DNA from: Pseudoalteromonas sp. XMcav2-N
GTDB lineage: Bacteria > Pseudomonadota > Gammaproteobacteria > Enterobacterales > Alteromonadaceae
Direction: 5' to 3'
Assembly: GCF_024124545.1 (NCBI RefSeq)
Contig: NZ_JAMXSF010000007.1
Span: 1-64,000, forward strand
DNA length: 64,000 bases
Both the position numbers and the translations under genes were made by a program. The notes under the pieces were generated by a model. It was not told the DNA's origin and ran no database searches. It saw only the letters and a program-made list of their open reading frames with translations. Shown in pieces: positions 1-64,000 of the stretch (within the stretch, counting starts at the first letter, position 1; the number at the start of each line of letters is the position of its first letter).

Positions 1-115
1 CGCAACCGGATAAAACCGCCGAAATGATAAGAAACAAAACATCAGTAAGATCATGATGTTGATTGATAGAAGAACGCTTATCTTCAACAAGTTCAAGGTG
101 GCTAAATAATGACAT
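1..115 (-). CDS. ISAs1/H-repeat family transposase, N-terminal fragment (runs off left edge)
   Basis: Reading the minus strand from the ATG at 113-115 gives 38 residues without a stop to the window edge. They begin MSLFSHLELVEDKR and continue DLTDVLFLIISAVLSGC. This pattern (short N-terminal helix, then H-x-L-x-D-[IV]-L-F-L-x-I-x-A-V-[LI]-x-G) is what I know as the N-terminal domain that precedes the DDE catalytic domain in ISAs1-family and H-repeat-associated transposases. The catalytic part lies outside the window, so I cannot tell whether the transposase is intact. It points away from the EF-Tu remnant at 249, so the outer end of the element must lie between about 116 and 220. Confidence 0.7.
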   Translation of the reverse strand, partial: MSLFSHLELVEDKRSSINQHHDLTDVLFLIISAVLSGC

Positions 116-215
116 AATTAACAAGTAAATGGTGATAAAAGTGGGCGTTATTAGATCAGAAAAGCGGCGGGTGTTAAAGCCTTTTTACAAAGTGTGATCC
201 CGCCGTGGTCAGGAC
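1..215 (-). mobile_element. Left-cut insertion sequence, ISAs1-like; boundary near 195-220
   Basis: Inferred from the partial transposase at 1-115. The following 100 bases hold no gene, as expected for the region between a transposase start and the terminal inverted repeat. EF-Tu-like coding potential begins again at about 213-220 (the in-frame codons before 249 read DFSRACDEYL, which aligns loosely with the TREH-x-L region of EF-Tu). I cannot identify the terminal inverted repeat or target duplication because the other end is missing, so the right boundary is approximate. Confidence 0.45.
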
Positions 216-248
216 CCCGATTTTAGCAGAGCATGCGACGAATACCTG

Positions 249-1073
249 ATGTTATTGCGAGATTTCGACGTCAGTCACATCATAGTATTTATTAATAAGT
301 GCGATTTGGAGCAGTACGACGAGCTAACGGGGCTTGTCGAGTCACTTGTAAGAGAGCAGCTTAATGGCTACGGGTTTGATGGTGACAACGCACCCGTGAT
401 TTATGGCTCGGCATTGCAAGCGCTTGAAGGCGTGCCCGTTTGGGAAAATAAAATACGAGACTTAATCAGGACGATGGATGACTATTTTATAGACCCTGTA
501 TTATTTAAAGACCAGCCTTTTGTGATGCCTGTCGAAGATATATTTACCTCGCCGCGTCGAGATACGCAAGCTTATAGCAGAATTGAGACGGGGACCATAA
601 GAGTACATGACCCAATTGAGCTGGTTGGTATCAGAGATACACGACAGACAAGTTGCTCAAGCATTGATATTGGGGCCCACCCGCAAGAAAGGGTGAGTGC
701 GGGGGATAGTGCGGCGATAGGCCTCAAAGGGATCCCACGCTCTGATATTGAAAGAGGGATGGTGCTTTGTAAATCGGGGACGCTGAAATCATGTCAACGT
801 TTTGAAGCACGGGTTTATTGCTTGACCAGCAAAGAGGGCGGACGCAGAACCCTTTTACACAATGATTTTGAAGCTGACTTTAGTCTCCACTACCTTGACG
901 TGGCAGGCACGGCGGGCTGGCCTCGGAACATTGAAATGATGATGCCAGGCGATGAGTTACATGTAACCGTCAGACTAAGTAAGTCTATGGCTGTAAAAAT
1001 GGGTACGAAGTTTGAAATTCGTCAGCAAGGTCAGATTGTCGGTGTAGGGCACGTGACATGCCCCATTGATTGA
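249..1073 (+). pseudogene. Divergent EF-Tu paralogue lacking the N-terminal GTPase motifs
   Basis: The 274 residues match the last two thirds of elongation factor Tu. The guanine-binding NKCD motif is at residues 16-19 and the G5 SAL motif at 54-56. Domain II starts with EDIFTSP and ends around ERGMVLCKSG. Domain III runs from FEARVYCL through EMMMPGDELHVTV to the C-terminus. A full EF-Tu has about 394 residues. The P-loop (GHVDHGKT), switch I and DCPGH motifs are absent, and an in-frame TGA lies at 195-197. The protein differs from housekeeping EF-Tu at many normally fixed positions, for example QGQIVGVGHVTC near the end. Being adjacent to an IS end, it is most simply a tuf-like duplicate cut by insertion. 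The ATG at 249 sits inside the GTPase domain, so it is unlikely to be a natural start. Confidence 0.75.
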
Positions 1074-1095
1074 ACCGGGTTATCACACCAGATAA

Positions 1096-1114
1096 TGGTG
1101 CTGATTGAGCACCA
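1096..1114. terminator. Palindrome between convergent genes
   Basis: TGGTGCT and AGCACCA form a 7-bp stem with a 5-base loop between the end of the EF-Tu remnant and the end of the histidine kinase gene. No strong T-tract follows, so termination strength is uncertain. Confidence 0.35.
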
Positions 1115-1145
1115 ATAAAGTAGTAATGAGGTGTATGTCGCAAGA

Positions 1146-2381
1146 TTAAGCGTGCTTATTTATGAGGACGGTTGCTTTACAGCCCTTTGAAGGGTTGTTT
1201 TCCAATCTAAACTCCCAGTGATATTTAGCGCAAATGTCTTCCACAATTTGTAATCCTACGCCGAAACCGTCGTAGCCTCTGGGTTTGTCTGTCAGTCCAA
1301 TGCCGGAGTCAACAACTATAATGCTGGACTGGCTGACGAATAAGTCAACCTGTCCACCAAGTGTGCAGTTTATCGCGTTATCCAGCAGATTATGAATAAG
1401 TGTTCTAAGCAATACGGGTTCGCAATCAAGTTGACAGGGCTGCAGGAGCTTCCAGGATAAGTGCACCTGGTTTGCCTCACACTTTTTTTGCAAAGCCATA
1501 GTCATGTCCGACACCCAATCATCATCTACTTCAATAGATTGGTGAGTGATTTCGGGTTGCCGTGCCAGGCATAAGAAGGTATGGATGAGCTCATTGACTG
1601 TGTCCAGTGCTGCGTTGATCCCATTCAGTTGCTTATTGTTGCCACTGCGTTTTTGCAAAACGGAGACATTCCCTTTAATCGCCATCATAGGTGTGCGTAA
1701 TTCATGGCTGACGTAGCGAGTAAACGTTTGTTCTCTGTGGAGCATCTGTTTCATACGGTGTCTATAGTGATTCACCGCGGTTTCAATTTGATAGATCTCC
1801 AGACAGCTGTTTCTCGTGACGATATCCGTATCACAATCATCTTTATCATGGTCGCTGATGTGATGCACTAACTCCTGAAGCGGCTTGGCGAGGTGTTCTG
1901 CCTGTAATCGAATAAGGTAGGTGGCGAGCAGAAACAACAGGATGCCTGCGGTGGCGATACCGAATTCGACAAATATGAGTTCTGTGTCATCCCACTCTAC
2001 CGGGTTAACATCTTCCACGGCATAATAGATTTGCTCACCTGCCTCATGATCAATTGAATAAGCAAGGATACTGAACTCACTTTCATCATCAAGCTGGAGT
2101 GTAGTGATACCTGTCCACTGAGGGCTCAGTGAAGTTTGAATTTTGGACGGCAATATGTCGAACCCTGCGTACAGGGTTAGTAGTGGATTCACCTGGTATT
2201 GTGTGAAAGGCACTTTTGCCAGTTTGTCTAAGTGATAAGGGGCAACAATCGCCAAGCGGTGTTCACTACTGCGGTTCTCGGTGTACATAATAATCGTGCT
2301 GAGTATGAGCGAATACACAGAAATTAGTAGCACGGCACCAAGCCAGGTCGCCCGAAATAATTGTCGTTTAAGTGTCTTCAT
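1146..2381 (-). CDS. Two-component sensor histidine kinase
   Basis: A 411-residue inner-membrane sensor. Membrane segments lie at about 13-33 and 137-158, bracketing a roughly 100-residue periplasmic sensor region with no domain I recognise. A HAMP-like linker follows. The H-box SHELRTP gives phospho-acceptor His226. The ATP-binding domain shows the N-box (HNLLDNAIN, 330-338), the G1 box DSGIG at 358-362 and the G2 box GFGVGL at 372-377. It overlaps the 3' end of the response regulator gene by 14 bases, so the two are almost certainly translationally coupled and cognate. Both are the distal genes of an operon that begins with two glycosyltransferase genes, suggesting the sensor controls envelope glycan or lipid modification. 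The stimulus is unknown. Confidence 0.92.
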   Translation of the reverse strand: MKTLKRQLFRATWLGAVLLISVYSLILSTIIMYTENRSSEHRLAIVAPYHLDKLAKVPFTQYQVNPLLTLYAGFDILPSKIQTSLSPQWTGITTLQLDDESEFSILAYSIDHEAGEQIYYAVEDVNPVEWDDTELIFVEFGIATAGILLFLLATYLIRLQAEHLAKPLQELVHHISDHDKDDCDTDIVTRNSCLEIYQIETAVNHYRHRMKQMLHREQTFTRYVSHELRTPMMAIKGNVSVLQKRSGNNKQLNGINAALDTVNELIHTFLCLARQPEITHQSIEVDDDWVSDMTMALQKKCEANQVHLSWKLLQPCQLDCEPVLLRTLIHNLLDNAINCTLGGQVDLFVSQSSIIVVDSGIGLTDKPRGYDGFGVGLQIVEDICAKYHWEFRLENNPSKGCKATVLINKHA

Positions 2382-3066
2382 CAGATATCAGCTTATAACC
2401 AAATTTTGGGACGGTTTGCAGCATGTCGAATGCAAAAGGTTTATCAAGTGCTGTTCTGAGTTGATAAATATGTCGCCTTAGCAGGTCGTGATCGGGGACT
2501 TCATCTGGCCATAAGGTACGTTCCAGTAATTCTCGGCTCACCGGGTTTGGGCTATGTTCAGCCAGTGTGACCAAAATTTTATAACCGCTCGGGTTGAGCT
2601 TAATTGTGCGCTCAGCACGCTTTACTTCGCGGTTAGGCAGGTCAATGTGCAAAGTACCGGTTGTAAGTTGAGTTTTATATCCTCCACCATGAGTACGGCG
2701 GAGCACAGCCTTTATACGTGCTTCGAGTAGCATCAGGTCGAATGGTTTAACGATATAATCATCCGCGCCGCAGTTCAGCCCGGTGAGCGTGTCTTGTTGT
2801 GTGTCTCTGGCTGTAAGCATAATAATCGGGGTACTGGTACCCTGCTGGCGCAACCGCTGACATACTTCTATGCCATCCAACCCAGGCAGCATGATATCCA
2901 AAATAATACAGTCGTAGTCGCCTGTAGTAGCCAGCTGCAGACCCATCAGGCCGTTGGATGAGTAATCCATCACATAATCAGGTGCTTCAAAATAGTCGAA
3001 TAGGGTTTCTGCGACTTGCTGCGCATCTTCAATCAGTAATATGTTCACAGGTTTGTTGGGGAGCAT
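2368..3066 (-). CDS. OmpR/PhoB-family response regulator
   Basis: The 232-residue protein has a receiver domain with acidic pocket E13/D14, phospho-acceptor Asp57 (ILDIMLPG), Thr85 and Lys107 (VKPF). A C-terminal winged helix follows (about 130-228, including HSPNPVSRELLERTLWP and the recognition region DLLRRHIYQLRTAL). It overlaps the upstream GT39 gene by 22 bases and the kinase gene by 14, so the four genes read as one transcript. The likely target is the operon's own promoter region around 5485-5610, which carries repeated motifs. I cannot assign it to PhoP, PmrA or another named regulator from sequence alone. Confidence 0.93.
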   Translation of the reverse strand: MLPNKPVNILLIEDAQQVAETLFDYFEAPDYVMDYSSNGLMGLQLATTGDYDCIILDIMLPGLDGIEVCQRLRQQGTSTPIIMLTARDTQQDTLTGLNCGADDYIVKPFDLMLLEARIKAVLRRTHGGGYKTQLTTGTLHIDLPNREVKRAERTIKLNPSGYKILVTLAEHSPNPVSRELLERTLWPDEVPDHDLLRRHIYQLRTALDKPFAFDMLQTVPKFGYKLISDEDT

Positions 3067-4445
3067 GTCAGTAATATACCTTGTTGGCTTTTATTGATGG
3101 TCTTACAGTTATGACGCTGAGGCAGTTGTATCTCCTCTTGCTGCTCATGGGTAAGTACAAGATAGTTGTGCTTTTGAGTCTTAATTTTAGCCATTAGTTC
3201 AGCTTTATTGGCAATCAATTTTGCTTGCCCGCAACTATAAAATCGTGCAGAAAAAGGGCGTTTTTCCAGGTAGTACACTGGCATTGTTGGACACGGTGTG
3301 GCGATCAGTGATAACAACGTCTTTTCTGAATGCCTGTTTCCTGAGTCGAAAACAACCAGAGTGGTTACGCCTGTGTAGAGCACAGTACAAACAAGACCGA
3401 TGTTCAGCAACAGAGCACGTTGCGTTATAAACTTGGCCATCAGTAAAGCAAATGCGGGTAGACCTGGCAAAACATATGCTGTCAGTATATTACTGGCAAA
3501 GGTAAACAGCAGCATAGGTGCAACGGCCCAGCCTATCAGGTAGCGGCTGAACTCATTTTGACAGTCTGTTTTTAGCTGCTGTGGGCGTGTGAATAAGTGC
3601 CAGATCAAAATAAAAGACCAGGGGCAGGCAACTAGCAGCCAGAACAACCAGATCTTACCTTTGGGCTCGACATGGGCACTTCCATATAAGTCTCCCTGCC
3701 AGCCAGGTTCTAAAAAGCGTTGAATATGCTCTCCTACAATAAAGTAGTTGATAAATCCGGGAGTTTTCAATTCGGCTAGTACATACCAGGGTAGGCAGGT
3801 CATCACGAATATGGCCAGCCCGGTTAACCAGGGGAGAGAGTATAAAGCGGGTAGTAAGCATCTTTGCCAGAGACCCCAAACACACAAGGCAATACCAATA
3901 ATAACGACGGCGACAGGACCTTTGATAAGCATGCCTAAACCACAGGCAAAGAAAAACACGAGACCAGCAACATAGTTTCTTTCGCTGTAACTGAGCCAGA
4001 AGCTGGTCATGGCCAGGGTGCAGCTAAATAACAAAGCGGGGTCAGTCATAACCATGCCAATCGCGACATAGAAGCCAAAACAGCTGGTGAGAATGAGCAC
4101 ACTGCTGGTAGCGTATTGATCCCCAGCCTGTCGTTTGGCAAAAACGTAAATCAGCAGGGTGCTCATCAGCCCCATAAGCCAATGTGCAAAGCGTGCACTC
4201 CATTCATGAATGCCAAACAGCTCAAAGCTTAATGCCGTGATCCAGGTGTGTGCTGGAGGCTTGCCCCAAAAAGGAATACCTACTTCAAACCAGGGGGTGA
4301 TCCAGTCCTGGCTTTGCACCATCAGACGTGCAATCTCTGCATAACGGGCCTCCGTGGTGTCATAGAGCGGATACAGACCTAGTGTGAATAAACGGATCAG
4401 CATTAGTACTGCTGCACATAAAAGTAGCGCATGACTAGGCCTCAT
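3045..4445 (-). CDS. GT39-family membrane glycosyltransferase (ArnT-like)
   Basis: The 466-residue polytopic protein belongs to the PMT/ArnT family (GT-C fold), which transfers a sugar from undecaprenyl phosphate to lipid A, glycan or protein at the periplasmic face. Diagnostic features are the first-loop acidic motif DTTEARYAEIAR near residue 29 and the conserved FWGKPPAHTW stretch near residue 59. About ten hydrophobic segments follow, then a short soluble C-terminal domain. ArnT itself is about 550 residues, so this version is shorter at the C-terminus. It overlaps the GT2 gene by 11 bases; a GT2 enzyme of that type would make its polyprenyl-phosphate sugar donor. The sugar and acceptor cannot be told from sequence. 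Confidence 0.85.
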   Translation of the reverse strand: MRPSHALLLCAAVLMLIRLFTLGLYPLYDTTEARYAEIARLMVQSQDWITPWFEVGIPFWGKPPAHTWITALSFELFGIHEWSARFAHWLMGLMSTLLIYVFAKRQAGDQYATSSVLILTSCFGFYVAIGMVMTDPALLFSCTLAMTSFWLSYSERNYVAGLVFFFACGLGMLIKGPVAVVIIGIALCVWGLWQRCLLPALYSLPWLTGLAIFVMTCLPWYVLAELKTPGFINYFIVGEHIQRFLEPGWQGDLYGSAHVEPKGKIWLFWLLVACPWSFILIWHLFTRPQQLKTDCQNEFSRYLIGWAVAPMLLFTFASNILTAYVLPGLPAFALLMAKFITQRALLLNIGLVCTVLYTGVTTLVVFDSGNRHSEKTLLSLIATPCPTMPVYYLEKRPFSARFYSCGQAKLIANKAELMAKIKTQKHNYLVLTHEQQEEIQLPQRHNCKTINKSQQGILLTCSPTNL

Positions 4446-5484
4446 GGATATTCTCCTGCGTCGGAGCGGGACGGAAATGATCTGTCATAACCAAGTAGAC
4501 TGGACGTTGTTTGGCTTCTGTAAAGAGCCGAGCAATATACTCACCCAGAATGCCAATGGCGATCAGCTGAACGCCGCCAAGCGCCAACAGGGTGAGCATG
4601 ATACTGGGGTATCCGGGCACGGCCTCACCAAAGACGACTGTTTTGATCACCACCCAGGTTGCGAATAAAAAGGCATAACATGAGATCAGAGCACCGACCC
4701 AGGTAGCAAACCTCAGCGGTTTAACGCTGAATGAAGTAATTCCAGACAATGCTAACCTGACCAACTGAAAATAACTCCACTTTGTTTCTCCAGCAATGCG
4801 TTCGGGGCGTTCAAACTCTAAAGTCACCTGATTAAAGCCGGGCCAACTCATTAAGCCTTTCATGTAACGATTGCGTTCAGGCAATTGTTTTATAGCCTCA
4901 ACGACAGTGCGGGAGAGTAAGCGAAAGTCACCCACATCTTTCTCCACCGGGCTATCTGACACCCAGTTTAGTAATCGATAATAGGCATGTGCACTGGCTT
5001 TTTTAAACCAAGATTCGCCATGCCGATATGCCCGCTTCATATTGACAATATCCGCCCCTTCAAGCCAGCTGTTGATCATGCTGGGGATCAGTTCAGGCGG
5101 GTCTTGCAGGTCGGCATCAAGCAAGATCACCGCATCTCCCTGAGCATGTTCGAGCCCGGCGGTGAGTGCAGCTTCCTTACCAAAGTTACGACTCAGACGG
5201 ATAGCGCGAACATCACAGTATTGGTTATCCAGGTTTTGTGTAATGTCCCATGAGGCGTCGATGCTGCCATCATCTATGTATACGATTTCAAACCGGACGT
5301 GCCTGAGTGAGGCTATGACAACGCTGACTCTATGGTGAAGTGCTGCCAGTACGGCTTGTTCATTATAAAGAGGAACGACCAGGCTGATTAAGTGCTTGGG
5401 CTTATCCGAATCTGCATGTGCCGTGTTGCTATGGCTATTTTTGAATCGAGGGGTTCTGTACTCTGCCAGTGACAGTGGTTGCAT
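4435..5484 (-). CDS. GT2-family polyprenyl-phosphate glycosyltransferase (GtrB/ArnC-like)
   Basis: A 349-residue enzyme. The GT-A domain contains VVPLYNEQ near residue 36, the DDGS motif, the LSRNFGKEAALTAGLE stretch and the DADLQDPPE metal-binding motif, all typical of enzymes that load a sugar or aminosugar on undecaprenyl phosphate at the cytoplasmic face. Two C-terminal membrane segments (about 257-280 and 290-315) match the GtrB/DPM1-like architecture. It is the first gene of the operon and has a good ribosome-binding site (AAAGGAGG in the strand sense, just upstream of 5484). Together with the divergent GtrA-like gene and the GT39 gene it forms a GtrA-GtrB-Gtr-like set. Confidence 0.88.
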   Translation of the reverse strand: MQPLSLAEYRTPRFKNSHSNTAHADSDKPKHLISLVVPLYNEQAVLAALHHRVSVVIASLRHVRFEIVYIDDGSIDASWDITQNLDNQYCDVRAIRLSRNFGKEAALTAGLEHAQGDAVILLDADLQDPPELIPSMINSWLEGADIVNMKRAYRHGESWFKKASAHAYYRLLNWVSDSPVEKDVGDFRLLSRTVVEAIKQLPERNRYMKGLMSWPGFNQVTLEFERPERIAGETKWSYFQLVRLALSGITSFSVKPLRFATWVGALISCYAFLFATWVVIKTVVFGEAVPGYPSIMLTLLALGGVQLIAIGILGEYIARLFTEAKQRPVYLVMTDHFRPAPTQENIHEA

Positions 5485-5514
5485 GGGTGTGCCTCCTTTA
5501 GTTAGTCAACAGCA

Positions 5515-5571
5515 GTCTAAACCCGGTCAGGTCTAAAAAATGTCCACATTGACACGACCTTTTTTGGACAT
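5515..5571. promoter_or_regulatory. Repeated motifs in the divergent gtr promoter region
   Basis: Two copies of GTCTAAA lie at 5515-5521 and 5531-5537 (16-base period, same orientation). An inverted pair ATGTCCA (5540-5546) and TGGACAT (5565-5571) follows. This 126-base gap separates the GT2 operon from the divergent GtrA-like gene. OmpR-family regulators often bind direct repeats, so binding by the operon's own regulator is plausible. The period is not the usual 10-11, so this is only a candidate. Confidence 0.3.
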
Positions 5572-5610
5572 GCCCATAGTTACAATGCCCGTGATGGAAA
5601 AGGGGATGGT

Positions 5611-6000
5611 ATGGTATTAACAAGGTTCTTTGTGATAGGCACACTGGGGTGTGTGGTTGATTTCCTGTTTTTTCAGCTGCTGCTCTTATTCAAAGTAGAG
5701 CTATTGGTGGCCAGGCTACTCGCTTTTTGGGTCGCGATGGGATTTACCTGGTTTGGTAACCGGCTATATACGTTCAGAGTATACGGAGCAAAGTGGGCTC
5801 AGTTTGTCCGCCATGTTCTCAGTGGCCATGTTTCGGGATTAATGAATCTCAGTGCTTTTTATCTGGTGAGCTTATCTCAGTCCAGTCAGATTGCGTTTTT
5901 GCTTGGCGTCATTTTAGGAGCGAAGGCGAACTATTTGTTAAGCAAAATGTGGGTTTTTGTGTCTGCAACTCAGCAAAATTCAAGAGCAGATAGAGGCTAG
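5611..6000 (+). CDS. GtrA-like membrane protein
   Basis: A 129-residue protein with four hydrophobic segments, starting with FFVIGTLGCVVDFLFF, and containing the family-typical WFGNRLYTFR stretch around residues 47-56. GtrA proteins are proposed flippases for undecaprenyl-phosphate-linked sugars. It is divergent from the GT2-GT39 operon with a 126-base shared promoter region, so it most likely flips the sugar lipid made by the GT2 protein for use by the GT39 protein. A short basic tail ends the protein. Confidence 0.85.
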   Translation: MVLTRFFVIGTLGCVVDFLFFQLLLLFKVELLVARLLAFWVAMGFTWFGNRLYTFRVYGAKWAQFVRHVLSGHVSGLMNLSAFYLVSLSQSSQIAFLLGVILGAKANYLLSKMWVFVSATQQNSRADRG

Positions 6001-6007
6001 CTTAAGC

Positions 6008-6035
6008 GTCAGTACCTGTAATGACAGGCACTGAC
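6008..6035. terminator. Shared terminator between the GtrA-like gene and katG
   Basis: GTCAGT-A-CCTGT pairs with ACAGG-C-ACTGAC across a 4-base loop, a 12-position stem with a single A/C mismatch, between two convergent genes. Confidence 0.55.
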
Positions 6036-6048
6036 AACTGGGGTGTAA

Positions 6049-8364
6049 TTATAGCTGATGGCGCAAATCAAAGCGGTCCAGCTGCATCACTTTATGCCAG
6101 GCTTTGACAAAGTCCTCTGCAAACTTTTTCTGGGCGTTGTCATAGGCATAGACTTCGGCTACGGCGCGCAGCTCTGAGTTTGAGCCAAAGATCAAATCCA
6201 CACTGGTGGCCGTAAAGCGCTTTTTGCCCGTGCTGCGGTCTATGCTCTCGTACAAACCTGCCTGGCTGGTTTTTTGCCACTGATGAGACATGCTCAACAG
6301 GTTGACGAAAAAGTCGTTGCTGAGTGTGCCTACTTTGTCAGTGAATACGCCGTGCTGAGAGCCCATCGCATTGGCACCCAGTACACGTAACCCACCCAGA
6401 AGTACCGTCATTTCTGGTACAGTCAGGTTCAGCTGATCGGCTTTATCAACCAGCATCTCGGTTGGTGAGCGATAGCTGGCGTTCACGTCAAAGTAGTTTC
6501 TGAACGCATCCGCTTTTGGTTCAAGCAGCGCGAATGATTCCACATCGGTTTGTGCCTGGGTCGCATCTGTGCGCCCTGGGGTAAAGGGCACAGACACCGT
6601 AATACCGGCGTTTTTAGCTGCCTGTTCAACCGCGGCGGCGCCTGCCAACACAATCACATCGGCCATTGAGACTTGCTTAGCCCCACCTGCCGCGCGGTTA
6701 AAGCGCGCCTGTACAGCTTGTAACTGATTTAAAACTGACGATAGTTCGTCTGGGTTGTTAACTGGCCAGTCTTTTTGCGGTGTCAGCATAATTCGGGCGC
6801 CGTTGGCACCACCGCGCATATCCGAGGCACGGAAGCTGGCAGCAGAGGCCCAGGCGGTGCGAATAAGTGCAGGTACGCTGATCCCCGTTTGCAGAATATC
6901 CTGTTTGATTGCTTTGGCATCGGCTTCATTAATTAAAGCATGATCAACTGCCGGGACGGGATCTTGCCAGATTAACGCTTCATCAGGCGCGGTGTTACCC
7001 AGGTAGCGGGCACGCGGGCCCATGTCTCGGTGTGTGAGTTTGTACCAGGCTTTGGCAAAGGCCAGGCGGTATTCTTCCGGGTTGGCCAAAAAGCGCTCGG
7101 CAATTTTGCGATACTCAGGGTCATACTTGAGTGCCAGATCGGCCGTGGTCATTACCGGTGAGTTGAACTTCCCTTTAACATGCGCATCGGGTACTGAGGT
7201 ATGCAACGCTTCATCGGTTGGGATCCACTGAATTGCGCCACCCGGGCTGCGTGTTTTCTGCCATTCAAAGTTCAGCAGGTTTTGCAGGTAGAGTGTGGTC
7301 CAGCGGGTCGGTGCCTGAGTCCAGGCGCCTTCCAGACCACTGGTGACGGTATCTTCGGAGTGGCCTTTACCACATTTGTTTTTCCAGCCAAGGCCTTGCT
7401 CTTCAATCGCTGCAGCACCGGGTTCTTTACCCACACATTTACTGGCTTTATGCGCGCCGTGCATTTTACCAAAGGTGTGACCACCGGCGATCAGCGCCAC
7501 GGTTTCTTCGTCATTCATGGCCATACGAGCAAACGCCACGCGGATATTTCTGGCCGAGCCTGCCGGATCGGGCTTGCCTTTAGGGCCTTCCGGATTCACG
7601 TAGATTAAGCCCATATGTGTTGCACCAAGCGGGCGTTGTAATTTGCCATCTTTTTCTTCACGATCGCTGGCAAGCATTTCAACCTCTGGACCCCAGTAGA
7701 CTAAGTCCGGTTCCCAGTCGTCCGTGCGTCCACCGGCGAAGCCATAAGTTTTAAAGCCCATGTTTTCAAGGCCAACGGTGCCGGCCAAAATCATCAAATC
7801 GCCCCAGGAAATTTGCTCACCATACTTTTGCTTAAGCGGCCACAACAGGCGCTTGGCTTTATCCAGATTGCCATTGTCTGGCCAGCTGTTGAGCGGGTCA
7901 AAGCGCATCTGGCCGCCATCACCACCACCACGACCATCTAATGTACGATAGGTACCCGAGCTGTGCCAGGCCAGGCGAATAAACAGTGGCCCGTAGTTGC
8001 CCCAGTCAGCTGGCCACCAGTCTTGTGACGTGGTAAGCAGCGCGTTCATATCACGCTTCAGCGCTGCCATGTCTAACTGATTGAATGCCATGGCATAGTC
8101 AAAATCTTCACCAAGCGGGTTGGAGCGGCCGTCGTGGTCGCGCAGAGGAGACAGATCAAGTTGATCCGGCCACCAAAACTGATTGGATTTGGCCACGCCC
8201 ATAGGTACAGTGCCGCTTCCAACAGCACCTTTCGGTTTGCTGATCTCGCCATTAGACTGGCCGCCTTGTTGCAAGTCGTCGTTGCTGGCGCAGGCGCTGA
8301 GGCCCGTTACCGCTAAACTTACCAGCGCAGCCAATGCTGATTTTTGAAATATTTTTGTGGTCAT
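6049..8364 (-). CDS. katG: Catalase-peroxidase KatG with a lipoprotein-type signal
   Basis: A 771-residue bifunctional haem catalase-peroxidase with the usual duplicated peroxidase fold. In the N-terminal half, distal Arg130, Trp133 and His134 are in [11 protein letters not shown]. Tyr254 (LIYVNPEGP) and Met280 (FARMAMND) can complete the Met-Tyr-Trp adduct, and the proximal haem ligand His295 is in [11 protein letters not shown]. The N-terminus is a signal sequence ending in a lipobox-like LSAC with Cys25, then a Gly/Ser/Asn-rich linker. Most KatG proteins are cytoplasmic and lack this; exported KatG2/KatP forms are known. This copy therefore probably removes H2O2 in the periplasm, perhaps membrane-tethered. 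It is monocistronic. A long upstream gap (8365-8945) would hold its promoter, but no convincing OxyR site was found. Confidence 0.96.
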
Positions 8365-8945
8365 AGTGGTTACCTTATTTTTTTAAAACGCCTGCCGACC
8401 AGCCAAACCCTACCCAGCCGTCAGTACATCTACTTAATTCTCAGCGAGTATAGTTACGGGTTTGCAAAATTGTTAATGGAATTTATAGATGCTCGTATTC
8501 GTAAAAATCAATGGTTGTATTTTTGGTGCATAAGGCGCTGCTGGTTAAGGTTGTCAGATGTAAAGTGACAGGCAGGTTGAAAGGGGAGCGGAAAGCCAAA
8601 AAAGCCTAAAGATGATACATTTACACGTTTCGACCCAATGACCTTCGATGTGTATGAGATAAGGCAATATCTATTTCAAAGTACCGTTAACTCCCATTGG
8701 CGTATAGTTAATGCCTTTTACCGCATACAAGCTTGAGCAGTGTCGGCTTTGCTGTTAGGTTTTTAGACACAATCAGGCTGTGACTTTTCGTTGCAAATCT
8801 GGCTGTAGTTCGGAGAAACCAGTACGCAGTTGCTTGACAATGATTTTAAAAAAGATCGTATGACTCGTACTCAGTTATGAAACCGACAAGTATTTTTAAA
8901 TGCATGATCTAAGCACTATACACTCTAAAATAGGAATTTATAACA
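8365..8945. other. Intergenic, 581 bases, no gene recognised
   Basis: The gap lies between divergent katG and the NTF2-like gene. Reading frames here are short and have no family resemblance. It should carry both promoters. A TTGACA hexamer at 8834-8839 could be a -35 element for the plus-strand gene, but no good -10 follows at the standard distance. Confidence 0.4.
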
Positions 8946-9395
8946 ATGAAGTTATTTTCAATAACCATGGCAGCGTTTGCTTTACTTTTCTCATCATTTA
9001 GCCGCAGTGAAGCGATTACCGGGGAAGAGTATCAGGCTGTTGTAGATACGGCTTACATGTATTTTAATGGTGCGGCGAAGGGCGACCAGGACATGCTGGC
9101 AAAAGCCTTTGATCAGGAGTTTGGTCATGTCAAAATGATCCGAGTAGACAGTGAGACCAAAGAAGAGACAATCAGAACGGTCCCGTTGAAAGAGTTTTCA
9201 GGCTATTTTAAGAAAGCGACCAAGGATAAATGGGAGGCTGATATTTTATCTGTCGATATCGTGGATAATAAAATGGCTATAGTAAAGATGGATTTTCATA
9301 CACCAAAAACGCACTATATAGATTATCTGGTGATGTATAAGCGTGAAGGCGCTTGGCGAATTGTGACTAAAACGTTTGTCGCCAAGAGTAAGTAA
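8946..9395 (+). CDS. Small exported NTF2-like (putative lumazine-binding family) protein
   Basis: A 149-residue protein with a signal peptide (residues 1-23, ending SRSEA). The mature part has the pattern of the SnoaL/NTF2-like Lumazine_bd_2 family: an early helix region with YFNGAAKGDQDMLAKAFDQE, a central VPLKEFSGYF and a closing DYLVMYKREGAWRIVTKTF. These domains usually form small cone-shaped pockets, and many have no known reaction. It is followed 16 bases later by a YidD-like gene, possibly co-transcribed. A weak AGGAA-type site precedes the ATG. No catalytic residues can be assigned. Confidence 0.7.
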   Translation: MKLFSITMAAFALLFSSFSRSEAITGEEYQAVVDTAYMYFNGAAKGDQDMLAKAFDQEFGHVKMIRVDSETKEETIRTVPLKEFSGYFKKATKDKWEADILSVDIVDNKMAIVKMDFHTPKTHYIDYLVMYKREGAWRIVTKTFVAKSK

Positions 9396-9411
9396 TAGTC
9401 CGGGAACTGCC

Positions 9412-9768
9412 ATGGATTACCTGACAATATTATTGATCCGATTTTATCAACGTTTTATTTCTCCACATAAAGGGTTTCGGTGTGCCCATGCGGCTGTCCA
9501 CCGGGGTGAGAGTTGCTCACATGCTGTGTTGACCATTGTAAAAGAAGATGGCCTTTGGGGAGGGTATCGCAAGATAAGGGCACGGATGCGCGCATGTAAG
9601 CAAGCTTATCTCATGCTTGAGCAATCAGCGTCAAAAGACAGGCGAAAAAAAGACGAGAGCCGTTGCGACTGCTGCGACCCAAGTGCGGGTTGTGATATTG
9701 CCAGCTGTGGTGGCAGAGGGAAAAGCTGTGATGCGGCAGATCTGTCTTGTGATTGCTGGCCGTTTTAG
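9412..9768 (+). CDS. YidD-like membrane protein insertion factor with Cys-rich tail
   Basis: The 118-residue protein begins MDYLTILLIRFYQRFISP and continues GFRCAHAAVHRGESCSHAVL. This is the YidD pattern of an amphipathic N-terminal helix followed by a conserved Cys-containing segment; YidD assists YidC-dependent insertion. I chose the ATG at 9412 because homology starts there; a longer frame would overlap the preceding gene. Canonical YidD has 70-90 residues. This one adds a tail after about residue 80 with nine or so cysteines (RCDCCD, GCDIASC, CDCW). The gene stands apart from rpmH/rnpA/yidC, where yidD usually lies, so it is probably a specialised paralogue. Its stop codon abuts that of the convergent spermidine-synthase-like gene. 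Confidence 0.75.
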   Translation: MDYLTILLIRFYQRFISPHKGFRCAHAAVHRGESCSHAVLTIVKEDGLWGGYRKIRARMRACKQAYLMLEQSASKDRRKKDESRCDCCDPSAGCDIASCGGRGKSCDAADLSCDCWPF

Positions 9769-11283
9769 CTAGTTCCAGTATTTCCAGCCATCGAGGTAGT
9801 AGTAGAGCACATGGGGTTGATCCAGACTGCTGATCTTACTGTGGGTGTTATGCATATCAGCCGGAAACGTCAATAATAAGGGTTCAATATCAGGATTGTA
9901 AAAGCGCGTATCGGGCAGCGCATTGGGTTGTAATTCGCAAGCTGCTTTGCAGGCCATGATAAACCCCCAGTTGCCAAATGAAGGGACATCCACATGATAA
10001 GGGGTGACGGAGTGAAAACCCACCGACGCTGCCGTATTATGAATTGACCAAAATGCCTGCCTGGCAAAATAGGGGCTGGTTGCCTGAGTAACCATAATTC
10101 CATGTGCATCAAGACGGTGCTTTACCAGGGTATAGAACTGCTTACTGTATAACCTGGCCAGACTAATGGTTTTCGGATCCGGTAAATCCACCACAATCAG
10201 GTCGTATTTGTCGGGTGTGTCTGTCAGGTAGACAAACGCATCATGATTGATCACTGTTACTTTGGGGTCGTGCAAGGCGTTTTGGTTAAGCTGTTTGAGA
10301 TGAAAATTGCTGCGGGCAAGCGCAGCTACCGCCGGATCCAGGTCAACCAGGGTAATGGATTCAATATCAGGATACTTGAGCAGCTCCCTGGTTGCCAGGC
10401 CGTCACCACCGCCCAAGATCAGGACGTTCCGAGTTGCTGTTTGCCGTTGCATTGGCAGGTGGATAAGTGACTCATGATAGCGATACTCGTCAATGGCAGA
10501 AAACTGCAAGCCGCCATTTAAATACAGACGTACGTCCTCTTTGTGTTTAGTCATGATAAGCTGCTGATACCGTGACTGTTCACTGTGTACAATACGGTCT
10601 TCAAACACGGTTTCGTTCCAGTGATGATTTAACTCTTTACTGAATAACATCAACCCTGCGAGTGTCAGTAACACCAGGATCAGGAGCCACCTCAACAGGC
10701 TTGCCTGCCCCTTTGGAAATTGAGCGTAAAAATACCACAGTAAAGTTAAGGCGATAGACAGATTAATAAGACCAAACAGCAGTGATGTTTTGAACACGCC
10801 AAGCCAGGGCAGCAGTGCCAGCGGAAAAACCAGAGTGGCGATTAACGCGCCCAGATAATCAATAGACAACACATTCGCCAGGTTCACCTTTAAGGTATAG
10901 TGCTTTTCCATCAGCCGTGACAGCAGCGGAATTTCAAGGCCCACAAAAATCCCAATCAGAGCGGTGAGCGCAACCGACATGCTCTGAAAATGCCAGCCCT
11001 GAGCATAACAAAAATACAGTAAGGGCACTGAACTGCCACCAACCAGCGCCAGCATAAGCTCGTACACAATAAATTGCGTCAGCAGTGTGTTATCAGTGAC
11101 CCACTTAGACAGGTACGAGCCCACGCCCATAAACGCCATATAGACGCCAATGGTAATGGAAAACTGCGTCACACTGTCGCCAAGAAAATAGGCACCCGTC
11201 GTCGCAATCAGTAGCTCATAGACAATAGAGCATAAGCCGGCAATAAAGATGCTAAACAGCAGAATATGGCTTTCTCTGAGCAC
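9769..11283 (-). CDS. Membrane-embedded spermidine synthase-like protein
   Basis: A 504-residue protein with two parts. Residues 1-215 hold about seven membrane helices. Residues 230-480 form a class I methyltransferase fold of the polyamine aminopropyltransferase type. The nucleotide-binding loop is LILGGGDGLATREL near residue 288, followed by the acidic strand LVDLDP and the catalytic-type DLPDP motif near 366. Soluble SpeE is about 290 residues, so the N-terminal membrane part is an added domain seen in a distinct exported or membrane SpeE-like family. The gene starts at the base after the stop of the 272-residue protein, so it is the last gene of a three-gene operon with DUF350. Substrate is uncertain. 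Confidence 0.85.
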   Translation of the reverse strand: MLRESHILLFSIFIAGLCSIVYELLIATTGAYFLGDSVTQFSITIGVYMAFMGVGSYLSKWVTDNTLLTQFIVYELMLALVGGSSVPLLYFCYAQGWHFQSMSVALTALIGIFVGLEIPLLSRLMEKHYTLKVNLANVLSIDYLGALIATLVFPLALLPWLGVFKTSLLFGLINLSIALTLLWYFYAQFPKGQASLLRWLLILVLLTLAGLMLFSKELNHHWNETVFEDRIVHSEQSRYQQLIMTKHKEDVRLYLNGGLQFSAIDEYRYHESLIHLPMQRQTATRNVLILGGGDGLATRELLKYPDIESITLVDLDPAVAALARSNFHLKQLNQNALHDPKVTVINHDAFVYLTDTPDKYDLIVVDLPDPKTISLARLYSKQFYTLVKHRLDAHGIMVTQATSPYFARQAFWSIHNTAASVGFHSVTPYHVDVPSFGNWGFIMACKAACELQPNALPDTRFYNPDIEPLLLTFPADMHNTHSKISSLDQPHVLYYYLDGWKYWN

Positions 11284-12102
11284 TTATTTACCACCCCGGC
11301 CACTGCCACCACGGAGATTAGCACCGGATAAGCTTTGCTGACGAATACTGCGATCAACCGTCACTTGGGACTTACCATAGGCATAGCTGATGTAATTAAT
11401 GTCATCGTCATTTTTATACGCCCAGCTGAACATCAAGGCAAATAGTCCGAGGGAGAAACACCAGGCGTACAGAGGCGCACGAGAGGGGCGGGCTTGATCG
11501 CCAAGCGGGTTGTGACCATAGGGCCTTTTGTTACAGGTTGTTTTGCCTGACAAGGGTTCATCATTTTCATAGCGATTGATTAATAGTGCCAGGCAGCCAA
11601 CAGCGATAATCCCTGCAATAAATTGTAGAGGAAGCAAGGTATCTGCATCTCCCCGAATGGGGACCACACGAAAGGTGTATCGGGTGTTGTTCAATTTTTG
11701 GCTATAGCTGCTAGCGTCTGTCAGGTACAGATGGTGGGTGCCTTTGTTCGCAAAGCGGATCTCAAATGAAGCAGCGGTTTTTCTTTCGGTCCAGTGTCCC
11801 TCCGAATCTCTGCCAGATTCAGACCACAGCTCATCCTGATAGCTAAACAGGTAAGTGCCATCGGCCTGATAGACTTCCATATCCATGGCTTTCCAGGAGT
11901 TCATTTTCATCATGCCCCTGATTTCAAAGCGCATCATTTGGCCGTCTTCAGGTACGTCGAACTGATAGGCTTTATCCTGATTGGTATACTCTGTGCTCTT
12001 GGCAAAAGGCACCTGAGCGACAGGTTCTTCTAGCATCGTTCGACTAATGAAGCATAAAATAAAAATCACCAGGGCCAGGAAAAAGGTTTTTATCACACTC
12101 AT
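11284..12102 (-). CDS. Unknown membrane protein in the DUF350-spermidine synthase operon
   Basis: I do not recognise the 272-residue protein as a named family. It has an N-terminal hydrophobic segment (about 4-22), an extracytoplasmic beta-rich region (about 35-150, pattern QFDVPEDGQMMRFEIRG and SFEIRFANKGTHHLYLTD, resembling a small jelly-roll), then two further membrane helices (about 157-175 and 212-230). The short C-terminal tail ends in a Gly/Arg-rich stretch (LRGGSGRGGK). It is 12 bases after the DUF350 gene and directly adjacent to the SpeE-like gene. The association suggests a joint membrane complex; function is not assignable. Confidence 0.7.
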   Translation of the reverse strand: MSVIKTFFLALVIFILCFISRTMLEEPVAQVPFAKSTEYTNQDKAYQFDVPEDGQMMRFEIRGMMKMNSWKAMDMEVYQADGTYLFSYQDELWSESGRDSEGHWTERKTAASFEIRFANKGTHHLYLTDASSYSQKLNNTRYTFRVVPIRGDADTLLPLQFIAGIIAVGCLALLINRYENDEPLSGKTTCNKRPYGHNPLGDQARPSRAPLYAWCFSLGLFALMFSWAYKNDDDINYISYAYGKSQVTVDRSIRQQSLSGANLRGGSGRGGK

Positions 12103-12114
12103 AAAATGTCCTTT

Positions 12115-12939
12115 TTAAAGTGTGTAGAAAATTGCCACGGCAACCGATACGGCCACGCTCGCTTCAATTAAAGAAACCGCGGTATTGCCCTGGGCGATGG
12201 CCTTATTGACTCTCACCCCTGGCATCAGCACTAAATCAGTCAGTAAGCGCACTACGGGGAGTAACACCAGCGCAATGGCTGCGTCGATAAAAAATAGTGT
12301 AATGCTGTGTGACCAGTTCTCGAAAGCGCCGCGCAGTGCGTGAAACAAGATAATACCGGTGGCAATTTTGGTTGCAGCAAAACTGACGGCCGCCGCCATA
12401 TTGTTGTTTTGCAGCTCCTGGTGCAGGTCAAAATGCGTCAGGGCATCATATAGTCTGCTTGCTACCAGCAGAACCAGCTGAGCGAGCAAATAAAATACAA
12501 TGGCCGAGGCAAAACTCCCTTCACCTTTCAAAGCCCCTGCGATAATTAATCCGGCGCTGATGTAACTGGCAAATTGCGCGACTCCAACCGGCAGATTCTG
12601 ATGAGTGATAAGTTGTGTGGTGTTACAAAACTTAGGCAACAGCAGCTTGTCGTTAATCACTCGTGTTACCACCAATAACCCAAGCCCCACCAGTGAGTAA
12701 AGACTTACATTGATGAGGTCGGTCAGCAGGCCTTTACTCGGTCCCTGAAGGACTGCTACATACATCATAGTGACTGCAATTAAGAAACCACTGATTGATG
12801 TTGCCAAAGCCAGGTTTTTGTTCTGTTCAATTTCTGTGAAGGTGTTGTACGAAGTAGTCGCGTTATAGAGCCATTTTGCGACAAATAGCACCACAAGAAA
12901 GAGCCCGAAGTAGCTCAGTTCAGCCAAAGGGAAGTCCAT
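12115..12939 (-). CDS. DUF350 membrane protein (two repeats)
   Basis: The 274-residue protein has about eight hydrophobic helices arranged as two DUF350 units. Repeat signatures are EIEQNKNLALATSISGFLIA near residue 37 and QELQNNNMAAAVSFAATKIA near residue 174. DUF350 includes YjfL of E. coli, whose operon also carries a glutathionylspermidine synthase homologue (YjfC), so an association with polyamine genes is established for the family. It is the first gene of the operon here, with a promoter presumably between 12940 and 13020. Confidence 0.85.
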   Translation of the reverse strand: MDFPLAELSYFGLFLVVLFVAKWLYNATTSYNTFTEIEQNKNLALATSISGFLIAVTMMYVAVLQGPSKGLLTDLINVSLYSLVGLGLLVVTRVINDKLLLPKFCNTTQLITHQNLPVGVAQFASYISAGLIIAGALKGEGSFASAIVFYLLAQLVLLVASRLYDALTHFDLHQELQNNNMAAAVSFAATKIATGIILFHALRGAFENWSHSITLFFIDAAIALVLLPVVRLLTDLVLMPGVRVNKAIAQGNTAVSLIEASVAVSVAVAIFYTL

Positions 12940-13273
12940 GTTTGTTTCCGTATTTTACCCAAGAATGTACAAGCGGGCGATTTTAGCACAGAAAAAAAAC
13001 GAGTAAATTCTTTTAATATTGCGCTACTTCATGGTGGCTGTCCCCGATTTATGTGATGATGAAGATCAGGTGTGTCTTGATAGCTATTGGAACGGATTGA
13101 TGTTTTTAGATGTTTTACAAAAGGGCTATTTGAGTGAATCTCAAGGCTACACAGGTTTAATTTTATGGCTTGGAGGGGGCAAGCGCTCCCAGTCGGCGCG
13201 GCGACTGGGATGTTTGTCCACTTTTTTCCGATTGTCATCGCAGCATTGAAGAACAAATTAAGGGCGTTGTGTA
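12940..13273. other. Intergenic, 334 bases, with one strong hairpin
   Basis: No gene recognised. The stretch separates the DUF350 operon from a plus-strand hypothetical gene and should contain the DUF350 promoter. The only clear structure is the perfect hairpin at 13187-13210. Confidence 0.4.
13187..13210. repeat. Isolated 9-bp perfect hairpin
   Basis: TCCCAGTCG, a 6-base GC loop, then CGACTGGGA. It lies 64 bases upstream of the gene at 13274 and not downstream of any gene end, so it is not an ordinary terminator. No T-run follows directly. Confidence 0.5.
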
Positions 13274-13726
13274 ATGGGTAAAGCGAATGCGGATAAATCG
13301 AGCTTAATTCGAGTTCTATTGATTGCCGTGAGTTTGGTAGTTTCCATTATCTTTGGCTATATCAACTCAGCTAATACCCAGAAGGTTATAGCTGAGGAGG
13401 TCAGTCAACTAACTACAGGATTTCCAGAACAGGCTGAACTGGGCAGGATATTTGATGATCATTCCCGGATCGTACTTAGTATCAGCTTTTATAATATGCC
13501 AGTTGATAAAGATGAATTCGAACAGAGGAAAGTTTTTTATAAAAACAAAGTGCGCAGCTATATATGTACGAATTCTGTGTTTTATAAAAAGCTGACACAA
13601 GAGCCCTCTGCAAAAAGGGTCAATTCCAAGCCTTTTCGGTTAGAAGTAGAGCTGTCGAGTGCGGAGCCAGATCAAGCGATGGGGTTGTTGAGTTTGACGA
13701 TGGAAATGTGTGAAGCCTACCGTTAG
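13274..13726 (+). CDS. Hypothetical membrane-anchored protein
   Basis: A 150-residue protein of unknown family. A short basic N-terminus precedes a single hydrophobic helix (about 11-29, LIRVLLIAVSLVVSIIFGYI). The rest is soluble and probably periplasmic, with two Cys residues (in SYICTN and MEMCEAY) that could form a disulfide. No catalytic motif is visible. The ribosome-binding site is weak. It stands alone between divergent and convergent neighbours. Confidence 0.55.
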   Translation: MGKANADKSSLIRVLLIAVSLVVSIIFGYINSANTQKVIAEEVSQLTTGFPEQAELGRIFDDHSRIVLSISFYNMPVDKDEFEQRKVFYKNKVRSYICTNSVFYKKLTQEPSAKRVNSKPFRLEVELSSAEPDQAMGLLSLTMEMCEAYR

Positions 13727-14003
13727 AGTGAATAGGGACTGCACAGATTCAGCCTTCTTTATAATTAGCCTGATACTTCCTACACTAAGCGAAGATATTA
13801 CCCCTTCATATGCCAGATATGCCAGGGTGGGGGCTTGCGGAAAGCTCATAGGGATATTTTTATTTTATTCACAATAATTTAAACTTTTATATTGGCACAG
13901 CTATTTTGTATTTCACTATCAAAGAATGAGAGAATACCTAGTCATTCACAAGCTCAGCGCAAACCGCTGCTTCAAAAAATACTAATAATATCGAGAAGTT
14001 ATT

Positions 14004-14735
14004 ATGCAAAATGAAAGTTTCAAGGACGCCACTCGCCTAACAAAGTGGGTACGTTATATGCTGCTGGCTCAGATTTTAATGGCGATAGTGTCATTAGTGT
14101 CTCACAATCTTGAGTTCCATTTATTGTCTGATTATGAGGAAGGGGTGTATTTTTCTCAAGAGCGGGCAATAGCAGCAGACGAAGCAAATGATCAACGTCA
14201 ACAAATCGTAGCTATTTTTTACTTACTGGTTTTTAGTATATCTGGATTCTTAATTCTAAAATGGATCCATCGGGCCAATTATAACGCGCGTCAGTTGGGT
14301 GCAGAGAAAATGGAATTTACTCCAGGCTGGTCAATTGGGTATTTCTTTATCCCTGTTCTGTCTCTGTGGAAACCCTATCAGGCGATGAAAGAGATTTGGA
14401 AAACCAGCCATAACCCTACAAACTGGGTATTCGAGGGAGTAGGCTCGATTGTAGGTATATGGTGGTTTTTGTGGATCACGTCTACTATCGTGGGCCAACT
14501 TTCATTCCGTTTGTCATTGGATGCGGAAGAGCTTTCAGAGTTTATCACAGCAAACCTTGTTGCACATGTTGCAGAGGTGATTGCCATACTACTTGCTGTG
14601 GTCACGTTAAGGCTTATTGAATCTATCCATAAAGCACAAGTAACTGCATACCCTGACGTTGAACTATTTGAGAGTGAGGGGACATTAATACCAAATGAAA
14701 AGACTGAGAGTGAAGCGCACAACCCTGATCCATAA
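14004..14735 (+). CDS. DUF4328 membrane protein
   Basis: The 243-residue protein has about five membrane helices. The signature of the family is clear: WIHRANYNARQLGAEKMEFTPGWSIGYFFIPVLSLWKPYQAMKEIW (residues about 88-132, with the conserved R-A-N, P-G-W-x-x-x-x-F-x-P and P-x-Q-x-x-x-E-x-W elements). The C-terminal tail is acidic. DUF4328 proteins have no assigned reaction. The gene is monocistronic. An A/T-rich 268-base stretch precedes it. Confidence 0.85.
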   Translation: MQNESFKDATRLTKWVRYMLLAQILMAIVSLVSHNLEFHLLSDYEEGVYFSQERAIAADEANDQRQQIVAIFYLLVFSISGFLILKWIHRANYNARQLGAEKMEFTPGWSIGYFFIPVLSLWKPYQAMKEIWKTSHNPTNWVFEGVGSIVGIWWFLWITSTIVGQLSFRLSLDAEELSEFITANLVAHVAEVIAILLAVVTLRLIESIHKAQVTAYPDVELFESEGTLIPNEKTESEAHNPDP

Positions 14736-14844
14736 TTGTGAACCGATTTGGACCAGAGTAACTACTTATAAAAAGTGAATGCCGCTTTTATAAAAGCACC
14801 TCATAGGGTGAGGAAACCCAGTTGACTGATTGCCAAGTTTAAAC

Positions 14845-14865
14845 GCCACCCGCCATGCGGGTGGC
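14845..14865 (-). terminator. Rho-independent-like hairpin after the S9 peptidase gene
   Basis: GCCACCCGC, loop CAT, GCGGGTGGC: a perfect 9-bp stem. In the minus-strand sense it lies 10 bases past the peptidase stop and is followed by a short T-containing run (GTTTAAAC). Confidence 0.6.
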
Positions 14866-14874
14866 TGCAAAGAT

Positions 14875-16938
14875 TTAGTCTTCTTTGTTGTCGGTTCTGT
14901 ACTTCTCAAACCAGGCCAGGATATTACCCACTTTACGTGCCAGGTTGGAGGGTTTGGCGGCAATGCCGTGGTAGGCGCCCTGAATACGCACAAAAGCGCT
15001 GTCTACGCCTTGCAGTCGCAGCGCCCCATAATACTGCTCACTTTCGCTCATCGGTGTGCGGACATCTAGCTCGCCAGTCAGTACCATAGTGGGCGTCTTG
15101 ACATTGCCAACCAGAGAAAGTGGTGAACGGTTCCAGTATTGCTGGTAATCGTTCCAGGGCAGGTCGCTAAACCAGTATTTGGTCATAAAGGTGTAGATGT
15201 CGGACGCACCTATCATACTGGTCCAGTTGATCACGGGTTTTGCAACAACCGATGCCTGGAAGCGATCTGTTTTACCTATGATCCAGGCTGTTAATGTACC
15301 GCCGCCTGAGCCACCGGTGACAAATAAGTTCTCTTCGTCAACATACCCTTTTGCAATGACGCCATCGACCATGTCCATCAGGTCGTTGTAATCCTCTGAC
15401 GGGTAGTTCTTGTCAATCTGGTTGGCAAAGTCAGCGCCCATCGAGGTAGAGCCTCTTGGGTTTCCGTAAACCACGACGTAACCTGCGGCTGCGAATAACT
15501 GGACTTCGGTTGAAAATTCAGGGCCATATGCGGTGTGTGGTCCGCCGTGAATTTCCAGGATGAGTGGGTATTTCTTACTCGGGTCAAAATTAGGTGGAGT
15601 CACAATCCAGGCTTGCAGGCGTCTGCCATCCACACTGCTGTTTACTTCCATCAGCTGGGGTTTATTCAGTGTTTTATGATCGAAAACGTCACTGTTCAGA
15701 TCGGTCAGTTGTGTCACTTTACCGCGCTTATTGACGACTGCCAGATCGGCCGGGCGTACTCCGGTTGACTGAGTATAAACAATCTGGCCATTGTCGGTCA
15801 CATCGTAATGACCTGATGTGTAGGGGCGTCCCAGGCTCATGCCGCCCAATGCATCGGTTTTGGTTTTGATTTTGCCGGACAGCGACACATAAGCGACGTG
15901 TTTTTTGCCATCATTATCGTGGCTAAAATACAGCCCTTTGCTGTTATCGGCCCATTTTACATTGCCAACACTGCGGTCCAGGTCGGGAGTGAGTCGCTTG
16001 ATGTCAGAACCATCCGGGTTCATAACATACAATTCGACAATCTGATTGGATTTGCCATTGTCCTCAAAGCCTGTGAAGGCCACTTTCTTGCCATTCGGAC
16101 TCATCTGAGGGCCACTTTCGGGGCCTGACATATCGGTCAGCTTAGTGACCTTTGAACTCAGGATATCAATGGCCATCAAATCGCTATTGAAAACATCAAA
16201 CTCCGCGTTTTCGCGGGTATTGGCCGACACGATGATCTGTTTACTGTCGTGTGTCCAGGCCAATGAACCAGCGTAATCATGGGCACCTGAAGTAATTTGT
16301 CTGGGTGCACCACCAATTGCTGGCACCACATAAACCTGCATATTTCCGGGGCGTTTCATGCCCGCACCATCGCGCTGGAACAGAGTTTTGTCAATATATT
16401 GTGCATTATCAGCCCACTTGGCGCCTTTTGGTTTAAAATCCAGGCTAAATAGTGGCGCAGACTTACCAGGCGTAAACATTGAAAAAGCCAGCTGCTTACC
16501 ATCAGGAGAGAAACTCATGTTACTTGGCGTCATGTTGACATCTGTGATTCGTGCAGTAAGGCCAGACTCCAGGTCGCGTAGATAGATCTGAACTTTTCCT
16601 TCTTTACTGGACAGATATGCCATCTTGGTGCCATCCGGCGAAAATACCGGGTTGAAGTGGTTTTTGGTATCTGATAGCAAAGGTAAGTGTTTTTTACCGT
16701 CCAGAGACACGGTCCACAGGTTTCTTCTCAGGCTGTCAGTCATGATATCCATGCTGCGTCGCTCATAGACAACCTGTTTACCATCTGGCATGACCACGGG
16801 ATTGGCGGCGTATTCAATGTTGAATATATCCTGATAGGTGAGCGTGTTATTTATCTCTTGCTCGCCGGGTCCTTTTGCAAATACCGAACCTGTCAGGGCA
16901 AGTGCGATACAAGACGTCAAAATCGAAAGCTTAGTCAT
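14875..16938 (-). CDS. Exported S9-family prolyl oligopeptidase/dipeptidyl peptidase
   Basis: A 687-residue protein with a signal peptide (1-21, ending SVFA). An N-terminal TolB-like beta-propeller (about 40-420, with repeated SPDGKQLAFS-type blades) is followed by an alpha/beta-hydrolase domain. The nucleophile elbow is GGSGGG, the oxyanion-side motif is EIHGGPH, and the catalytic Asp and His follow in GELDVRTPMSESEQ and GAYHGI. It resembles acylaminoacyl peptidase/DPP-type S9C enzymes that clip peptides in the periplasm or outside. It is unrelated in operon terms to the second S9 gene at 19205. Confidence 0.92.
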   Translation of the reverse strand: MTKLSILTSCIALALTGSVFAKGPGEQEINNTLTYQDIFNIEYAANPVVMPDGKQVVYERRSMDIMTDSLRRNLWTVSLDGKKHLPLLSDTKNHFNPVFSPDGTKMAYLSSKEGKVQIYLRDLESGLTARITDVNMTPSNMSFSPDGKQLAFSMFTPGKSAPLFSLDFKPKGAKWADNAQYIDKTLFQRDGAGMKRPGNMQVYVVPAIGGAPRQITSGAHDYAGSLAWTHDSKQIIVSANTRENAEFDVFNSDLMAIDILSSKVTKLTDMSGPESGPQMSPNGKKVAFTGFEDNGKSNQIVELYVMNPDGSDIKRLTPDLDRSVGNVKWADNSKGLYFSHDNDGKKHVAYVSLSGKIKTKTDALGGMSLGRPYTSGHYDVTDNGQIVYTQSTGVRPADLAVVNKRGKVTQLTDLNSDVFDHKTLNKPQLMEVNSSVDGRRLQAWIVTPPNFDPSKKYPLILEIHGGPHTAYGPEFSTEVQLFAAAGYVVVYGNPRGSTSMGADFANQIDKNYPSEDYNDLMDMVDGVIAKGYVDEENLFVTGGSGGGTLTAWIIGKTDRFQASVVAKPVINWTSMIGASDIYTFMTKYWFSDLPWNDYQQYWNRSPLSLVGNVKTPTMVLTGELDVRTPMSESEQYYGALRLQGVDSAFVRIQGAYHGIAAKPSNLARKVGNILAWFEKYRTDNKED

Positions 16939-17241
16939 TGGCTTAGTACTCTACTCGTTATTGTTGTTGGCCGTTCACACACCTGTGAGCGAGTTAAACA
17001 GCCTCTCAGTACAAACCCTATTTATGATATGTTGTAACACCTTTTGGAATAGATACGCGGTAAGTGGGCGAATTTATCCGATGTTTCACTTAAGTGCCGG
17101 GAAATTGGGCATTAAAAAGTTTGATATCTGCAAGTGTGGCAAGGTATCTTTCGCCCTGTTGTTTAGCCTGACGCGGTTTCGAGACGTCAGTGTGTGCAGG
17201 TGCATTTCAATTTCAGCTTCGGAGCTTTAAATATCAAAATC
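16939..17241. other. Intergenic, 303 bases, divergent promoter region
   Basis: Lies between the S9 peptidase gene (minus) and the YddG-like gene (plus). No gene or clear operator was seen; a near-TyrR-like palindrome was looked for and not found. Confidence 0.35.
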
Positions 17242-18135
17242 ATGAATAGGTCATATCAATACACGCTGGCGGGCGTCGCTGCGATTGTTTTATGGAGCGC
17301 CGTTATGGGATTGGTTCGTGCAGTGACTGAAATGCTGGGTCCGGTAGGTGGTGCAGCTTCTATCTACACCGTCGCGGCTGTATTTCTGGTTCTGGTCATG
17401 GGTGTACCAAGATTACGTGAATATTCGCCGCGTTACGTATTGATTGGGGGCAGCCTGTTTGTTGCCTATGAAATTTGCCTGGCGCTGGCACTTGCAATGG
17501 CAAACACCCGCCAGCAGGCGCTGGAGATGCTGGTGATCAACTACTTATGGCCTGCACTGACGGTGTTGATGGCGGTCATTACCAGCGGCAAAAAGAGCAG
17601 TATCTGGGTATATCCGGGGATCTTGCTGGCCTTTTTTGGAGTTGCCTGGAGTATCACGGGTGAACAAGGTATGACACCTGAACAGCTAATGGCAAATATT
17701 GCATCAAATCCAACGACCTATGCAATGGCATTGACCGGTGCATTTCTATGGGCTGTGTACTGTGTTTTAACCAAACGTATTGCCAATGGACAAAACGCGA
17801 TTACTTTGTTCTTTTTGCTGACGGCGATGAGTTTGTGGGTCAAGTATACAGCCAGCGGTGAAACCCCTATGGTGTTGACCATGGAATCTGTTGGTTTACT
17901 CCTGATATCAGGAGTAGCACTGGGCAGTGGATACGCGTTATGGAACTATGCCATTATTGGTGGCAACATGGTTTTGCTGGCGACCCTATCTTATTTCACC
18001 CCGGTACTTTCAACTGCTTTGTCTTCGCTGATCCTTGGGCTGGTACTGACGCAGAGTTTTATGCAGGGGGTGTGCATGGTGACCGCAGGCTCTTTGCTTT
18101 GCTGGTGGGTGACCAGAGCGCAATTCAATGATTAA
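17242..18135 (+). CDS. yddG: YddG-like aromatic amino acid exporter (DMT/EamA)
   Basis: From the ATG at 17242 the protein has 297 residues with about ten membrane helices in two EamA repeats. The stretch QQALEMLVINYLWPALTVLMAV near residue 95 is typical of the YddG branch, which exports aromatic amino acids and paraquat-like compounds. I rejected the longer frame from 17194 because the extra N-terminal residues are not family-like. The PhzF gene follows 59 bases downstream. Substrate is inferred from the subfamily only. Confidence 0.8.
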   Translation: MNRSYQYTLAGVAAIVLWSAVMGLVRAVTEMLGPVGGAASIYTVAAVFLVLVMGVPRLREYSPRYVLIGGSLFVAYEICLALALAMANTRQQALEMLVINYLWPALTVLMAVITSGKKSSIWVYPGILLAFFGVAWSITGEQGMTPEQLMANIASNPTTYAMALTGAFLWAVYCVLTKRIANGQNAITLFFLLTAMSLWVKYTASGETPMVLTMESVGLLLISGVALGSGYALWNYAIIGGNMVLLATLSYFTPVLSTALSSLILGLVLTQSFMQGVCMVTAGSLLCWWVTRAQFND

Positions 18136-18194
18136 GTAACTGGGGCAGTAACAGAGTGTGGCAGTGCCCGCCCCTTAAATTAGGGAGAAGTCGA

Positions 18195-19064
18195 TTGCAT
18201 CAACTCAACGTATATTTGGTTAATGCCTTTACAGAGCAAGGCGCAGGAGGAAACCCTGCTGGCGTGGTGTTGCAGGCCGATGGACTGACAGACGAGCAAA
18301 AGTTGGCCATCGCACAGTCCGTGGGTTTTTCGGAAACCGCCTTTGTGTCAGCAGCCAGCGACGCTGATTTTACAGTGACTTTCTTTACACCCGCAACTGA
18401 AGTCGATTTTTGTGGTCATGCTACCGTGGCCGCGTTTTCTGTGATGTTGGAGCAGGGCCTGATCACTCAGGGGCATTACGTGCAAAGCACCAAAGCAGGT
18501 CAGCTTGGTGTAACAATAGAGCCTGATGGGCACATTGTGATGGCGCAAAATTTGCCGCAGTATCTTAAGCGCTTCGACTATGCCGAAATATCAGCCTTAA
18601 TCGGGCTTGATACGTCTATATTAGCGTCGACTCAGTTACCCATTGAGGCTATTTCAACTGGCTTGGCGGACATTATAGTGCCTGTACCTAGTGGGCATCT
18701 CGATAAGCTCAAGGTCAATGATAAAGCGCTTAGCAACTTTTCTCGTCAGCATAACGTCATTGGCTTACATGCGTTTGAGTTGTGCGATGAAGGTGAGACG
18801 TTCACGGCACGCTGTCGCAATTTTGCGCCTTTATTTGCGATACCCGAAGAATCTGCCACCGGAAGTGCCTGTGGTGCGTTGGCGTGCTATCTGACTAAAT
18901 ATGTTTATCCCAGTCAGTCCAATCACTTTACCTTTGAACAGGGCCGCGTGATGGGATGTCCCTCGCGCATTACGGCATCGGTTGAGTCAAATGGACTGAG
19001 GGTATCTAAAGTCTTAGTCGGAGGGAAGGCGCAGATTACAGGTACAAGCGCACTTTCAATATAG
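18195..19064 (+). CDS. PhzF-family isomerase/epimerase-like protein
   Basis: A 289-residue protein reading from a TTG at 18195, which has an AGGGAGA ribosome-binding site 5 to 8 bases upstream; the conserved N-terminus (LNVYLVNAFTEQGAGGNPAGVVL) begins there. PhzF hallmarks are the general-acid Glu in VGFSETAFVS, the FFTPATEVDFCGHATVA segment and ATGSACGALACYL near the C-terminus. Most relatives of this kind are uncharacterised and not involved in phenazine synthesis; no other phz genes are near. The fold has two diaminopimelate-epimerase-like halves. Confidence 0.88.
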   Translation: MHQLNVYLVNAFTEQGAGGNPAGVVLQADGLTDEQKLAIAQSVGFSETAFVSAASDADFTVTFFTPATEVDFCGHATVAAFSVMLEQGLITQGHYVQSTKAGQLGVTIEPDGHIVMAQNLPQYLKRFDYAEISALIGLDTSILASTQLPIEAISTGLADIIVPVPSGHLDKLKVNDKALSNFSRQHNVIGLHAFELCDEGETFTARCRNFAPLFAIPEESATGSACGALACYLTKYVYPSQSNHFTFEQGRVMGCPSRITASVESNGLRVSKVLVGGKAQITGTSALSI

Positions 19065-19204
19065 CCAGGTGTTATTGGATTGCCATATTTTGTGTTTTCC
19101 AGATGTATTGGCTGTTGTGGCGAGTGCCGCTTATCGCTATCCCTTTTAAGTTTCTGCTGATTTAGGTAGTCTACAGCGGATTCAATTTTGGGAGGTGTGT
19201 CGCG

Positions 19205-21106
19205 ATGAAGCGAATTCTTGTATGTGCTGGTCTGGGGCTGGCAGTAACAACCGGTGTTGCCGCCAAAGAGGTGATGACGCCGGAAAAACTCTGGCAGGTA
19301 AAACGTGTCAGTGCGTTGGGGCTCAACAAAGATAAAACGCATGTCATTTATAAAGTGACAATGCCCAGTGTCGAGCAGAATAATTTTGCCAGCAAGGTCT
19401 ATCAGGTGCCGTTAAGAGGGGGCGCCTCTAAGCTTTTAGACGCCTATCAGGGACTGTTGTCAGACGACAAGATCTCTCCTGATGGCAGTAAAAAATTGTT
19501 CCACGAAGTTGTGGAAGTTGAGGCAGTACTGGCAAGCGACAGGCACAAAGCGCTCACTCAGGCAAATGCGTACGTGTTTGACGATTTGAACTATCGTCAC
19601 TGGGACACCTGGAAAGATGGTAGCTATAAGCATGTTTTCTATCAGGATTTAAAAACTGAGCAGAAAGTCGACATCATGAAAGGAAAGCCCTTTGACAGTC
19701 CGACTTCACCATTTGGTGGTGCGAAGGACTACATTTGGGGTCCTAAAGGCGAAAATATCTATTATGTGAGCAAAAAGCTCACTGGCGCTGAGTATGTTTC
19801 CAGCACCAATACCGACATTTATCGTTATAACCTGGCAAGTCAACAGACCATAAACCTGACTAAAGATAACCCAGGCTATGACAAATATCCGGCTTTCTCG
19901 CCAAAAGGCCACCTTGCCTGGTTACAGATGACCACACCAGGATACGAAGCTGATAAGAATGACATCATCGTCAGAGTTAAAAATAGAGATATTAACCTGA
20001 CCAGACACTGGGATGGCACAGTAAACAGCTTTAAATGGAGTCATGACGGTAAGCACATCTACTTTGTGGCACCAACCGATGGCACCATTCAGCTATTCCG
20101 GGTTTCAGTAACCACCAACCCTAAAGCCAGGCCAGCCATTAAACAGCTCACCAAAGGTCAGTTCGATGTTAACGGCATTGTAGCGGCACTGGATAAGCAG
20201 TTAGTGGTAACGCGCAACAGCATGAACCAAGCGAAAGAAATCTATCGTTTTGATCTGAAGAGCGAAAAGCTAACCGCATTGACCAAAGTGAATGACGCGT
20301 TTTATGCGGGTCTGGATCTGCCCACGGTTAAGAAGCAGATGGTTAAGACAAAAGATGGCCAGGATATGCTGACCTGGGTTATCTATCCACCAAACTTTGA
20401 TGAGTCCAAGAAGTACCCGACTTTACTGTATCTGCAAGGTGGCCCGCAGTCGGCGCTGTCGCAGTTTTACTCTTTCCGCTGGAATTTTCAGGTGATGGCG
20501 TCACAAGGTTATATTGTGGTTGCGCCAAATCGCCGTGGCATGCCGGGTCATGGCGTTAAATGGAACGAAGACATCACCCAGGACTGGGGTGGTAAAGTAA
20601 TGCAGGATTACCTTGATGCCATTGATGAAGTGGCAAAAGCGCCTTATGTAGATAAAAAGCGCATTGCTGCAGTGGGCGCCAGCTTTGGTGGCTACTCGGC
20701 TTTTTACTTAGCGGGTAATCACGATGGTCGCTTCAAGTCGTTTATTGCACACTGTGGTATTTTTGATTTGCGCAGCATGTACGGCAGTACAGAAGAAGTG
20801 TTTTTCGTTGATCATGAATTCGGTGGTGCATACTGGGATAAAAACGCCGCGACCGATTTAACTTATGGCGCCTTTAACCCAATCAGCTATGTAGATAAGT
20901 GGGATGCCCCTATGTTTGTTATCCACGGCGGCAAAGACTATCGTGTACCACTGGAACAAGGGATCCAGGCATTCCAGGCTGCAAAATTGCGTGGATTGAA
21001 AAGTCGTTTTCTTTACTTCCCGGAAGAAAACCATTGGGTCCTGTCACCACAAAATGGCATTGTCTGGCAGCGTGAATTCTTCAAATGGCTGGATGATACA
21101 CTTTAA
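19205..21106 (+). CDS. Exported S9-family peptidase (prolyl oligopeptidase type)
   Basis: A 633-residue protein with a signal peptide (1-20, ending GVAAK). Beta-propeller region at about 30-370, then the hydrolase domain with YLQGGPQS, nucleophile elbow GASFGGYS, Asp in GGKDYRVPLEQ and His in ENHWVL. The last 250 residues are typical of S9 acyl-peptidase relatives. A strong GGAGG site precedes the ATG. It is a paralogue of the enzyme at 14875 but has a different propeller sequence and different nucleophile elbow. Confidence 0.92.
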   Translation: MKRILVCAGLGLAVTTGVAAKEVMTPEKLWQVKRVSALGLNKDKTHVIYKVTMPSVEQNNFASKVYQVPLRGGASKLLDAYQGLLSDDKISPDGSKKLFHEVVEVEAVLASDRHKALTQANAYVFDDLNYRHWDTWKDGSYKHVFYQDLKTEQKVDIMKGKPFDSPTSPFGGAKDYIWGPKGENIYYVSKKLTGAEYVSSTNTDIYRYNLASQQTINLTKDNPGYDKYPAFSPKGHLAWLQMTTPGYEADKNDIIVRVKNRDINLTRHWDGTVNSFKWSHDGKHIYFVAPTDGTIQLFRVSVTTNPKARPAIKQLTKGQFDVNGIVAALDKQLVVTRNSMNQAKEIYRFDLKSEKLTALTKVNDAFYAGLDLPTVKKQMVKTKDGQDMLTWVIYPPNFDESKKYPTLLYLQGGPQSALSQFYSFRWNFQVMASQGYIVVAPNRRGMPGHGVKWNEDITQDWGGKVMQDYLDAIDEVAKAPYVDKKRIAAVGASFGGYSAFYLAGNHDGRFKSFIAHCGIFDLRSMYGSTEEVFFVDHEFGGAYWDKNAATDLTYGAFNPISYVDKWDAPMFVIHGGKDYRVPLEQGIQAFQAAKLRGLKSRFLYFPEENHWVLSPQNGIVWQREFFKWLDDTL

Positions 21107-21115
21107 TTAGCCCCA

Positions 21116-21142
21116 CTACAGGCCCGTTAATCGGGCCTGTAG
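21116..21142. terminator. Shared terminator between S9 peptidase and chorismate mutase fusion
   Basis: CTACAGGCCCG, loop TTAAT, CGGGCCTGTAG: an 11-bp perfect stem centred between the convergent genes. Confidence 0.65.
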
Positions 21143-21162
21143 AAGATAAAATCGCTTTCAGG

Positions 21163-22365
21163 TTAGTTCGTAGCCTGACAATTCTCAATTCTGCGCACGT
21201 TTTGCAGTGCTTCGTAGAGCTTTCGTTTATCGTGTTTGGACAGGTTGGCTGTAACCAGCTCCGCATTAAACATGGGCCCTAGTTCCGGGGTAAGATTGCC
21301 GTGTTGAGCAAGGTGATGAGTCAGCACTTCAAGTATGGCCGCGCCTAACTGATTGAGAGTGTTTCTCAGTTGAACCAGATCGGCGTCTTTATCGGGTACA
21401 CCCTCGGCTAGCCATTGCGCTCGGTATCTGTATTGAATAGCCTTGGCTGCGTCCATTTGTGCCTGGAAAAACGCTTCCACGCTGGCTGTGTCCAGACATT
21501 GCTGACGGGCTTGTTCCTGCGCTTTAGAAAGCACCACGGCTTCACGAGATAAATCTTCAATGGATCTTTGCTTGTGTGCTTTAAACAGTGCCACGCTCTG
21601 CATCTGAGCAAGACGCCGATTGATATGTGAGAACAGTACCTGAGCAGAGTCTGTCCGTGTTTTAACCAGTACATTCGCCTGATTTACGACTTGTGCCAAA
21701 GCTGAACGCGCTTCGTCCTCGCTGATTTGCTCAGGCCTTGTTTCCATCTTCATCAGTGCAAATAATGTGTGGTTGTCTGCGTTGTCCTGAATACCCACTT
21801 CGCGCAGGGTCAGCTCAGGGTAGACCGAATTAAGTGCGCAACTGCCCACGGCCACAGTTCCGTGTTCAAACAGGCCTTGTGCCAGCAAGCGGGCTGCTTC
21901 ATTGGTGCCTTTGGGCACGGGAATGGTTTGTAGTTGATGTGTGTTAAGCCATTGACCAATTTGTTTCAGGGCGGCAGGGTGAGAGGCCACATGTGTTATT
22001 GGACTTGCCTGGTCTACGCCAAAGACACACATTTCAATGGGCATGCGAACCGCCGCGCTGAGTTCGGTGACCTTGTAGTTGCGCATCGCCTTAACAATGG
22101 CTGGGACCAGCTGTCCATTGATGGTTGAATTGGCCAACGCGCTGAAAGCCCAGGCCGTTTCCGTTACTGCTGCGGCATAGGTATTTTCCGGTGTACCGGA
22201 ATACAGACGATGGTAAGCATCATCATGACGGCTTTCAAGCAAATCTAATGCTGCGTGATTAAAGCTCCCGGGCCCTGCCTGAACATAGACAGGGGCGGCT
22301 TGACCTGCAATCGTAAATAGCAGCGTTAATAATGCAGTCAGGCGAGATACAAATAGCAATTTCAA
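21163..22365 (-). CDS. Exported prephenate-dehydratase-like/chorismate mutase fusion
   Basis: Read from the TTG at 22363-22365 the product has 400 residues with a clean signal peptide (MKLLFVSRLTALLTLLFTIAGQAA). A longer frame to 22410 also needs a TTG and adds a Cys-rich leader. The first half (about 25-215) follows the prephenate dehydratase pattern: VYVQAGPGSFNHAALD, ASHPAALKQIGQWL, VAVGSCALNSVYPEL and GIQDNADNHTLFAL. The catalytic TRF motif reads TLF, and the PIEN region reads ALANSTINGQL, so activity is doubtful. No ACT domain is visible. The second half (about 230-350) matches secreted AroQ-gamma chorismate mutase: INRRLAQMQSVALFK, SIEDLSRE, and VEAFFQAQMDAAKAIQYRY. PheA has the reverse order and is cytoplasmic. 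Confidence 0.8.
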   Translation of the reverse strand: MKLLFVSRLTALLTLLFTIAGQAAPVYVQAGPGSFNHAALDLLESRHDDAYHRLYSGTPENTYAAAVTETAWAFSALANSTINGQLVPAIVKAMRNYKVTELSAAVRMPIEMCVFGVDQASPITHVASHPAALKQIGQWLNTHQLQTIPVPKGTNEAARLLAQGLFEHGTVAVGSCALNSVYPELTLREVGIQDNADNHTLFALMKMETRPEQISEDEARSALAQVVNQANVLVKTRTDSAQVLFSHINRRLAQMQSVALFKAHKQRSIEDLSREAVVLSKAQEQARQQCLDTASVEAFFQAQMDAAKAIQYRYRAQWLAEGVPDKDADLVQLRNTLNQLGAAILEVLTHHLAQHGNLTPELGPMFNAELVTANLSKHDKRKLYEALQNVRRIENCQATN

Positions 22366-22612
22366 AGGCTTTTTCCAGTGGTTATGCAGGCAAAGGCAAC
22401 ATCCTAGCAAAACCGTTACTCTCTGTCTCGAAAAGCATGTTTTGGCCAGTAAACCTCATCATGCTGCGTCGTCGTTCATTGGTTATCATGCAATGTATAA
22501 ACAGATACCTGGATACGATTTTGCGAAAATGCGAATTGTACTTCTGCTCACCACCGCTTCAGCACGAGTTAACTTATTGTTGTGATAATTCGCACAATAA
22601 AGTGGGTCAGGA

Positions 22613-23248
22613 ATGAGCATGAGAATGAATAAAATACTGCTAGGCGGTGGCGTAATAATCGCATTATCTGGATGTGAAATGAGCAACACAGGTAAAGGTG
22701 CAACGATAGGTGCAGCGGCAGGCGCAGTGCTAGGAAAAGCAACTGGTAATCACAAGGATAAGCGTGTTGTCATTGGCGCAGCTGTGGGGGCCATTGCCGG
22801 TGCGGCAATTGGAAACTATATGGACGAACAGGAGGCCGCATTTAATGATGCGCTAGAGGGCTCGGGGGTACAAGTAGTCAGAGATGGCGAGCAAATACGC
22901 CTGGTGTTGCCCTCAAATATCACCTTTGCTACAGGTCTGTCAGTTATTAACCCCGGGTTTCAAAAAACACTGGCAGGAATTGCTCGAGTAATGCACAAAT
23001 ACGACAAGACCTTGCTATCCATTATTGGTCATACTGACTCAACAGGCGCTGCGGGGTTTAACCAGATACTCTCTGAACAGCGTGCCAACAGTGTGAAACA
23101 GTCGCTATTGCCCCTTCAGATACACCCTGACCGTATACACACTCAAGGTGCAGGGGAGTCTCAACCTATTGCCAGCAATGATACTGAGCAGGGCAGAGCA
23201 CAAAATCGCAGAGTAGAGATTAACATCATTCCGAATCGAGCGTCATAA
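22613..23248 (+). CDS. OmpA-family lipoprotein with glycine zipper (YiaD-like)
   Basis: Up to 211 residues; ATG codons at 22613, 22619 and 22625 are all possible, and AGGA spacing slightly favours 22619. The lipobox LSGC gives a lipidated Cys about 21. A glycine-zipper membrane hairpin follows (GATIGAAAGAVLG and VIGAAVGAIAGAAIG). The C-terminal OmpA/MotB peptidoglycan-binding domain (about 100-205) includes IIGHTDSTGAAGFNQILSEQRANSV and NRRVEINI. It would tether the outer membrane to the wall. Convergent with the LamG gene. Confidence 0.9.
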   Translation: MSMRMNKILLGGGVIIALSGCEMSNTGKGATIGAAAGAVLGKATGNHKDKRVVIGAAVGAIAGAAIGNYMDEQEAAFNDALEGSGVQVVRDGEQIRLVLPSNITFATGLSVINPGFQKTLAGIARVMHKYDKTLLSIIGHTDSTGAAGFNQILSEQRANSVKQSLLPLQIHPDRIHTQGAGESQPIASNDTEQGRAQNRRVEINIIPNRAS

Positions 23249-23303
23249 AACGCGAAGGGGTTGCGAGCTTTGAGAGATGCGTGGCAAGTTTCCATCAGGA
23301 TAA

Positions 23304-23325
23304 AGCCCAGCTGCCAGACTGGGCT
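23304..23325. terminator. Hairpin between OmpA and LamG genes
   Basis: AGCCCAG, 8-base loop, CTGGGCT, between convergent genes. No strong T-tract. Confidence 0.4.
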
Positions 23326-23338
23326 CAGGTTCATAACA

Positions 23339-24511
23339 TTACTCGACGGCGTAATCTACCCGGATCACGCCATAGCGGATCCAGGAATCGCCAGTAAAAG
23401 GTTCGTGATAGCAGGTTAAAACGAGCGCATTATGTGGGTGGCCATTGTTATACCCTGTTTCCGAGCCTAGATCTTCGTACACCCAGACATCTACGATCCC
23501 ACCGTCTTTTGTCAGTGTCATTGCATTCGTATTTTGTGCTGTGGTGGCATAGGAAGCATGCATAAAGCCGACCCGGCACAGTTTACTGGCCATCTCGTGA
23601 GGGTTGTGGTCCAGTACTATTCGCTCGACAAATTTGCCAGGGTTAACAGGTAAAACGCAGGACATAGTGCTGCCACGTTGTACTTTATAGCTGCCACGAT
23701 AGGCATGGGCGATAGGCGTTACAGCTTCGTATTCCATATCACAATTGGTTGCAGCTGGATAATAGTGTGAGGTGGTATTGGGTTCTGGCTGCCATGAAAC
23801 AGGGTCTGCGGGGTACGGGTTAGCCAGTGAATCTATCTCCGTCTCGTTTAGCGCTCTGTGATAAACGCGTATTTCATCCATTTTTCCGCTGAACATGTCG
23901 CCAGCATGTGCGGTGACACCATCTCTGTCCATAACCGCACCCATTAACAGAGCGGTTGCGGAGTTATTCATCATTGCGCCTGCGTTATTCACGTTGGTGT
24001 CTGCAACGCCATCGATGTAAAGCGTTGCGACGCCATTTTCACGAACAAGCGTAATGAGCTGCCACTGATTCAGTGCAATGGTACGATTGGATGTAAGACT
24101 AAAGGCACCATTGGCAGAAAACGTCAGCTTGCTATTGTGGATATACATTTCCCAGGCCCGGTTACTCCCTCCGTTCCATTGCCACTGCGTTAAAATACGC
24201 GTGTAGGCTGAATTATAGGCGTAGGGGTTAAGCCAAAAGCTGATCGTAAAGTCATGATCGGCAAAGTGCCAGGCATCACTGTCTTCGACTCTGACGTGGC
24301 CGTTAACACCGTCAAAATAAAAGCCCATGCCATATTTGCCTGCTTGAAAAGCGCTACCGCCCTGTAAATAGGCGTAATGATTGTTAACTGAGGCGTCGTT
24401 CCCGGTCGTACCAGGCCAGTAGGCGACGAGCCTGCTTGAGCTTACATTGGCCAGTGCACCATTGGCCATAATCAGTAACATTAAACACAGATGTCGTGCG
24501 GTTTGTTTCAT
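23339..24511 (-). CDS. Exported LamG-like jelly-roll protein
   Basis: From the ATG at 24509-24511 (preceded by AAAGGAATAG) the product has 390 residues with a signal peptide ending NGALA. Residues about 20-225 form a concanavalin/LamG-type domain: YWPGTTGNDASVNNHYAYLQ, FYFDGVNGHVRVEDSDAW, FTISFWLNPY and a closing GKMDEIRVYHRALNETEIDSL. Such domains bind glycans. The C-terminal 150 residues contain four or more Cys and are not recognised. The gene is divergent from the serine protease at 24982. No anchor or sorting signal is seen, so it is probably released. Confidence 0.8.
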   Translation of the reverse strand: MKQTARHLCLMLLIMANGALANVSSSRLVAYWPGTTGNDASVNNHYAYLQGGSAFQAGKYGMGFYFDGVNGHVRVEDSDAWHFADHDFTISFWLNPYAYNSAYTRILTQWQWNGGSNRAWEMYIHNSKLTFSANGAFSLTSNRTIALNQWQLITLVRENGVATLYIDGVADTNVNNAGAMMNNSATALLMGAVMDRDGVTAHAGDMFSGKMDEIRVYHRALNETEIDSLANPYPADPVSWQPEPNTTSHYYPAATNCDMEYEAVTPIAHAYRGSYKVQRGSTMSCVLPVNPGKFVERIVLDHNPHEMASKLCRVGFMHASYATTAQNTNAMTLTKDGGIVDVWVYEDLGSETGYNNGHPHNALVLTCYHEPFTGDSWIRYGVIRVDYAVE

Positions 24512-24981
24512 TTTTTCTATTCCTTTAATCAATGAGAAAGTAGCCGTTACATTTAACTGAGTGAACGGAGTAACCCTGTTGCATAGATCTGTATATCCAT
24601 TAGAGGTTTTGTAAGGCTTATTTTGGTGACCTCGGCTTATACAAAATGCAACAAAATAATAACATGAAAAACTCAGTTTTCGTGCTTTGACAGAAAGTTT
24701 CTGGGCTTGTCAGCCATGGTGCTATTGAAACTATTTACTGGATACGAGCAAAAGTTGAGTCAATGGCAGGGGCCAGCACCTTATAGGGTGAAGTTGATAT
24801 GAGTTGTACAGAGTCGTTATCAATCGCAGATTGCGAATATCACTGGTGTGTTGGTTGTTTTCTTAACCTGACTAGGTTCGGGCAGGTATTCTGTGTTAAA
24901 TTTAGGAACTTTTTGTGATAGTTTGTTGAAGGCAGACTTAAAGTAATAAGAAGTTTCAAATCAGGAAAATAGGAAAATTGC
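24512..24981. other. Intergenic, 470 bases, divergent promoter region
   Basis: Separates the LamG gene from the serine protease gene. No coding sequence, repeat or recognisable operator was seen; base composition is AT-richer than the flanks. Confidence 0.35.
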
Positions 24982-27486
24982 ATGGAATCGACAATTAAAA
25001 AAATACTCTTAGTCACGTTAGCATCAGCAACATTTAGTGGAGTTGCTGCAATTAAGGAAAAGCAGCCACTAAAACTGCGTGGCGCAATGAATGATGTTCG
25101 TATCGTTGGTGGTGGAGAAACAACACCATTTGCTTACCCTTTTATGGGCAGTCTGCAGCTTTACGGTGGTCATCATTGCGGCTCATCTTTAATCGCACCG
25201 AATAAAGTGCTGACCGCAGCACATTGTGTTGAGGCATGGAATATCAGTGACTTTTCGGTCAAATTTGGCGGTCATGACCTCACTGTTGAGAGCCAGTGGG
25301 AGGTCTATAATGTGACCGACATCGTAATGCATGAGCGGTATCATGATACCTACACATATAACAATGACATTGCCATATTGACCCTTGAGAAGCCAGTTCA
25401 GGGGATCGAGCCAATCCAGCTGGCTGATGATGCGCTTAAAGACAGTTATGTCGTGGGGGAGACCTTTAAAGTCATGGGGTGGGGGGCATTGTACTCAGGT
25501 GGCCCATCACCAGAGCAATTGCATGAAGTGGATGTACCCTATATCTCAAACGACGTCTGTAATGACGCTGAGCACTACAATGGCGGTATTTCTGAAAATA
25601 TGATTTGTGCCGGCTTTGATGAAGGTGGCAAAGACTCTTGTCAGGGGGATAGTGGTGGCCCCCTCATCGTCAACCGGAACAATCAGTGGTTTCAGGTAGG
25701 AGTTGTCAGCTGGGGAGAAGGATGTGCTGCCCCAAATAAGCCTGGTGTATACGCTGATGTCGCCATGCTAAACACCTGGGTAAATCTAAACCAGCATTAT
25801 GTAGGGTTTGAATTTGCAGAGACAATGATTGCGGATAAACCGGGTGCCAACGTGTCTGTTAGCTTAAAGAACAAGTCGCAAGACCCAGTGCAAATTACAG
25901 GTTTTCAGCTCACAGACCACAATGACGGAATGTTTATTGGATCAGAAAATTGTACTGCAGAGCTGGTAGAGCCAGGTCAGCAATGTCATGTGTCAATAAT
26001 GCCATCAGACAGTACCAAAGAAGGCCAATTCACCTTGGTCGCGGAGCTCGCAAGTCAGGACATAGCATCGAGAAGCAGCACCTTTAATTATGTGAAAGTG
26101 CCTGCGAGCGATGCCGATATTAATACGCATATGTCTTCTGAGCCCACAACACAGTGGTACACTGGCGGTGATGTACCTTGGTTGCTCGGCGAAGATGATG
26201 CTGGGGGGAGCGCTAAAATACCACTTTTAATCAGTGGTGACATATCAGATCAAGAAGAAAACCCCAACCTGACTGAATCGTCTCAAAAGTCAGTCTTGAT
26301 CGCTGAAATTGACCATGGTTTAGCATTGGGTATTGATTTCGAATACCTATTGTCATCGGAGTATGCCTATGACTTTTTCAGTGTTTACATTAACGGTGAG
26401 CGAGTCTTGAAGAGTTCAGGTCAGTACTTCGCTTATGACAAAGCATCGTTTGATCTCAATCCTGGACTCAACACAGTGGTATTTGAATACGTTAAAGATG
26501 CTTCAGTTAGTGAAGGTACTGATAATGTTGCACTGAAAGCATTCAACGTCAAAATGCGTGAAAACCTGAGCCCGTCTATCAAACTGGCACAAACCAGCTT
26601 CAGGGTAAGAAGTGGGATGAGCATCAACTTTAATGCAACGGGTACAATGGACCCCGAAGGGGACAGCTATACCCTGGCCTGGACGGACATGACGGCACCT
26701 GAGGTGGTATTGAGTACAGACGAGGTATTTAAAGCTATCGCGCCTGCTGTAAGCGAAACGCAGACTCGTATTTATCAGGTAACAGCCACCGACGAATATG
26801 GTGCAACCTCTAAACAAAGCGTTTCCGTCACCATAGACGAAAACAAGCTCCCGGTGCTTAAGGTTGCCCAAACGAAACTCGATGTAAGAGGCGGCTTTGA
26901 CTTTACCTTAGATGCAAGTGGCACCACAGATCCTGAAGGCGATGCCTTATCTTTCACCTGGTTGAGACGCACAGGGGGGGAGCCAATAAATGTTGGCGAG
27001 ACAGCCATTGTAAAGCTCAAGGCTGATAAAGCGGATATTGGGAAAACTTTTATTTATGAACTCGTTGTAGAAGATGAGTTGGGTGGAGAATCAAGACGAC
27101 GAGTCGCTGTTGCGATTGTTGAAAACCAGGCACCTCAGATTACATTAACAGCTGAGTCTACTTCGGTAACATCGGGCGAGAACATTGAACTGAACGCGAT
27201 TTCAGTCGATCCAGAAGGAGATACGCTAACATTTAGCTGGGAGCAGTTATCTGGCAAAAGTGTCAGTGTATCGAGTAGCGATACGAAACTGAGCGTTTCG
27301 GCACCTTCAGTCAATCAGGACGAAGTACTTGAGTTTGCCGTTACCGTCACGGATTCCTTGGGTGCATCATCAACGGAAAGCATCAAAGTGACAGTTAAGC
27401 AGCCAGAAAAAGACAGTGGTTCAGTTGGCTCATTCGCGCTGATGCTGATGTCTTTGGTGTTGTTCACCCGTCGCAGAAAGCACTAG
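24982..27486 (+). CDS. Trypsin-like protease with Ig/PKD-like repeats and GlyGly-CTERM signal
   Basis: An 834-residue exported protease. Signal peptide at 1-23, short propeptide, then the activation site IVGG (41-44). The S1 triad is His81 (TAAHC), Asp129 (NNDIA) and Ser224 (GDSGGP), with Asp218 (in KDSCQG) suggesting trypsin-like Arg/Lys specificity. After about residue 270 comes an unknown beta domain, then three PKD/cadherin-like repeats marked by DPEGDS, DPEGDA and DPEGDT. The C-terminus is a short Gly-containing motif (SGSVGSF), a hydrophobic helix and RRRKH, which is the GlyGly-CTERM sorting signal cut by rhombosortase, as in Vibrio VesB. Secretion by the type II system is therefore likely. 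Confidence 0.92.
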   Translation: MESTIKKILLVTLASATFSGVAAIKEKQPLKLRGAMNDVRIVGGGETTPFAYPFMGSLQLYGGHHCGSSLIAPNKVLTAAHCVEAWNISDFSVKFGGHDLTVESQWEVYNVTDIVMHERYHDTYTYNNDIAILTLEKPVQGIEPIQLADDALKDSYVVGETFKVMGWGALYSGGPSPEQLHEVDVPYISNDVCNDAEHYNGGISENMICAGFDEGGKDSCQGDSGGPLIVNRNNQWFQVGVVSWGEGCAAPNKPGVYADVAMLNTWVNLNQHYVGFEFAETMIADKPGANVSVSLKNKSQDPVQITGFQLTDHNDGMFIGSENCTAELVEPGQQCHVSIMPSDSTKEGQFTLVAELASQDIASRSSTFNYVKVPASDADINTHMSSEPTTQWYTGGDVPWLLGEDDAGGSAKIPLLISGDISDQEENPNLTESSQKSVLIAEIDHGLALGIDFEYLLSSEYAYDFFSVYINGERVLKSSGQYFAYDKASFDLNPGLNTVVFEYVKDASVSEGTDNVALKAFNVKMRENLSPSIKLAQTSFRVRSGMSINFNATGTMDPEGDSYTLAWTDMTAPEVVLSTDEVFKAIAPAVSETQTRIYQVTATDEYGATSKQSVSVTIDENKLPVLKVAQTKLDVRGGFDFTLDASGTTDPEGDALSFTWLRRTGGEPINVGETAIVKLKADKADIGKTFIYELVVEDELGGESRRRVAVAIVENQAPQITLTAESTSVTSGENIELNAISVDPEGDTLTFSWEQLSGKSVSVSSSDTKLSVSAPSVNQDEVLEFAVTVTDSLGASSTESIKVTVKQPEKDSGSVGSFALMLMSLVLFTRRRKH

Positions 27487-27520
27487 CCTTTAAGGAAATT
27501 TATTTTTCCCTGTGAAAATG

Positions 27521-27556
27521 AAAACACCACCATCATGACAGTGATGGTGGTGTTTT
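27521..27556. terminator. Strong bidirectional terminator
   Basis: A perfect 15-bp stem: AAAACACCACCATCA, 6-base loop, TGATGGTGGTGTTTT, with a T-run at the 3' side on the plus strand and an A-run giving T's on the minus strand. It lies 35 bases after the protease stop. Confidence 0.8.
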
Positions 27557-27663
27557 TGGTTAAAAAGCACTCTGTTGATTGTAAGGAATGGTTGGACTGG
27601 GCATAAAGTTGCAAATAAACGTTTATAGTTGTCTTGGGTCGCATCAGCACAGGCCAACTGAGG

Positions 27664-28514
27664 TCAAGACAGATAGTGACGCCTTGTAGCTGGCTCAATT
27701 TGAGTCTGTGTTGCCACTTCTCCAGTGCCTTTTAATAAACGACCAAGAATATCCGTGCCGGTGATGATGCGGGGTTGGTCGGTCCACACCAGCACCACGT
27801 CAATTTCTATGTCACCGTCGTGGTCCGGGTCCAGGGGTTCGGCAGATTTAAGATGTTTAAGCACATCGCCCAGGTTCATGTCATTGCTGTGGATAATCAG
27901 GGGCCTGAGGCAAAATTCGTAGGGCTCGAAGGGCTGCTCTGTATTAAACAGCGCGGCGCGCAGCAGGCCATCGGCATCCATCACCAGCAAAGGCTGACGG
28001 GCTTCATTGGCCAGGATCACCCATTTGTGCCTTCTTTGCCGAGTCAGTTGTCCAGTAACACGGCTGAAGGTTTGGCAACCAGATAGAGCAGCCACTGATA
28101 GAACTTAAGTACAGGTGCCAGCAGCGCGCCCATACGCATGGCGTTACGGCTGAAATAAGCTTGCGGCACAATCTCGCCAAATAAAGTGATAAACACGGTG
28201 GAAAACACAAAGGCCACCATACCCGCCATCACAGAGTCCGACAGTAAAGTGAGCAACACATTGATGCTGACATTGCCCCACAAAATCGTTGTCAGCAGAA
28301 AATTAGAATCCTCGCGCAGTGTTAAGATGGTTTTTGCCGCTGGGTTGCCCTGTGCAACTTCTACCTCAAGGCGTAACCGACTGAGGCTGAAAAACGCCAG
28401 GTTCAGCCCCGAAAACATCGCCGACTGACACAGGCAAAAGACAATGCCTGCCCAAGCCGCATACTCTCCCCATACTGATGCCATGCCATGGCATGCCATG
28501 CCATGCCATGCCAT
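27664..28514 (-). pseudogene. CNNM/DUF21-type membrane protein gene, disrupted
   Basis: Two frames together resemble a CNNM (DUF21)/CBS protein of the CorC-related kind. From about 28514 to 28044 the first frame encodes four-helix DUF21 sequence: SQSAMFSG-like start (FCLCQSAMFSGLNLAFFSLSR), LREDSNFLLTTILWGNVSINVLL and FGEIVPQAYFSR, ending at LLDN and a TGA. Reading on from the TGA gives LGKEGT, which family members have right after a Trp, so TGG became TGA. From about 28035 a different frame continues with KWVILANEARQPLLVMDADGLLRAALF and ends TGTDILGRLLKG. About 100 residues between these parts seem to be missing, compared with relatives I remember. The gene is thus probably dead. The 5' end carries an ATGCC repeat. 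Confidence 0.7.
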
Positions 28515-28517
28515 GCC
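28478..28517. repeat. Pentanucleotide tandem repeat ATGCC x8
   Basis: Eight units of ATGCC (third unit ATGGC) lie at the very 5' end of the CNNM-type gene. In coding sense the repeat is GGCAT. Because the period is 5, ATG codons occur in all three frames, so changes in copy number would move the start between frames. Confidence 0.85.
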
Positions 28518-28568
28518 TTGCTCCTGTTGCTACGACGTTTGCCAGGCACGTACTCCGTCGAGGGGGAT

Positions 28569-30212
28569 TTAAGTCCCCGTACTGCTGGTGCCTTTCTGCG
28601 GACTCAATTGCGCTTCTATCAAATATAACAATAACATGGCTTTTTGCCATTGCTGTGTCAGCTGCCACATATCGGACAGGCCATTGATGTTGACCACCAT
28701 ATTGTCAATTGGCAGGGTCGCGTTGGTACCGGCAAGGATCAGATCGTCCTTAACGTCGTCATGCAGCTGCTGCAACTGTTCAAGTGCGGTGTTCAAGGTG
28801 CTTTCACTCATCGACTCGGCTGTCAGACTGGTTTTCATAAAATGCCCCAGTTGCGACTGATATTCCTGAAGCTGGGCGTGTAATTCTGGGTGTTCGGCCA
28901 GTTGTCTTTGTGGCTGCAGGTGGGCCAGTTTTTCAACACAGTGGCTACAGGTAAACAGGTAGTGCTCAACGCGCATCAGCTTTGCCAGCAGGCCAGTGGT
29001 TTCTTCCGACAGGGCCGACTGCTCCACGGTGACAATAAAGCTGCCAATATGCTGACAGAGCTTCTGAATGGTTTGGATCGCTTGTTCAATGGCCAGGCTA
29101 TCCAGAGGTTGACGGGACTTTTCGTACTGCGCCAGTATTTTATCGGCAACTAATTTGGTTTCGAGGAGCAATGCGTTGGTTGCCAGGGCGGGTGTTTGTG
29201 CAATGGTTTTGTCCAAAAATCGTGGTCGGGAGGCGGTTTCTTCGGCGCTGCAAAAGCGCTTCATTAAGAAGCCTGCCAGGCGGTTGTTGAGCCCAAAGAT
29301 TAGCATCACGCCCAGCACGTTAAACAGAGTATGGAACAGCGCCAGTGACAGCGCCGGATCGGCGGTCAGATTGAAAAAGCCAGTGATCTCGGTGATCAGA
29401 TAAAACAGCACAGGTAAAATGGCAAAGGCCACCAGAGCGGTGAGCGCGTTAAATATAACCTGTGCAGCGGCGACGCGCTTGGCGTTGGATGTGGCGCCAA
29501 TGGCAGCGAGTATTGAAGTAGAGGTAGTGCCAATGTTTGCACCTATCACCATAGCGCCGGCTGCGTAAAGGCCAATCATGCCACTGGCTGCTGCCGTAAT
29601 GGTCAAAGCTATGGACGCGCTGGATGACTGAGTCAGGGTGGTCACCACAATGCCAACCAGTAAAAACGCCAGCATGCCAGTCAGTCCTTCGGCAGTGAAC
29701 TGGCTCAGATCAAAAGTAGCAACTACATGTTCAAATGCGCCTTTAAGAATATCGATACCAATAAAAAACAAGCCAAAGCCAACCAGCGCCAGGCCGGCTG
29801 AAGCAAGCCTGGATTGCGGGCGCAATAGTTTCATCAGTGCGCCTATGCCAATCAACGGCAGGGCTATGGCTTGAATGTTAAATTTAAATCCGACAGCGGC
29901 AACCAGCCAGCCTGTGATGGTTGTGCCAACATTAGCGCCATAAACAATGCCCAGCGCCTGGTGCATCGTGATCAGGCCCGCATTAACAAAGCCAAGTGAG
30001 GCAACGGTTACCGCGCTGGACGATTGCACCAGTGCGGTCATGCAAAAGCCAGATGCAATACCGCGCTGTGGTGTTTTGGTCCAGGTGGCCAGTACTTTAC
30101 GTAGCGATGATCCTGCGGCAAGTTTCAGGCCGTCAGTCATCATGCCTATGGCAACGAGAAAAATTCCAAGGCCGCCAAGAAGGCTACCTATGAGTTGCAG
30201 TGTATCCATCAT
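28569..30212 (-). CDS. Na/Pi cotransporter family protein (NptA-like) with PhoU-like tail
   Basis: The start at 30212 (MDTLQLIGSLLGGLG) places the first membrane helix at the N-terminus; a GTG-started longer frame to 30260 adds residues with no family match. The product has 547 residues. Two transport repeats show the QSSS motif (ALVQSSSAVTVAS and TLTQSSSASIAL). The last 200 residues, from about 340, are helical and PhoU-like. Family members take up phosphate with Na+, as expected in a marine cell. The CNNM-type gene follows about 50 bases downstream, likely in the same transcript. Confidence 0.9.
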   Translation of the reverse strand: MMDTLQLIGSLLGGLGIFLVAIGMMTDGLKLAAGSSLRKVLATWTKTPQRGIASGFCMTALVQSSSAVTVASLGFVNAGLITMHQALGIVYGANVGTTITGWLVAAVGFKFNIQAIALPLIGIGALMKLLRPQSRLASAGLALVGFGLFFIGIDILKGAFEHVVATFDLSQFTAEGLTGMLAFLLVGIVVTTLTQSSSASIALTITAAASGMIGLYAAGAMVIGANIGTTSTSILAAIGATSNAKRVAAAQVIFNALTALVAFAILPVLFYLITEITGFFNLTADPALSLALFHTLFNVLGVMLIFGLNNRLAGFLMKRFCSAEETASRPRFLDKTIAQTPALATNALLLETKLVADKILAQYEKSRQPLDSLAIEQAIQTIQKLCQHIGSFIVTVEQSALSEETTGLLAKLMRVEHYLFTCSHCVEKLAHLQPQRQLAEHPELHAQLQEYQSQLGHFMKTSLTAESMSESTLNTALEQLQQLHDDVKDDLILAGTNATLPIDNMVVNINGLSDMWQLTQQWQKAMLLLYLIEAQLSPQKGTSSTGT

Positions 30213-30357
30213 ACTCAATCCCATGGCGGTGGCATGTTGCTTAAGGCACGAGCTGGCCACCTAATTTTACCTCCATCAAAAGTACCAAGATTGATAAAAG
30301 GGTCATTGTCGGAGGTCAATTTTTTAAACGAACACATGTATTTAGGGATATAAGCAG

Positions 30358-30384
30358 AACCGGGTAAAGTCAAGTTACCCGGTT
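30358..30384 (-). terminator. Hairpin after the DUF2306 gene
   Basis: AACCGGGTAA, 7-base loop, TTACCCGGTT: a 10-bp stem located 12 bases beyond the DUF2306 stop. Confidence 0.55.
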
Positions 30385-30395
30385 TAAGCTGGTTG

Positions 30396-31241
30396 TCAGA
30401 ACAGAGTATTGAAAATCATCATGACTCGGGGGCTCCACATCATCATGGTCGCGGCGCCCACGCCAATCAATGTAATGACAACGGCGATGCTGATGGCACC
30501 CGTAGCGAGCCATTTAGCTGTGTCTGTGCGGCGTTTTTTGGCCCAGAAATAGAGCTCGGCAATGAACATGGGTAACAGGTAACACAGAAACGACAAGGTA
30601 ATATCCGCCGGGCCATCCAGATTACGGGTGTTACCATTGGGGCCCTGGTTGATCACATACCAGCCCATCAGAAACAGGCGAAATGCCCAGACGCCGTTAA
30701 CCAGAATGAAACTGTGGACGGCCCAGCGCTGGTGCGCCGCAAACTGTTTATTTACCGCACTGCGCCAGGCGAGCAGGATAAATACGGGTATCAACAGGCC
30801 ATTGAGTGTGACACCCAGTGCACCTATGTCACTGAGGCGGATACCCACTCCCCAGGAAAGATACAAACCAGTCAGCGCTCCACATAAACCAAAAAACAAA
30901 AACATTCGGCCATTGTACCGGTGAAAACGAGGGTAATTCTTACGCACACCGGGAGACAGCTGGAAAATACCACTGATAGCCATAAACGCAGCTGGAATGA
31001 TATGGCCAAAAAACATAAAAGAGTTAAAACTGCCTGTACTGTCAAACCCCTGAGTCGGAGAAACTTTGTCGGCTTGTTCTGCTGCCCCAATGAGCAAAGG
31101 AAGTGCGTAAAGACTGAGAATATAAATCGCGAAGGCCCACTGGCCGAGAAGCGCGATCACAATCCAGGTTTTGAGGGATCCCTGAAGGGCGTTATCTGCC
31201 GAAAGTGACGGCACGATCTGTTCTTTTAATAAGGTTAGCAT
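30396..31241 (-). CDS. DUF2306 membrane protein
   Basis: From the ATG at 31239-31241 the product has 281 residues with about seven membrane helices. The DUF2306 signature includes HIIPAAFMAISGIFQLSPGVRKNYPRFHRYNGRMF and an RWAVHSFILVNGVWAFRLFLMGW segment, with conserved His residues that recall haem- or quinone-binding membrane proteins. Function is unassigned. It is divergent from the membrane-bound AraC regulator and likely its target; the two are often neighbours. Confidence 0.85.
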   Translation of the reverse strand: MLTLLKEQIVPSLSADNALQGSLKTWIVIALLGQWAFAIYILSLYALPLLIGAAEQADKVSPTQGFDSTGSFNSFMFFGHIIPAAFMAISGIFQLSPGVRKNYPRFHRYNGRMFLFFGLCGALTGLYLSWGVGIRLSDIGALGVTLNGLLIPVFILLAWRSAVNKQFAAHQRWAVHSFILVNGVWAFRLFLMGWYVINQGPNGNTRNLDGPADITLSFLCYLLPMFIAELYFWAKKRRTDTAKWLATGAISIAVVITLIGVGAATMMMWSPRVMMIFNTLF

Positions 31242-31299
31242 GTTAATCACCACAATTTAACTGTTTGATTTAAGTGCTAATGTGGCATGTTATTCGTGA

Positions 31300-31330
31300 G
31301 TCGTCGCACCGTATTTGAAAGTCGGCACAT
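31300..31330. promoter_or_regulatory. 21-bp-period direct repeat, candidate AraC operator
   Basis: GTCGTCGCAC at 31300 and GTCGGCACAT at 31321 start exactly 21 bases apart, two helix turns, in the DUF2306/AraC divergent gap. AraC-family dimers bind direct repeats of this spacing. Confidence 0.4.
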
Positions 31331-31454
31331 GGTTTTGACTATTTTTGTCGAAGTTTAAATATGCGCTTTGTAATGTTTTCTTACAACCGCACATTGAAGC
31401 ATCTGGGTGAAGTAATTATGATCACTATAGCGCATCACATTGAGTACTTCATTT

Positions 31455-32549
31455 ATGACCCTGGTATCTTTTCATTATTTGGCACTGGCAACCTGCCTGA
31501 CTTGCTTATTGATGCAACTCAGTGTCAAACACAAACAAACGGCACATATACTGTTCGCTGTATTTTGTGGTTCGCTGGCGATGATTGCCGCGAAGAAAAT
31601 TACCGGCCATTCGGTCGGTGCCTACCAATATCTCATCGGCATGGGAGCGTGCGCAACGTGTAACTGCTATTGGTTGCTGGCCCGCAGTATGTTTCGTAAA
31701 CACCAACCGATTGGGTTGGTCCACATCGCTCTGGCTGTAGTCATTGCGTTGCTGGTGGTGATTAAGCAGGGTTACTTATTTGCCAATGCGCAATGGTTGT
31801 TTGTCGAGAGCCGTTTCACGGTATTGACCGGCGTATTGTCTGAGCTCACAACGTTGCTTTCATCTTGCGTACTGGTACTGACTTTCTGGGAGGGATGTAG
31901 GGGCTTTAATGATAGCACCAGAGCGGAAAAGGCACAGCGCATGTTATTTTTGGCCACCTTTGGTCTGGCTGTGGGGGTGAGCAAATCGATGCAGCCTTAC
32001 TTTATTCAATCGCCGGAGTTAAAAGACTGGACTATCTCAATCATTACCCTGTTTGTTCTTGTTAGCACGCAAGTTCAGTTGTTGTGGCGCTTTGGTTTAT
32101 CCGGAAATCACGGTCAATCTGGTTCAGTGTCAGAGTCTCGTGCCGTATCTAATACAGGATCGGTAAATTGTAGCGACGACGGTGGCCCGCTACTTGATAC
32201 GCTTAACAGGCTTATTCATGAGGAGCAGTGCTATCTGCAACCTAACCTGAAAGTTGCTGATTTGGCCAGAGCGCTTGATGTGCCTGAGTACAGGGTGAGC
32301 CGTGCACTTAAACCGCAACTAAAAGAAGCCAACTTTAACCAGTATATCAATCGGCTGCGAATAGAGCATGCACAAAAACTGTTGCAGGATCCTGAAAATC
32401 AACATTGGCCGGTACTGGTGATCGGACTGGAAAGTGGGTTTGCTTCAGTTGGACCTTTCACCAGAGCCTTTAAATCCGTGACTGGGACGACTCCAAATCA
32501 ATATCGCAAGCAGGTGCAGAAAAATGAACACGCCGCGACTTTTCAGTAA
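31455..32549 (+). CDS. AraC-family regulator with membrane-embedded N-terminus
   Basis: About 364 residues from the ATG at 31455 (a TTG at 31440 is an alternative). The N-terminal 215 residues contain six to seven hydrophobic helices instead of a soluble sensor. A 35-residue linker follows, then the AraC HTH domain (about 260-355): LKVADLARALDVPEYRVSRALKP and a second HTH, VLVIGLESGFASVGPFTRAFKSVTGTTPNQYRK, ending with the canonical P-x-x-[YF]-R. Such proteins sense membrane or extracellular cues directly. The neighbouring divergent DUF2306 gene is the probable target. Confidence 0.88.
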   Translation: MTLVSFHYLALATCLTCLLMQLSVKHKQTAHILFAVFCGSLAMIAAKKITGHSVGAYQYLIGMGACATCNCYWLLARSMFRKHQPIGLVHIALAVVIALLVVIKQGYLFANAQWLFVESRFTVLTGVLSELTTLLSSCVLVLTFWEGCRGFNDSTRAEKAQRMLFLATFGLAVGVSKSMQPYFIQSPELKDWTISIITLFVLVSTQVQLLWRFGLSGNHGQSGSVSESRAVSNTGSVNCSDDGGPLLDTLNRLIHEEQCYLQPNLKVADLARALDVPEYRVSRALKPQLKEANFNQYINRLRIEHAQKLLQDPENQHWPVLVIGLESGFASVGPFTRAFKSVTGTTPNQYRKQVQKNEHAATFQ

Positions 32550-32579
32550 ATAGGCATTATTTAAGGTATATTAATCAAT

Positions 32580-32597
32580 GTGCGACTTGTGTCGCAC
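32580..32597. promoter_or_regulatory. BlaI-type operator 1
   Basis: A perfect dyad GTGCGAC-TTGT-GTCGCAC, 55 bases before the blaI start. It is similar in form to BlaI/MecI operators (TACA-x-TGTA / GACA-x-TGTC types). A T-run directly after it means it may double as the terminator of the AraC gene. Confidence 0.65.
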
Positions 32598-32613
32598 CTT
32601 TTTTGTTGTTAAA

Positions 32614-32631
32614 GTGCGACATATGTCACAT
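32614..32631. promoter_or_regulatory. BlaI-type operator 2
   Basis: GTGCGAC-ATAT-GTCACAT, the same motif as operator 1 with two changes in the right arm, 34 bases further downstream and 21 bases before the blaI ATG. Tandem operators in front of a blaI gene fit autorepression. Confidence 0.65.
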
Positions 32632-32651
32632 AAAAAGAAAAACAGCACAAT

Positions 32652-33023
32652 ATGAAACCCAATACCACTGAATTAGAAATCCTCAAACTGCTGTGGCAAC
32701 AGGAGCCTCGCACCGCTAAAGAAATTCACGATGCTATCGCAGAGCGATTCAATTGGTCCTACTCCTCAACACGTAAAACCCTGGAGCGCATGGGTGATAA
32801 AGGCTTGCTGGCCATCGGAGAGCAAGGCAATAAAAAATCCTACACAGCCAGGGTAGAAAAAGTGCCCACGCTGGCAGCCTATGCACAGGAATTTGCCAAA
32901 AATGTACTTGAACTGGATGGGCCGTTGCCGGTAGCCATGTTTGCCGACAGTCGTCTGATTGAGTCACAGGAGCTAGACGAATTGGAGCATCTGCTGGAAT
33001 CTTTGTCTAAGCAGGATAATTGA
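32652..33023 (+). CDS. blaI: BlaI/MecI/CopY-family transcriptional repressor
   Basis: The 123-residue protein has an N-terminal winged helix: TELEILKLLWQQEPRTAKEIHDAI, then WSYSSTRKTLERMGDKGLL and the wing EQGNKKSYTARV. The C-terminal helices are for dimerisation. BlaI homologues are cleaved when a BlaR1/MecR1 M56 protease is activated. The next gene, 10 bases downstream, encodes exactly such a protease, so the pair is very probably functional. No beta-lactamase gene is adjacent. Confidence 0.92.
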   Translation: MKPNTTELEILKLLWQQEPRTAKEIHDAIAERFNWSYSSTRKTLERMGDKGLLAIGEQGNKKSYTARVEKVPTLAAYAQEFAKNVLELDGPLPVAMFADSRLIESQELDELEHLLESLSKQDN

Positions 33024-33033
33024 GGACAGTAGT

Positions 33034-34416
33034 ATGACTTTGGCAATGTTATTTGCAGTCTTAGGGTCACTGCTACTATGGTGTATTGTGAGTGCTGCCC
33101 TGGTAAAGGTTGGCCGTTTTTTAACTCGCTATCACCCGGCATCTCCCGGTTTATGGTGGGCTTTGCTGGCCCTGAGTTTTGTGCCCTTCATACCGCTGCC
33201 AGATATGACGCTAAACGGAACGATCCCTGTGATACTTCATGACTTTGGTGAACAGACGGGAAAGTTGCAACTAAGCACTGAACTATTACTGGATTCTGAA
33301 TACGAATGGAACTGGCTGTGGGTGTTTATTGCACTGATATTGCTGGTTGCAATGCAAAGTATCAGAAACGGAGCGCAGTTGCTTAACAGGCTTGCCAGTT
33401 TGCGCGCTTTAATGGCCAGTGCTGAGCCACTTCAGGCGAGCCTTTGTGAACCACTTGCACCTTTATCACGTGTTAATGGTCGGCAAGTGCCTGTTTACGT
33501 ATTACCGCTTAATTGCACGGCGTTTGCAACCGGCGTGCGTAAGCCAGTGATTGTCATGCCCCGGTATTTCACTACTTTACCTCTGCACAAACAGCAGACC
33601 TTGCTGTTGCATGAGGTCACGCACCTTGCCCACAAAGACCATATTGCCATTATGGGGTGGCAGTTAGTGAGATGTTTGTTTTGGTTCAATCCGGCTATTG
33701 GCAAAATGGAGTCGGCATTCATCAATGCCATGGAAGCGCGCTGTGATGCCCAGACCATAAAGCACTATGGCATTAGCCGCCAGCAGTATGCGGCGACTTT
33801 GCTGGATGCACTGAAGCACAGCACATTACACAAAACGCCAAACGCTGTAGCGGGATTTGCATCAGAGGCACTGTCGCTGGCAGACTATAAAAACCGGCTG
33901 GTGCAAATAATGAAGCCGGTTAAAGCGCGGCACCGCTTTGTCATTGTAAATGTCCTACTGGTAGGCGTGTTTAGCGCGTTTATCTCTTACCAGATTAAGC
34001 CTTTGCTTAGCCCTCAGGCACCGAACTGGCAGTGGCCGATGAGTGACTATGAAATCAGTGCTCACTTTGGTCATGTGTCGGCTTTTCGCAATCATAAACC
34101 CCACGGCGGACTCGACTTAGTGGCCGCAAAAGGCACCCCGCTGGGTGCGCTGGCCACGGGTAAGGTGTTGGTCGCAGATGACACCAGCCTGGCTGCAAAC
34201 TATGGCAAAACTGTGCTTATCCAGCATAGCAATGGCTATCAAAGCTTATATGCTCATCTGGATAGTATTTCGGTGTCATCAGGTGACTGGGTCTCAGCCG
34301 GAGAGATTGTTGGTACTTTGGGTGACAGTGGCCGTGTTACAGGAGCACATCTGCATCTGGAAATACTGGCTGACGGAGAGCGCCTTGACCCGCTGAGCAT
34401 ATTTTCAAAGGACTAA
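33034..34416 (+). CDS. BlaR1-like M56 metalloprotease fused to an M23 peptidoglycan-hydrolase domain
   Basis: A 460-residue membrane protein. Membrane helices at about 5-25, 40-55, 93-110 and 300-320. The M56 gluzincin site is HEVTH at 193-197, with the downstream Glu-containing NAMEARCDAQ (residues 231-240). In BlaR1/MecR1 the extracytoplasmic C-terminus is a penicillin-binding sensor. Here it is replaced by an M23/LytM domain (about 335-455) with zinc ligands His357 and Asp361 (HGGLDL) and His439/His441 (GAHLHLE). The M23 motif is complete, so it may be active. The protein lies between blaI and another M23 gene, suggesting that wall stress or wall cleavage, not a beta-lactam, is sensed. Confidence 0.88.
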   Translation: MTLAMLFAVLGSLLLWCIVSAALVKVGRFLTRYHPASPGLWWALLALSFVPFIPLPDMTLNGTIPVILHDFGEQTGKLQLSTELLLDSEYEWNWLWVFIALILLVAMQSIRNGAQLLNRLASLRALMASAEPLQASLCEPLAPLSRVNGRQVPVYVLPLNCTAFATGVRKPVIVMPRYFTTLPLHKQQTLLLHEVTHLAHKDHIAIMGWQLVRCLFWFNPAIGKMESAFINAMEARCDAQTIKHYGISRQQYAATLLDALKHSTLHKTPNAVAGFASEALSLADYKNRLVQIMKPVKARHRFVIVNVLLVGVFSAFISYQIKPLLSPQAPNWQWPMSDYEISAHFGHVSAFRNHKPHGGLDLVAAKGTPLGALATGKVLVADDTSLAANYGKTVLIQHSNGYQSLYAHLDSISVSSGDWVSAGEIVGTLGDSGRVTGAHLHLEILADGERLDPLSIFSKD

Positions 34417-34419
34417 ATC

Positions 34420-35730
34420 ATGAAGTACCATCTGATGATCGCCATACCTGTGGGTATGGTGCTAAGCACACTTGTGTCTGAATTACCGCTACAGGTGAGC
34501 GAACAAAATGGGCCAGCATGTACGTCGGCTATTGCACAAGCCAAACCCGGCGCACTGCAAATCACCACTGATCGAAACGTGACTGTGCAACCTAGTGAGC
34601 GTGACAGTGCACCAGAGGTCGAGTACAAGATCCTGACGCTTGCAGCCGGTCAGTCATTTATTGCTTTGCTGAAACCCTTCGGACTGAAGGAGCGCCAGGC
34701 GCTTAAGTTGCAGCAATTGATGGCGCCAGAAATTAATCTGAGCCAGCTTCCGACTGGGCAAAAGGTTAAAATCGGACTGACTGCGGGTCAGCTGAGTTCT
34801 GTCACGTTGGCAACCGGATTTGCGCAGCGTCTGGGTGTTTCTATGGAAGGAGAATGGCAGAAGCGTCTGTATGAGCTTGATACTCATTCAGCTCAGGCTA
34901 TTCATGATGTCGCCATTACTCAGAGCCTATACGAGTCATCTGTAAATGATGCTGTGCCTTTGGATGTAGTGAATCAGGCGATTACTGTATTCTCCCACTT
35001 TGTCGATTTTCAGCGTGAAATACATCATGGTGATGTGCTTACCCTGATGTTTGACAAGGCTGTGTTGGTTGTCAAAGATGGGCTACATCAAAAGCTTGAG
35101 CAACCAGGTCAGTTACGCTTTGCCAGACTACAAAATCAGGGTGAAGATCTAACGGTATATCATCATGACGAGGGCAATGGCCTGAGTGGCTTCTACTTTG
35201 CTGACGGCCGACCTGCGCAGAGTTTTTTACTTAAAACACCGTTAAATGGCGCGCGTTTGTCATCTAAGTTCGGCAATCGCAAACACCCTATACTTGGCTA
35301 TACCCGCTTGCATGCGGGTCTGGATTTTGGCGCACCCGTTGGCACGCCAATTTTTGCCGCGGGTAATGGCACCATAAAAAAAGCGGGGTGGGGCGGCAGT
35401 TTTGGTAATCGAGTGGTGATCCGTCATGCCAATGGCTATGACACCCTATACGCACATCTCAGAGGCGTTGCAAAAGGCATGAAGCCGGGTATTCGCGTCA
35501 AACAGGGTGAGGTGATTGGGTATCTGGGTAACACCGGATTGTCGCAAGCTCGCCACCTGCATTATGAGGTGCACAAAAATGGCAAACCGATTAATCCGTT
35601 GTCGCTCAGACATGTTGAGCAGCAGCGCCTGAGAGGCGATGACTTGGCCCGTTTGCAAAAAGCGATCGCAAAGGTTCATCAAACCCCGGAACTTGGTCAA
35701 TACGTTACCAATAGCTCTGTCACGGATTAA
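34420..35730 (+). CDS. Exported M23-family peptidoglycan endopeptidase
   Basis: A 436-residue protein with a signal-anchor-like N-terminus (1-21). The middle (about 60-240) has an OapA/LysM-like N-terminal part as in MepM/YebA-type enzymes. The M23 domain spans about 280-400, with FGNRKHPILGYTRLHAGLDFG, VVIRHANGYDTLYAHL and RHLHYEVHKNG giving ligands H-x3-D and H-x-H. It starts 4 bases after the M56-M23 gene, so it is co-regulated by BlaI. It most likely cuts peptide crosslinks during growth or repair. Confidence 0.92.
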   Translation: MKYHLMIAIPVGMVLSTLVSELPLQVSEQNGPACTSAIAQAKPGALQITTDRNVTVQPSERDSAPEVEYKILTLAAGQSFIALLKPFGLKERQALKLQQLMAPEINLSQLPTGQKVKIGLTAGQLSSVTLATGFAQRLGVSMEGEWQKRLYELDTHSAQAIHDVAITQSLYESSVNDAVPLDVVNQAITVFSHFVDFQREIHHGDVLTLMFDKAVLVVKDGLHQKLEQPGQLRFARLQNQGEDLTVYHHDEGNGLSGFYFADGRPAQSFLLKTPLNGARLSSKFGNRKHPILGYTRLHAGLDFGAPVGTPIFAAGNGTIKKAGWGGSFGNRVVIRHANGYDTLYAHLRGVAKGMKPGIRVKQGEVIGYLGNTGLSQARHLHYEVHKNGKPINPLSLRHVEQQRLRGDDLARLQKAIAKVHQTPELGQYVTNSSVTD

Positions 35731-35745
35731 TTGTGACTTTAACAA

Positions 35746-35770
35746 AGTAGAGCATGGGACATGCTCTACT
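35746..35770. terminator. Shared terminator between M23 peptidase and beta-helix genes
   Basis: AGTAGAGCATG, loop GGA, CATGCTCTACT: an 11-bp perfect stem between convergent genes. Confidence 0.65.
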
Positions 35771-35786
35771 CAGAGGAACAGATAGA

Positions 35787-36962
35787 TTATTGCTCAACCA
35801 CGTAATGGCGATTGTTCAGCTCTTGTCTGAGCACGTTATTGTTCAGATAAGAGTAAGTCATCGGGCGGTTGGCTGCATCAACCTGACCATGGTTCTCGAT
35901 GGTATTTTCTTTGATCAGGTTCGGGGTTTGCGTGTTCGTTGCATACAATTTGATGCCATAACTGCCAGGATGGACTATCAGATTTTCACTGTATACGTGT
36001 GCGTCACCACCGGTTATAGTGCTGTCTTGCTGAGCAGGGTTACGAGCAAAAATACCATTTTCTCCGGCATACAGAATGCGGTTATCATGGATTGTCAGAC
36101 CATCACCATCTAGCATCATACCGTTACCACCGCTGCGATAGATCAGGTTACCCGTCACCGCTACATGGTCACCGCCAACCTGAATGCCGGTATTCTGATA
36201 TTTAGGGTCAAACGGGCTGACGCCGGTACGGTAGATCTTGTTATTGCGGATTGTCGCATCGCCTGCCACCGAGTTGAGCTGAATACCATCGGCACCAATG
36301 TTTTCCAGAGTATTGTTGTAAATATCTACATCGGTCAACTTATGAGGATAGACTGTGGTTGCAACACCATCACACTCCAGCTTGCGGCTCTTCCCTGTAT
36401 AGCCGATGTACATACCTTCGCCCGTTTCAGTGTCATGAACATAGTTGTGGTGAACGCGCAGCCCACGCATAGTGAAATTTTCCTGCCAGGTAGCCGGGTC
36501 ACAGGTTGGATCGGTTTTAATCAACAATCCGGCAAACCGTGCGCGATAAATTTCAAGGTTATCTATCTCAATATACTCGCTCAGTCCACCAATTCCGACC
36601 GTACCGCCAAGGCGCATACCGTATCCTGATTCATCGCGGCTACCAGTAATGCGCAATTGAGATGATTTCTCAACGGCAATACTATACTCGTATGGACGCG
36701 TTGTGACGGTACCGTCTTCATTGCGGATCAAAACGGGCTTGCCTGCTTCCCCATGCACATTACGAATGCGCAATGGGCCACGTTCACCGGCAGCCAAACA
36801 GACCGTATCGCCGGCAACAATACCGAGTGTGTCACCGTCCACTAAGTGGTGGCTTGAAGGAATGACGACATCACACTGTGCGCCAGCAAGTACCTGAGGG
36901 ATGTTACATAGCGCCAGCGCGCCCGAGATCAGAGTTAATGTGAAGGTTTTCGTGTTATTCAT
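35787..36962 (-). CDS. Exported right-handed beta-helix protein
   Basis: From the ATG at 36960-36962 (preceded by AAGGAAGAAGC) the product has 391 residues with a signal peptide ending VLAG. The body is made of short repeats typical of parallel beta-helices, for example RNNKIYRTGVSP, GNLIYRSGGNGMMLDGDGLTIHDNRILYAGENGIF, with periodic N/G and hydrophobic residues. The fold is shared by polysaccharide lyases and epimerases, and also by adhesins. A family-specific catalytic signature was not identified. Two pairs of Cys may form disulfides. Confidence 0.8.
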   Translation of the reverse strand: MNNTKTFTLTLISGALALCNIPQVLAGAQCDVVIPSSHHLVDGDTLGIVAGDTVCLAAGERGPLRIRNVHGEAGKPVLIRNEDGTVTTRPYEYSIAVEKSSQLRITGSRDESGYGMRLGGTVGIGGLSEYIEIDNLEIYRARFAGLLIKTDPTCDPATWQENFTMRGLRVHHNYVHDTETGEGMYIGYTGKSRKLECDGVATTVYPHKLTDVDIYNNTLENIGADGIQLNSVAGDATIRNNKIYRTGVSPFDPKYQNTGIQVGGDHVAVTGNLIYRSGGNGMMLDGDGLTIHDNRILYAGENGIFARNPAQQDSTITGGDAHVYSENLIVHPGSYGIKLYATNTQTPNLIKENTIENHGQVDAANRPMTYSYLNNNVLRQELNNRHYVVEQ

Positions 36963-37244
36963 TGCTTCTTCCTTATTGAAGTCATGGGTACACTTATAAT
37001 TGGTTAACGAAAATACCACAACACAGTGCGTTAATATCCTGCCTGTCTGGGGGGGGATCTGCCAAAAGCACCAGATACATCGTTCGGCACTTTATCTGTA
37101 AACAGGTACTGGCACAATTTACTGCGCCATCTACAGTATTCCATACCTCAATGCTGACAACGCGATTAAGCAGACGGGTATCATTCGTCAAAATGCATTG
37201 TGCTATTAAATGAAATACTTGTCTATTGTTCAGGTAATGTATTG

Positions 37245-38207
37245 TTACTCGCTCTGAATAATACTGTTCAGTATGGCCAGCTCATTATTAGTGTTGATCT
37301 GCACCCAAAGTGGAAAGTGATCGCTCAACTCATAGGTCCATTTGCTCTCGGGAATGCCACTTTCTTCAAATAACGTAGCCATCAGACCGTCGGCGGCAAA
37401 GTCAATCACACCGCCTTTATCGGCATAACTAAACGCTTGCCTGGCGCAGTGTAAAATCTGGTCATAGCGCTTATTCCCGGCACTTGCGGCGGTGTCATGG
37501 ATATCGGCCAGAGCCAGCGGCATCTGTAATCCACTTGCGTGGGTAAGTGCCTGATAAAAACGGTCACCGATTCGGGGTATGTTAAAGTCACCGACCACAA
37601 TGAGATCTTCATCAAATACACTATCTGCGTTATCGATCCAGCGATTTTTGATCCACTCAGCAAAGCTGGCAAGCTCTTGCTCCCGGCCGGGGCGTGTACC
37701 CCAACGCGCATGCATAGCCAGCATCATAAAATCAAAATTGCCCGCTTTGAAAGAAGCCATATAAGGCGCACGCCACCAGGATTGCTCGCTGATATATTGG
37801 CCCTCGATTTTCTGCCTGTCGGGCTGCGCCTCGGCTGCCAGACCGGTAAACTGCACCATGCGTTTGTCAAAGACAAAGGCGGTGCGCTCCCAGTTACCAC
37901 CAAAGTCACTTTGCCAGTCACTGATCACAAATTGCCAGTCGGGCCCTAGCAGACGCATCACCCGTTTAAAATCCGTTAAGTCATCTCTGAGCTCTGTGAT
38001 TGCAATTAAATCAAATTGATACAAAGTACGCGCTATAAGTGAAATCGCCAGTTCACTACGTGGTCGCTTTCCAAAATCACGAATATTCCAGGTTGCGATG
38101 TTAAGGGTTTCGTCCAGCATTGATGGCGGAATATCACTTTGCTCAATACGTTCTACGAGCAGTTTGAGCTTTTGCGCAATGCCTTTTGAGAGGGTTGTCA
38201 GTTCCAT
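37245..38207 (-). CDS. Endonuclease/exonuclease/phosphatase-family protein
   Basis: A 320-residue protein with the EEP fold: NIATWNIRDFG near residue 36, IAITELRDD with the metal-binding Glu, VVGDFNIPRIGD with the catalytic Asp and Asn near residue 205, and SDHFPLWVQI containing the catalytic His-acid pair. No signal peptide is visible. The family includes DNase I-like nucleases and phosphoesterases; substrate cannot be told. It stands alone. Confidence 0.85.
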   Translation of the reverse strand: MELTTLSKGIAQKLKLLVERIEQSDIPPSMLDETLNIATWNIRDFGKRPRSELAISLIARTLYQFDLIAITELRDDLTDFKRVMRLLGPDWQFVISDWQSDFGGNWERTAFVFDKRMVQFTGLAAEAQPDRQKIEGQYISEQSWWRAPYMASFKAGNFDFMMLAMHARWGTRPGREQELASFAEWIKNRWIDNADSVFDEDLIVVGDFNIPRIGDRFYQALTHASGLQMPLALADIHDTAASAGNKRYDQILHCARQAFSYADKGGVIDFAADGLMATLFEESGIPESKWTYELSDHFPLWVQINTNNELAILNSIIQSE

Positions 38208-38351
38208 GGTTTACCTTGAGCTATGATGAATAGATTCATAAAGTTAGACCAGTATTGGGTAAATACCAGTACATTTAAATCCGAGTGATATTTTTGATAG
38301 CAGGTTTGTGCAACAATGGTAGACTTTAGAAACACACACGTCTCAGGAAAG

Positions 38352-38825
38352 ATGATGAAAAAAAGACTACTGTTGCTTCCTCTAATTACCTTGCTAGGCG
38401 CCTGCTCAGACAGTGAAGTCGGCGATGTATCCCTTGGTTTATTTACACTCAAAGACATCAAGTTGCACTCCATGACAGACCCGGTTGTTACCGGTGTTAC
38501 TTGCCATGTTGCTAGTATTGAAGCCGATCTTAGTCTGTCGGACCCAAGCGATAGCTCCATTGCTTGTCGTCAGACCGGGGAGATTACACCGCAAATGATA
38601 GCGCAAATAGATAAGAGCAAATCTGGTGAAGTGGTGTTCAAACAGTCTAAAAGCGTGTTTTTCAAATCCATGAAGGTCAGACGGATTTATGATGCTGAGC
38701 ATCAAACCCTGATGTACCTGTCATATACAACCAAAGAGACCTCAGGGAGCTTTAAGCACAGCTTATCGACCGTGCCACTGTGGGGGACTCAGGCCTATTC
38801 AGAAAACCGTGTTGGTCAGAAGTAA
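38352..38825 (+). CDS. creA: CreA-family lipoprotein-like protein
   Basis: From the ATG at 38352 (AGGAAAG upstream) the product has 157 residues. The N-terminus has a lipobox-like LLGAC. The rest fits CreA: IKLHSMTDPVVTGVTCHVAS, DPSDSSIACRQTG, VFKQSKSVFFKSMKVRRIYDAEHQTLMYLSYT and STVPLWG. CreA is conserved and exported but has no settled function. E. coli CreA lies beside creBCD; no such genes are here. The gene is followed by the DUF3857 gene 28 bases later. Confidence 0.88.
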   Translation: MMKKRLLLLPLITLLGACSDSEVGDVSLGLFTLKDIKLHSMTDPVVTGVTCHVASIEADLSLSDPSDSSIACRQTGEITPQMIAQIDKSKSGEVVFKQSKSVFFKSMKVRRIYDAEHQTLMYLSYTTKETSGSFKHSLSTVPLWGTQAYSENRVGQK

Positions 38826-38853
38826 TTAATTAAAATACAATAAGTTGAGTATT

Positions 38854-40875
38854 ATGAAGCAGCTATTTACCACTCTGACTATCGTTTTGATGGTTTGGAT
38901 TAGCCCTGCCCGGGCATTGGGTGAGCGTCCGGATGTGACTATCATGCCTGCACCTGACTGGGCCGATAAACAAGCTCTGGCAAAATTACCAGATACTCTG
39001 CATAAACCACTTCATTATCGGCTGGTTGACAAGCAGGTGAACGATGTGACAAAGCAGACGTCTTTTTCTCATAATCGCTATGTATTTACTGATGCTGCTG
39101 GGGTGCAGGAAGGGAGCACAGTACGTGTGCGGTTTAACCCTGCGTTTCAGGAGCTGGTATTTCACAACGTCACGATACTGCGAGAAGGTGAGGCAGTTTA
39201 TCAGCTAAACCAGCAAGATATTAAAGTGATCAATGCAGAAGATGATCAGCAAAACAACATGTATTCAGGCTTGTTTGATGCACTGATTTTGCTTCAGGAT
39301 GTGCGGGTTGGAGATGAACTGGATGTGAGTTATAGCTTGTCTGGTACAAACCCGGTCCTGGGAGAGCGTTTCAGTTACTTCGATAATCTGGGGTGGGGCG
39401 TCGCGGTGGATTTACTGACCTTTAAACTGACACTGCCCGGCGATAAAAAAGTGGCGTATAAAGTGTTCGGCGACTCAAGTGCCCAGGTGCAACACCAACA
39501 AAGCGATACCATGCAAACCTACACGGTACGTGTGGAGAACAGCATAGCGCACACCGTCGAAAATGAACTACCTGGCTGGTTTAGCCCTTTCCCTTATATT
39601 CAGTTTACTGAGTTCAACTCGTGGCTTGAAGTACAATCCTGGGCGGCGGAATTATTTAAAGTGGATACGGAGTTGAGCCCTCCGTTACAGGCTTATATCA
39701 ATGAGCTAAAAGCACTGCCTCAAGAACAGGCTATTGAGCAGGCGATTACGTTTGTTCAGGATGAAATCCGATATCTTGGCTTAGAGCTTGGCGTGAACTC
39801 GCATCAGCCTAATATGCCACATCAGGTTTATGAGAAACGCTTTGGTGATTGTAAAGATAAAACCCTGTTGCTGAATACCCTGCTTCAGGCACTCGAAATC
39901 GAAGCGCAACCTGCATTGGTATCTACCGAAAAGCGAGACTATATTAATGAGTTTTTACCGACGCATAGCGCGTTTAATCATGTCATTACTTACTTTACCC
40001 TGAACGGGCAGGAGTATTGGGTAGACCCGACAATAAGCTATCAGGGAAACAGTCTGAACGCATTATATCAGCCCGATTACGGCAGTGCCTTGTTAGTCGA
40101 TGCACAATCAGGCGCTTTGAAAGAAGTCGATGTCAAAGCAACACGCCACGGTATCGATATCAATGAAATGATCATTGCTCCCGATTATGTTTCACCAGTG
40201 CAATGGCGCATTGAATCACACTATTATGGTTGGCAGGCCGAGCGCCTGCGTTACCAGCTGGCTTCTTCGCAAAAGAAGCAACTTCAGGAACATTCACTGA
40301 ATTACTACGCGCAGTTTTATCCCGGGGTTCAGGTTAAAACCCCCATTTCTTTTTCGGATAATCGCCGCGATAACGTGATCACGGTTGTTGAGTCCTATTG
40401 GGTGCCCGATTTTTGGCAATCAGGAGACGCCGGCTCAGTTGAATTTTATCTTGGTGCAGGCAATGTCAGCCAGTACGTCAAACTACCTCAGACGGTGCGT
40501 CGCAAACAACCGCTGGCAAAAGTATACCCAATGACAACATCTCAACGGGTTACTTTACTAATGCCTATGGACGTTGATTTTAGTGCCCTGGCTTATCAAA
40601 AAACGTTCGAAGACCCGTATGTGCGCATTCACAGCGCTATGGAATATGACCGCCGCCGCGTGACTTTTCACGGCCAGTACGAAGCGCTCGCAGAATATGT
40701 ACCGGTTGAAGCGGTACCCGCTCATCTGAGCAAATTAAAGCAGGCCAGCAAGTTCACTGGATTTGGTGGCTCGGTATCCGAGGTTACGACCAATCCTAAT
40801 CACACCGTATTCAGAGATTTTGTGGAACAGATGGAGCGTACGACTAAGATGAAGTTTGTTGGAGAGTCATTATGA
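38854..40875 (+). CDS. Exported DUF3857/transglutaminase-like protein
   Basis: About 673 residues from the ATG at 38854. Signal peptide at 1-21. DUF3857 spans about 45-250. The transglutaminase core is at about 270-410 with Cys in FGDCKDKTLLL, His in SAFNHVITYF and Asp in YWVDPTISY, a complete triad. The C-terminal DUF2569/3858-like beta region completes the usual architecture. Likely a periplasmic thiol enzyme or protease. Its last four bases overlap the start of the lipoprotein gene, so they are coupled. Confidence 0.88.
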   Translation: MKQLFTTLTIVLMVWISPARALGERPDVTIMPAPDWADKQALAKLPDTLHKPLHYRLVDKQVNDVTKQTSFSHNRYVFTDAAGVQEGSTVRVRFNPAFQELVFHNVTILREGEAVYQLNQQDIKVINAEDDQQNNMYSGLFDALILLQDVRVGDELDVSYSLSGTNPVLGERFSYFDNLGWGVAVDLLTFKLTLPGDKKVAYKVFGDSSAQVQHQQSDTMQTYTVRVENSIAHTVENELPGWFSPFPYIQFTEFNSWLEVQSWAAELFKVDTELSPPLQAYINELKALPQEQAIEQAITFVQDEIRYLGLELGVNSHQPNMPHQVYEKRFGDCKDKTLLLNTLLQALEIEAQPALVSTEKRDYINEFLPTHSAFNHVITYFTLNGQEYWVDPTISYQGNSLNALYQPDYGSALLVDAQSGALKEVDVKATRHGIDINEMIIAPDYVSPVQWRIESHYYGWQAERLRYQLASSQKKQLQEHSLNYYAQFYPGVQVKTPISFSDNRRDNVITVVESYWVPDFWQSGDAGSVEFYLGAGNVSQYVKLPQTVRRKQPLAKVYPMTTSQRVTLLMPMDVDFSALAYQKTFEDPYVRIHSAMEYDRRRVTFHGQYEALAEYVPVEAVPAHLSKLKQASKFTGFGGSVSEVTTNPNHTVFRDFVEQMERTTKMKFVGESL

Positions 40876-41951
40876 TGCGTTTAATTGGAACATTGCTGCT
40901 GATCTTGATTACGTCCGGATGTGCATCAACCAAAAAAACTGTGCTACTTAACGACAAACAGTCTATTTATGATGCAAATAAAACGCTGGAACACGTGTTA
41001 AATGATCCCGACGACCGCATGTTGTTTGACTTGATAGACAAAGAAGCCAGCGAAACCTATGCCAAAAATGAGATAGGCATCGGCAATCCTGAGTTTGCAC
41101 TGAACAGCGCCATCATCTCAGTTGCAGCGCTGAAGGGCTTAAGTCGTTTTGATCATGTTGCATACTCACACAGTCAGGCAAAGGGGAACTACTGGTACAG
41201 CCATTATATCTTTTCAAATAACAATGGCAGCTATGCTCTGGTAGACTTGGTTCTGACCAGGCAGGGCAAGAAGCTGGTGGATGTCCACAATCATGTGTTT
41301 CGTTCCAGTGTCGTCAATTATCTGGGCGAATATGAAAAACATATTGAACAAAAAGGCTACGATGACGCACTTTCTAAAATCGAAGAGCAGATAGAGAATA
41401 ATGATCCACAGTCAGCACTGGAACATTATCTGGCCTTGCCCGAAGAGGTGCGTATGCTTGGGGTCGTACATGAATCATTGTTTCGATTTATTAAGCGTTG
41501 CAATGCAGAGGCATATCAAGCATTTTGCAACCGCATTTTATCCGACAGTCAGCATGAGTATCAGGGCCTGCTAAGAGCAAATTTGTACAGCAACCTCAGC
41601 GAGTATGCCAAGGCATTGTCTGAGTACGAGCAAGTGCCCGAAGCAATACGTAGCAGCGCGCCAATTTTAATGGAAGAGGCTGTTTTACAGGCGCGTCAGG
41701 GTAACAAACAGGAGGGCTTTGCCCTTGCGCTTGATGCTTTGTATCGTGCGTCGTCCCACTCCTATGGATACTTGATGTTACTACAGGTTTCTCTGTTCTC
41801 AGGCGAGCATGAATTTTCGACAGAGCTACTTGCTTTTATTAAAAAGACTTTTGAAATCCAATTTACCGAACAGGAACTGGCGGATTTCAGTGGTGACAGC
41901 GGGTTTATTCAGTCTGAGCAATACGCGCAGTTTAAGCTGGGCTATTTTTAA
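40872..41951 (+). CDS. Lipoprotein of unknown function, partner of the DUF3857 protein
   Basis: A 359-residue protein with a lipobox (TSGCAS, Cys17). The rest is helical with TPR-like pairs in the second half (for example SALEHYLALPEEV, YAKALSEYEQVPEAI, RQGNKQEGFALALDAL). I do not recognise a named family. It overlaps the upstream gene by 4 bases (ATGA) and is therefore translationally coupled to it. A protein-protein scaffold in the periplasm is plausible. Confidence 0.65.
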   Translation: MMRLIGTLLLILITSGCASTKKTVLLNDKQSIYDANKTLEHVLNDPDDRMLFDLIDKEASETYAKNEIGIGNPEFALNSAIISVAALKGLSRFDHVAYSHSQAKGNYWYSHYIFSNNNGSYALVDLVLTRQGKKLVDVHNHVFRSSVVNYLGEYEKHIEQKGYDDALSKIEEQIENNDPQSALEHYLALPEEVRMLGVVHESLFRFIKRCNAEAYQAFCNRILSDSQHEYQGLLRANLYSNLSEYAKALSEYEQVPEAIRSSAPILMEEAVLQARQGNKQEGFALALDALYRASSHSYGYLMLLQVSLFSGEHEFSTELLAFIKKTFEIQFTEQELADFSGDSGFIQSEQYAQFKLGYF

Positions 41952-41975
41952 CCCAAATTGAAAAGGAATCGAAAA

Positions 41976-42560
41976 ATGTGGATTAAGAATACGCCGCTGG
42001 AAGGTCAGTACATCAGGCTTGAGCCCCTGGCTCTTGAGCATGTTGATGACCTTAAAGAAGCCGTTGAGGATGGCCAAAGCTGGAAGCTCTGGTATGCAAA
42101 TGTGCCTTCACCCCAACAGATGCAAGAGTATGTCGAAAAAGCGTTGCGTAAGGTCGCAAATGATCAGGTGACCTTCGTTGTAAGATCGATAGCAAGCGGG
42201 CACATTGTTGGTACTACCCGTTATTACGACATTAAGCCCGAGCATAAACGCGCTTCGATTGGTTATACCTGGTATAGCGCAGCGGTCAGGCGGACACCGG
42301 TCAACACGGAAGCTAAACTTTTGTTGATGGCAAACTTGTTTGAGACATGTGGTGCGTTGTCACTGGAATTTAAAACGCACTTTTTTAATCACGCATCACG
42401 ACGAGCAATCGAACGTTTAGGGGCCAAATTGGATGGCGTGCTCAGAAGCCATCAGATTTTGGCGGATGGCTCTGTTCGTGATACCGCCGTTTATTCCATT
42501 TTGGCCTCTGAGTGGCCTGCGGTGCGTAACCACCTTAAAGCGAAACTCACAGCCCGTTAA
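41976..42560 (+). CDS. GNAT N-acetyltransferase, RimJ/RimL type
   Basis: From the ATG at 41976 (preceded by AAAAGGAAT) the protein has 194 residues. Motifs: GQYIRLEPLALEHVDDL at the N-terminus, VVRSIASGHIVGTTRYYDIKPEHKRASIGYTWY with the RimL-like strand pattern, and LEFKTHFFNHASRRAIERLGAKLDGVLRSH near the C-terminus. It would acetylate an amine or peptide N-terminus. The extended frame upstream from 41958 begins with TTG and is not needed. Confidence 0.88.
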   Translation: MWIKNTPLEGQYIRLEPLALEHVDDLKEAVEDGQSWKLWYANVPSPQQMQEYVEKALRKVANDQVTFVVRSIASGHIVGTTRYYDIKPEHKRASIGYTWYSAAVRRTPVNTEAKLLLMANLFETCGALSLEFKTHFFNHASRRAIERLGAKLDGVLRSHQILADGSVRDTAVYSILASEWPAVRNHLKAKLTAR

Positions 42561-42572
42561 AACGGGCTGTGA
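42547..42572. terminator. Terminator built from two overlapping gene ends
   Basis: TCACAGCCCG, loop TTAAAA, CGGGCTGTGA: a perfect 10-bp stem. The TAA stop of the GNAT gene and the stop of the DUF4153 gene (reverse TTA) both lie in the 6-base loop, so the stem arms are coding sequence for both proteins. Confidence 0.65.
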
Positions 42573-44260
42573 AGCTCAAATCGATGCTCACCAATCTGAA
42601 TGTCCTTAAATCTGGGCTCTACAATATCAAAGTTACCTGACTTAATGGCATCCAGCAGGTCGTCCGACTGCTCACCATAGACTTTCTGATCCAGATAGCC
42701 CGTTTGCCAGCCTTGCACACCTTTGACAGTGCCCAGGTAGAACACCCTGAGCTCAACTCTGCGCTGGCTCTTGGCAATAAACAGGTATTCAGGCTCAGGT
42801 GTATTATCGAGCTCAATGGCGCGCAGCATCAGCGCTGAGGCGTGGTCAAACAAATGCGTATTGTGTCTGGCAAAAGTCTCCAGTGCGGTCACTAAGTCCT
42901 GTGGCAGAGATTGTTTATCTTGCTCTGGCATTTCAATCAGGTCCAGCAAGGTTTGCGTTGTCAGTGGTTGTGTTTCCAGGGTCAGTGCAGTTTGGATCCG
43001 CCGCTTTAGTTGCTCGTCGCTGACTTCATGTTGTAGCGATTCGAGTGCAATCAGTCCTTTTCGTCCCAGCTCATTCACCAGATAGCGAGGGTCGAAGTCC
43101 GCAGGCTGGGCAATCCCTGCATTGAGGCGGTTTATCTGAGAGTTAACACTCAGACCTCGAAAATCCAGCAACGGCGTCTGGGTTGTTATCAGCAGTCCAA
43201 GCAGACACAAAGTCACCGGTCGATTAACTGCGCTCAGTCGCTTGTGCCAGTCGGCTTTATGAACGAATAGCTGCCATACATAACCCATGCACACAACCAT
43301 GCTAACGCCTGCAATCAATATTGCCCAAAGTCGTGCCAGGCTCAGACCGTATTGATCAATTCTGAGATATAACCCCCAGCCGCTGAGTGCCAGATAGCAG
43401 GGTAACAAGAGCAAGCCTATTGCGATGAAGTGGCGATACCACAGGCGCTGGGTTAAAGCGTCTCCCGACAGGTTTAAGCACAATATAATGGCCCCGACCA
43501 GCACAAAAATCAGGCTACTTCCGCCGTTGTGCCAGAGTGTGTCTAGCTCATTGAATAACACAGCCACGAAAAACAGCATGGCCACAGTGACCAGCACAGG
43601 TAAAAGCAAGGTGGCAAAATTTCGGCAAATGGCGAACAGCTGATTGGCGAAATTGCTGCGACTGCGCGCCTGGATAACCCCAATGGCCTGGCTTAGTGTG
43701 ATGGCTGGGTAGAAAAACCAGGGCTCAGAGAACAAATCGGTGAAAAACCCGATTTCAATGACTTCAAACAAACTGGCCCACAACATCAACAACATCAGTA
43801 CAGACAGCGTAAATAATTGCGCTGCAGCGAAAACTAATAAAAAGCGGCCCAGCGAGGCGCTTAGCATATCGTAACCGGGCAACCAGTTTGCACTACTGTT
43901 TTGGGTTATCCATGGCACCAGTAATACCGAGGCCAAAAATACGATCAGTGGGTAAGGCCAGGCCTGAGAAGGCAAAGACGCGCGTTCAGGAAGCAGCTGG
44001 CTGCCCAGATAAAAGCCACACAGAGTAAATATCAGTGCATAAACACCCAGCTGGATATAAAACGAGTCTCTAAGTTGAGTAAAGCTTGAGAAAATCAGAG
44101 TTGAGGGCAGAAATATAACCAACGAATAGGCGGCAAACAGCCAGTGCGGTGATTGTCCGGGCCAAAATTCGAAGTCGACAGATTGATGCAGGATGATCAG
44201 AAAAAAGCTTTGCAGCAGTGCGACCAATAGCAATTTACGACTAGCCGGTAATGGTTCCAT
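42557..44260 (-). CDS. DUF4153 membrane protein
   Basis: A 567-residue protein with about twelve membrane helices in its first 400 residues and a soluble C-terminal domain (about 405-567) with FIAKSQRRVELRVFYLG and VEPRFKDIQIGEHRF. The layout is that of DUF4153 proteins, for which no reaction is known. It overlaps the convergent GNAT gene by 4 bases. The long gap at 44261-44682 would carry its promoter. Confidence 0.8.
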   Translation of the reverse strand: MEPLPASRKLLLVALLQSFFLIILHQSVDFEFWPGQSPHWLFAAYSLVIFLPSTLIFSSFTQLRDSFYIQLGVYALIFTLCGFYLGSQLLPERASLPSQAWPYPLIVFLASVLLVPWITQNSSANWLPGYDMLSASLGRFLLVFAAAQLFTLSVLMLLMLWASLFEVIEIGFFTDLFSEPWFFYPAITLSQAIGVIQARSRSNFANQLFAICRNFATLLLPVLVTVAMLFFVAVLFNELDTLWHNGGSSLIFVLVGAIILCLNLSGDALTQRLWYRHFIAIGLLLLPCYLALSGWGLYLRIDQYGLSLARLWAILIAGVSMVVCMGYVWQLFVHKADWHKRLSAVNRPVTLCLLGLLITTQTPLLDFRGLSVNSQINRLNAGIAQPADFDPRYLVNELGRKGLIALESLQHEVSDEQLKRRIQTALTLETQPLTTQTLLDLIEMPEQDKQSLPQDLVTALETFARHNTHLFDHASALMLRAIELDNTPEPEYLFIAKSQRRVELRVFYLGTVKGVQGWQTGYLDQKVYGEQSDDLLDAIKSGNFDIVEPRFKDIQIGEHRFELHSPF

Positions 44261-44682
44261 ACGTGTCTCTTAATATCAGTTCCTTGTTCCTGTCATTTAA
44301 ACTTAACAGGGCTGAAATGCAAGTAAAAGAAGTATAGGAGCGAGTCAAATCTCTGAATTATGCAACAAAGAGTTTGACATATTATGTCTTGCTATGGCAG
44401 ATTGACTGTGTGGTAAACAGACATCATTGATGTTTGAACCTGTCAAATAAGTGTCTGAAGATTCTAACTTAAATGGTGCGAAAGAATCTTCCCATGGATA
44501 GGTATGCTGTTTGTATTTGGGTATATGCTACCCCAGTTTCACCTGTGGTTATTTGGCTATTCAAAGCGGCCTTTTTACGTTTGTTTACCAAGCTGGCGTT
44601 TAGCTGGTGTTATGATTGCCATTACCGCGCTATGCTTCTTTCGTTTTTATAAACGCAATAATTGCCCGTGTAAGGAGGAAAT
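44261..44682. other. Intergenic, 422 bases, upstream of the flotillin operon
   Basis: The gap is divergent: promoters of DUF4153 and of the YqiJ-like gene should both be here. A 63-codon hydrophobic reading frame at 44504-44695 overlaps the next start and has no ribosome-binding site; I do not call it. No operator or RNA structure was recognised. Confidence 0.4.
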
Positions 44683-45297
44683 ATGGACTTTTTAAACACG
44701 GCCTTCACTTTTCCCACAGTGGTCTACTCTACATTACTGCTGATAGTACTGCTGTTTTGGCTGATTTCTTTGGCAGGCTTTGCCGACCCCGATATGCTCG
44801 ACGGCGATGCCGATATCGAAGTTGAGGGCGGTGCTGAAGGTAGCTCGTTGTGGCAAATGGGCTTTGGCGGCGTGCCTTTAACTGTGTCGATCAGTTTAAT
44901 CGTTGCACTGAGCTGGGTGGTCAGCTTTTACGCTCAAAAGCTATTTGCGTACCTGCTTGGCGATGGTGTGATGTTTTACCTGATTGGTGGCGCATTTATG
45001 CTGGGTAGCCTGTTCGTGGCATTGCCGTTGGCTGCAGCTGCCGTGCGACCTCTGCGTGGCTTATTTGAAAGTCAGCAAACAAGCAGTAAAGACGCGTTAG
45101 TCGGACTGGAATGTGTGATTGCTACCGGAAAAGTCACCGCGACATTTGGCCAGGCGCGCGTGTCCCATGAGGGAAGCGAGCAGTTAGTCGAAGTCAGATG
45201 TGATGAAGAAAATACGTTTACTCAGGGTGATAAAGCACTGCTGATTGAACACAACGCAACAACCCATAGCTATACAATCGTCACCAACCCCTGGTGA
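44683..45297 (+). CDS. YqiJ/NfeD-like OB-fold membrane protein
   Basis: A 204-residue protein with a strong site AAGGAGG upstream. Membrane helices at about 12-32, 62-82 and 90-115, an acidic loop (DPDMLDGDADIEVEGG) between the first two, and a C-terminal OB-like beta domain (about 138-200, LVGLECVIATGKVT to GDKALLIEHN). This is the YqiJ (DUF1449)/NfeD pattern. NfeD-type proteins partner with flotillin/stomatin proteins; the flotillin gene follows 67 bases later. Confidence 0.88.
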   Translation: MDFLNTAFTFPTVVYSTLLLIVLLFWLISLAGFADPDMLDGDADIEVEGGAEGSSLWQMGFGGVPLTVSISLIVALSWVVSFYAQKLFAYLLGDGVMFYLIGGAFMLGSLFVALPLAAAAVRPLRGLFESQQTSSKDALVGLECVIATGKVTATFGQARVSHEGSEQLVEVRCDEENTFTQGDKALLIEHNATTHSYTIVTNPW

Positions 45298-45364
45298 TGG
45301 CTCAACTTTAAACGGCGCCGGATAAGCGCCCGGGAATAACTTATAAAACTTATCAGGAAGAGAT

Positions 45365-47458
45365 ATGGAATTTTTAAATAACCTTGGACCTGTTTTGACT
45401 ATCGCTGGTTTGGTCATCACCGTTGTTTTTGCAGTCATTATGTTAATTGGTAAATTCTATCGAAAGGTGGAACAAGGCCATGCCCTGATCATCAATAAAA
45501 TGAAGAATGAGCCAGATGTTACAACTACAGGTGGCATTGTTTATCCGGTGGTCCACAAGATGGAAGTGATGGACATTTCGACCAAGCGCATGGTACTGGA
45601 GCGTCGCGATAGCAGTGGCTTGATCTGTAAAGACAATATTCGCGCCGACATTGCCATTACTTTTTATATCCGCGTGAACGAAAATAAAGAAGACATATTG
45701 CGGGTAGCAAAACAGGTAGGGTGTGCTCGCGCGTCTGAGCCGGAAACACTGCAAGAACTGTTTGAAGCCAAGTTCTCTGAAGCACTGAAAACCGTGGGTA
45801 AGCAGATGAACTTTGAAGAGCTGTTCACGCACCGCAATGAGTTCCGCGACAGTATCAAAGAAGTGATTGGTCAGGACCTGTCGGGCTATACATTAGAAGA
45901 TGTGGCCATTGATTATCTGGAACAAACCTCAATCCATAAACTGGATGCGAGCAATATTCTCGATGCGGAAGGTATTCGTCGTATCACTGAAAAAACCGCA
46001 GCGCAAAACGTTGAAACCAACCAGTTAAAGTGTGACGAGCAGGCGCAAATAGAGATCCAGAATCAGGCGGCACTGGAAAAAACGCTGGAAATTGAGCGTC
46101 AGAAAGAAGATGCCAAAGCGAAGCAAAAGCGTGAGATTGAAACCGTTCAGGCACGCGAAGAAGCAGAAGCTGAGCGCGTCAAGCAAGAAGAGCGCCTGAA
46201 GTCTGAAGAAGCGCGCCTTAAAGCCGATGAAGCAATCCAGATTGCAGAGCAGAACAGGCAGCGTGAAGTCGATATTGCTGAGCAAAATCGTCTGCGTGTG
46301 CTGGCCATTGAAGAAGAAAAAGTCGCCCGTTCGCGTGAAATTGAAGTCATTGAGCGTGAAAAAGAAACCGAGATCCTGCGCATTAACAAAGAAAAAGCGC
46401 TGGAAGTGGAGCGTAAAGAGATTGCTGACGTGCAACGTGACCGTGTTGCGGTTGAGAAAACCGTAGCCCAAGAGCAAGAGCGCATTAAAGACGTGCAGAC
46501 ACTGGCTGCTGCCGAGCGTGACAAGCAAGCCATTGTGATCCGTGCCCAGGCTGAAGCAGAAGAAGCTTTGGTGAAAGACATTGAAGCGGCAAAAGCACAA
46601 GAGCAGGCGGCTGATTTTAAAGCCCGTGAAATGGAAAAAATGGCTGAAGCTGAGCTGCGTATCGCTAACCAGCAGGCAGAGTCGAAGAAAATTCTCGCAG
46701 AAGCAACGCAGGTTGAAGCGGCTGCTTCAGGTCTGGCGGAAGCCGATGTGATCAAGGCTAAAGCACAAGCCAATGCATTGCAGGGTGAAACAGACGCCAA
46801 AGTACTACAGCAGAAGATGGAAGCAGAAGCGCACGGTAAGCGCGATATTGGCCTGGCAGATGCCGAAGTACAAACTGCCATGGCAGATGCGATGGAGAAA
46901 CAGGGTGAAGCGGAAGCGATTAACCTTGAGCGCAGAATGTCAGCCGAAGCCAAAGGTCTGGAAGAGAAACTACAGGCTCTGAACGCCATGGATAAAGACG
47001 CCCGTGACTACGAAGGCTTTACGCTGCAACTGAACCAGCAAAAAGAGTTGACGCTGGCACAGCTGGAAGCGAACAAAGACATTGCAGCTCACCAGGCACA
47101 AGTGCTGGCTAAGGCACTGAGCGATGCAGACATCAACTTTATGGGGGGTGACGGTCAGTTCTTCAATCAGTTTATGAACGCCATTACTCTGGGTAAATCT
47201 ATCGATGGTTTGGTTAACGAAAGCCAGACAATGCAGACCGTGTTTAAAGACCACCTTAACGGTGAGCGGAATCTGATGGATGACCTCAAAGGCGTGCTGG
47301 CAGGTGCCAATGCTTCGTCTGAGACCCTGAAGAACATCAATATGAGTAAGTTTTTCCAGCAACTGAGCAACACATCAGATGCCGAAAAACAGCAATTGCT
47401 TAGCCTGCTTGGCAATTCACTGAACGGTAATTCAGCTAAAAACACTACACAGGAATAA
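45365..47458 (+). CDS. Flotillin-like SPFH-domain protein (YqiK type)
   Basis: The 697-residue protein has one N-terminal membrane helix (about 10-31), an SPFH/Band 7 domain (about 33-200, with VYPVVHKMEVMDISTKRMVLERRD) and a very long Glu/Ala/Lys-rich coiled coil (about 210-590). A Gly-containing tail (GGDGQFFNQFMNAITLGKSI) follows. Flotillins form membrane microdomains that organise other complexes. It is longer than E. coli YqiK (about 550 residues), with the extra length in the coiled coil. An 89-base gap leads to the AAA+ giant gene. Confidence 0.93.
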   Translation: MEFLNNLGPVLTIAGLVITVVFAVIMLIGKFYRKVEQGHALIINKMKNEPDVTTTGGIVYPVVHKMEVMDISTKRMVLERRDSSGLICKDNIRADIAITFYIRVNENKEDILRVAKQVGCARASEPETLQELFEAKFSEALKTVGKQMNFEELFTHRNEFRDSIKEVIGQDLSGYTLEDVAIDYLEQTSIHKLDASNILDAEGIRRITEKTAAQNVETNQLKCDEQAQIEIQNQAALEKTLEIERQKEDAKAKQKREIETVQAREEAEAERVKQEERLKSEEARLKADEAIQIAEQNRQREVDIAEQNRLRVLAIEEEKVARSREIEVIEREKETEILRINKEKALEVERKEIADVQRDRVAVEKTVAQEQERIKDVQTLAAAERDKQAIVIRAQAEAEEALVKDIEAAKAQEQAADFKAREMEKMAEAELRIANQQAESKKILAEATQVEAAASGLAEADVIKAKAQANALQGETDAKVLQQKMEAEAHGKRDIGLADAEVQTAMADAMEKQGEAEAINLERRMSAEAKGLEEKLQALNAMDKDARDYEGFTLQLNQQKELTLAQLEANKDIAAHQAQVLAKALSDADINFMGGDGQFFNQFMNAITLGKSIDGLVNESQTMQTVFKDHLNGERNLMDDLKGVLAGANASSETLKNINMSKFFQQLSNTSDAEKQQLLSLLGNSLNGNSAKNTTQE

Positions 47459-47547
47459 ACCCTGCAACGGGGCGCTGCCCCAATGTTTTTTAAGGTGCGC
47501 GATAACGAACCGGTATTGCGCACCGGATATGATTACAGGAAAGTGAT

Positions 47548-50500
47548 ATGACGGAACCAACAAGCCAGGACACTGCATCACACAGCGCGCTGGAGCAGGG
47601 CTCCTATCAACTGATAAAGCGCCGTCTGAGTAACTTCGGTAGTGAGCTACGCACTCAGGTGGATGACCTCAATAGCCAGCGTGTTGATGCGTTTGGCAGC
47701 ACTGAGCTGAAAGTACAGGGCCGTGCCCGGGTTCGCACTGAGCACAATTGTATTCCCAGAGACATAGTACTGATTGGCGACAAACTGATCTTTGCATACA
47801 ACGTCTTTATGGGCCTCAAGCAAAGCACCCACGTCAGTGATGTATTCAGTGTGCAAAAGCTGGTGCAGCAGGATGACCACTATGAGGTTGAACCTTACCC
47901 TTCAGAGACCAAGTTTCTGACCGACGCCCGCTTTTTGCGAGACTTTGAAGAGCTTTATACCTATTACAAAGAAACCCGTTTGCAGCACCTGTTTGTACAG
48001 GGCGGCAAGCTGTTTGCGCTGTTCCAGATTGGTGACAGGCTGAGCGATGTCAGGGTATTCCGTTGGCAAATTGCCACGGACAATACGCTCGACTATATCG
48101 ACAACCGTGGTGAACGAGACATCTCAGCGCACAGCGGTTTTGATTTTGAATGGATTAAGACCGACCGTGCCCAGCATGAGGAAGGCCGACACCCGCACAT
48201 TAATGTGCTCGACAAAGTGTTTGTCGAAACCGTTGGTGGCGACCTGACTATCAAAATAGAGAACAATACGGAAACTGGCGAAGGTATTTATAGCGAGCCG
48301 GTAGAAGACAGCAATCAGTCATTGGCAGACTGTGAGTTGTATTATGCTCAGGTGGGGGAGTTGATCCTGCTCAGAGTATTACCCTATCGCGAAAAGCAGT
48401 GGCGTTACTTTATCTATAATTGCCGCAGTCAACAGGTAGTGAGACAGGATGCCATCGGTCAGGCGTGTGTCCAGTTGCCTGAAGACCACGGTATCATTTT
48501 CCCGGGTGGATACTATTTGCAATCCGGACAGACGCGCTATTTTGAAGATAAAATAGAGGACTTGGAGTTTCATCGTCAGCTGAAATCGCCTAATGGTGAA
48601 GACGTGCTGTACGTTTTTTATGAGCCTACCGAAGGTCGCTATGCGCTGTTTGCTTACAACATCATCGAAAAGAATCTGCAAAACCCCATTTATTGTCATG
48701 GCTATGGCATTTATGAAGACGGCTTAACGCTGACGTTTAAAGCGGAGCAGGAAGAAGCTGAGCGGGTTCATCCCATCCAGATCTGGCAAAGCCCATTTTG
48801 TTCGGCAGAGTTTGCCGCCAATGCGCCGGCACCCACAAGCGGCCTTGGCCGTATAGGCAACCCGGATCTGGTCAGAGCTATCTCTGATTTATACAGCGTC
48901 TGTAAGGCCATCAGTGAACAAAACCCCAGTGTCTTTCATTACGAGGACCTGATCTCTCATACCCGTGGAATACTTGACCGTTACCACTGGCTGGCAGAAG
49001 CGGATTTCAGCACCATTAATTCGCAGCTGCATGACATCTTTGAAACCTCAGAACAGGTGCTGGACGAGTTTGAAAAAGTCAGCCAGATCCAGCAAAGTGC
49101 CCGACAAGCCGAAGCGGATATTGAACAGGAAAGCCATCAGGTACTGCGTGAGGTACGCCCTGACAGCTTTAAACTGGCCAGCGAGTTTGTGGCCAGTCTG
49201 GATGCGCTGAAACTGCTCAAAGGGAAAGTGATCAGTCTGGAGGAAGTGAAATACATTAATCTGGATGTACTCAGTACCATTCAAGCCAATATTGATGAGC
49301 AGACTCGCATACTCAGCCATGCCACGGCGATTTTCCTGCAGCAGGATAAAGCTCTTGCGCCTTATCATGAGCAGTTGCAGGAGATTAATGAGAAAAGTGA
49401 GCAAAGCGACAGTGTCACTGAGCTCAAAGGGTACCTTGGCTCACTGGAAACGCTGGGCGGTGAGCTGGATCTGCTCAACCACACTATGCTGGACCTGGAG
49501 ATTGAAGACAGCCGGGTAAGAACACAAATTCTTGAAGACGTGAGCGGCGTCTATGCGCTGGTTAACCGTGCTAAAGCGGCCGTTGAGATCCGCCGTAAAA
49601 GCCTCGGGAGTGTTGAGGCCAAGGCCGAATTTGCCGCGCGCTTTAAGCTGTTCAGTCAGAGCATCACCAGCGCCCTGAGCGCCGCTAAAACGCCTGAACA
49701 ATGTGACGAGCAGCTATCTCGATTGCTGATCCAACTTGAGGAGCTGGAGTCCCAGTTCAGCGAATATGATGAGTTTCTGGGTGAGATCCTGGCAAAACGG
49801 GATGATGTTTACGAAAGCTTTGAAGCGCATAAACAGCAGCTGATTGACGAACGCCAACGTCGGGCACTGAATCTGGCTACCGCAGCCGAGCGGATTTTGC
49901 AGGGGGTAAGCCGGCGCACCCAAAGCTTTACTGAGCTGGACCAGATAAACAGTTATTTTGCCTCTGATCCTATGATCAGTAAATTACGCAGTCTGACTCA
50001 GGAGCTAAAAGAGCTTGGCGACGAGGTTAAAGCTGATGACATTGCCGCTAAGCTTAAAGCCAGTAAAGATCAGGGGATCCGCTCGCTCAGAGATAAACAG
50101 GATATCTATAGCGATGGTGGCAAAACCGTCAAAATCGGCAAGCATGGCTTTAGTGTTAATAAACAGGTGCTGGACCTGACGTTGTTGCCTCGCGATGACG
50201 AGTTAATGCTGCACTTGACCGGTACCGAGTACTTCGATGTTATTCCCGATCAGCAAGCCCGTTCACAGTTGGCACAGGCCGCGGATTACTGGGCGCAAAC
50301 CTTGCCTTCCGAAAGTGCAGAGATTTATCGCGGTGAGTTTTTGGCTGCGCAGATCCTGCGTGCGGCGCAACGAGGTGAGTCTGGCTTGTCGATGGAACAG
50401 CTCCAGCGTGCACAGCAAGAAGACTCGTTACTGACTTTAGTGCAAGCGTTTGCTGAGCCCAGATATCAGGAAGGCTATGAAAAAGGCATTCATGACTTTG

Positions 50501-53331
50501 ATGCAACCCGGATCCTGAGTGCGTTGCTGAAACAGAAAAGCGAGCTGGGGTTGCTGATCTATCCCGCCAGCTGCCGGGTGATGGCGCAGCTGTTTGTCTC
50601 TGCGTTAGAGCGTGAGAAATTACAACCGTTGCAGCAACAAGCCACTCAGGCGCAATTGATGGCCACGACGCTGAACGATCCGCGCTTTAACCAGTTACTG
50701 ATTGGTGAGCTAAGTGAGCAGATGAGTGATTTTGCAGCGCAGCTGGGTGATTACACTAAGAGTCTGGCACAGTATTCTGCGCAGTTGAGCGCTGAATATC
50801 TCATTCAGGTGTTGGCAGGCCGTAACGGCCTGCCGCAGTTTGAAGTGCAGGCAGAGGCACGTAAACTGGCTGAGCAGTTCCAGAGTATGGCTAAAGCCAA
50901 AGGCTTCTGGCAGACGCTGCAAGAGACCTTTGCTGAGTTAACCAGCTTGTCAGAGAAGTGCCGCCTGGCTTCCGGCTGGCTGAACGCTTATGGCGAGCAA
51001 CACAATGCGGACCTCGATTGTCAGATTGAAGCGGCGAGCTACCTGTTGCTGGTGGAGCACCAGGCACTTAGTTATCAGGTGCAGGATGTTCAGACGCAGA
51101 CGCACGTATCCGGTTTGATGGGGCAACACCTGCGTATTGAAGAGCAGACTCTGGCGCTTGATTATGCTGAATTTTTGGCCCGTACCAGTGCTTACATTGA
51201 GCAGGCTTTACCAGCTTATCAGCGCTATCAGCAGTTAAAAGCGGATGTGCTGCAGGCGCAAAAAGCGCGCCTGCAACTGGAAGAGTTTAAGCCCAGACCG
51301 CTGAGCTCATTTGTGCGTAACCAGCTCATTGATAAGGTCTATTTTCCGATCATTGGCGATAACCTGGCCAAGCAAATCGGTGCCTCAGGCAGTGCTAAGC
51401 GTACCGACTTAATGGGCATGTTGTTGCTGATCTCGCCGCCGGGATACGGTAAAACCACTTTGATTGAATATGTGGCAAACCGTCTGGGGCTGACCTTTGT
51501 TAAGGTGAACTGCCCGTCTATTGGTCATGATCAGGTCTCTTTAGATCCGTCACAGGCGATCAATGCGACAGCCGCCAAAGAGATAGATAAGATCAACCAG
51601 AGCTTCGAAATGGGCAACAACGTAATGCTCTATCTGGATGACATTCAGCATACCAACCCGGAGTTTTTACAGAAGTTTATTTCGCTGTGTGACGGCTCAA
51701 GGCGCATTGACGGGGTATGGAATGGAAAGAGTAAAACCTACGATCTGCGTGGTAAAAAGTTTGCGGTGGTGATGGCGGGTAACCCGTATACCGAATCGGG
51801 TGAAAGCTTTAAGATCCCGGACATGCTGGCGAACCGGGCTGACATTTACAATCTGGGCGATACACTGGCCGGGTGTGAGCAAGAGTTTGCCATGAGCTTT
51901 TTGGAGAACGCACTCACTTCCAATGCCGTGTTGGCGCCACTGGCAAACCGCAATATGGCTGATTTGTACAAGCTGGTGCGCATTGCACAAGGGGAAGACA
52001 TATCTCTGAACGAGCTGGAATATGGTTACTCTCAGGCCCAGGCGAATGAAATTACAGCGGTACTTCAGAAGCTGCTGGTCATTCGCGAAACCGTGCTTAA
52101 AGTAAACGCCCAATATATTGCCTCGGCTGCGCAGGACGATAATTATCGTACTGAGCCACCATTTAAGTTGCAGGGCAGTTACCGCAACATGAACAAAATG
52201 GCCGAAAAGGTAGTCGCCGCCATGAATCAGGAAGAACTGGAAAACCTGATCCAGGATCACTACCGGGGTGAAGCGCAAACACTGAGTAAGGGCAGTGAAG
52301 AAAACCTGCTTAAACTGGGAGAATTGCGCAATACCCTGACAGCACAGGAAAATGAGCGCTGGGCTCAGATCAAGGCGGACTATGCGCGCCTTAATCGGGC
52401 TAATGACGCGGGAAGTCCGGCATTGCTGGCGGTTGAGCAGTTAGCCGAAGTGAGCGGTGCGTTGTCACAGATAGCCTCTCGTCTGGATAAATCACAGTTA
52501 AGTCACAATTACAGTGAGCAGTTTGAAGGATTGCGAGCCATTCTTGGTGAACAGGGCGTGACCGCACAGCTGCAACAACTGTCCCGACAGGCTGAGCAGC
52601 CAGCGATCCTGAAGGCGTTGGAGCAACTTACTGAACAGCACAAGGCGCAAAACCAGCAACTACCGCACTGGCTGGAGACCATCACTGAGACAATAAACTC
52701 GGCGGCGCAGAACAGTGGCAGTGCCACTCGTCAGGGGCAGGCTGAGCTCAAAGAAGTACTCGAAGTGCTGGTGGCTTATCAACAGTCAGGGCAAAGTGAG
52801 CTGGTGCAGACACTGAGCGAGACGGTTGGTCAGGCGTTGGCTCAAAGCGATAAGCTTGCTGCCAGCAATCAGGCAACGCTGCTCTCAGCGCTGGACTCAG
52901 TGCTCAGGCAGCAGCAAACCAACATGTCGGCTCAGGCTCAGGATGTATCGAATGCACTGGCGCAGTCCGTTGCAGGGTTAGCACATCATCAGAGCGCGCT
53001 GGATAACGTGTTGGCGTCACTGAGCAGTCAGCAACAATCTGAACAGATGAAACAAAGTGATGCCCAGCAGGTACTTATCGCCGACTTAACGGCGCAGCTG
53101 GCACGCATTCAGTCGGCTAATGTACAGGTAGACAACTACAGTGATGATGCCAGCGCCCAGGCGTTAGCAGCGGTCACTGAGTTACTGAGCCAAATGCATC
53201 AGGCGTCACAGCAGGGTAATGATGCGGGGTTGCGGGCGCAACTCACAGAGATCCTTGATAAGCTTGATAATTTGCAGCTGGCGCCTGCTGACAGTAATGA
53301 ACCAAGAGGAGAAAATCCTTATATGTTATAA
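47548..53331 (+). CDS. Giant DUF3686/AAA+ ATPase (annotated elsewhere as DNA repair ATPase)
   Basis: A 1927-residue cytoplasmic protein. The N-terminal 450 residues match the DUF3686 pattern (NFGSELRTQVDDLNSQR, GSTELKVQGRARVRTEHN, QRDIVLIGDKL-like region). Residues about 480-900 are coiled coil. An AAA+ core lies at about 1285-1450: Walker A PPGYGKTT near 1300, Walker B MLYLDDIQ near 1360, sensor-1 VVMAGNPY near 1410. The last 350 residues are Gln/Ala/Ser-rich coiled coil. Relatives occur beside flotillin genes, as here. The name DNA repair ATPase rests on weak similarity, and no DNA-binding domain is visible. It may act as a remodelling motor recruited to flotillin domains. Confidence 0.88.
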   Translation: MTEPTSQDTASHSALEQGSYQLIKRRLSNFGSELRTQVDDLNSQRVDAFGSTELKVQGRARVRTEHNCIPRDIVLIGDKLIFAYNVFMGLKQSTHVSDVFSVQKLVQQDDHYEVEPYPSETKFLTDARFLRDFEELYTYYKETRLQHLFVQGGKLFALFQIGDRLSDVRVFRWQIATDNTLDYIDNRGERDISAHSGFDFEWIKTDRAQHEEGRHPHINVLDKVFVETVGGDLTIKIENNTETGEGIYSEPVEDSNQSLADCELYYAQVGELILLRVLPYREKQWRYFIYNCRSQQVVRQDAIGQACVQLPEDHGIIFPGGYYLQSGQTRYFEDKIEDLEFHRQLKSPNGEDVLYVFYEPTEGRYALFAYNIIEKNLQNPIYCHGYGIYEDGLTLTFKAEQEEAERVHPIQIWQSPFCSAEFAANAPAPTSGLGRIGNPDLVRAISDLYSVCKAISEQNPSVFHYEDLISHTRGILDRYHWLAEADFSTINSQLHDIFETSEQVLDEFEKVSQIQQSARQAEADIEQESHQVLREVRPDSFKLASEFVASLDALKLLKGKVISLEEVKYINLDVLSTIQANIDEQTRILSHATAIFLQQDKALAPYHEQLQEINEKSEQSDSVTELKGYLGSLETLGGELDLLNHTMLDLEIEDSRVRTQILEDVSGVYALVNRAKAAVEIRRKSLGSVEAKAEFAARFKLFSQSITSALSAAKTPEQCDEQLSRLLIQLEELESQFSEYDEFLGEILAKRDDVYESFEAHKQQLIDERQRRALNLATAAERILQGVSRRTQSFTELDQINSYFASDPMISKLRSLTQELKELGDEVKADDIAAKLKASKDQGIRSLRDKQDIYSDGGKTVKIGKHGFSVNKQVLDLTLLPRDDELMLHLTGTEYFDVIPDQQARSQLAQAADYWAQTLPSESAEIYRGEFLAAQILRAAQRGESGLSMEQLQRAQQEDSLLTLVQAFAEPRYQEGYEKGIHDFDATRILSALLKQKSELGLLIYPASCRVMAQLFVSALEREKLQPLQQQATQAQLMATTLNDPRFNQLLIGELSEQMSDFAAQLGDYTKSLAQYSAQLSAEYLIQVLAGRNGLPQFEVQAEARKLAEQFQSMAKAKGFWQTLQETFAELTSLSEKCRLASGWLNAYGEQHNADLDCQIEAASYLLLVEHQALSYQVQDVQTQTHVSGLMGQHLRIEEQTLALDYAEFLARTSAYIEQALPAYQRYQQLKADVLQAQKARLQLEEFKPRPLSSFVRNQLIDKVYFPIIGDNLAKQIGASGSAKRTDLMGMLLLISPPGYGKTTLIEYVANRLGLTFVKVNCPSIGHDQVSLDPSQAINATAAKEIDKINQSFEMGNNVMLYLDDIQHTNPEFLQKFISLCDGSRRIDGVWNGKSKTYDLRGKKFAVVMAGNPYTESGESFKIPDMLANRADIYNLGDTLAGCEQEFAMSFLENALTSNAVLAPLANRNMADLYKLVRIAQGEDISLNELEYGYSQAQANEITAVLQKLLVIRETVLKVNAQYIASAAQDDNYRTEPPFKLQGSYRNMNKMAEKVVAAMNQEELENLIQDHYRGEAQTLSKGSEENLLKLGELRNTLTAQENERWAQIKADYARLNRANDAGSPALLAVEQLAEVSGALSQIASRLDKSQLSHNYSEQFEGLRAILGEQGVTAQLQQLSRQAEQPAILKALEQLTEQHKAQNQQLPHWLETITETINSAAQNSGSATRQGQAELKEVLEVLVAYQQSGQSELVQTLSETVGQALAQSDKLAASNQATLLSALDSVLRQQQTNMSAQAQDVSNALAQSVAGLAHHQSALDNVLASLSSQQQSEQMKQSDAQQVLIADLTAQLARIQSANVQVDNYSDDASAQALAAVTELLSQMHQASQQGNDAGLRAQLTEILDKLDNLQLAPADSNEPRGENPYML

Positions 53332-53354
53332 GGCCGCACTGTGCGGCCTTATAA
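53326..53354. terminator. Shared terminator between AAA+ and YiaA/B genes
   Basis: TTATAAGGCCGCAC, centre T, GTGCGGCCTTATAA: 14-bp arms (about 12 bp once a real loop forms). It overlaps the stop of the AAA+ gene and lies 8 bases from the convergent stop. Confidence 0.75.
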
Positions 53355-53361
53355 TCTCAGC

Positions 53362-53808
53362 TTACTCCTCTCCTTCCGTGCTATTCGCGGATGGTTCGGG
53401 CGTATCGTGCACTAAGCTCTGACTATCCCGAACGTTCTTTTGAACGGCAATAGCGGCATACAGACTCATCAGATACGCGATACCATAAAAGCCCTTTTCA
53501 CTGAGCAGTAACTCGGCGCGCCACAGGGCAAATACCAGTAAGACGATGGCCAGCACGGTGGAGAGCAGGCTCAATAAATAATAGAGGTTTGAGGTCGGGA
53601 TTTGCTCCTGCCTGTCACGAATACACTTTTGCAGTGATACTGCGGAAAACAGGCCATAGAGCAGGGCAATCAGGTAATAGCCTTTTTCATTTAAGGCCAT
53701 TTGTGCGTTGAACAGGCCAATCAGGTAACAGGCAATACCAATCAGCAGGGCTGCTACAGAGGCCAGTCTAAATGCTTTACTCGGTGCATAGGGAGTGGTC
53801 GTTGTCAT
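53362..53808 (-). CDS. YiaA/YiaB-type membrane protein (two repeats)
   Basis: The 148-residue protein has four hydrophobic helices in two similar units: LNEKGYYLIALLYGLFSAVSLQKCIRDRQEQ and LSEKGFYGIAYLMSLYAAIAVQKNVRDSQS. The shared KG[YF]Y-x-I-A and QK-x-[IV]RD motifs are the YiaA/B two-helix signature. An acidic tail follows. It lies 11 bases after the DUF2145 gene, so the three minus-strand genes are one operon facing the flotillin operon. Confidence 0.85.
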   Translation of the reverse strand: MTTTTPYAPSKAFRLASVAALLIGIACYLIGLFNAQMALNEKGYYLIALLYGLFSAVSLQKCIRDRQEQIPTSNLYYLLSLLSTVLAIVLLVFALWRAELLLSEKGFYGIAYLMSLYAAIAVQKNVRDSQSLVHDTPEPSANSTEGEE

Positions 53809-53819
53809 ATTGCGTTCTC

Positions 53820-54632
53820 CTACAGCGGGTATTTCAATTCAACCGGGCCATCCGGTGTCAGCACGGTACTGTGGGCCAGCAACTGGTTGTTCTTTAGATA
53901 TCGGGCAATAGAGGTAAAAGTGGTGGTTTTCACCTTACCCTGGTGGTCACTACTGTCGATCCCATCGTTAAAGAACGAGCCCAGCGCCAGTTTAAAGCGG
54001 CTGACATTGAGTGTTTGCGGCTCAAAATAGGCCCGCGTATTCACTTTTAGCTGTGCCATGTCCGTGGTGTTATATAAAGCCGCGTTGATCACATTCAGTG
54101 TATGCTCGGTGCAATTTTGCTTCTGGTTATTAAATGGGTTGGCTACCACCGAGTAACGCGGATTATGGACCTTGGCAGGTACTCCCTGCGCAAACGCATC
54201 CAGCAATTTTTGTTGCAATGCCCGCGTGGGTATTGCAATGGCCGCTTTGAGGTCATGCACTGACCAGAAAAAGTCCGTTGGATAATCTACTATCAGCTGG
54301 CTGGTGCCGGGGTCGTCGTTCAACTGATATAAATTGTGAATGGCATAACCCTGCTTTTTCTCACCCTCTGTGGTCGTGAGTTCGGAGTAGACCGCCAGTG
54401 CAACATGAGTAAATTCAATGCCCTCAGGTAAGTCGCCCTCGGGACGACCGACCCGGCCGATAACAAATACGTGCGCGCCTTGTTGTGCGCTGTAGCGCTC
54501 AACCTGTTTGGCAAACTGAGCAATCTGGTTAGCTTCAAAGCGGGCTTCGCCACTGTTTTGGCTGCCTGCAAACGTATGTGTGCTGGCACATATTGTTGCG
54601 GCCACGCACAATCCTTGTATCCAGTTCATCAT
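53820..54632 (-). CDS. Exported DUF2145 protein
   Basis: A 270-residue protein with a signal peptide (1-22, ending HTFAG). Pattern: VFVIGRVGRPEGDLPEGIEFTHVALAVY, DYPTDFFW and NPFNNQKQNCTEHTLNVINAALYNT. The Cys in QNCTEH, the His in FTHVAL and an acidic residue could make an NlpC/P60-like (permuted papain) site, as suspected for DUF2145; not proven. Its stop codon shares a base with the start region of the small upstream gene. Confidence 0.8.
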   Translation of the reverse strand: MMNWIQGLCVAATICASTHTFAGSQNSGEARFEANQIAQFAKQVERYSAQQGAHVFVIGRVGRPEGDLPEGIEFTHVALAVYSELTTTEGEKKQGYAIHNLYQLNDDPGTSQLIVDYPTDFFWSVHDLKAAIAIPTRALQQKLLDAFAQGVPAKVHNPRYSVVANPFNNQKQNCTEHTLNVINAALYNTTDMAQLKVNTRAYFEPQTLNVSRFKLALGSFFNDGIDSSDHQGKVKTTTFTSIARYLKNNQLLAHSTVLTPDGPVELKYPL

Positions 54633-54982
54633 TACAGCTCCTCGTTAAGGGCTTGTGCCGGTGCAGGTCCTGCAATTAATACATCGTCACAAATAGGCAA
54701 AGGTTTTGGGCTGGCGGCGTCAGATAAGTCTGCTGCGGCCTTGGTACTGGCCATACCTACTGAAATTGCACTGAACCCGACTACTGCAACGGGGATAGAA
54801 ACTGCAATCATAGACACTTTTGCGCCTTCAACGGCGCTTTCACCAACGCTAAGTGCACTGTACTTACTGGCCTGACTGCCATGATGGCTGGCCTGTGATG
54901 CATGGCTGTCATTAGCCACTGCCTGCGTACAAACCATACCGAATAGTGCTGAACATAAAACTGAACGAAGTAAGTGAGTCAT
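54632..54982 (-). CDS. Small exported protein, partner of DUF2145
   Basis: From the ATG at 54980-54982, which has a good AGGAGGG site, the product has 116 residues. Signal peptide ends VANDS. A His/Ser/Ala-rich segment follows (SHASQASHHGSQASKYS), then a hydrophobic helix (about 60-85). I do not recognise a family. It is the first gene of the three-gene operon and shares one base with the DUF2145 gene. Confidence 0.65.
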   Translation of the reverse strand: MTHLLRSVLCSALFGMVCTQAVANDSHASQASHHGSQASKYSALSVGESAVEGAKVSMIAVSIPVAVVGFSAISVGMASTKAAADLSDAASPKPLPICDDVLIAGPAPAQALNEEL

Positions 54983-55076
54983 ATCTTTCCCTCCTGATAA
55001 GCAAACCATGTGGCTTGCGTTGACTTGCTTTCTAATTTACCGGAGGGATTGAATTTGTATACTCAAAATTAATATG

Positions 55077-55096
55077 TATAGTAATTAGAGACTATA
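55077..55096. promoter_or_regulatory. Inverted repeat in the XRE/operon divergent region
   Basis: TATAGT, 8 bases, ACTATA, between the small exported gene and the XRE regulator. Several further GTATA-like elements flank it. Candidate site for the adjacent regulator. Confidence 0.35.
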
Positions 55097-55115
55097 AGTA
55101 TAGGAATTTAATACT

Positions 55116-55853
55116 TTGAGCCAGATCCCATTAATTACTTCAACGCTTAAACAGCTATTGAAGCAACACAAACTGACCTATAAAGAGGTTGCCAATGCAC
55201 TGGATATGAGCGAGGCCAATGTGAAGCGGGTCTTTGCCAGCGAGCAGTTTAGCTTGCAGCGACTTGAGCAGATCTGTGATCTGATGCAATTGTCTTTGGC
55301 GGACTTGTTTGCACTTGGGGAGCAAAAGCAGTCACTGGTCAGCCAGCTCACGCAGGCACAGGAGCAGGAGTTGATGGAGAATCCGAAACTGTTTTTGGTG
55401 GCTGTGTGTGTACGTGATGGCTGGCAGTTTGAAGACATCATTTCTCAGTATCAGATAGATGAACTTGAGTGCATCCGCTTGCTGGCGCGATTAGATAATC
55501 TGAATATGATCCAGCTGTTGCCTAACAATCGCTATAAATCTTTAGTAGCCCAGGATTTTCGCTGGATCCCCGGCGGCCCGCTTGAGCGGTTTATCGAACA
55601 GCAGGTGTTGACCAAGTTTTTACAGGGAGATTTTAACCGTGAGGATAGCTTTCGGTTTTATTTACGCGGAAGCTACAGTGATGCCACCATCAGTGTGGTA
55701 CGGCGTCGTCTTGAGCAGCTCACCAAAGAAGTTGCTCAGCTTAACCAACAGGATGCACGGTTACCTCTGGACAAGCGTCAGAGTGTGGGGTTATTCATGG
55801 CGATGCGCCCCTGGCAACTTGGGTTATTTAATGATCTCAGGCGGGATGATTAA
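55116..55853 (+). CDS. XRE-type HTH regulator
   Basis: A 245-residue protein starting at a TTG. The N-terminal HTH is LKQLLKQHKLTYKEVANALDMSEANVKRVFASEQFSLQRLEQICDLMQLSLADLF. The rest (about 80-245) is a helical region that I do not recognise, with REDSFRFYLRGSYSD and RRRLEQLTKEVAQL. It is divergent from the DUF2145 operon, which it probably regulates. The C-terminal part may bind a ligand. Confidence 0.85.
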   Translation: MSQIPLITSTLKQLLKQHKLTYKEVANALDMSEANVKRVFASEQFSLQRLEQICDLMQLSLADLFALGEQKQSLVSQLTQAQEQELMENPKLFLVAVCVRDGWQFEDIISQYQIDELECIRLLARLDNLNMIQLLPNNRYKSLVAQDFRWIPGGPLERFIEQQVLTKFLQGDFNREDSFRFYLRGSYSDATISVVRRRLEQLTKEVAQLNQQDARLPLDKRQSVGLFMAMRPWQLGLFNDLRRDD

Positions 55854-56212
55854 AAACGTATCTCAATAAGCATGTCGACGAAAGGTTTCTTTGTTTATTG
55901 TGTTATCAGCACGGCTAGTGTTGAGTAAATGAAAATTCATTATATGGTAATAAGCAACAATTAAGGTTGGGGTGTTCCTTAATTAAATACATTTTATCTA
56001 CTTTTTCTGGGGCAGTGAATAATATATTTCCTGAATCTAATCGCAAGAATACTTTATGTTTTAGAAAGGGTAACATGAATTTAATTGTAAATGACACGAT
56101 ATCATTGATTAATTTTTTCTAATTATTTAGTATTGCATTCGCTTGGCTCCAAAAGTAGAACAATAATTAAGCAATAAAACATTGCCCCGACAATGTGGCT
56201 TGACGGACCTAT
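55854..56212. other. Intergenic, 359 bases, AT-rich
   Basis: Clearly more AT-rich than its flanks. A 60-codon minus-strand reading frame at 55915-56097 has no ribosome-binding site and no family resemblance, so I do not call it. No terminator or operator was recognised. Confidence 0.35.
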
Positions 56213-57256
56213 ATGGAATTTGAAACAACACTGACGCGCTCTGCGCACTACCTGAAACAGGCTTTGCCGATCATGATCCGTTATCGGATCCCGCTGACTC
56301 CGTTAAATTATTCGATTTGCTACTGCTACGTCGTGGGCTCACAACCTGAATTGAATGTAGAGTTAGATCAGATTTTGGCGCGCTATCAGAGTTGTCCCCC
56401 TCATTTAGCCAGAGAGTTGTTTGATAAATATCTTTCACAGCAAGATTTGGCATTGTTTCATGAAATATCTCATTCATTTCAGGGCACCATAGATCAAGTG
56501 CAGAGCGAAATATCGCAAACACTGGAGACGTCACAGGATTTTTCAGCGTTTTTATCCGAATGCCACTATGGATTGCACAATTTGAAAAGGCAGGGATCTG
56601 AGCAGGATCCTCGTGCGTACGACGAAGTACTGGAGTATGTATCCAGATTGACGCGCGAAGCAGTCATGATGCAGCAAAATGCGCTAGGTTTTCAGAATAA
56701 GCTGGAGGTGGCCTATGACGAAATCAAATTACTAAAAGAAGCACTTTTTGCATCGCAACGAGAGGCCAACACAGATAAGCTCACTGGCCTGTTGAATCGT
56801 GGTAAATTTGACGAAGATATTGTCAATTTCTGCACTCATCCGATGAGTAAGCAAAAGGTCTTGGTGTTTGTAGATATTGATCACTTCAAGCAATTCAATG
56901 ACGACTTTGGTCATCAAAAAGGTGACGATATTCTTCGTAAAGTGGCTGAAAAGTTGGCGCACCACGCGCAAGGTCGTGGTGATGCTTATCGCTACGGTGG
57001 TGAAGAGTTTTGTCTGACATTGTCACTCAGCAGTGTCAGTGAAGCGGTCAGCTTTGCTAATATGATCCGTCAGGATATTCGAAAACTATCGGTAAAAGAC
57101 AAGAAAACGGGTAACCCCATCAGACAGATCACCGCCAGTTTTGGCATTGCACTACATAAAGAAGGCGCACCCTGGCAAACGCTTATTGAGCTGGCAGACA
57201 GGGCCTTATATCTGGCCAAATCACATGGCCGTGACAGGGTAGAAGTAGCCGGTTAG
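56213..57256 (+). CDS. Diguanylate cyclase (GGDEF domain)
   Basis: A 347-residue soluble protein. The N-terminal 170 residues are helical and of unknown family (RYRIPLTPLNYSICYCYVVG near residue 24 recurs in related GGDEF proteins). The catalytic domain has DKLTGLLNRGKFD, FVDIDHFKQFND and the active GGEEF at 262-266. No RxxD inhibitory site is present at the usual position. It should make cyclic di-GMP. Monocistronic. No membrane helices. Confidence 0.92.
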   Translation: MEFETTLTRSAHYLKQALPIMIRYRIPLTPLNYSICYCYVVGSQPELNVELDQILARYQSCPPHLARELFDKYLSQQDLALFHEISHSFQGTIDQVQSEISQTLETSQDFSAFLSECHYGLHNLKRQGSEQDPRAYDEVLEYVSRLTREAVMMQQNALGFQNKLEVAYDEIKLLKEALFASQREANTDKLTGLLNRGKFDEDIVNFCTHPMSKQKVLVFVDIDHFKQFNDDFGHQKGDDILRKVAEKLAHHAQGRGDAYRYGGEEFCLTLSLSSVSEAVSFANMIRQDIRKLSVKDKKTGNPIRQITASFGIALHKEGAPWQTLIELADRALYLAKSHGRDRVEVAG

Positions 57257-57565
57257 CCGGCTCAGCATACAGTGCTTGTGTAACGATTTTTGCCACTAAA
57301 AAATACATCAACTTTCCTCATATATATTATTCCCCAAATTACATACGTTAACAAAAGTTTAATTTTCATTCATTTTGTGGTTGATTTTTGATCATATACT
57401 CATTAGCTTATTATTCGCTTTACCAAAAGGTCAGACGTCAGATGAGTGTCATATTTGTGCAATTTCGCCAGTAGCGAGTGTCGTGGTATGGCAAATTGCC
57501 AGCGGATAGAAATCTGAAGGCTGGTCACAGAACACAATGATTTTAATAGGATTAAAGAGGAAATT
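57257..57565. other. Intergenic, 309 bases
   Basis: Between the cyclase and the lipase genes. AT-rich; it should contain the lipase promoter. A small repeat GTCAGACGTCAG near 57430 was seen but not interpreted. Confidence 0.3.
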
Positions 57566-58627
57566 ATGCAGCACAAAATCAAATACTACCTGCGCCTGTC
57601 TTGGCTTTTCCTGCTGAGTTCGGTGGCATTTAATACGTTTGCAAGTGGTTATAAAGTTGTACTTATTCATGGTCTTCAGACCAGTCAAGTGACCTCTGGC
57701 TACCCAATTGATGTAACGGGCGATGGTGAGTCATATTGGTCAGAATTCTGGGGTCAACACGCTGATGTTCGCATTGACTGGCCTGCTCTAGAGCGCATTG
57801 AAGGCAAGATAGCCAGTGACTATGTCTGGCCAAAACTAAAGCAAATGTCTCAACAGGGAACCTGTCAGCCTGGCTGTATTCTTGTTACGCATTCAACGGG
57901 CGATTTGGTTGCGCGTTACTTATTGGATAATCAGGCGAACTGGCTGGAAAATGCAGGTCTTACGCCGCTGAATATTGTTGCCACCTTTGACATTGCCGGA
58001 GCCGGTGGTGGTAGTGAGCTGGCCGACCTGGCTGTGAGTGTCGCACAGGGAACTGCTGGTCTGAACCCACTTCTTGAAGCGGCGATCAGAGCCTGGCTGG
58101 GTGGCTCTGTTGAAGGCCGGTTAGGTGTACTGAATGACCTGAAAGTGAACAATGCCAGACAAATAGCTGCGCTACCAGAAGCAAGAACACCAAGACTGCG
58201 TTTTGTTGCGGATGGCACACTGTTTCTCGGTGCAACCAAGCTTTTCCTGAAAGGAACAGACGACAGTGTTGTTGCAACACACTCCGCGTGTGGCGCAAGT
58301 CGTGCCGACGACTTTGGCAGCTGTAGCACAAGTATCGCTACCAGCGGAAAAATCGCGTCTCAAAGTGATGCTGTTAGTGGGTTCATGCCATATCACTACC
58401 CAATGTTGATGAGCGATAACTACGACCATTTCTCTGTGATCAATGATCGTGCAGAAGGCAAAGTGACCGCCGCTCAGACTAGCAGACAGCTGCTTGATGG
58501 TAACACTGTAAGCTTCAATACATACACCGAAGAAACGGGTGCCTGGTTCTGGAAGAGTACCTATCGTTACGTTGAAAACTCAGGGAATAACAGCCTGTCT
58601 CGTCTAATGCTTAATGCGATGCAATAG
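57566..58627 (+). CDS. Secreted alpha/beta-hydrolase, lipase-like
   Basis: A 353-residue protein with a signal peptide (1-27, ending NTFAS). YKVVLIHGLQ forms the oxyanion strand. The nucleophile is Ser110 in THSTGD, where T-H-S-T-G replaces the usual G-x-S-x-G. TDDSVVATHSACG (near residue 232) carries the Asp and a Cys, as in Pseudomonas-type lipases, and YDHFSVIND carries the His. Four Cys residues can form disulfides. It is 11 bases upstream of a membrane-anchored protein that may act with it. Substrate is unknown. Confidence 0.75.
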   Translation: MQHKIKYYLRLSWLFLLSSVAFNTFASGYKVVLIHGLQTSQVTSGYPIDVTGDGESYWSEFWGQHADVRIDWPALERIEGKIASDYVWPKLKQMSQQGTCQPGCILVTHSTGDLVARYLLDNQANWLENAGLTPLNIVATFDIAGAGGGSELADLAVSVAQGTAGLNPLLEAAIRAWLGGSVEGRLGVLNDLKVNNARQIAALPEARTPRLRFVADGTLFLGATKLFLKGTDDSVVATHSACGASRADDFGSCSTSIATSGKIASQSDAVSGFMPYHYPMLMSDNYDHFSVINDRAEGKVTAAQTSRQLLDGNTVSFNTYTEETGAWFWKSTYRYVENSGNNSLSRLMLNAMQ

Positions 58628-58638
58628 GAGAGAAATAT

Positions 58639-59694
58639 ATGAAGCCCCGGATGTTCATTATTCTGATGTTTGTGGCAATCGGGCTTGGTTACTGGTGGCT
58701 CAGCGGTGACGCTGAGCCTGCTCAGGTTCAAACCGACACTAACAAAAACACGCCAGCGAAAGCGCCACTTGTTAAAAAAGCGAAAGCAGCTGCTGAGGTG
58801 GCACCACAAACAACACTCCCGCAAAAACGAGACAGACATATTCCCGTGCAAATGACGGAAGCCGCAGAACACATTGCTCAGCATTATGAACAGCAATTGC
58901 AGTTTGCGCCCTATTCGCAGCCATTGACAGCGGCAGATGCTGACAGACTCACGCCTAATCATTTTTATCCTGTCACTATCCCGACGCAGAATATAGACGA
59001 GGTATTGACACTCAAACTCAGTCAATATCGTTTCGTATACCCAGAGCCGATAGAGTTAGTGCTAACGGGTAGCGATATATACAGCGCCACAGTCACGGTC
59101 AGCGAAGTCGACAGCAATAAAGTGCTGACTACCCAAAGCCTGATAGAGCAAGAAGGCAGCTACACATCGCGTATTAAGGGAAAGAAAACGTTTCCGAGGG
59201 AACTGCAACTGACTGTTCGTGCTCACGTCAGAGGAGACGAAATTCCACTGGTGGCGCAGATCCACTATATGAAACCGAGTGCCGAATTACTTAACCTGGA
59301 ACAGCCGACGGTACAGGGGAGTGACCTGCTTGTATATGCCAGGCTTAAAGTCCAGGAGGCAGGGATTTATCGGATCAGAGCCAACTTGTTTTCGGGTGAT
59401 CAGCCATTGTCTCATGTTGTGGCGAGAAAACGCCTGAGTGAAGGAACGCAATTATTGCCACTTAAGATCCACCAAAGCGTCCTGCCGCAACAGGCTTCAG
59501 CACTCAAGCTGACAACCTTTGTGGTAGAGCGTATGTCTGGCTCGCCACAGGAGAAAGCCCGCTATGGCCGCAGCAACGTGGATACCTATATGCTTGATGG
59601 CGTGGATCTATCTGAATTGAGCAGAGTGCCCTATACACCCACTGAACAGGAACGACAAAAACTGGCATTTCTGAAGCAGCTGGGGAACCAATAA
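58639..59694 (+). CDS. Membrane-anchored partner of the lipase-like protein, unknown
   Basis: A 351-residue protein with one N-terminal membrane helix (5-20), a basic/Pro/Ala-rich linker (about 25-70) and two beta-rich segments (about 110-200 and 200-300). The layout recalls lipase-specific foldases (Lif), which also have an anchor and linker, but Lif is helical and its conserved motif was not seen. I do not recognise the family. Tight spacing after the lipase indicates co-expression. Confidence 0.6.
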   Translation: MKPRMFIILMFVAIGLGYWWLSGDAEPAQVQTDTNKNTPAKAPLVKKAKAAAEVAPQTTLPQKRDRHIPVQMTEAAEHIAQHYEQQLQFAPYSQPLTAADADRLTPNHFYPVTIPTQNIDEVLTLKLSQYRFVYPEPIELVLTGSDIYSATVTVSEVDSNKVLTTQSLIEQEGSYTSRIKGKKTFPRELQLTVRAHVRGDEIPLVAQIHYMKPSAELLNLEQPTVQGSDLLVYARLKVQEAGIYRIRANLFSGDQPLSHVVARKRLSEGTQLLPLKIHQSVLPQQASALKLTTFVVERMSGSPQEKARYGRSNVDTYMLDGVDLSELSRVPYTPTEQERQKLAFLKQLGNQ

Positions 59695-59922
59695 GTGCAG
59701 ATAAAAGTACTCTATTCTTTTGCATGCCCGGCGCATGCAATAAAGGCAGATCTGCCATTTCAGCCCAATTAAACCCATCATGTGGTTCAGCGCTTTGTCA
59801 GTGTATGATACTCAATCGTCCGGTTTGCTTGATCTCTGAACAATTGTTCGATACTTTTTTTGTTCCCAAATTGGTGTTAAATACACTTGAGACTGATAGG
59901 TCATAACGATAAAAGGATAGGT

Positions 59923-60399
59923 ATGGTTGTCATTGAAAAATTGTCTCCATCACACATAGCTGCTGTTAAAACGATACAACTGGCACCAGAACAGATCCGT
60001 TTTGCAGGCACCTCAGATGAGTTTTTAGAAGACGAATGTGACACCACACACCGACACGTGATCAGGCGTGATGATACTCTGATTGGTTACTTTAAGCTCG
60101 ATTTGGCTTATGACAAAAAATATGAGTATTGCCCGGCTGGCGCTTTGGGGTTACGTGCATTTGTAATTGATAAACAGCATCAGGGCAAAGGGCTGGGGAC
60201 TGCGGCAGTAAAAGCGCTGCTGGTTTATCTGTCTGTCCATTATACGTCTTACCCATGGTTGTATTTGGGGGTTAACTGCCAAAATCTGGGGGCTTACGCT
60301 TGTTATTTAAAAGCCGGGTTGGCAGTTTGTGATGATAAGTACTTGGGTGGACCTGCAGGACCGCAGTACATTATGTATGAAAAAATTCCGTCCAGTTGA
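59923..60399 (+). CDS. GNAT N-acetyltransferase
   Basis: From the ATG at 59923 (AAAAGGAT upstream) the product has 158 residues. Acetyl-CoA-binding motif A is LRAFVIDKQHQGKGLGTAAVKALL near residue 85-108, with Q-x-x-G-x-G. The closing NCQNLGAYACYLKAGL is typical of the family. Acceptor unknown. The next gene follows 24 bases later. Confidence 0.9.
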   Translation: MVVIEKLSPSHIAAVKTIQLAPEQIRFAGTSDEFLEDECDTTHRHVIRRDDTLIGYFKLDLAYDKKYEYCPAGALGLRAFVIDKQHQGKGLGTAAVKALLVYLSVHYTSYPWLYLGVNCQNLGAYACYLKAGLAVCDDKYLGGPAGPQYIMYEKIPSS

Positions 60400-60423
60400 T
60401 TGTGATATATGAAAGGAAATCAG

Positions 60424-60849
60424 ATGTCCGACAAACCCGTTGCCAAAAAGCTCTGTAACTTTTTGATTGAAAATGCTGCTGCAGATTTCAGACTGGCAGA
60501 TGGCCTGACTTACCTTGAGGATGTACACTTCCATGACTGGGCTGCAGAAACGGCGCTTGATAAGTACCGCAAAGCTCATCACGGGCTTTGGGTAGGAGGC
60601 GTTGTCATACTGACCCCACGCCATATCAAGTTCTCTCCCAACCTGATAAATATAATTTTTCATAAAGGGGATTACTCATTGTCCATACCATTATCACATA
60701 TTATGGACATGAGTCTTGAATCAGGTTTATTGACCAATATTATCGTACTGACAACACCTTATGGCTTTTACCGTTTTCGCTGTTTTGGTGCGCGCGACTT
60801 TATGACGGTCATACACGCTCAACGACAGGGCGAACACCTTACCAGATAA
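60424..60849 (+). CDS. Small GRAM/PH-like protein
   Basis: From the ATG at 60424, with AAAGGAA upstream, the product has 141 residues. The C-terminal part follows a PH/GRAM-like pattern: GGVVILTPRHIKFSPN, SIPLSHIMDMSLES, NIIVLTTPYGFYRFRCFGARDFMTVI. There is no signal peptide or membrane helix. Such domains bind lipids or proteins; function is unknown. Probably co-transcribed with the GNAT gene. Confidence 0.6.
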   Translation: MSDKPVAKKLCNFLIENAAADFRLADGLTYLEDVHFHDWAAETALDKYRKAHHGLWVGGVVILTPRHIKFSPNLINIIFHKGDYSLSIPLSHIMDMSLESGLLTNIIVLTTPYGFYRFRCFGARDFMTVIHAQRQGEHLTR

Positions 60850-60867
60850 CCGGGGCTTTACCCCGGT
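60849..60867. terminator. Hairpin between the GRAM-like and lectin-like genes
   Basis: ACCGGGG, loop CTTTA, CCCCGGT; the first base is the last base of the TAA stop. Confidence 0.6.
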
Positions 60868-60887
60868 GTAACCATAACAGCGGGTGT

Positions 60888-62837
60888 CTATTTCACATAG
60901 TAGAGCAGGGTATTTTGCTCCGCACCACTGTATACCCCACTGTTGTAGGGCCAGAGGTCAAATTTTACATTGTGTTGGTACAAAGAAGCACCGGCTCTTT
61001 GGTATCCATCTCCCCGACTGGTCGATTTGGTGCTCAGGCTGATAAATGAATAATCCAACCCTGAAAGGCTACAACCCGTTCCTTCTTGCTGCCACAATAC
61101 GCCAATGTCATAGGGTACTTGCGGCTGAGTCAGGTCTGCAGTGTGTTGTACGGCCACACAATTTCCGTTGGTCAGCTTTGATTTGCTGATCTGAGCTACT
61201 CGGGCATATTCATCTACGAACATCATTCCCGTAGTCATACCTTGTTGGACTGCTTGCCATTGTTGGGCGGGAAGTGCACCAGTGCTGGCCTGAGTGACCG
61301 GGGTGGTTTCGAAAATTGTATCTAAGCCGTCCTGATGGTGTGCAACCAGTGTCCAGCCTCCCCCATTTAAAGTCATCTCACAATGGGCATAAAAGGCAGG
61401 TGTGCCCTCGTTGCCGTCTGGGTCAATTTGGTACAGGCCGGTTGTGGCGTCAGGATTCTGCTGCTTGATGGTCGCGCAGGTCGTGCCAGTAGTGGGGGTG
61501 GGTTCTTCTGGCGGTGTCACTGGGTCATGAGAAACAAAGCCTCCGTAGTATTCCAATTCGCCGATCGCTCTGTAGCTGTGCCCCTGAGTGCTGGTTATCT
61601 TTAGTCGGATATACTTTCCAATCGCGGGCTCGGTCAGGGTCACAAGCTGGTCGAGGCTTTTTGCAAGTGAAAAAGACTCGTGGTCAACATAATTGATGTT
61701 GTCCTGAGACACTTGAAGCGTTACGTTTTTGACGCCCATACCAGGGTCCGACGCGCCGGAATAGAGAAAAACCCGGAAAGAAGTAATATACGCCTGACGC
61801 TCAAAGGCGACCTGCAACCAATGGTCTTGCGCATAAGTAGATAGCCAAATGCCGCGTTTAATTTTTGCGCCAGCATCAAGGTTAATCTTGCTTGATGAGT
61901 TGTAGCCGTCAAAGGCACCAGCTGCACTATCCAGTCCGTAGCTTTGACTGGCCGTGTAAGACGATTCTGTCAGTCCATTAGTACCAATTAAGGCGATATT
62001 ACCATGCTGACCAGTGGCTTCACCCGGATCAATGGCAAATTCACTTCCAGTATCCAGGCGCAGAGCCATGGTGTCCTTACCATAATGGGTAATATCCTGA
62101 GCAAACAACTGGTTTTTGATTGACAAGAGATTAATAACTTCCAGTAAATGGCTGGTTTCTGAGTCCTTAGACTGCTCTTCCTGAACGACTAGCTTACCAT
62201 TGATGGTTTGAAAACCTTGCTGATTGACTGCTTGTTGAGTCAGGTTGTAAGCTTCACCCGTATCGGTCAATCCGGCATTGCTGTTGTTGTAGACTGCCAG
62301 ATATCCAATCGTTTCTTCACTGTGATTGTTCCCGGATTCCTGCTCGGTGAGTGTTGCCCCAAAAGTCAGTGCCGATGTGCTGGACACCCGTAATGCATAA
62401 GCATCCGGGTCATTTTGAGTTTGACCACTCAAGATAACATGTGGTGTATGTGCAAAACTCTCTTGGAAAAATTGATGTGCGGCGCCACCTGTTATGGCAA
62501 ATTCACCCACCTCCCAGATACTGCCATCGTTCAGAGTATGGCGTCCCTTTTCTGCTACAAGGAACGACACCTGCTCATCACCGTGTGCGCCATCCAGATA
62601 TGGCCACTCCATGAACTGAACATCAAAGCTGGTATCAGTGACATTTGAGATGGAAATAACACCGGCATCCTGATCATTAAATGTAGGTACAGAAGAAAAT
62701 ATCACAGGATCAGAGTAGCCATTGATTGGAATAGTGATTTTATGATCGGTAACAGTGACATTTTCGATAAGCGTGAATGCGTGAGCATTGATGGATGTAA
62801 GAAGAGCAATTGAGCTTAGCCCGAGTCGCTTTAGCAT
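60888..62837 (-). CDS. Exported lectin/discoidin/fibrinogen-like protein
   Basis: A 649-residue protein with a signal peptide (1-20, ending NAHA). Residues about 20-110 resemble an H-type-lectin-like unit (VIFSSVPTFNDQDAGVISISNVTDTSFDVQFMEW). Residues about 285-435 match an F5/8 type C (discoidin) domain: ASQSYGLDSAAGAFDG, WLQVAFERQAYITSFRVF, IRLKITSTQGHSYRAIGELEYYG. A Pro/Thr linker is followed by a fibrinogen-like domain (about 455-649) with GLYQIDPDG, AHCEMTLNGGGWTLV and FDLWPYNSG. All three parts bind glycans in animal or bacterial proteins. It is probably an adhesin. Monocistronic. Confidence 0.8.
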   Translation of the reverse strand: MLKRLGLSSIALLTSINAHAFTLIENVTVTDHKITIPINGYSDPVIFSSVPTFNDQDAGVISISNVTDTSFDVQFMEWPYLDGAHGDEQVSFLVAEKGRHTLNDGSIWEVGEFAITGGAAHQFFQESFAHTPHVILSGQTQNDPDAYALRVSSTSALTFGATLTEQESGNNHSEETIGYLAVYNNSNAGLTDTGEAYNLTQQAVNQQGFQTINGKLVVQEEQSKDSETSHLLEVINLLSIKNQLFAQDITHYGKDTMALRLDTGSEFAIDPGEATGQHGNIALIGTNGLTESSYTASQSYGLDSAAGAFDGYNSSSKINLDAGAKIKRGIWLSTYAQDHWLQVAFERQAYITSFRVFLYSGASDPGMGVKNVTLQVSQDNINYVDHESFSLAKSLDQLVTLTEPAIGKYIRLKITSTQGHSYRAIGELEYYGGFVSHDPVTPPEEPTPTTGTTCATIKQQNPDATTGLYQIDPDGNEGTPAFYAHCEMTLNGGGWTLVAHHQDGLDTIFETTPVTQASTGALPAQQWQAVQQGMTTGMMFVDEYARVAQISKSKLTNGNCVAVQHTADLTQPQVPYDIGVLWQQEGTGCSLSGLDYSFISLSTKSTSRGDGYQRAGASLYQHNVKFDLWPYNSGVYSGAEQNTLLYYVK

Positions 62838-63135
62838 GTTTTTCCTTAATTAAGGTTGTTATTTTTAAGTGTGAATACTACTTGTTAAGCACACAAAGTA
62901 AAGCAATAAAGTATTTAAATTCATTTGTTTACGAGTGTTTTTTATAGGTTTTGCCCTTCGTCTCGTAATATTTATTTCCCGAAAACCCGGGGTGGTTGAG
63001 GTCGTTTATCTTGCTTAACCTCATAGCAGAGTCTTGCTGGTTATACCTCAGTCGCCTGGAAAGTTTTTTTGTTTGAGTGGTCTATACTTACTTTCATTAT
63101 CGGGGTCTGAGAAACGCGTCAGGGATGTGAACTGT

Positions 63136-64000
63136 ATGAGTACCAACTATGTGGTGATTGTATTCGGTGGTCTGGCGGCTGTGTTTTTGAGCCTTGCGGT
63201 ACAATTTTATTTATACGATGGCAGTCGTAGCCGTGAGACCGCGGTGAACAGCAGCATTGAGTTGGTCACTTATTCTACGCAATGGGTCGATGCCGCGATT
63301 CAGCCTCTGCCACGTATTGAACAGTATGATGTTGGCTGGGTTCAGCTTGGTAAAGCACTGTTTAAAAGCCCGTTACTTTCAGCGGACAATACAACCTCAT
63401 GCGCATCTTGCCATGATTTGTACAACGGAGGAGACGATGGTTTTCCGGTTTCCGTTGGGATAAATCAGCAATTGGGCAGCCGTAATGCCCCGAGCGTGAT
63501 CAACGCAGTGTTTAACTTCAGGCAGTTTTGGGATGGGCGAAGTGTCGACCTGACCAGTCAGTTGCCTTTACCTATTCATAACCCGTTGGAGATGGCCAGT
63601 AACTGGTCTCAGGTCATTGCAAAACTTCAGCAGCAGCCGCACTTTGTCAGCAGTTTCAGTGCGGTGTCAGATGAAGGGATCACACCCGAAAATATCACTA
63701 AAGCTATTGTTGCATTCCAAATGTCACTGGTATCTGAAAATACCCCCATTGATGCCTACTTGCTTGGAGACATGAACGCTTTAACGGCACAACAACAGCG
63801 TGGCTATCGTAAATTTGTTGAGCTGGGGTGTGTGACCTGCCATCAGGGTCGCAATATTGGCGGCAATATCTATCAGAAAATGGGTCGCCTGGAACGTATG
63901 CCCAATGAATTATTGAATGACTTTGGTCGTTATCAGTTAACCCGTAACGAGCAGGACAAGTTTGTATTCAAAGTCCCAAGTCTACGTAACGTCGCCAATA
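63136..64000 (+). CDS. Di-haem cytochrome c peroxidase (MauG/CcpA type), cut by right edge
   Basis: The first 288 residues lie in the window and no stop is reached. The N-terminus has one uncleaved-looking membrane helix (VVIVFGGLAAVFLSLAVQF), so the enzyme is probably anchored. The first haem site is CASCH near residue 94 and the second is CVTCH near residue 234, with the MauG-like FWDGRS, IHNPLEM and KVPSLRNV motifs. It would reduce H2O2 in the periplasm with electrons from the cytochrome chain. A possible partner to the exported KatG. Confidence 0.9.
   Translation, partial: MSTNYVVIVFGGLAAVFLSLAVQFYLYDGSRSRETAVNSSIELVTYSTQWVDAAIQPLPRIEQYDVGWVQLGKALFKSPLLSADNTTSCASCHDLYNGGDDGFPVSVGINQQLGSRNAPSVINAVFNFRQFWDGRSVDLTSQLPLPIHNPLEMASNWSQVIAKLQQQPHFVSSFSAVSDEGITPENITKAIVAFQMSLVSENTPIDAYLLGDMNALTAQQQRGYRKFVELGCVTCHQGRNIGGNIYQKMGRLERMPNELLNDFGRYQLTRNEQDKFVFKVPSLRNVAN

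What the first reader, a model, noticed from the sequence alone, without database searches (positions are those of the whole stretch)
44683..55853. Flotillin / YqiJ / giant DUF3686-AAA+ locus facing a YiaAB-DUF2145-small protein operon with an XRE regulator
Seen: three plus-strand genes (YqiJ-like, flotillin with extra-long coiled coil, 1927-residue AAA+) face three minus-strand genes (small exported, DUF2145, YiaA/B) with a divergent XRE gene. Known: NfeD and flotillin cooperate; DUF3686 proteins are listed as DNA repair ATPases with little evidence. Inference: the AAA+ has no visible DNA-binding domain and two large coiled coils, so it may be docked to the flotillin scaffold. The set looks like a membrane stress or anti-phage locus that has not been described in detail.
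Basis: partly seen in the sequence, partly recalled or inferred. Interest (0 to 1): 0.7.

Follow-up and report, generated by a model that had tools for sequence, protein, structure and literature searches.

The report
Membrane-stress scaffold and giant ATPase genes
Three neighbouring genes for a membrane scaffold and a giant ATP-driven protein look like a relocated part of a known bacterial membrane-stress operon, and the opposite-facing genes beside them are an unrelated neighbour.

Summary
The genes are real, at the stated coordinates. The plus-strand genes (YqiJ-like, SPFH/flotillin-like, 1927-residue DUF3686 AAA+) form one unit: same order in 21 of 21 DUF3686-positive relatives, both partners near the AAA+ in 67 of 68 named loci with upstream room. 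The minus-strand YiaA/DUF2145/small-protein set with its XRE gene is separate; it touches the trio only in the Pseudoalteromonas rubra group. The trio is the published "abbreviated" form of a PspA operon (YjfI-PspA-YqiJ-flotillin-AAA+; mSystems 2024). By published description P. aeruginosa bac is of this kind; its PA3728-PA3732 genes rise on lytic phage infection. Here YjfI-PspA lies on another contig. Relatives keep it in cis, two in one ten-gene row; one shows an apparent scar where flotillin and most of the ATPase were lost together. AlphaFold2 suggests beta-propeller, helical stalk and AAA+ module (best folds RuvB, NorQ/CbbQ). The partner flotillins lack the usual flotillin C-terminal motifs (0 of 86; 5 of 5 controls have them), so that tail may be the docking site. 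Best reading: ATP-driven remodeller on a flotillin-like scaffold in the PspA envelope-stress response. Known kind; mechanism untested. "Anti-phage" and "DNA repair" are not supported.

The parts
44683..45297 (+). YqiJ/NfeD-like membrane protein, three hydrophobic stretches plus weak YqiJ OB-fold match
   Evidence: ORF; PF07290 E 0.0051, below cut-off; hydropathy; alignment A3; directly upstream of the flotillin in 21 of 21 relatives
45365..47458 (+). SPFH/flotillin-like protein: one N-terminal hydrophobic stretch, SPFH region, long coiled coil, non-canonical C-terminus
   Evidence: ORF; Band_7 in 8 of 21 alignment members; hydropathy; canonical flotillin C-terminal motifs 0 of 86. Coiled coil judged by eye from the sequence
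47144..47164 (+). GGDGQFF element in the flotillin C-terminal tail (residues 594-600), proposed as part of an ATPase docking site
   Evidence: place checked; looser motif in 74 of 86 full-length members, stricter one in 62 of 86 and in none of five YqiK-type controls; role inferred
47469..47524 (+). two hairpins between flotillin and ATPase genes, the first followed by six T: possible attenuator
   Evidence: fold z -2.7; first one listed, but the number of terminator-like sites there is at chance level (13 found, 12.5 expected)
47548..53331 (+). giant AAA+ protein, 1927 aa
   Evidence: ORF; PF12458, PF25472, PF00004
47644..48987 (+). DUF3686 region (residues 33-480), beta-rich and probably a beta-propeller in the AlphaFold2 model
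   Evidence: Pfam; model mean pLDDT 85; propeller proteins among the Foldseek hits, all with low TM-scores; beta-propeller also in PMC11237479
48841..50106 (+). helical/coiled-coil stalk (residues 432-853), holding DUF7902 (601-685)
   Evidence: model; Pfam
51433..51459 (+). Walker A (residues 1296-1304, SPPGYGKTT)
   Evidence: 1296-1303 invariant in 93 of 93 aligned sequences; place checked
51637..51642 (+). Walker B acidic pair, Asp1364-Asp1365 (Asp where AAA+ proteins usually have the catalytic Glu)
   Evidence: D-D in 93 of 93 aligned sequences; 'usually Glu' is recalled
52468..53328 (+). variable C-terminal tail (residues 1641-1927)
   Evidence: 3-15% identity to the window per 40-residue block across 92 relatives, up to 85% gaps
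53326..53354 (.). perfect inverted repeat, 13-base arms, between the ATPase end and the YiaA/B stop of the convergent operon; terminator-like boundary
   Evidence: not listed by the consensus scan
53362..55009 (-). NOT part of the trio: YiaA/B, DUF2145, small exported-like protein
   Evidence: near the trio only in L021 (the window), L022 and L122
55116..55853 (+). NOT part of the trio: XRE-type regulator divergent from the DUF2145 operon
   Evidence: beside DUF2145 in all 14 DUF2145 genomes of the 60 relatives

Best explanation
The three plus-strand genes are the abbreviated form of the PspA/flotillin/AAA+ envelope-stress operon (the kind to which P. aeruginosa bac belongs by description). 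Proposed working: the SPFH protein and its YqiJ/NfeD-like partner form a membrane-bound scaffold on the inner membrane. The giant ATPase docks on it, through its propeller and helical stalk and perhaps through the scaffold's unusual C-terminal tail, and uses ATP to load, remodel or take apart assemblies at damaged membrane, PspA polymers or stalled membrane proteins being the likeliest clients. PspA and its CesT/Tir-like partner YjfI are supplied in trans from G000:C10. Shown here: gene identity, gene order, near-obligate pairing, the separate PspA operon, domain layout (partly by prediction). Inferred: docking, ATP hydrolysis, client, link in trans.
For: DUF3686 in 21 of 60 relatives. The AAA-type flotillin (54-100% identity in the SPFH part) is in exactly those 21 and in 0 of the other 39, five of which carry only a 28-31% relative. 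Same gene order in 21 of 21. FLOT and YqiJ on the same strand in the locus in 67 of 68 named loci with at least 3 kb upstream; the exception, Moraxella boevrei L130, has the flotillin elsewhere in its assembly, with one in-frame stop. YjfI and PspA both within the locus in 37 of 65 with at least 5 kb upstream. All 21 trio-positive relatives have YjfI (DUF2170), against 25 of 39 trio-negative: 10 have it in cis, and in the other 11 it sits beside PspA elsewhere. G017 and G034 have DUF350-spermidine synthase-YjfI-PspA-DUF4178-like-RHH-TM138-YqiJ-FLOT-AAA in one row. In five relatives (luteoviolacea group) the row is GNAT-YjfI-PspA-RHH-YqiJ-FLOT-AAA; the window has GNAT, a reversed DUF4153 gene, then YqiJ-FLOT-AAA. 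G003 keeps the PspA operon and part of YqiJ (profile positions 58-182 of 207) followed by a match to the ATPase tail only (1640-1832 of 1835); flotillin and the rest of the ATPase are gone. Distance matrices FLOT-AAA r 0.90 (n 91) against PspA-AAA 0.76 (n 45). ATPase motifs; folds. Literature: PMC11237479; bac operon co-transcribed, PMC10948618; PA3728-PA3732 up on phage infection, PMC12041424; B. subtilis SPFH protein YdjI needed to bring PspA to the membrane, PMC8581546 (abstract).
Against: No contact between flotillin and ATPase was tested, by model or otherwise. The YjfI-PspA pair is not in cis in 11 of 21 relatives and not in the locus in 28 of 65 named loci, one of which has PspA alone, so PspA need not be the client. 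Gene linkage and tree likeness also follow from shared ancestry, and 5 of the 91 flotillin ORFs in the matrices are partial or ran over. Walker B is Asp-Asp in all 93 sequences, so hydrolysis is not certain. Deleting the P. aeruginosa flotillin paFlo3 gave about 20% less biofilm and no clear change in the other traits of the passages I saw (PMC13086221). That PA3728 is a DUF3686 protein rests on the label 'ATPase' and its place, not on a sequence compared here. The link in trans is inferred from gene content. Foldseek TM-scores are low for both models.
Confidence: 0.6

Rival explanations
1. The ATPase is a flotillin-confined unfoldase or chaperone for membrane-protein quality control, comparable to HflK/C with FtsH, and has nothing to do with PspA polymers.
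For: YjfI-PspA not in cis in 11 of 21 relatives and not in the locus in 28 of 65 named loci. FLOT-AAA tree likeness exceeds PspA-AAA (different n). Nearest folds include NorQ/CbbQ, which act on protein complexes (their role is recalled). Listing abstracts only: FloA microdomains stabilise unfolded proteins (PMC11222466), HflK/C-FtsH assembly (PMC13220708), both.
Against: YjfI is present in all 21 trio-positive relatives, beside PspA in each, and the pair is the commonest upstream neighbour in the named loci; no protease domain in Pfam.
Confidence: 0.25
2. The DUF3686 protein is a DNA-repair ATPase, as its Pfam description says, and sits beside the flotillin by chance.
For: Pfam description 'ATPase involved in DNA repair'; RuvB is the top Foldseek match of the AAA+ part; weak RuvB profile matches, E 1.2e-4 to 5.9e-4.
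Against: Partner flotillin in 21 of 21 relatives and 67 of 68 named loci; no DNA-binding domain in Pfam; RuvB and NorQ/CbbQ score alike; no paper in the held library contains 'DUF3686'.
Confidence: 0.04
3. The locus is an anti-phage defence system.
For: PA3728-PA3732 are up in all phage-infected samples at both time points, 8 and 24 min, in P. aeruginosa (PMC12041424); patchy presence, 17 of 36 genomes in the genus and 8 of 398 in a phylum sample; a few plasmid records, 3 of 12 predicted mobilizable.
Against: For the trio the only PADLOC match is Cas13b at E 0.067 to the coiled coil (the XRE gene has weak matches, best 2.1e-4); 0 of 50,697 phage records, 12 of 72,556 plasmid records, several of them over 1.6 Mb; phage-shock proteins are induced by phage without conferring immunity (recalled).
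Confidence: 0.07
4. All seven genes form one system under the XRE regulator.
For: Adjacent in G000, G033 and P. rubra L122; in G004, G013, G023 and G027 the matched domains lie 22-27 kb apart on one contig, in G009 118 kb.
Against: Next to each other in 2 of 14 DUF2145 genomes; 12 of 21 trio genomes lack DUF2145 and 5 of 14 DUF2145 genomes lack the trio; inverted repeat between the convergent ends; XRE beside DUF2145 in 14 of 14, near or far from the trio.
Confidence: 0.02

Closest known systems
CesT/Tir-PspA operons with band-7/flotillin, YqiJ/YuaF and beta-propeller AAA+ (mSystems 2024, PMC11237479)
   Same: Same three families; [quoted passage not shown]
   Different: Here the separate PspA operon is located in the same genome (L043), the spermidine-synthase and flotillin groups are seen in one row in two relatives, and an apparent deletion scar is seen in a third. 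I did not see the paper's figures or supplements, so these may be there
P. aeruginosa bac operon, bacABCDEF (PMC2587700, PMC10948618)
   Same: By description: YjfI-type, PspA-type, NfeD-like and 76-kDa SPFH genes in one co-transcribed operon; PA3728, beside them, is called ATPase
   Different: Window lacks bacA and bacB in cis; no sigma-54-like site of at least 10 of 12 matches upstream of YqiJ (best 7, inconclusive)
YqiJ-YqiK / YuaF-YuaG (NfeD2-SPFH2) pairs (PMC2636767, passages)
   Same: NfeD-like gene paired with a flotillin-like gene
   Different: No AAA+ partner in the passages read; YqiK-type proteins of five relatives are about 100-150 aa shorter and keep the canonical C-terminal motifs
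B. subtilis PspA with SPFH protein YdjI and YdjG/H (PMC8581546, abstract)
   Same: SPFH protein needed to put PspA on the membrane
   Different: Other gene families; no AAA+ partner in the abstract
ESCRT-III/Vps4
   Same: PspA belongs to the ESCRT-III superfamily (PMC10936438, passages); a AAA+ ATPase often accompanies it here
   Different: The ATPase has no MIT domain in Pfam; top folds are RuvB and NorQ/CbbQ, classic AAA proteins such as FtsH, p97 and spastin rank lower

Membership tests
PspA/flotillin/AAA+ envelope-stress operons (abbreviated form) | YqiJ-like, band-7 coiled-coil protein and AAA+ with N-terminal propeller in one row | tested here: met
   YqiJ by weak Pfam hit and position, propeller by prediction
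PspA/flotillin/AAA+ envelope-stress operons (abbreviated form) | CesT/Tir-PspA dyad present in the genome | tested here: met
   G000:C10, L043
PspA/flotillin/AAA+ envelope-stress operons (abbreviated form) | response to envelope stress | not testable with these tools
   only literature on P. aeruginosa
Canonical flotillins (SPFH2: YqiK/YuaG) | SPFH/Band 7 domain | tested here: met
   8 of 21 alignment members; none for the window protein alone
Canonical flotillins (SPFH2: YqiK/YuaG) | flotillin C-terminal motifs (KPLExIxxIKI, YRxNAP types, taken from the controls) | tested here: not met
   0 of 86 full-length AAA-type members; both motifs in 5 of 5 YqiK-type controls. Hence 'flotillin-like', not a canonical flotillin
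AAA+ ATPases | Walker A, sensor 1, Arg finger, sensor 2 | tested here: met
   invariant K1302, N1412, R1430, R1546 in 93 of 93; their roles assigned by position
AAA+ ATPases | Walker B Asp-Glu | tested here: not met
   Asp-Asp in 93 of 93. Fold and Pfam still place it among AAA+ proteins; hydrolysis is the open point
Vps4-type ATPases | MIT domain | tested here: not met
   no Pfam match
DNA-repair ATPases | DNA-binding domain | tested here: not met
   no Pfam match
Anti-phage defence systems | match to a described system | tested here: not met
   PADLOC, trio proteins
Anti-phage defence systems | protects against phage | not testable with these tools
   induction by phage in P. aeruginosa only

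The most novel reading that the evidence does not exclude
The DUF3686 protein is a bacterial counterpart of Vps4: a scaffold-bound ATPase that strips or loads PspA (ESCRT-III type) polymers, held at the membrane by a dedicated flotillin whose usual C-terminal cap has been replaced by an ATPase-binding tail. If so, bacteria have their own, unrelated solution to ATP-driven turnover of ESCRT-III polymers, found in several phyla.
Probability: 0.2. Interest if true: 0.8.

Novelty: new member of a known kind. Interest (0 to 1): 0.38.

Why it matters
[quoted passage not shown] passage). This operon supplies a candidate ATPase with a dedicated membrane scaffold, a candidate docking element, and natural variants (PspA in cis, PspA in trans, an apparent double loss in G003) that make the question testable. 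It also warns that 'DNA repair ATPase', the name some records give these proteins, is probably misleading.

Tried and rejected
Rejected: seven-gene set. DNA repair. Defence system. Solved relatives by sequence: none for the flotillin (E up to 0.01), YqiJ (up to 1) or ATPase (up to 0.001) profiles. Sigma-54 site: no site of at least 10 of 12 upstream of YqiJ in the window (best 7); over all loci three such sites, no clear excess over background; the Pseudomonas loci, which should have served as a positive control, gave none either, so the test is inconclusive. Promoter and terminator consensus scan at chance level. The stricter flotillin-tail motif was missed in 24 of 86, so a looser one was counted (74 of 86). 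PA3729 in an eLife pull-down table at background level, PA3730 in an LL-37 table and PA3728 in sputum variants were too thin to use. SO1377 of Shewanella is paired with a DUF1449 gene and no ATPase is mentioned in the passages read, so its iron phenotype was not carried over. DUF3686 in a phylum-wide sample: 8 of 398, so the family is rare overall and common in this genus.

The distance matrices left out L039 and the same five, and kept partial ORFs. Alignment A1 left out L039. Structure alignments used 47 and 46 sequences, window included, of the 93 at hand. Script labels: D2491 stands for the DUF4178-like gene (PF13785 E 7.6e-5, below its cut-off), S108 for the gene I take to be the RHH gene of PMC11237479, TM138 for an unnamed membrane protein.


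Full report
OBSERVATION. One search confirms all seven ORFs at the stated coordinates, and Pfam supports most of the names: DUF3686 (E 1.8e-197), DUF7902 and AAA in the 1927-residue protein, YiaAB, DUF2145, and an XRE-type HTH. The YqiJ name rests on a sub-threshold OB-fold hit (0.0051) and on gene order. The flotillin itself matches no Band_7 model, but 8 of the 21 proteins in its alignment do, best 1.8e-12. The window lies in a Pseudoalteromonas of the P. rubra group: P. rubra S2599 (L122) is 93-94% identical at the DNA level over about 25 kb.

ONE UNIT, NOT SEVEN GENES. DUF3686 is in 21 of 60 relatives: 17 of 36 in the genus (own genome included) and 4 of 24 outside it. The matching flotillin, searched by its SPFH part, is at 54-100% identity in exactly these 21 and in none of the other 39, five of which have only a 28-31% relative. 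YqiJ-flotillin-ATPase stand in this order in 21 of 21; in one of them (G014, L039) the ATPase ORF is split in two. The exception, Moraxella boevrei (L130), carries the flotillin outside the fetched 25 kb, with one in-frame stop. By contrast DUF2145 is in 14 of 60 relatives and next to DUF3686 in 2 (G000, G033). Nine genomes have both, 12 only DUF3686, 5 only DUF2145. In four of the nine the matched domains lie 22-27 kb apart and in G009 118 kb, so the two units share a neighbourhood in part of the genus. Of the 80 named loci only the P. rubra one has DUF2145 or YiaA near the ATPase. XRE stands beside DUF2145 in all 14, and their shared spacer holds conserved AGTAT/ATACT-type repeats, so the XRE gene most likely governs that operon. 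A perfect 13-base inverted repeat separates the two convergent ends, though the consensus scan did not list it.

THE MISSING HALF. Ten of the 21 relatives have YjfI (DUF2170, CesT/Tir-like) and PspA beside the trio, nine on the same strand upstream and one divergent. All 21 have YjfI, one match each, and in the 11 unlinked genomes it stands beside PspA at another place. In the genus this gives 8 linked and 9 unlinked, and the 9 unlinked ones all have DUF350-spermidine synthase-YjfI-PspA-DUF4178-like-RHH. In this genome that operon is at G000:C10 (L043 6148-11012). G017 and G034 have the whole row followed by TM138-YqiJ-flotillin-ATPase. In five relatives (luteoviolacea group) the order is GNAT-YjfI-PspA-RHH-YqiJ-flotillin-ATPase; the window has GNAT (41958-42560), a reversed DUF4153 gene and then YqiJ, so it looks like the same site after loss or displacement of YjfI-PspA-RHH. 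G003 has no DUF3686 or matching SPFH hit in its genome; it keeps the row from DUF350 to TM138, part of YqiJ (profile positions 58-182 of 207) and then a match to the ATPase tail only (1640-1832 of 1835, 64 bits, a low-complexity stretch), which reads as a deletion scar. Trio-negative genomes have YjfI in 25 of 39, so PspA-YjfI exists without the trio, while no trio was seen without PspA-YjfI among these 60.

THE PROTEINS. Across 93 ATPase sequences the Walker A lysine, Asn1412 (sensor 1), Arg1430 and Arg1546 (sensor 2) are invariant, and Walker B is Asp-Asp. AlphaFold2 models (mean pLDDT 85 and 87) show an N-terminal beta-rich domain, a helical stalk, and a AAA+ module with a hairpin before sensor 1. 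Best matches of the second are RuvB, NorQ and CbbQ at E 3e-5 to 2e-4, with TM by query up to about 0.2: a class resemblance, not a function. The last 290 residues are hardly conserved. The partner flotillins are longer than YqiK-type ones and 0 of 86 full-length ones carry the C-terminal motifs that 5 of 5 YqiK-type controls carry; 74 of 86 have a GG-rich element. Distance matrices of flotillin and ATPase correlate at 0.90 (n 91), YqiJ and ATPase 0.91 (n 84), PspA and ATPase 0.76 (n 45); all beat 500 shuffles, but shared ancestry is not removed.

WHAT IS KNOWN. mSystems 2024 (PMC11237479; passages, section 19 read whole) describes this operon type, the PLD variant (17 of 66 named loci with at least 3 kb downstream), the abbreviated form and, for the spermidine-synthase group, a final RHH gene. 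The bac operon of P. aeruginosa has YjfI-type, PspA-type, NfeD-like and SPFH genes and two more, co-transcribed; bacA and PA3731 (bacB) mutants are impaired in biofilm and rhamnolipids, and loss of BacA raises the other five proteins 6.1- to 13.5-fold (PMC2587700 and PMC10948618, passages and part of the discussion of the latter; NfeD and SPFH labels from PMC13086221). PA3728, next to the flotillin gene PA3729, is called 'ATPase' in PMC8190622; that it is a DUF3686 protein, and bacE, is my inference. PA3728-PA3732 are named 'phage shock proteins' and are up in all phage-infected samples at both time points in PMC12041424 (passages). Deleting the flotillin alone had small effects (PMC13086221, passages). 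In B. subtilis an SPFH protein is needed to place PspA on the membrane (PMC8581546, abstract). No paper in the held library contains DUF3686, and the listings showed me no experiment on the ATPase; not every listed paper was opened.

VERDICT. The trio is a known kind of PspA-linked envelope-stress module. Its most likely work is ATP-driven remodelling on a flotillin-like scaffold; the client, PspA polymers or damaged membrane proteins, is undecided.

Noticed in passing
window 55010-55115 and relatives L022, L122, L045-L056: Spacer between XRE and the small-protein/DUF2145 operon has conserved GTATAC/AGTAT-N9-ATACT-type repeats, a likely XRE operator.
   Followed up: partly
window 53820-54632: DUF2145 is placed among papain-like enzymes, with serine in place of cysteine, in PMC10318531 (passages); the 15 members here instead keep an NC.EH and an FTH motif, each position in at least 14 of 15, so a cysteine enzyme is possible.
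   Followed up: partly
L151 (G003) 5512-6613, minus strand: Apparent deletion scar: part of YqiJ followed by a match to the ATPase tail only; flotillin and the rest of the ATPase absent, PspA operon present.
   Followed up: partly
L039 (G014) 9218-14705: ATPase ORF split into two overlapping ORFs, whereas a close relative (L040) has it whole; frameshift or assembly error.
   Followed up: no
L073 6942-7601: A second, short flotillin-like ORF precedes the full flotillin in a Saccharospirillaceae genome.
   Followed up: no
L024, L036, L023, L151, L067: An unnamed protein of about 140 aa (TM138), hydrophobic by eye and without Pfam match in the one member scanned, sits in or near the operon in these five loci.
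   Followed up: partly
window 47459-47547: Stable hairpins between flotillin and ATPase genes (z -2.7), maybe lowering ATPase expression.
   Followed up: partly
G048:C1 1849443-1851402, L156: A YqiJ/YqiK-type pair follows a weakly matching pspA-like gene (E 6.4e-17), in a genome without DUF3686.
   Followed up: no
plasmid NC_009444.1 92419-97494: A Pseudomonas fluorescens SBW25 plasmid record of 425 kb carries a DUF3686-type ATPase annotated 'DNA repair ATPase'.
   Followed up: no
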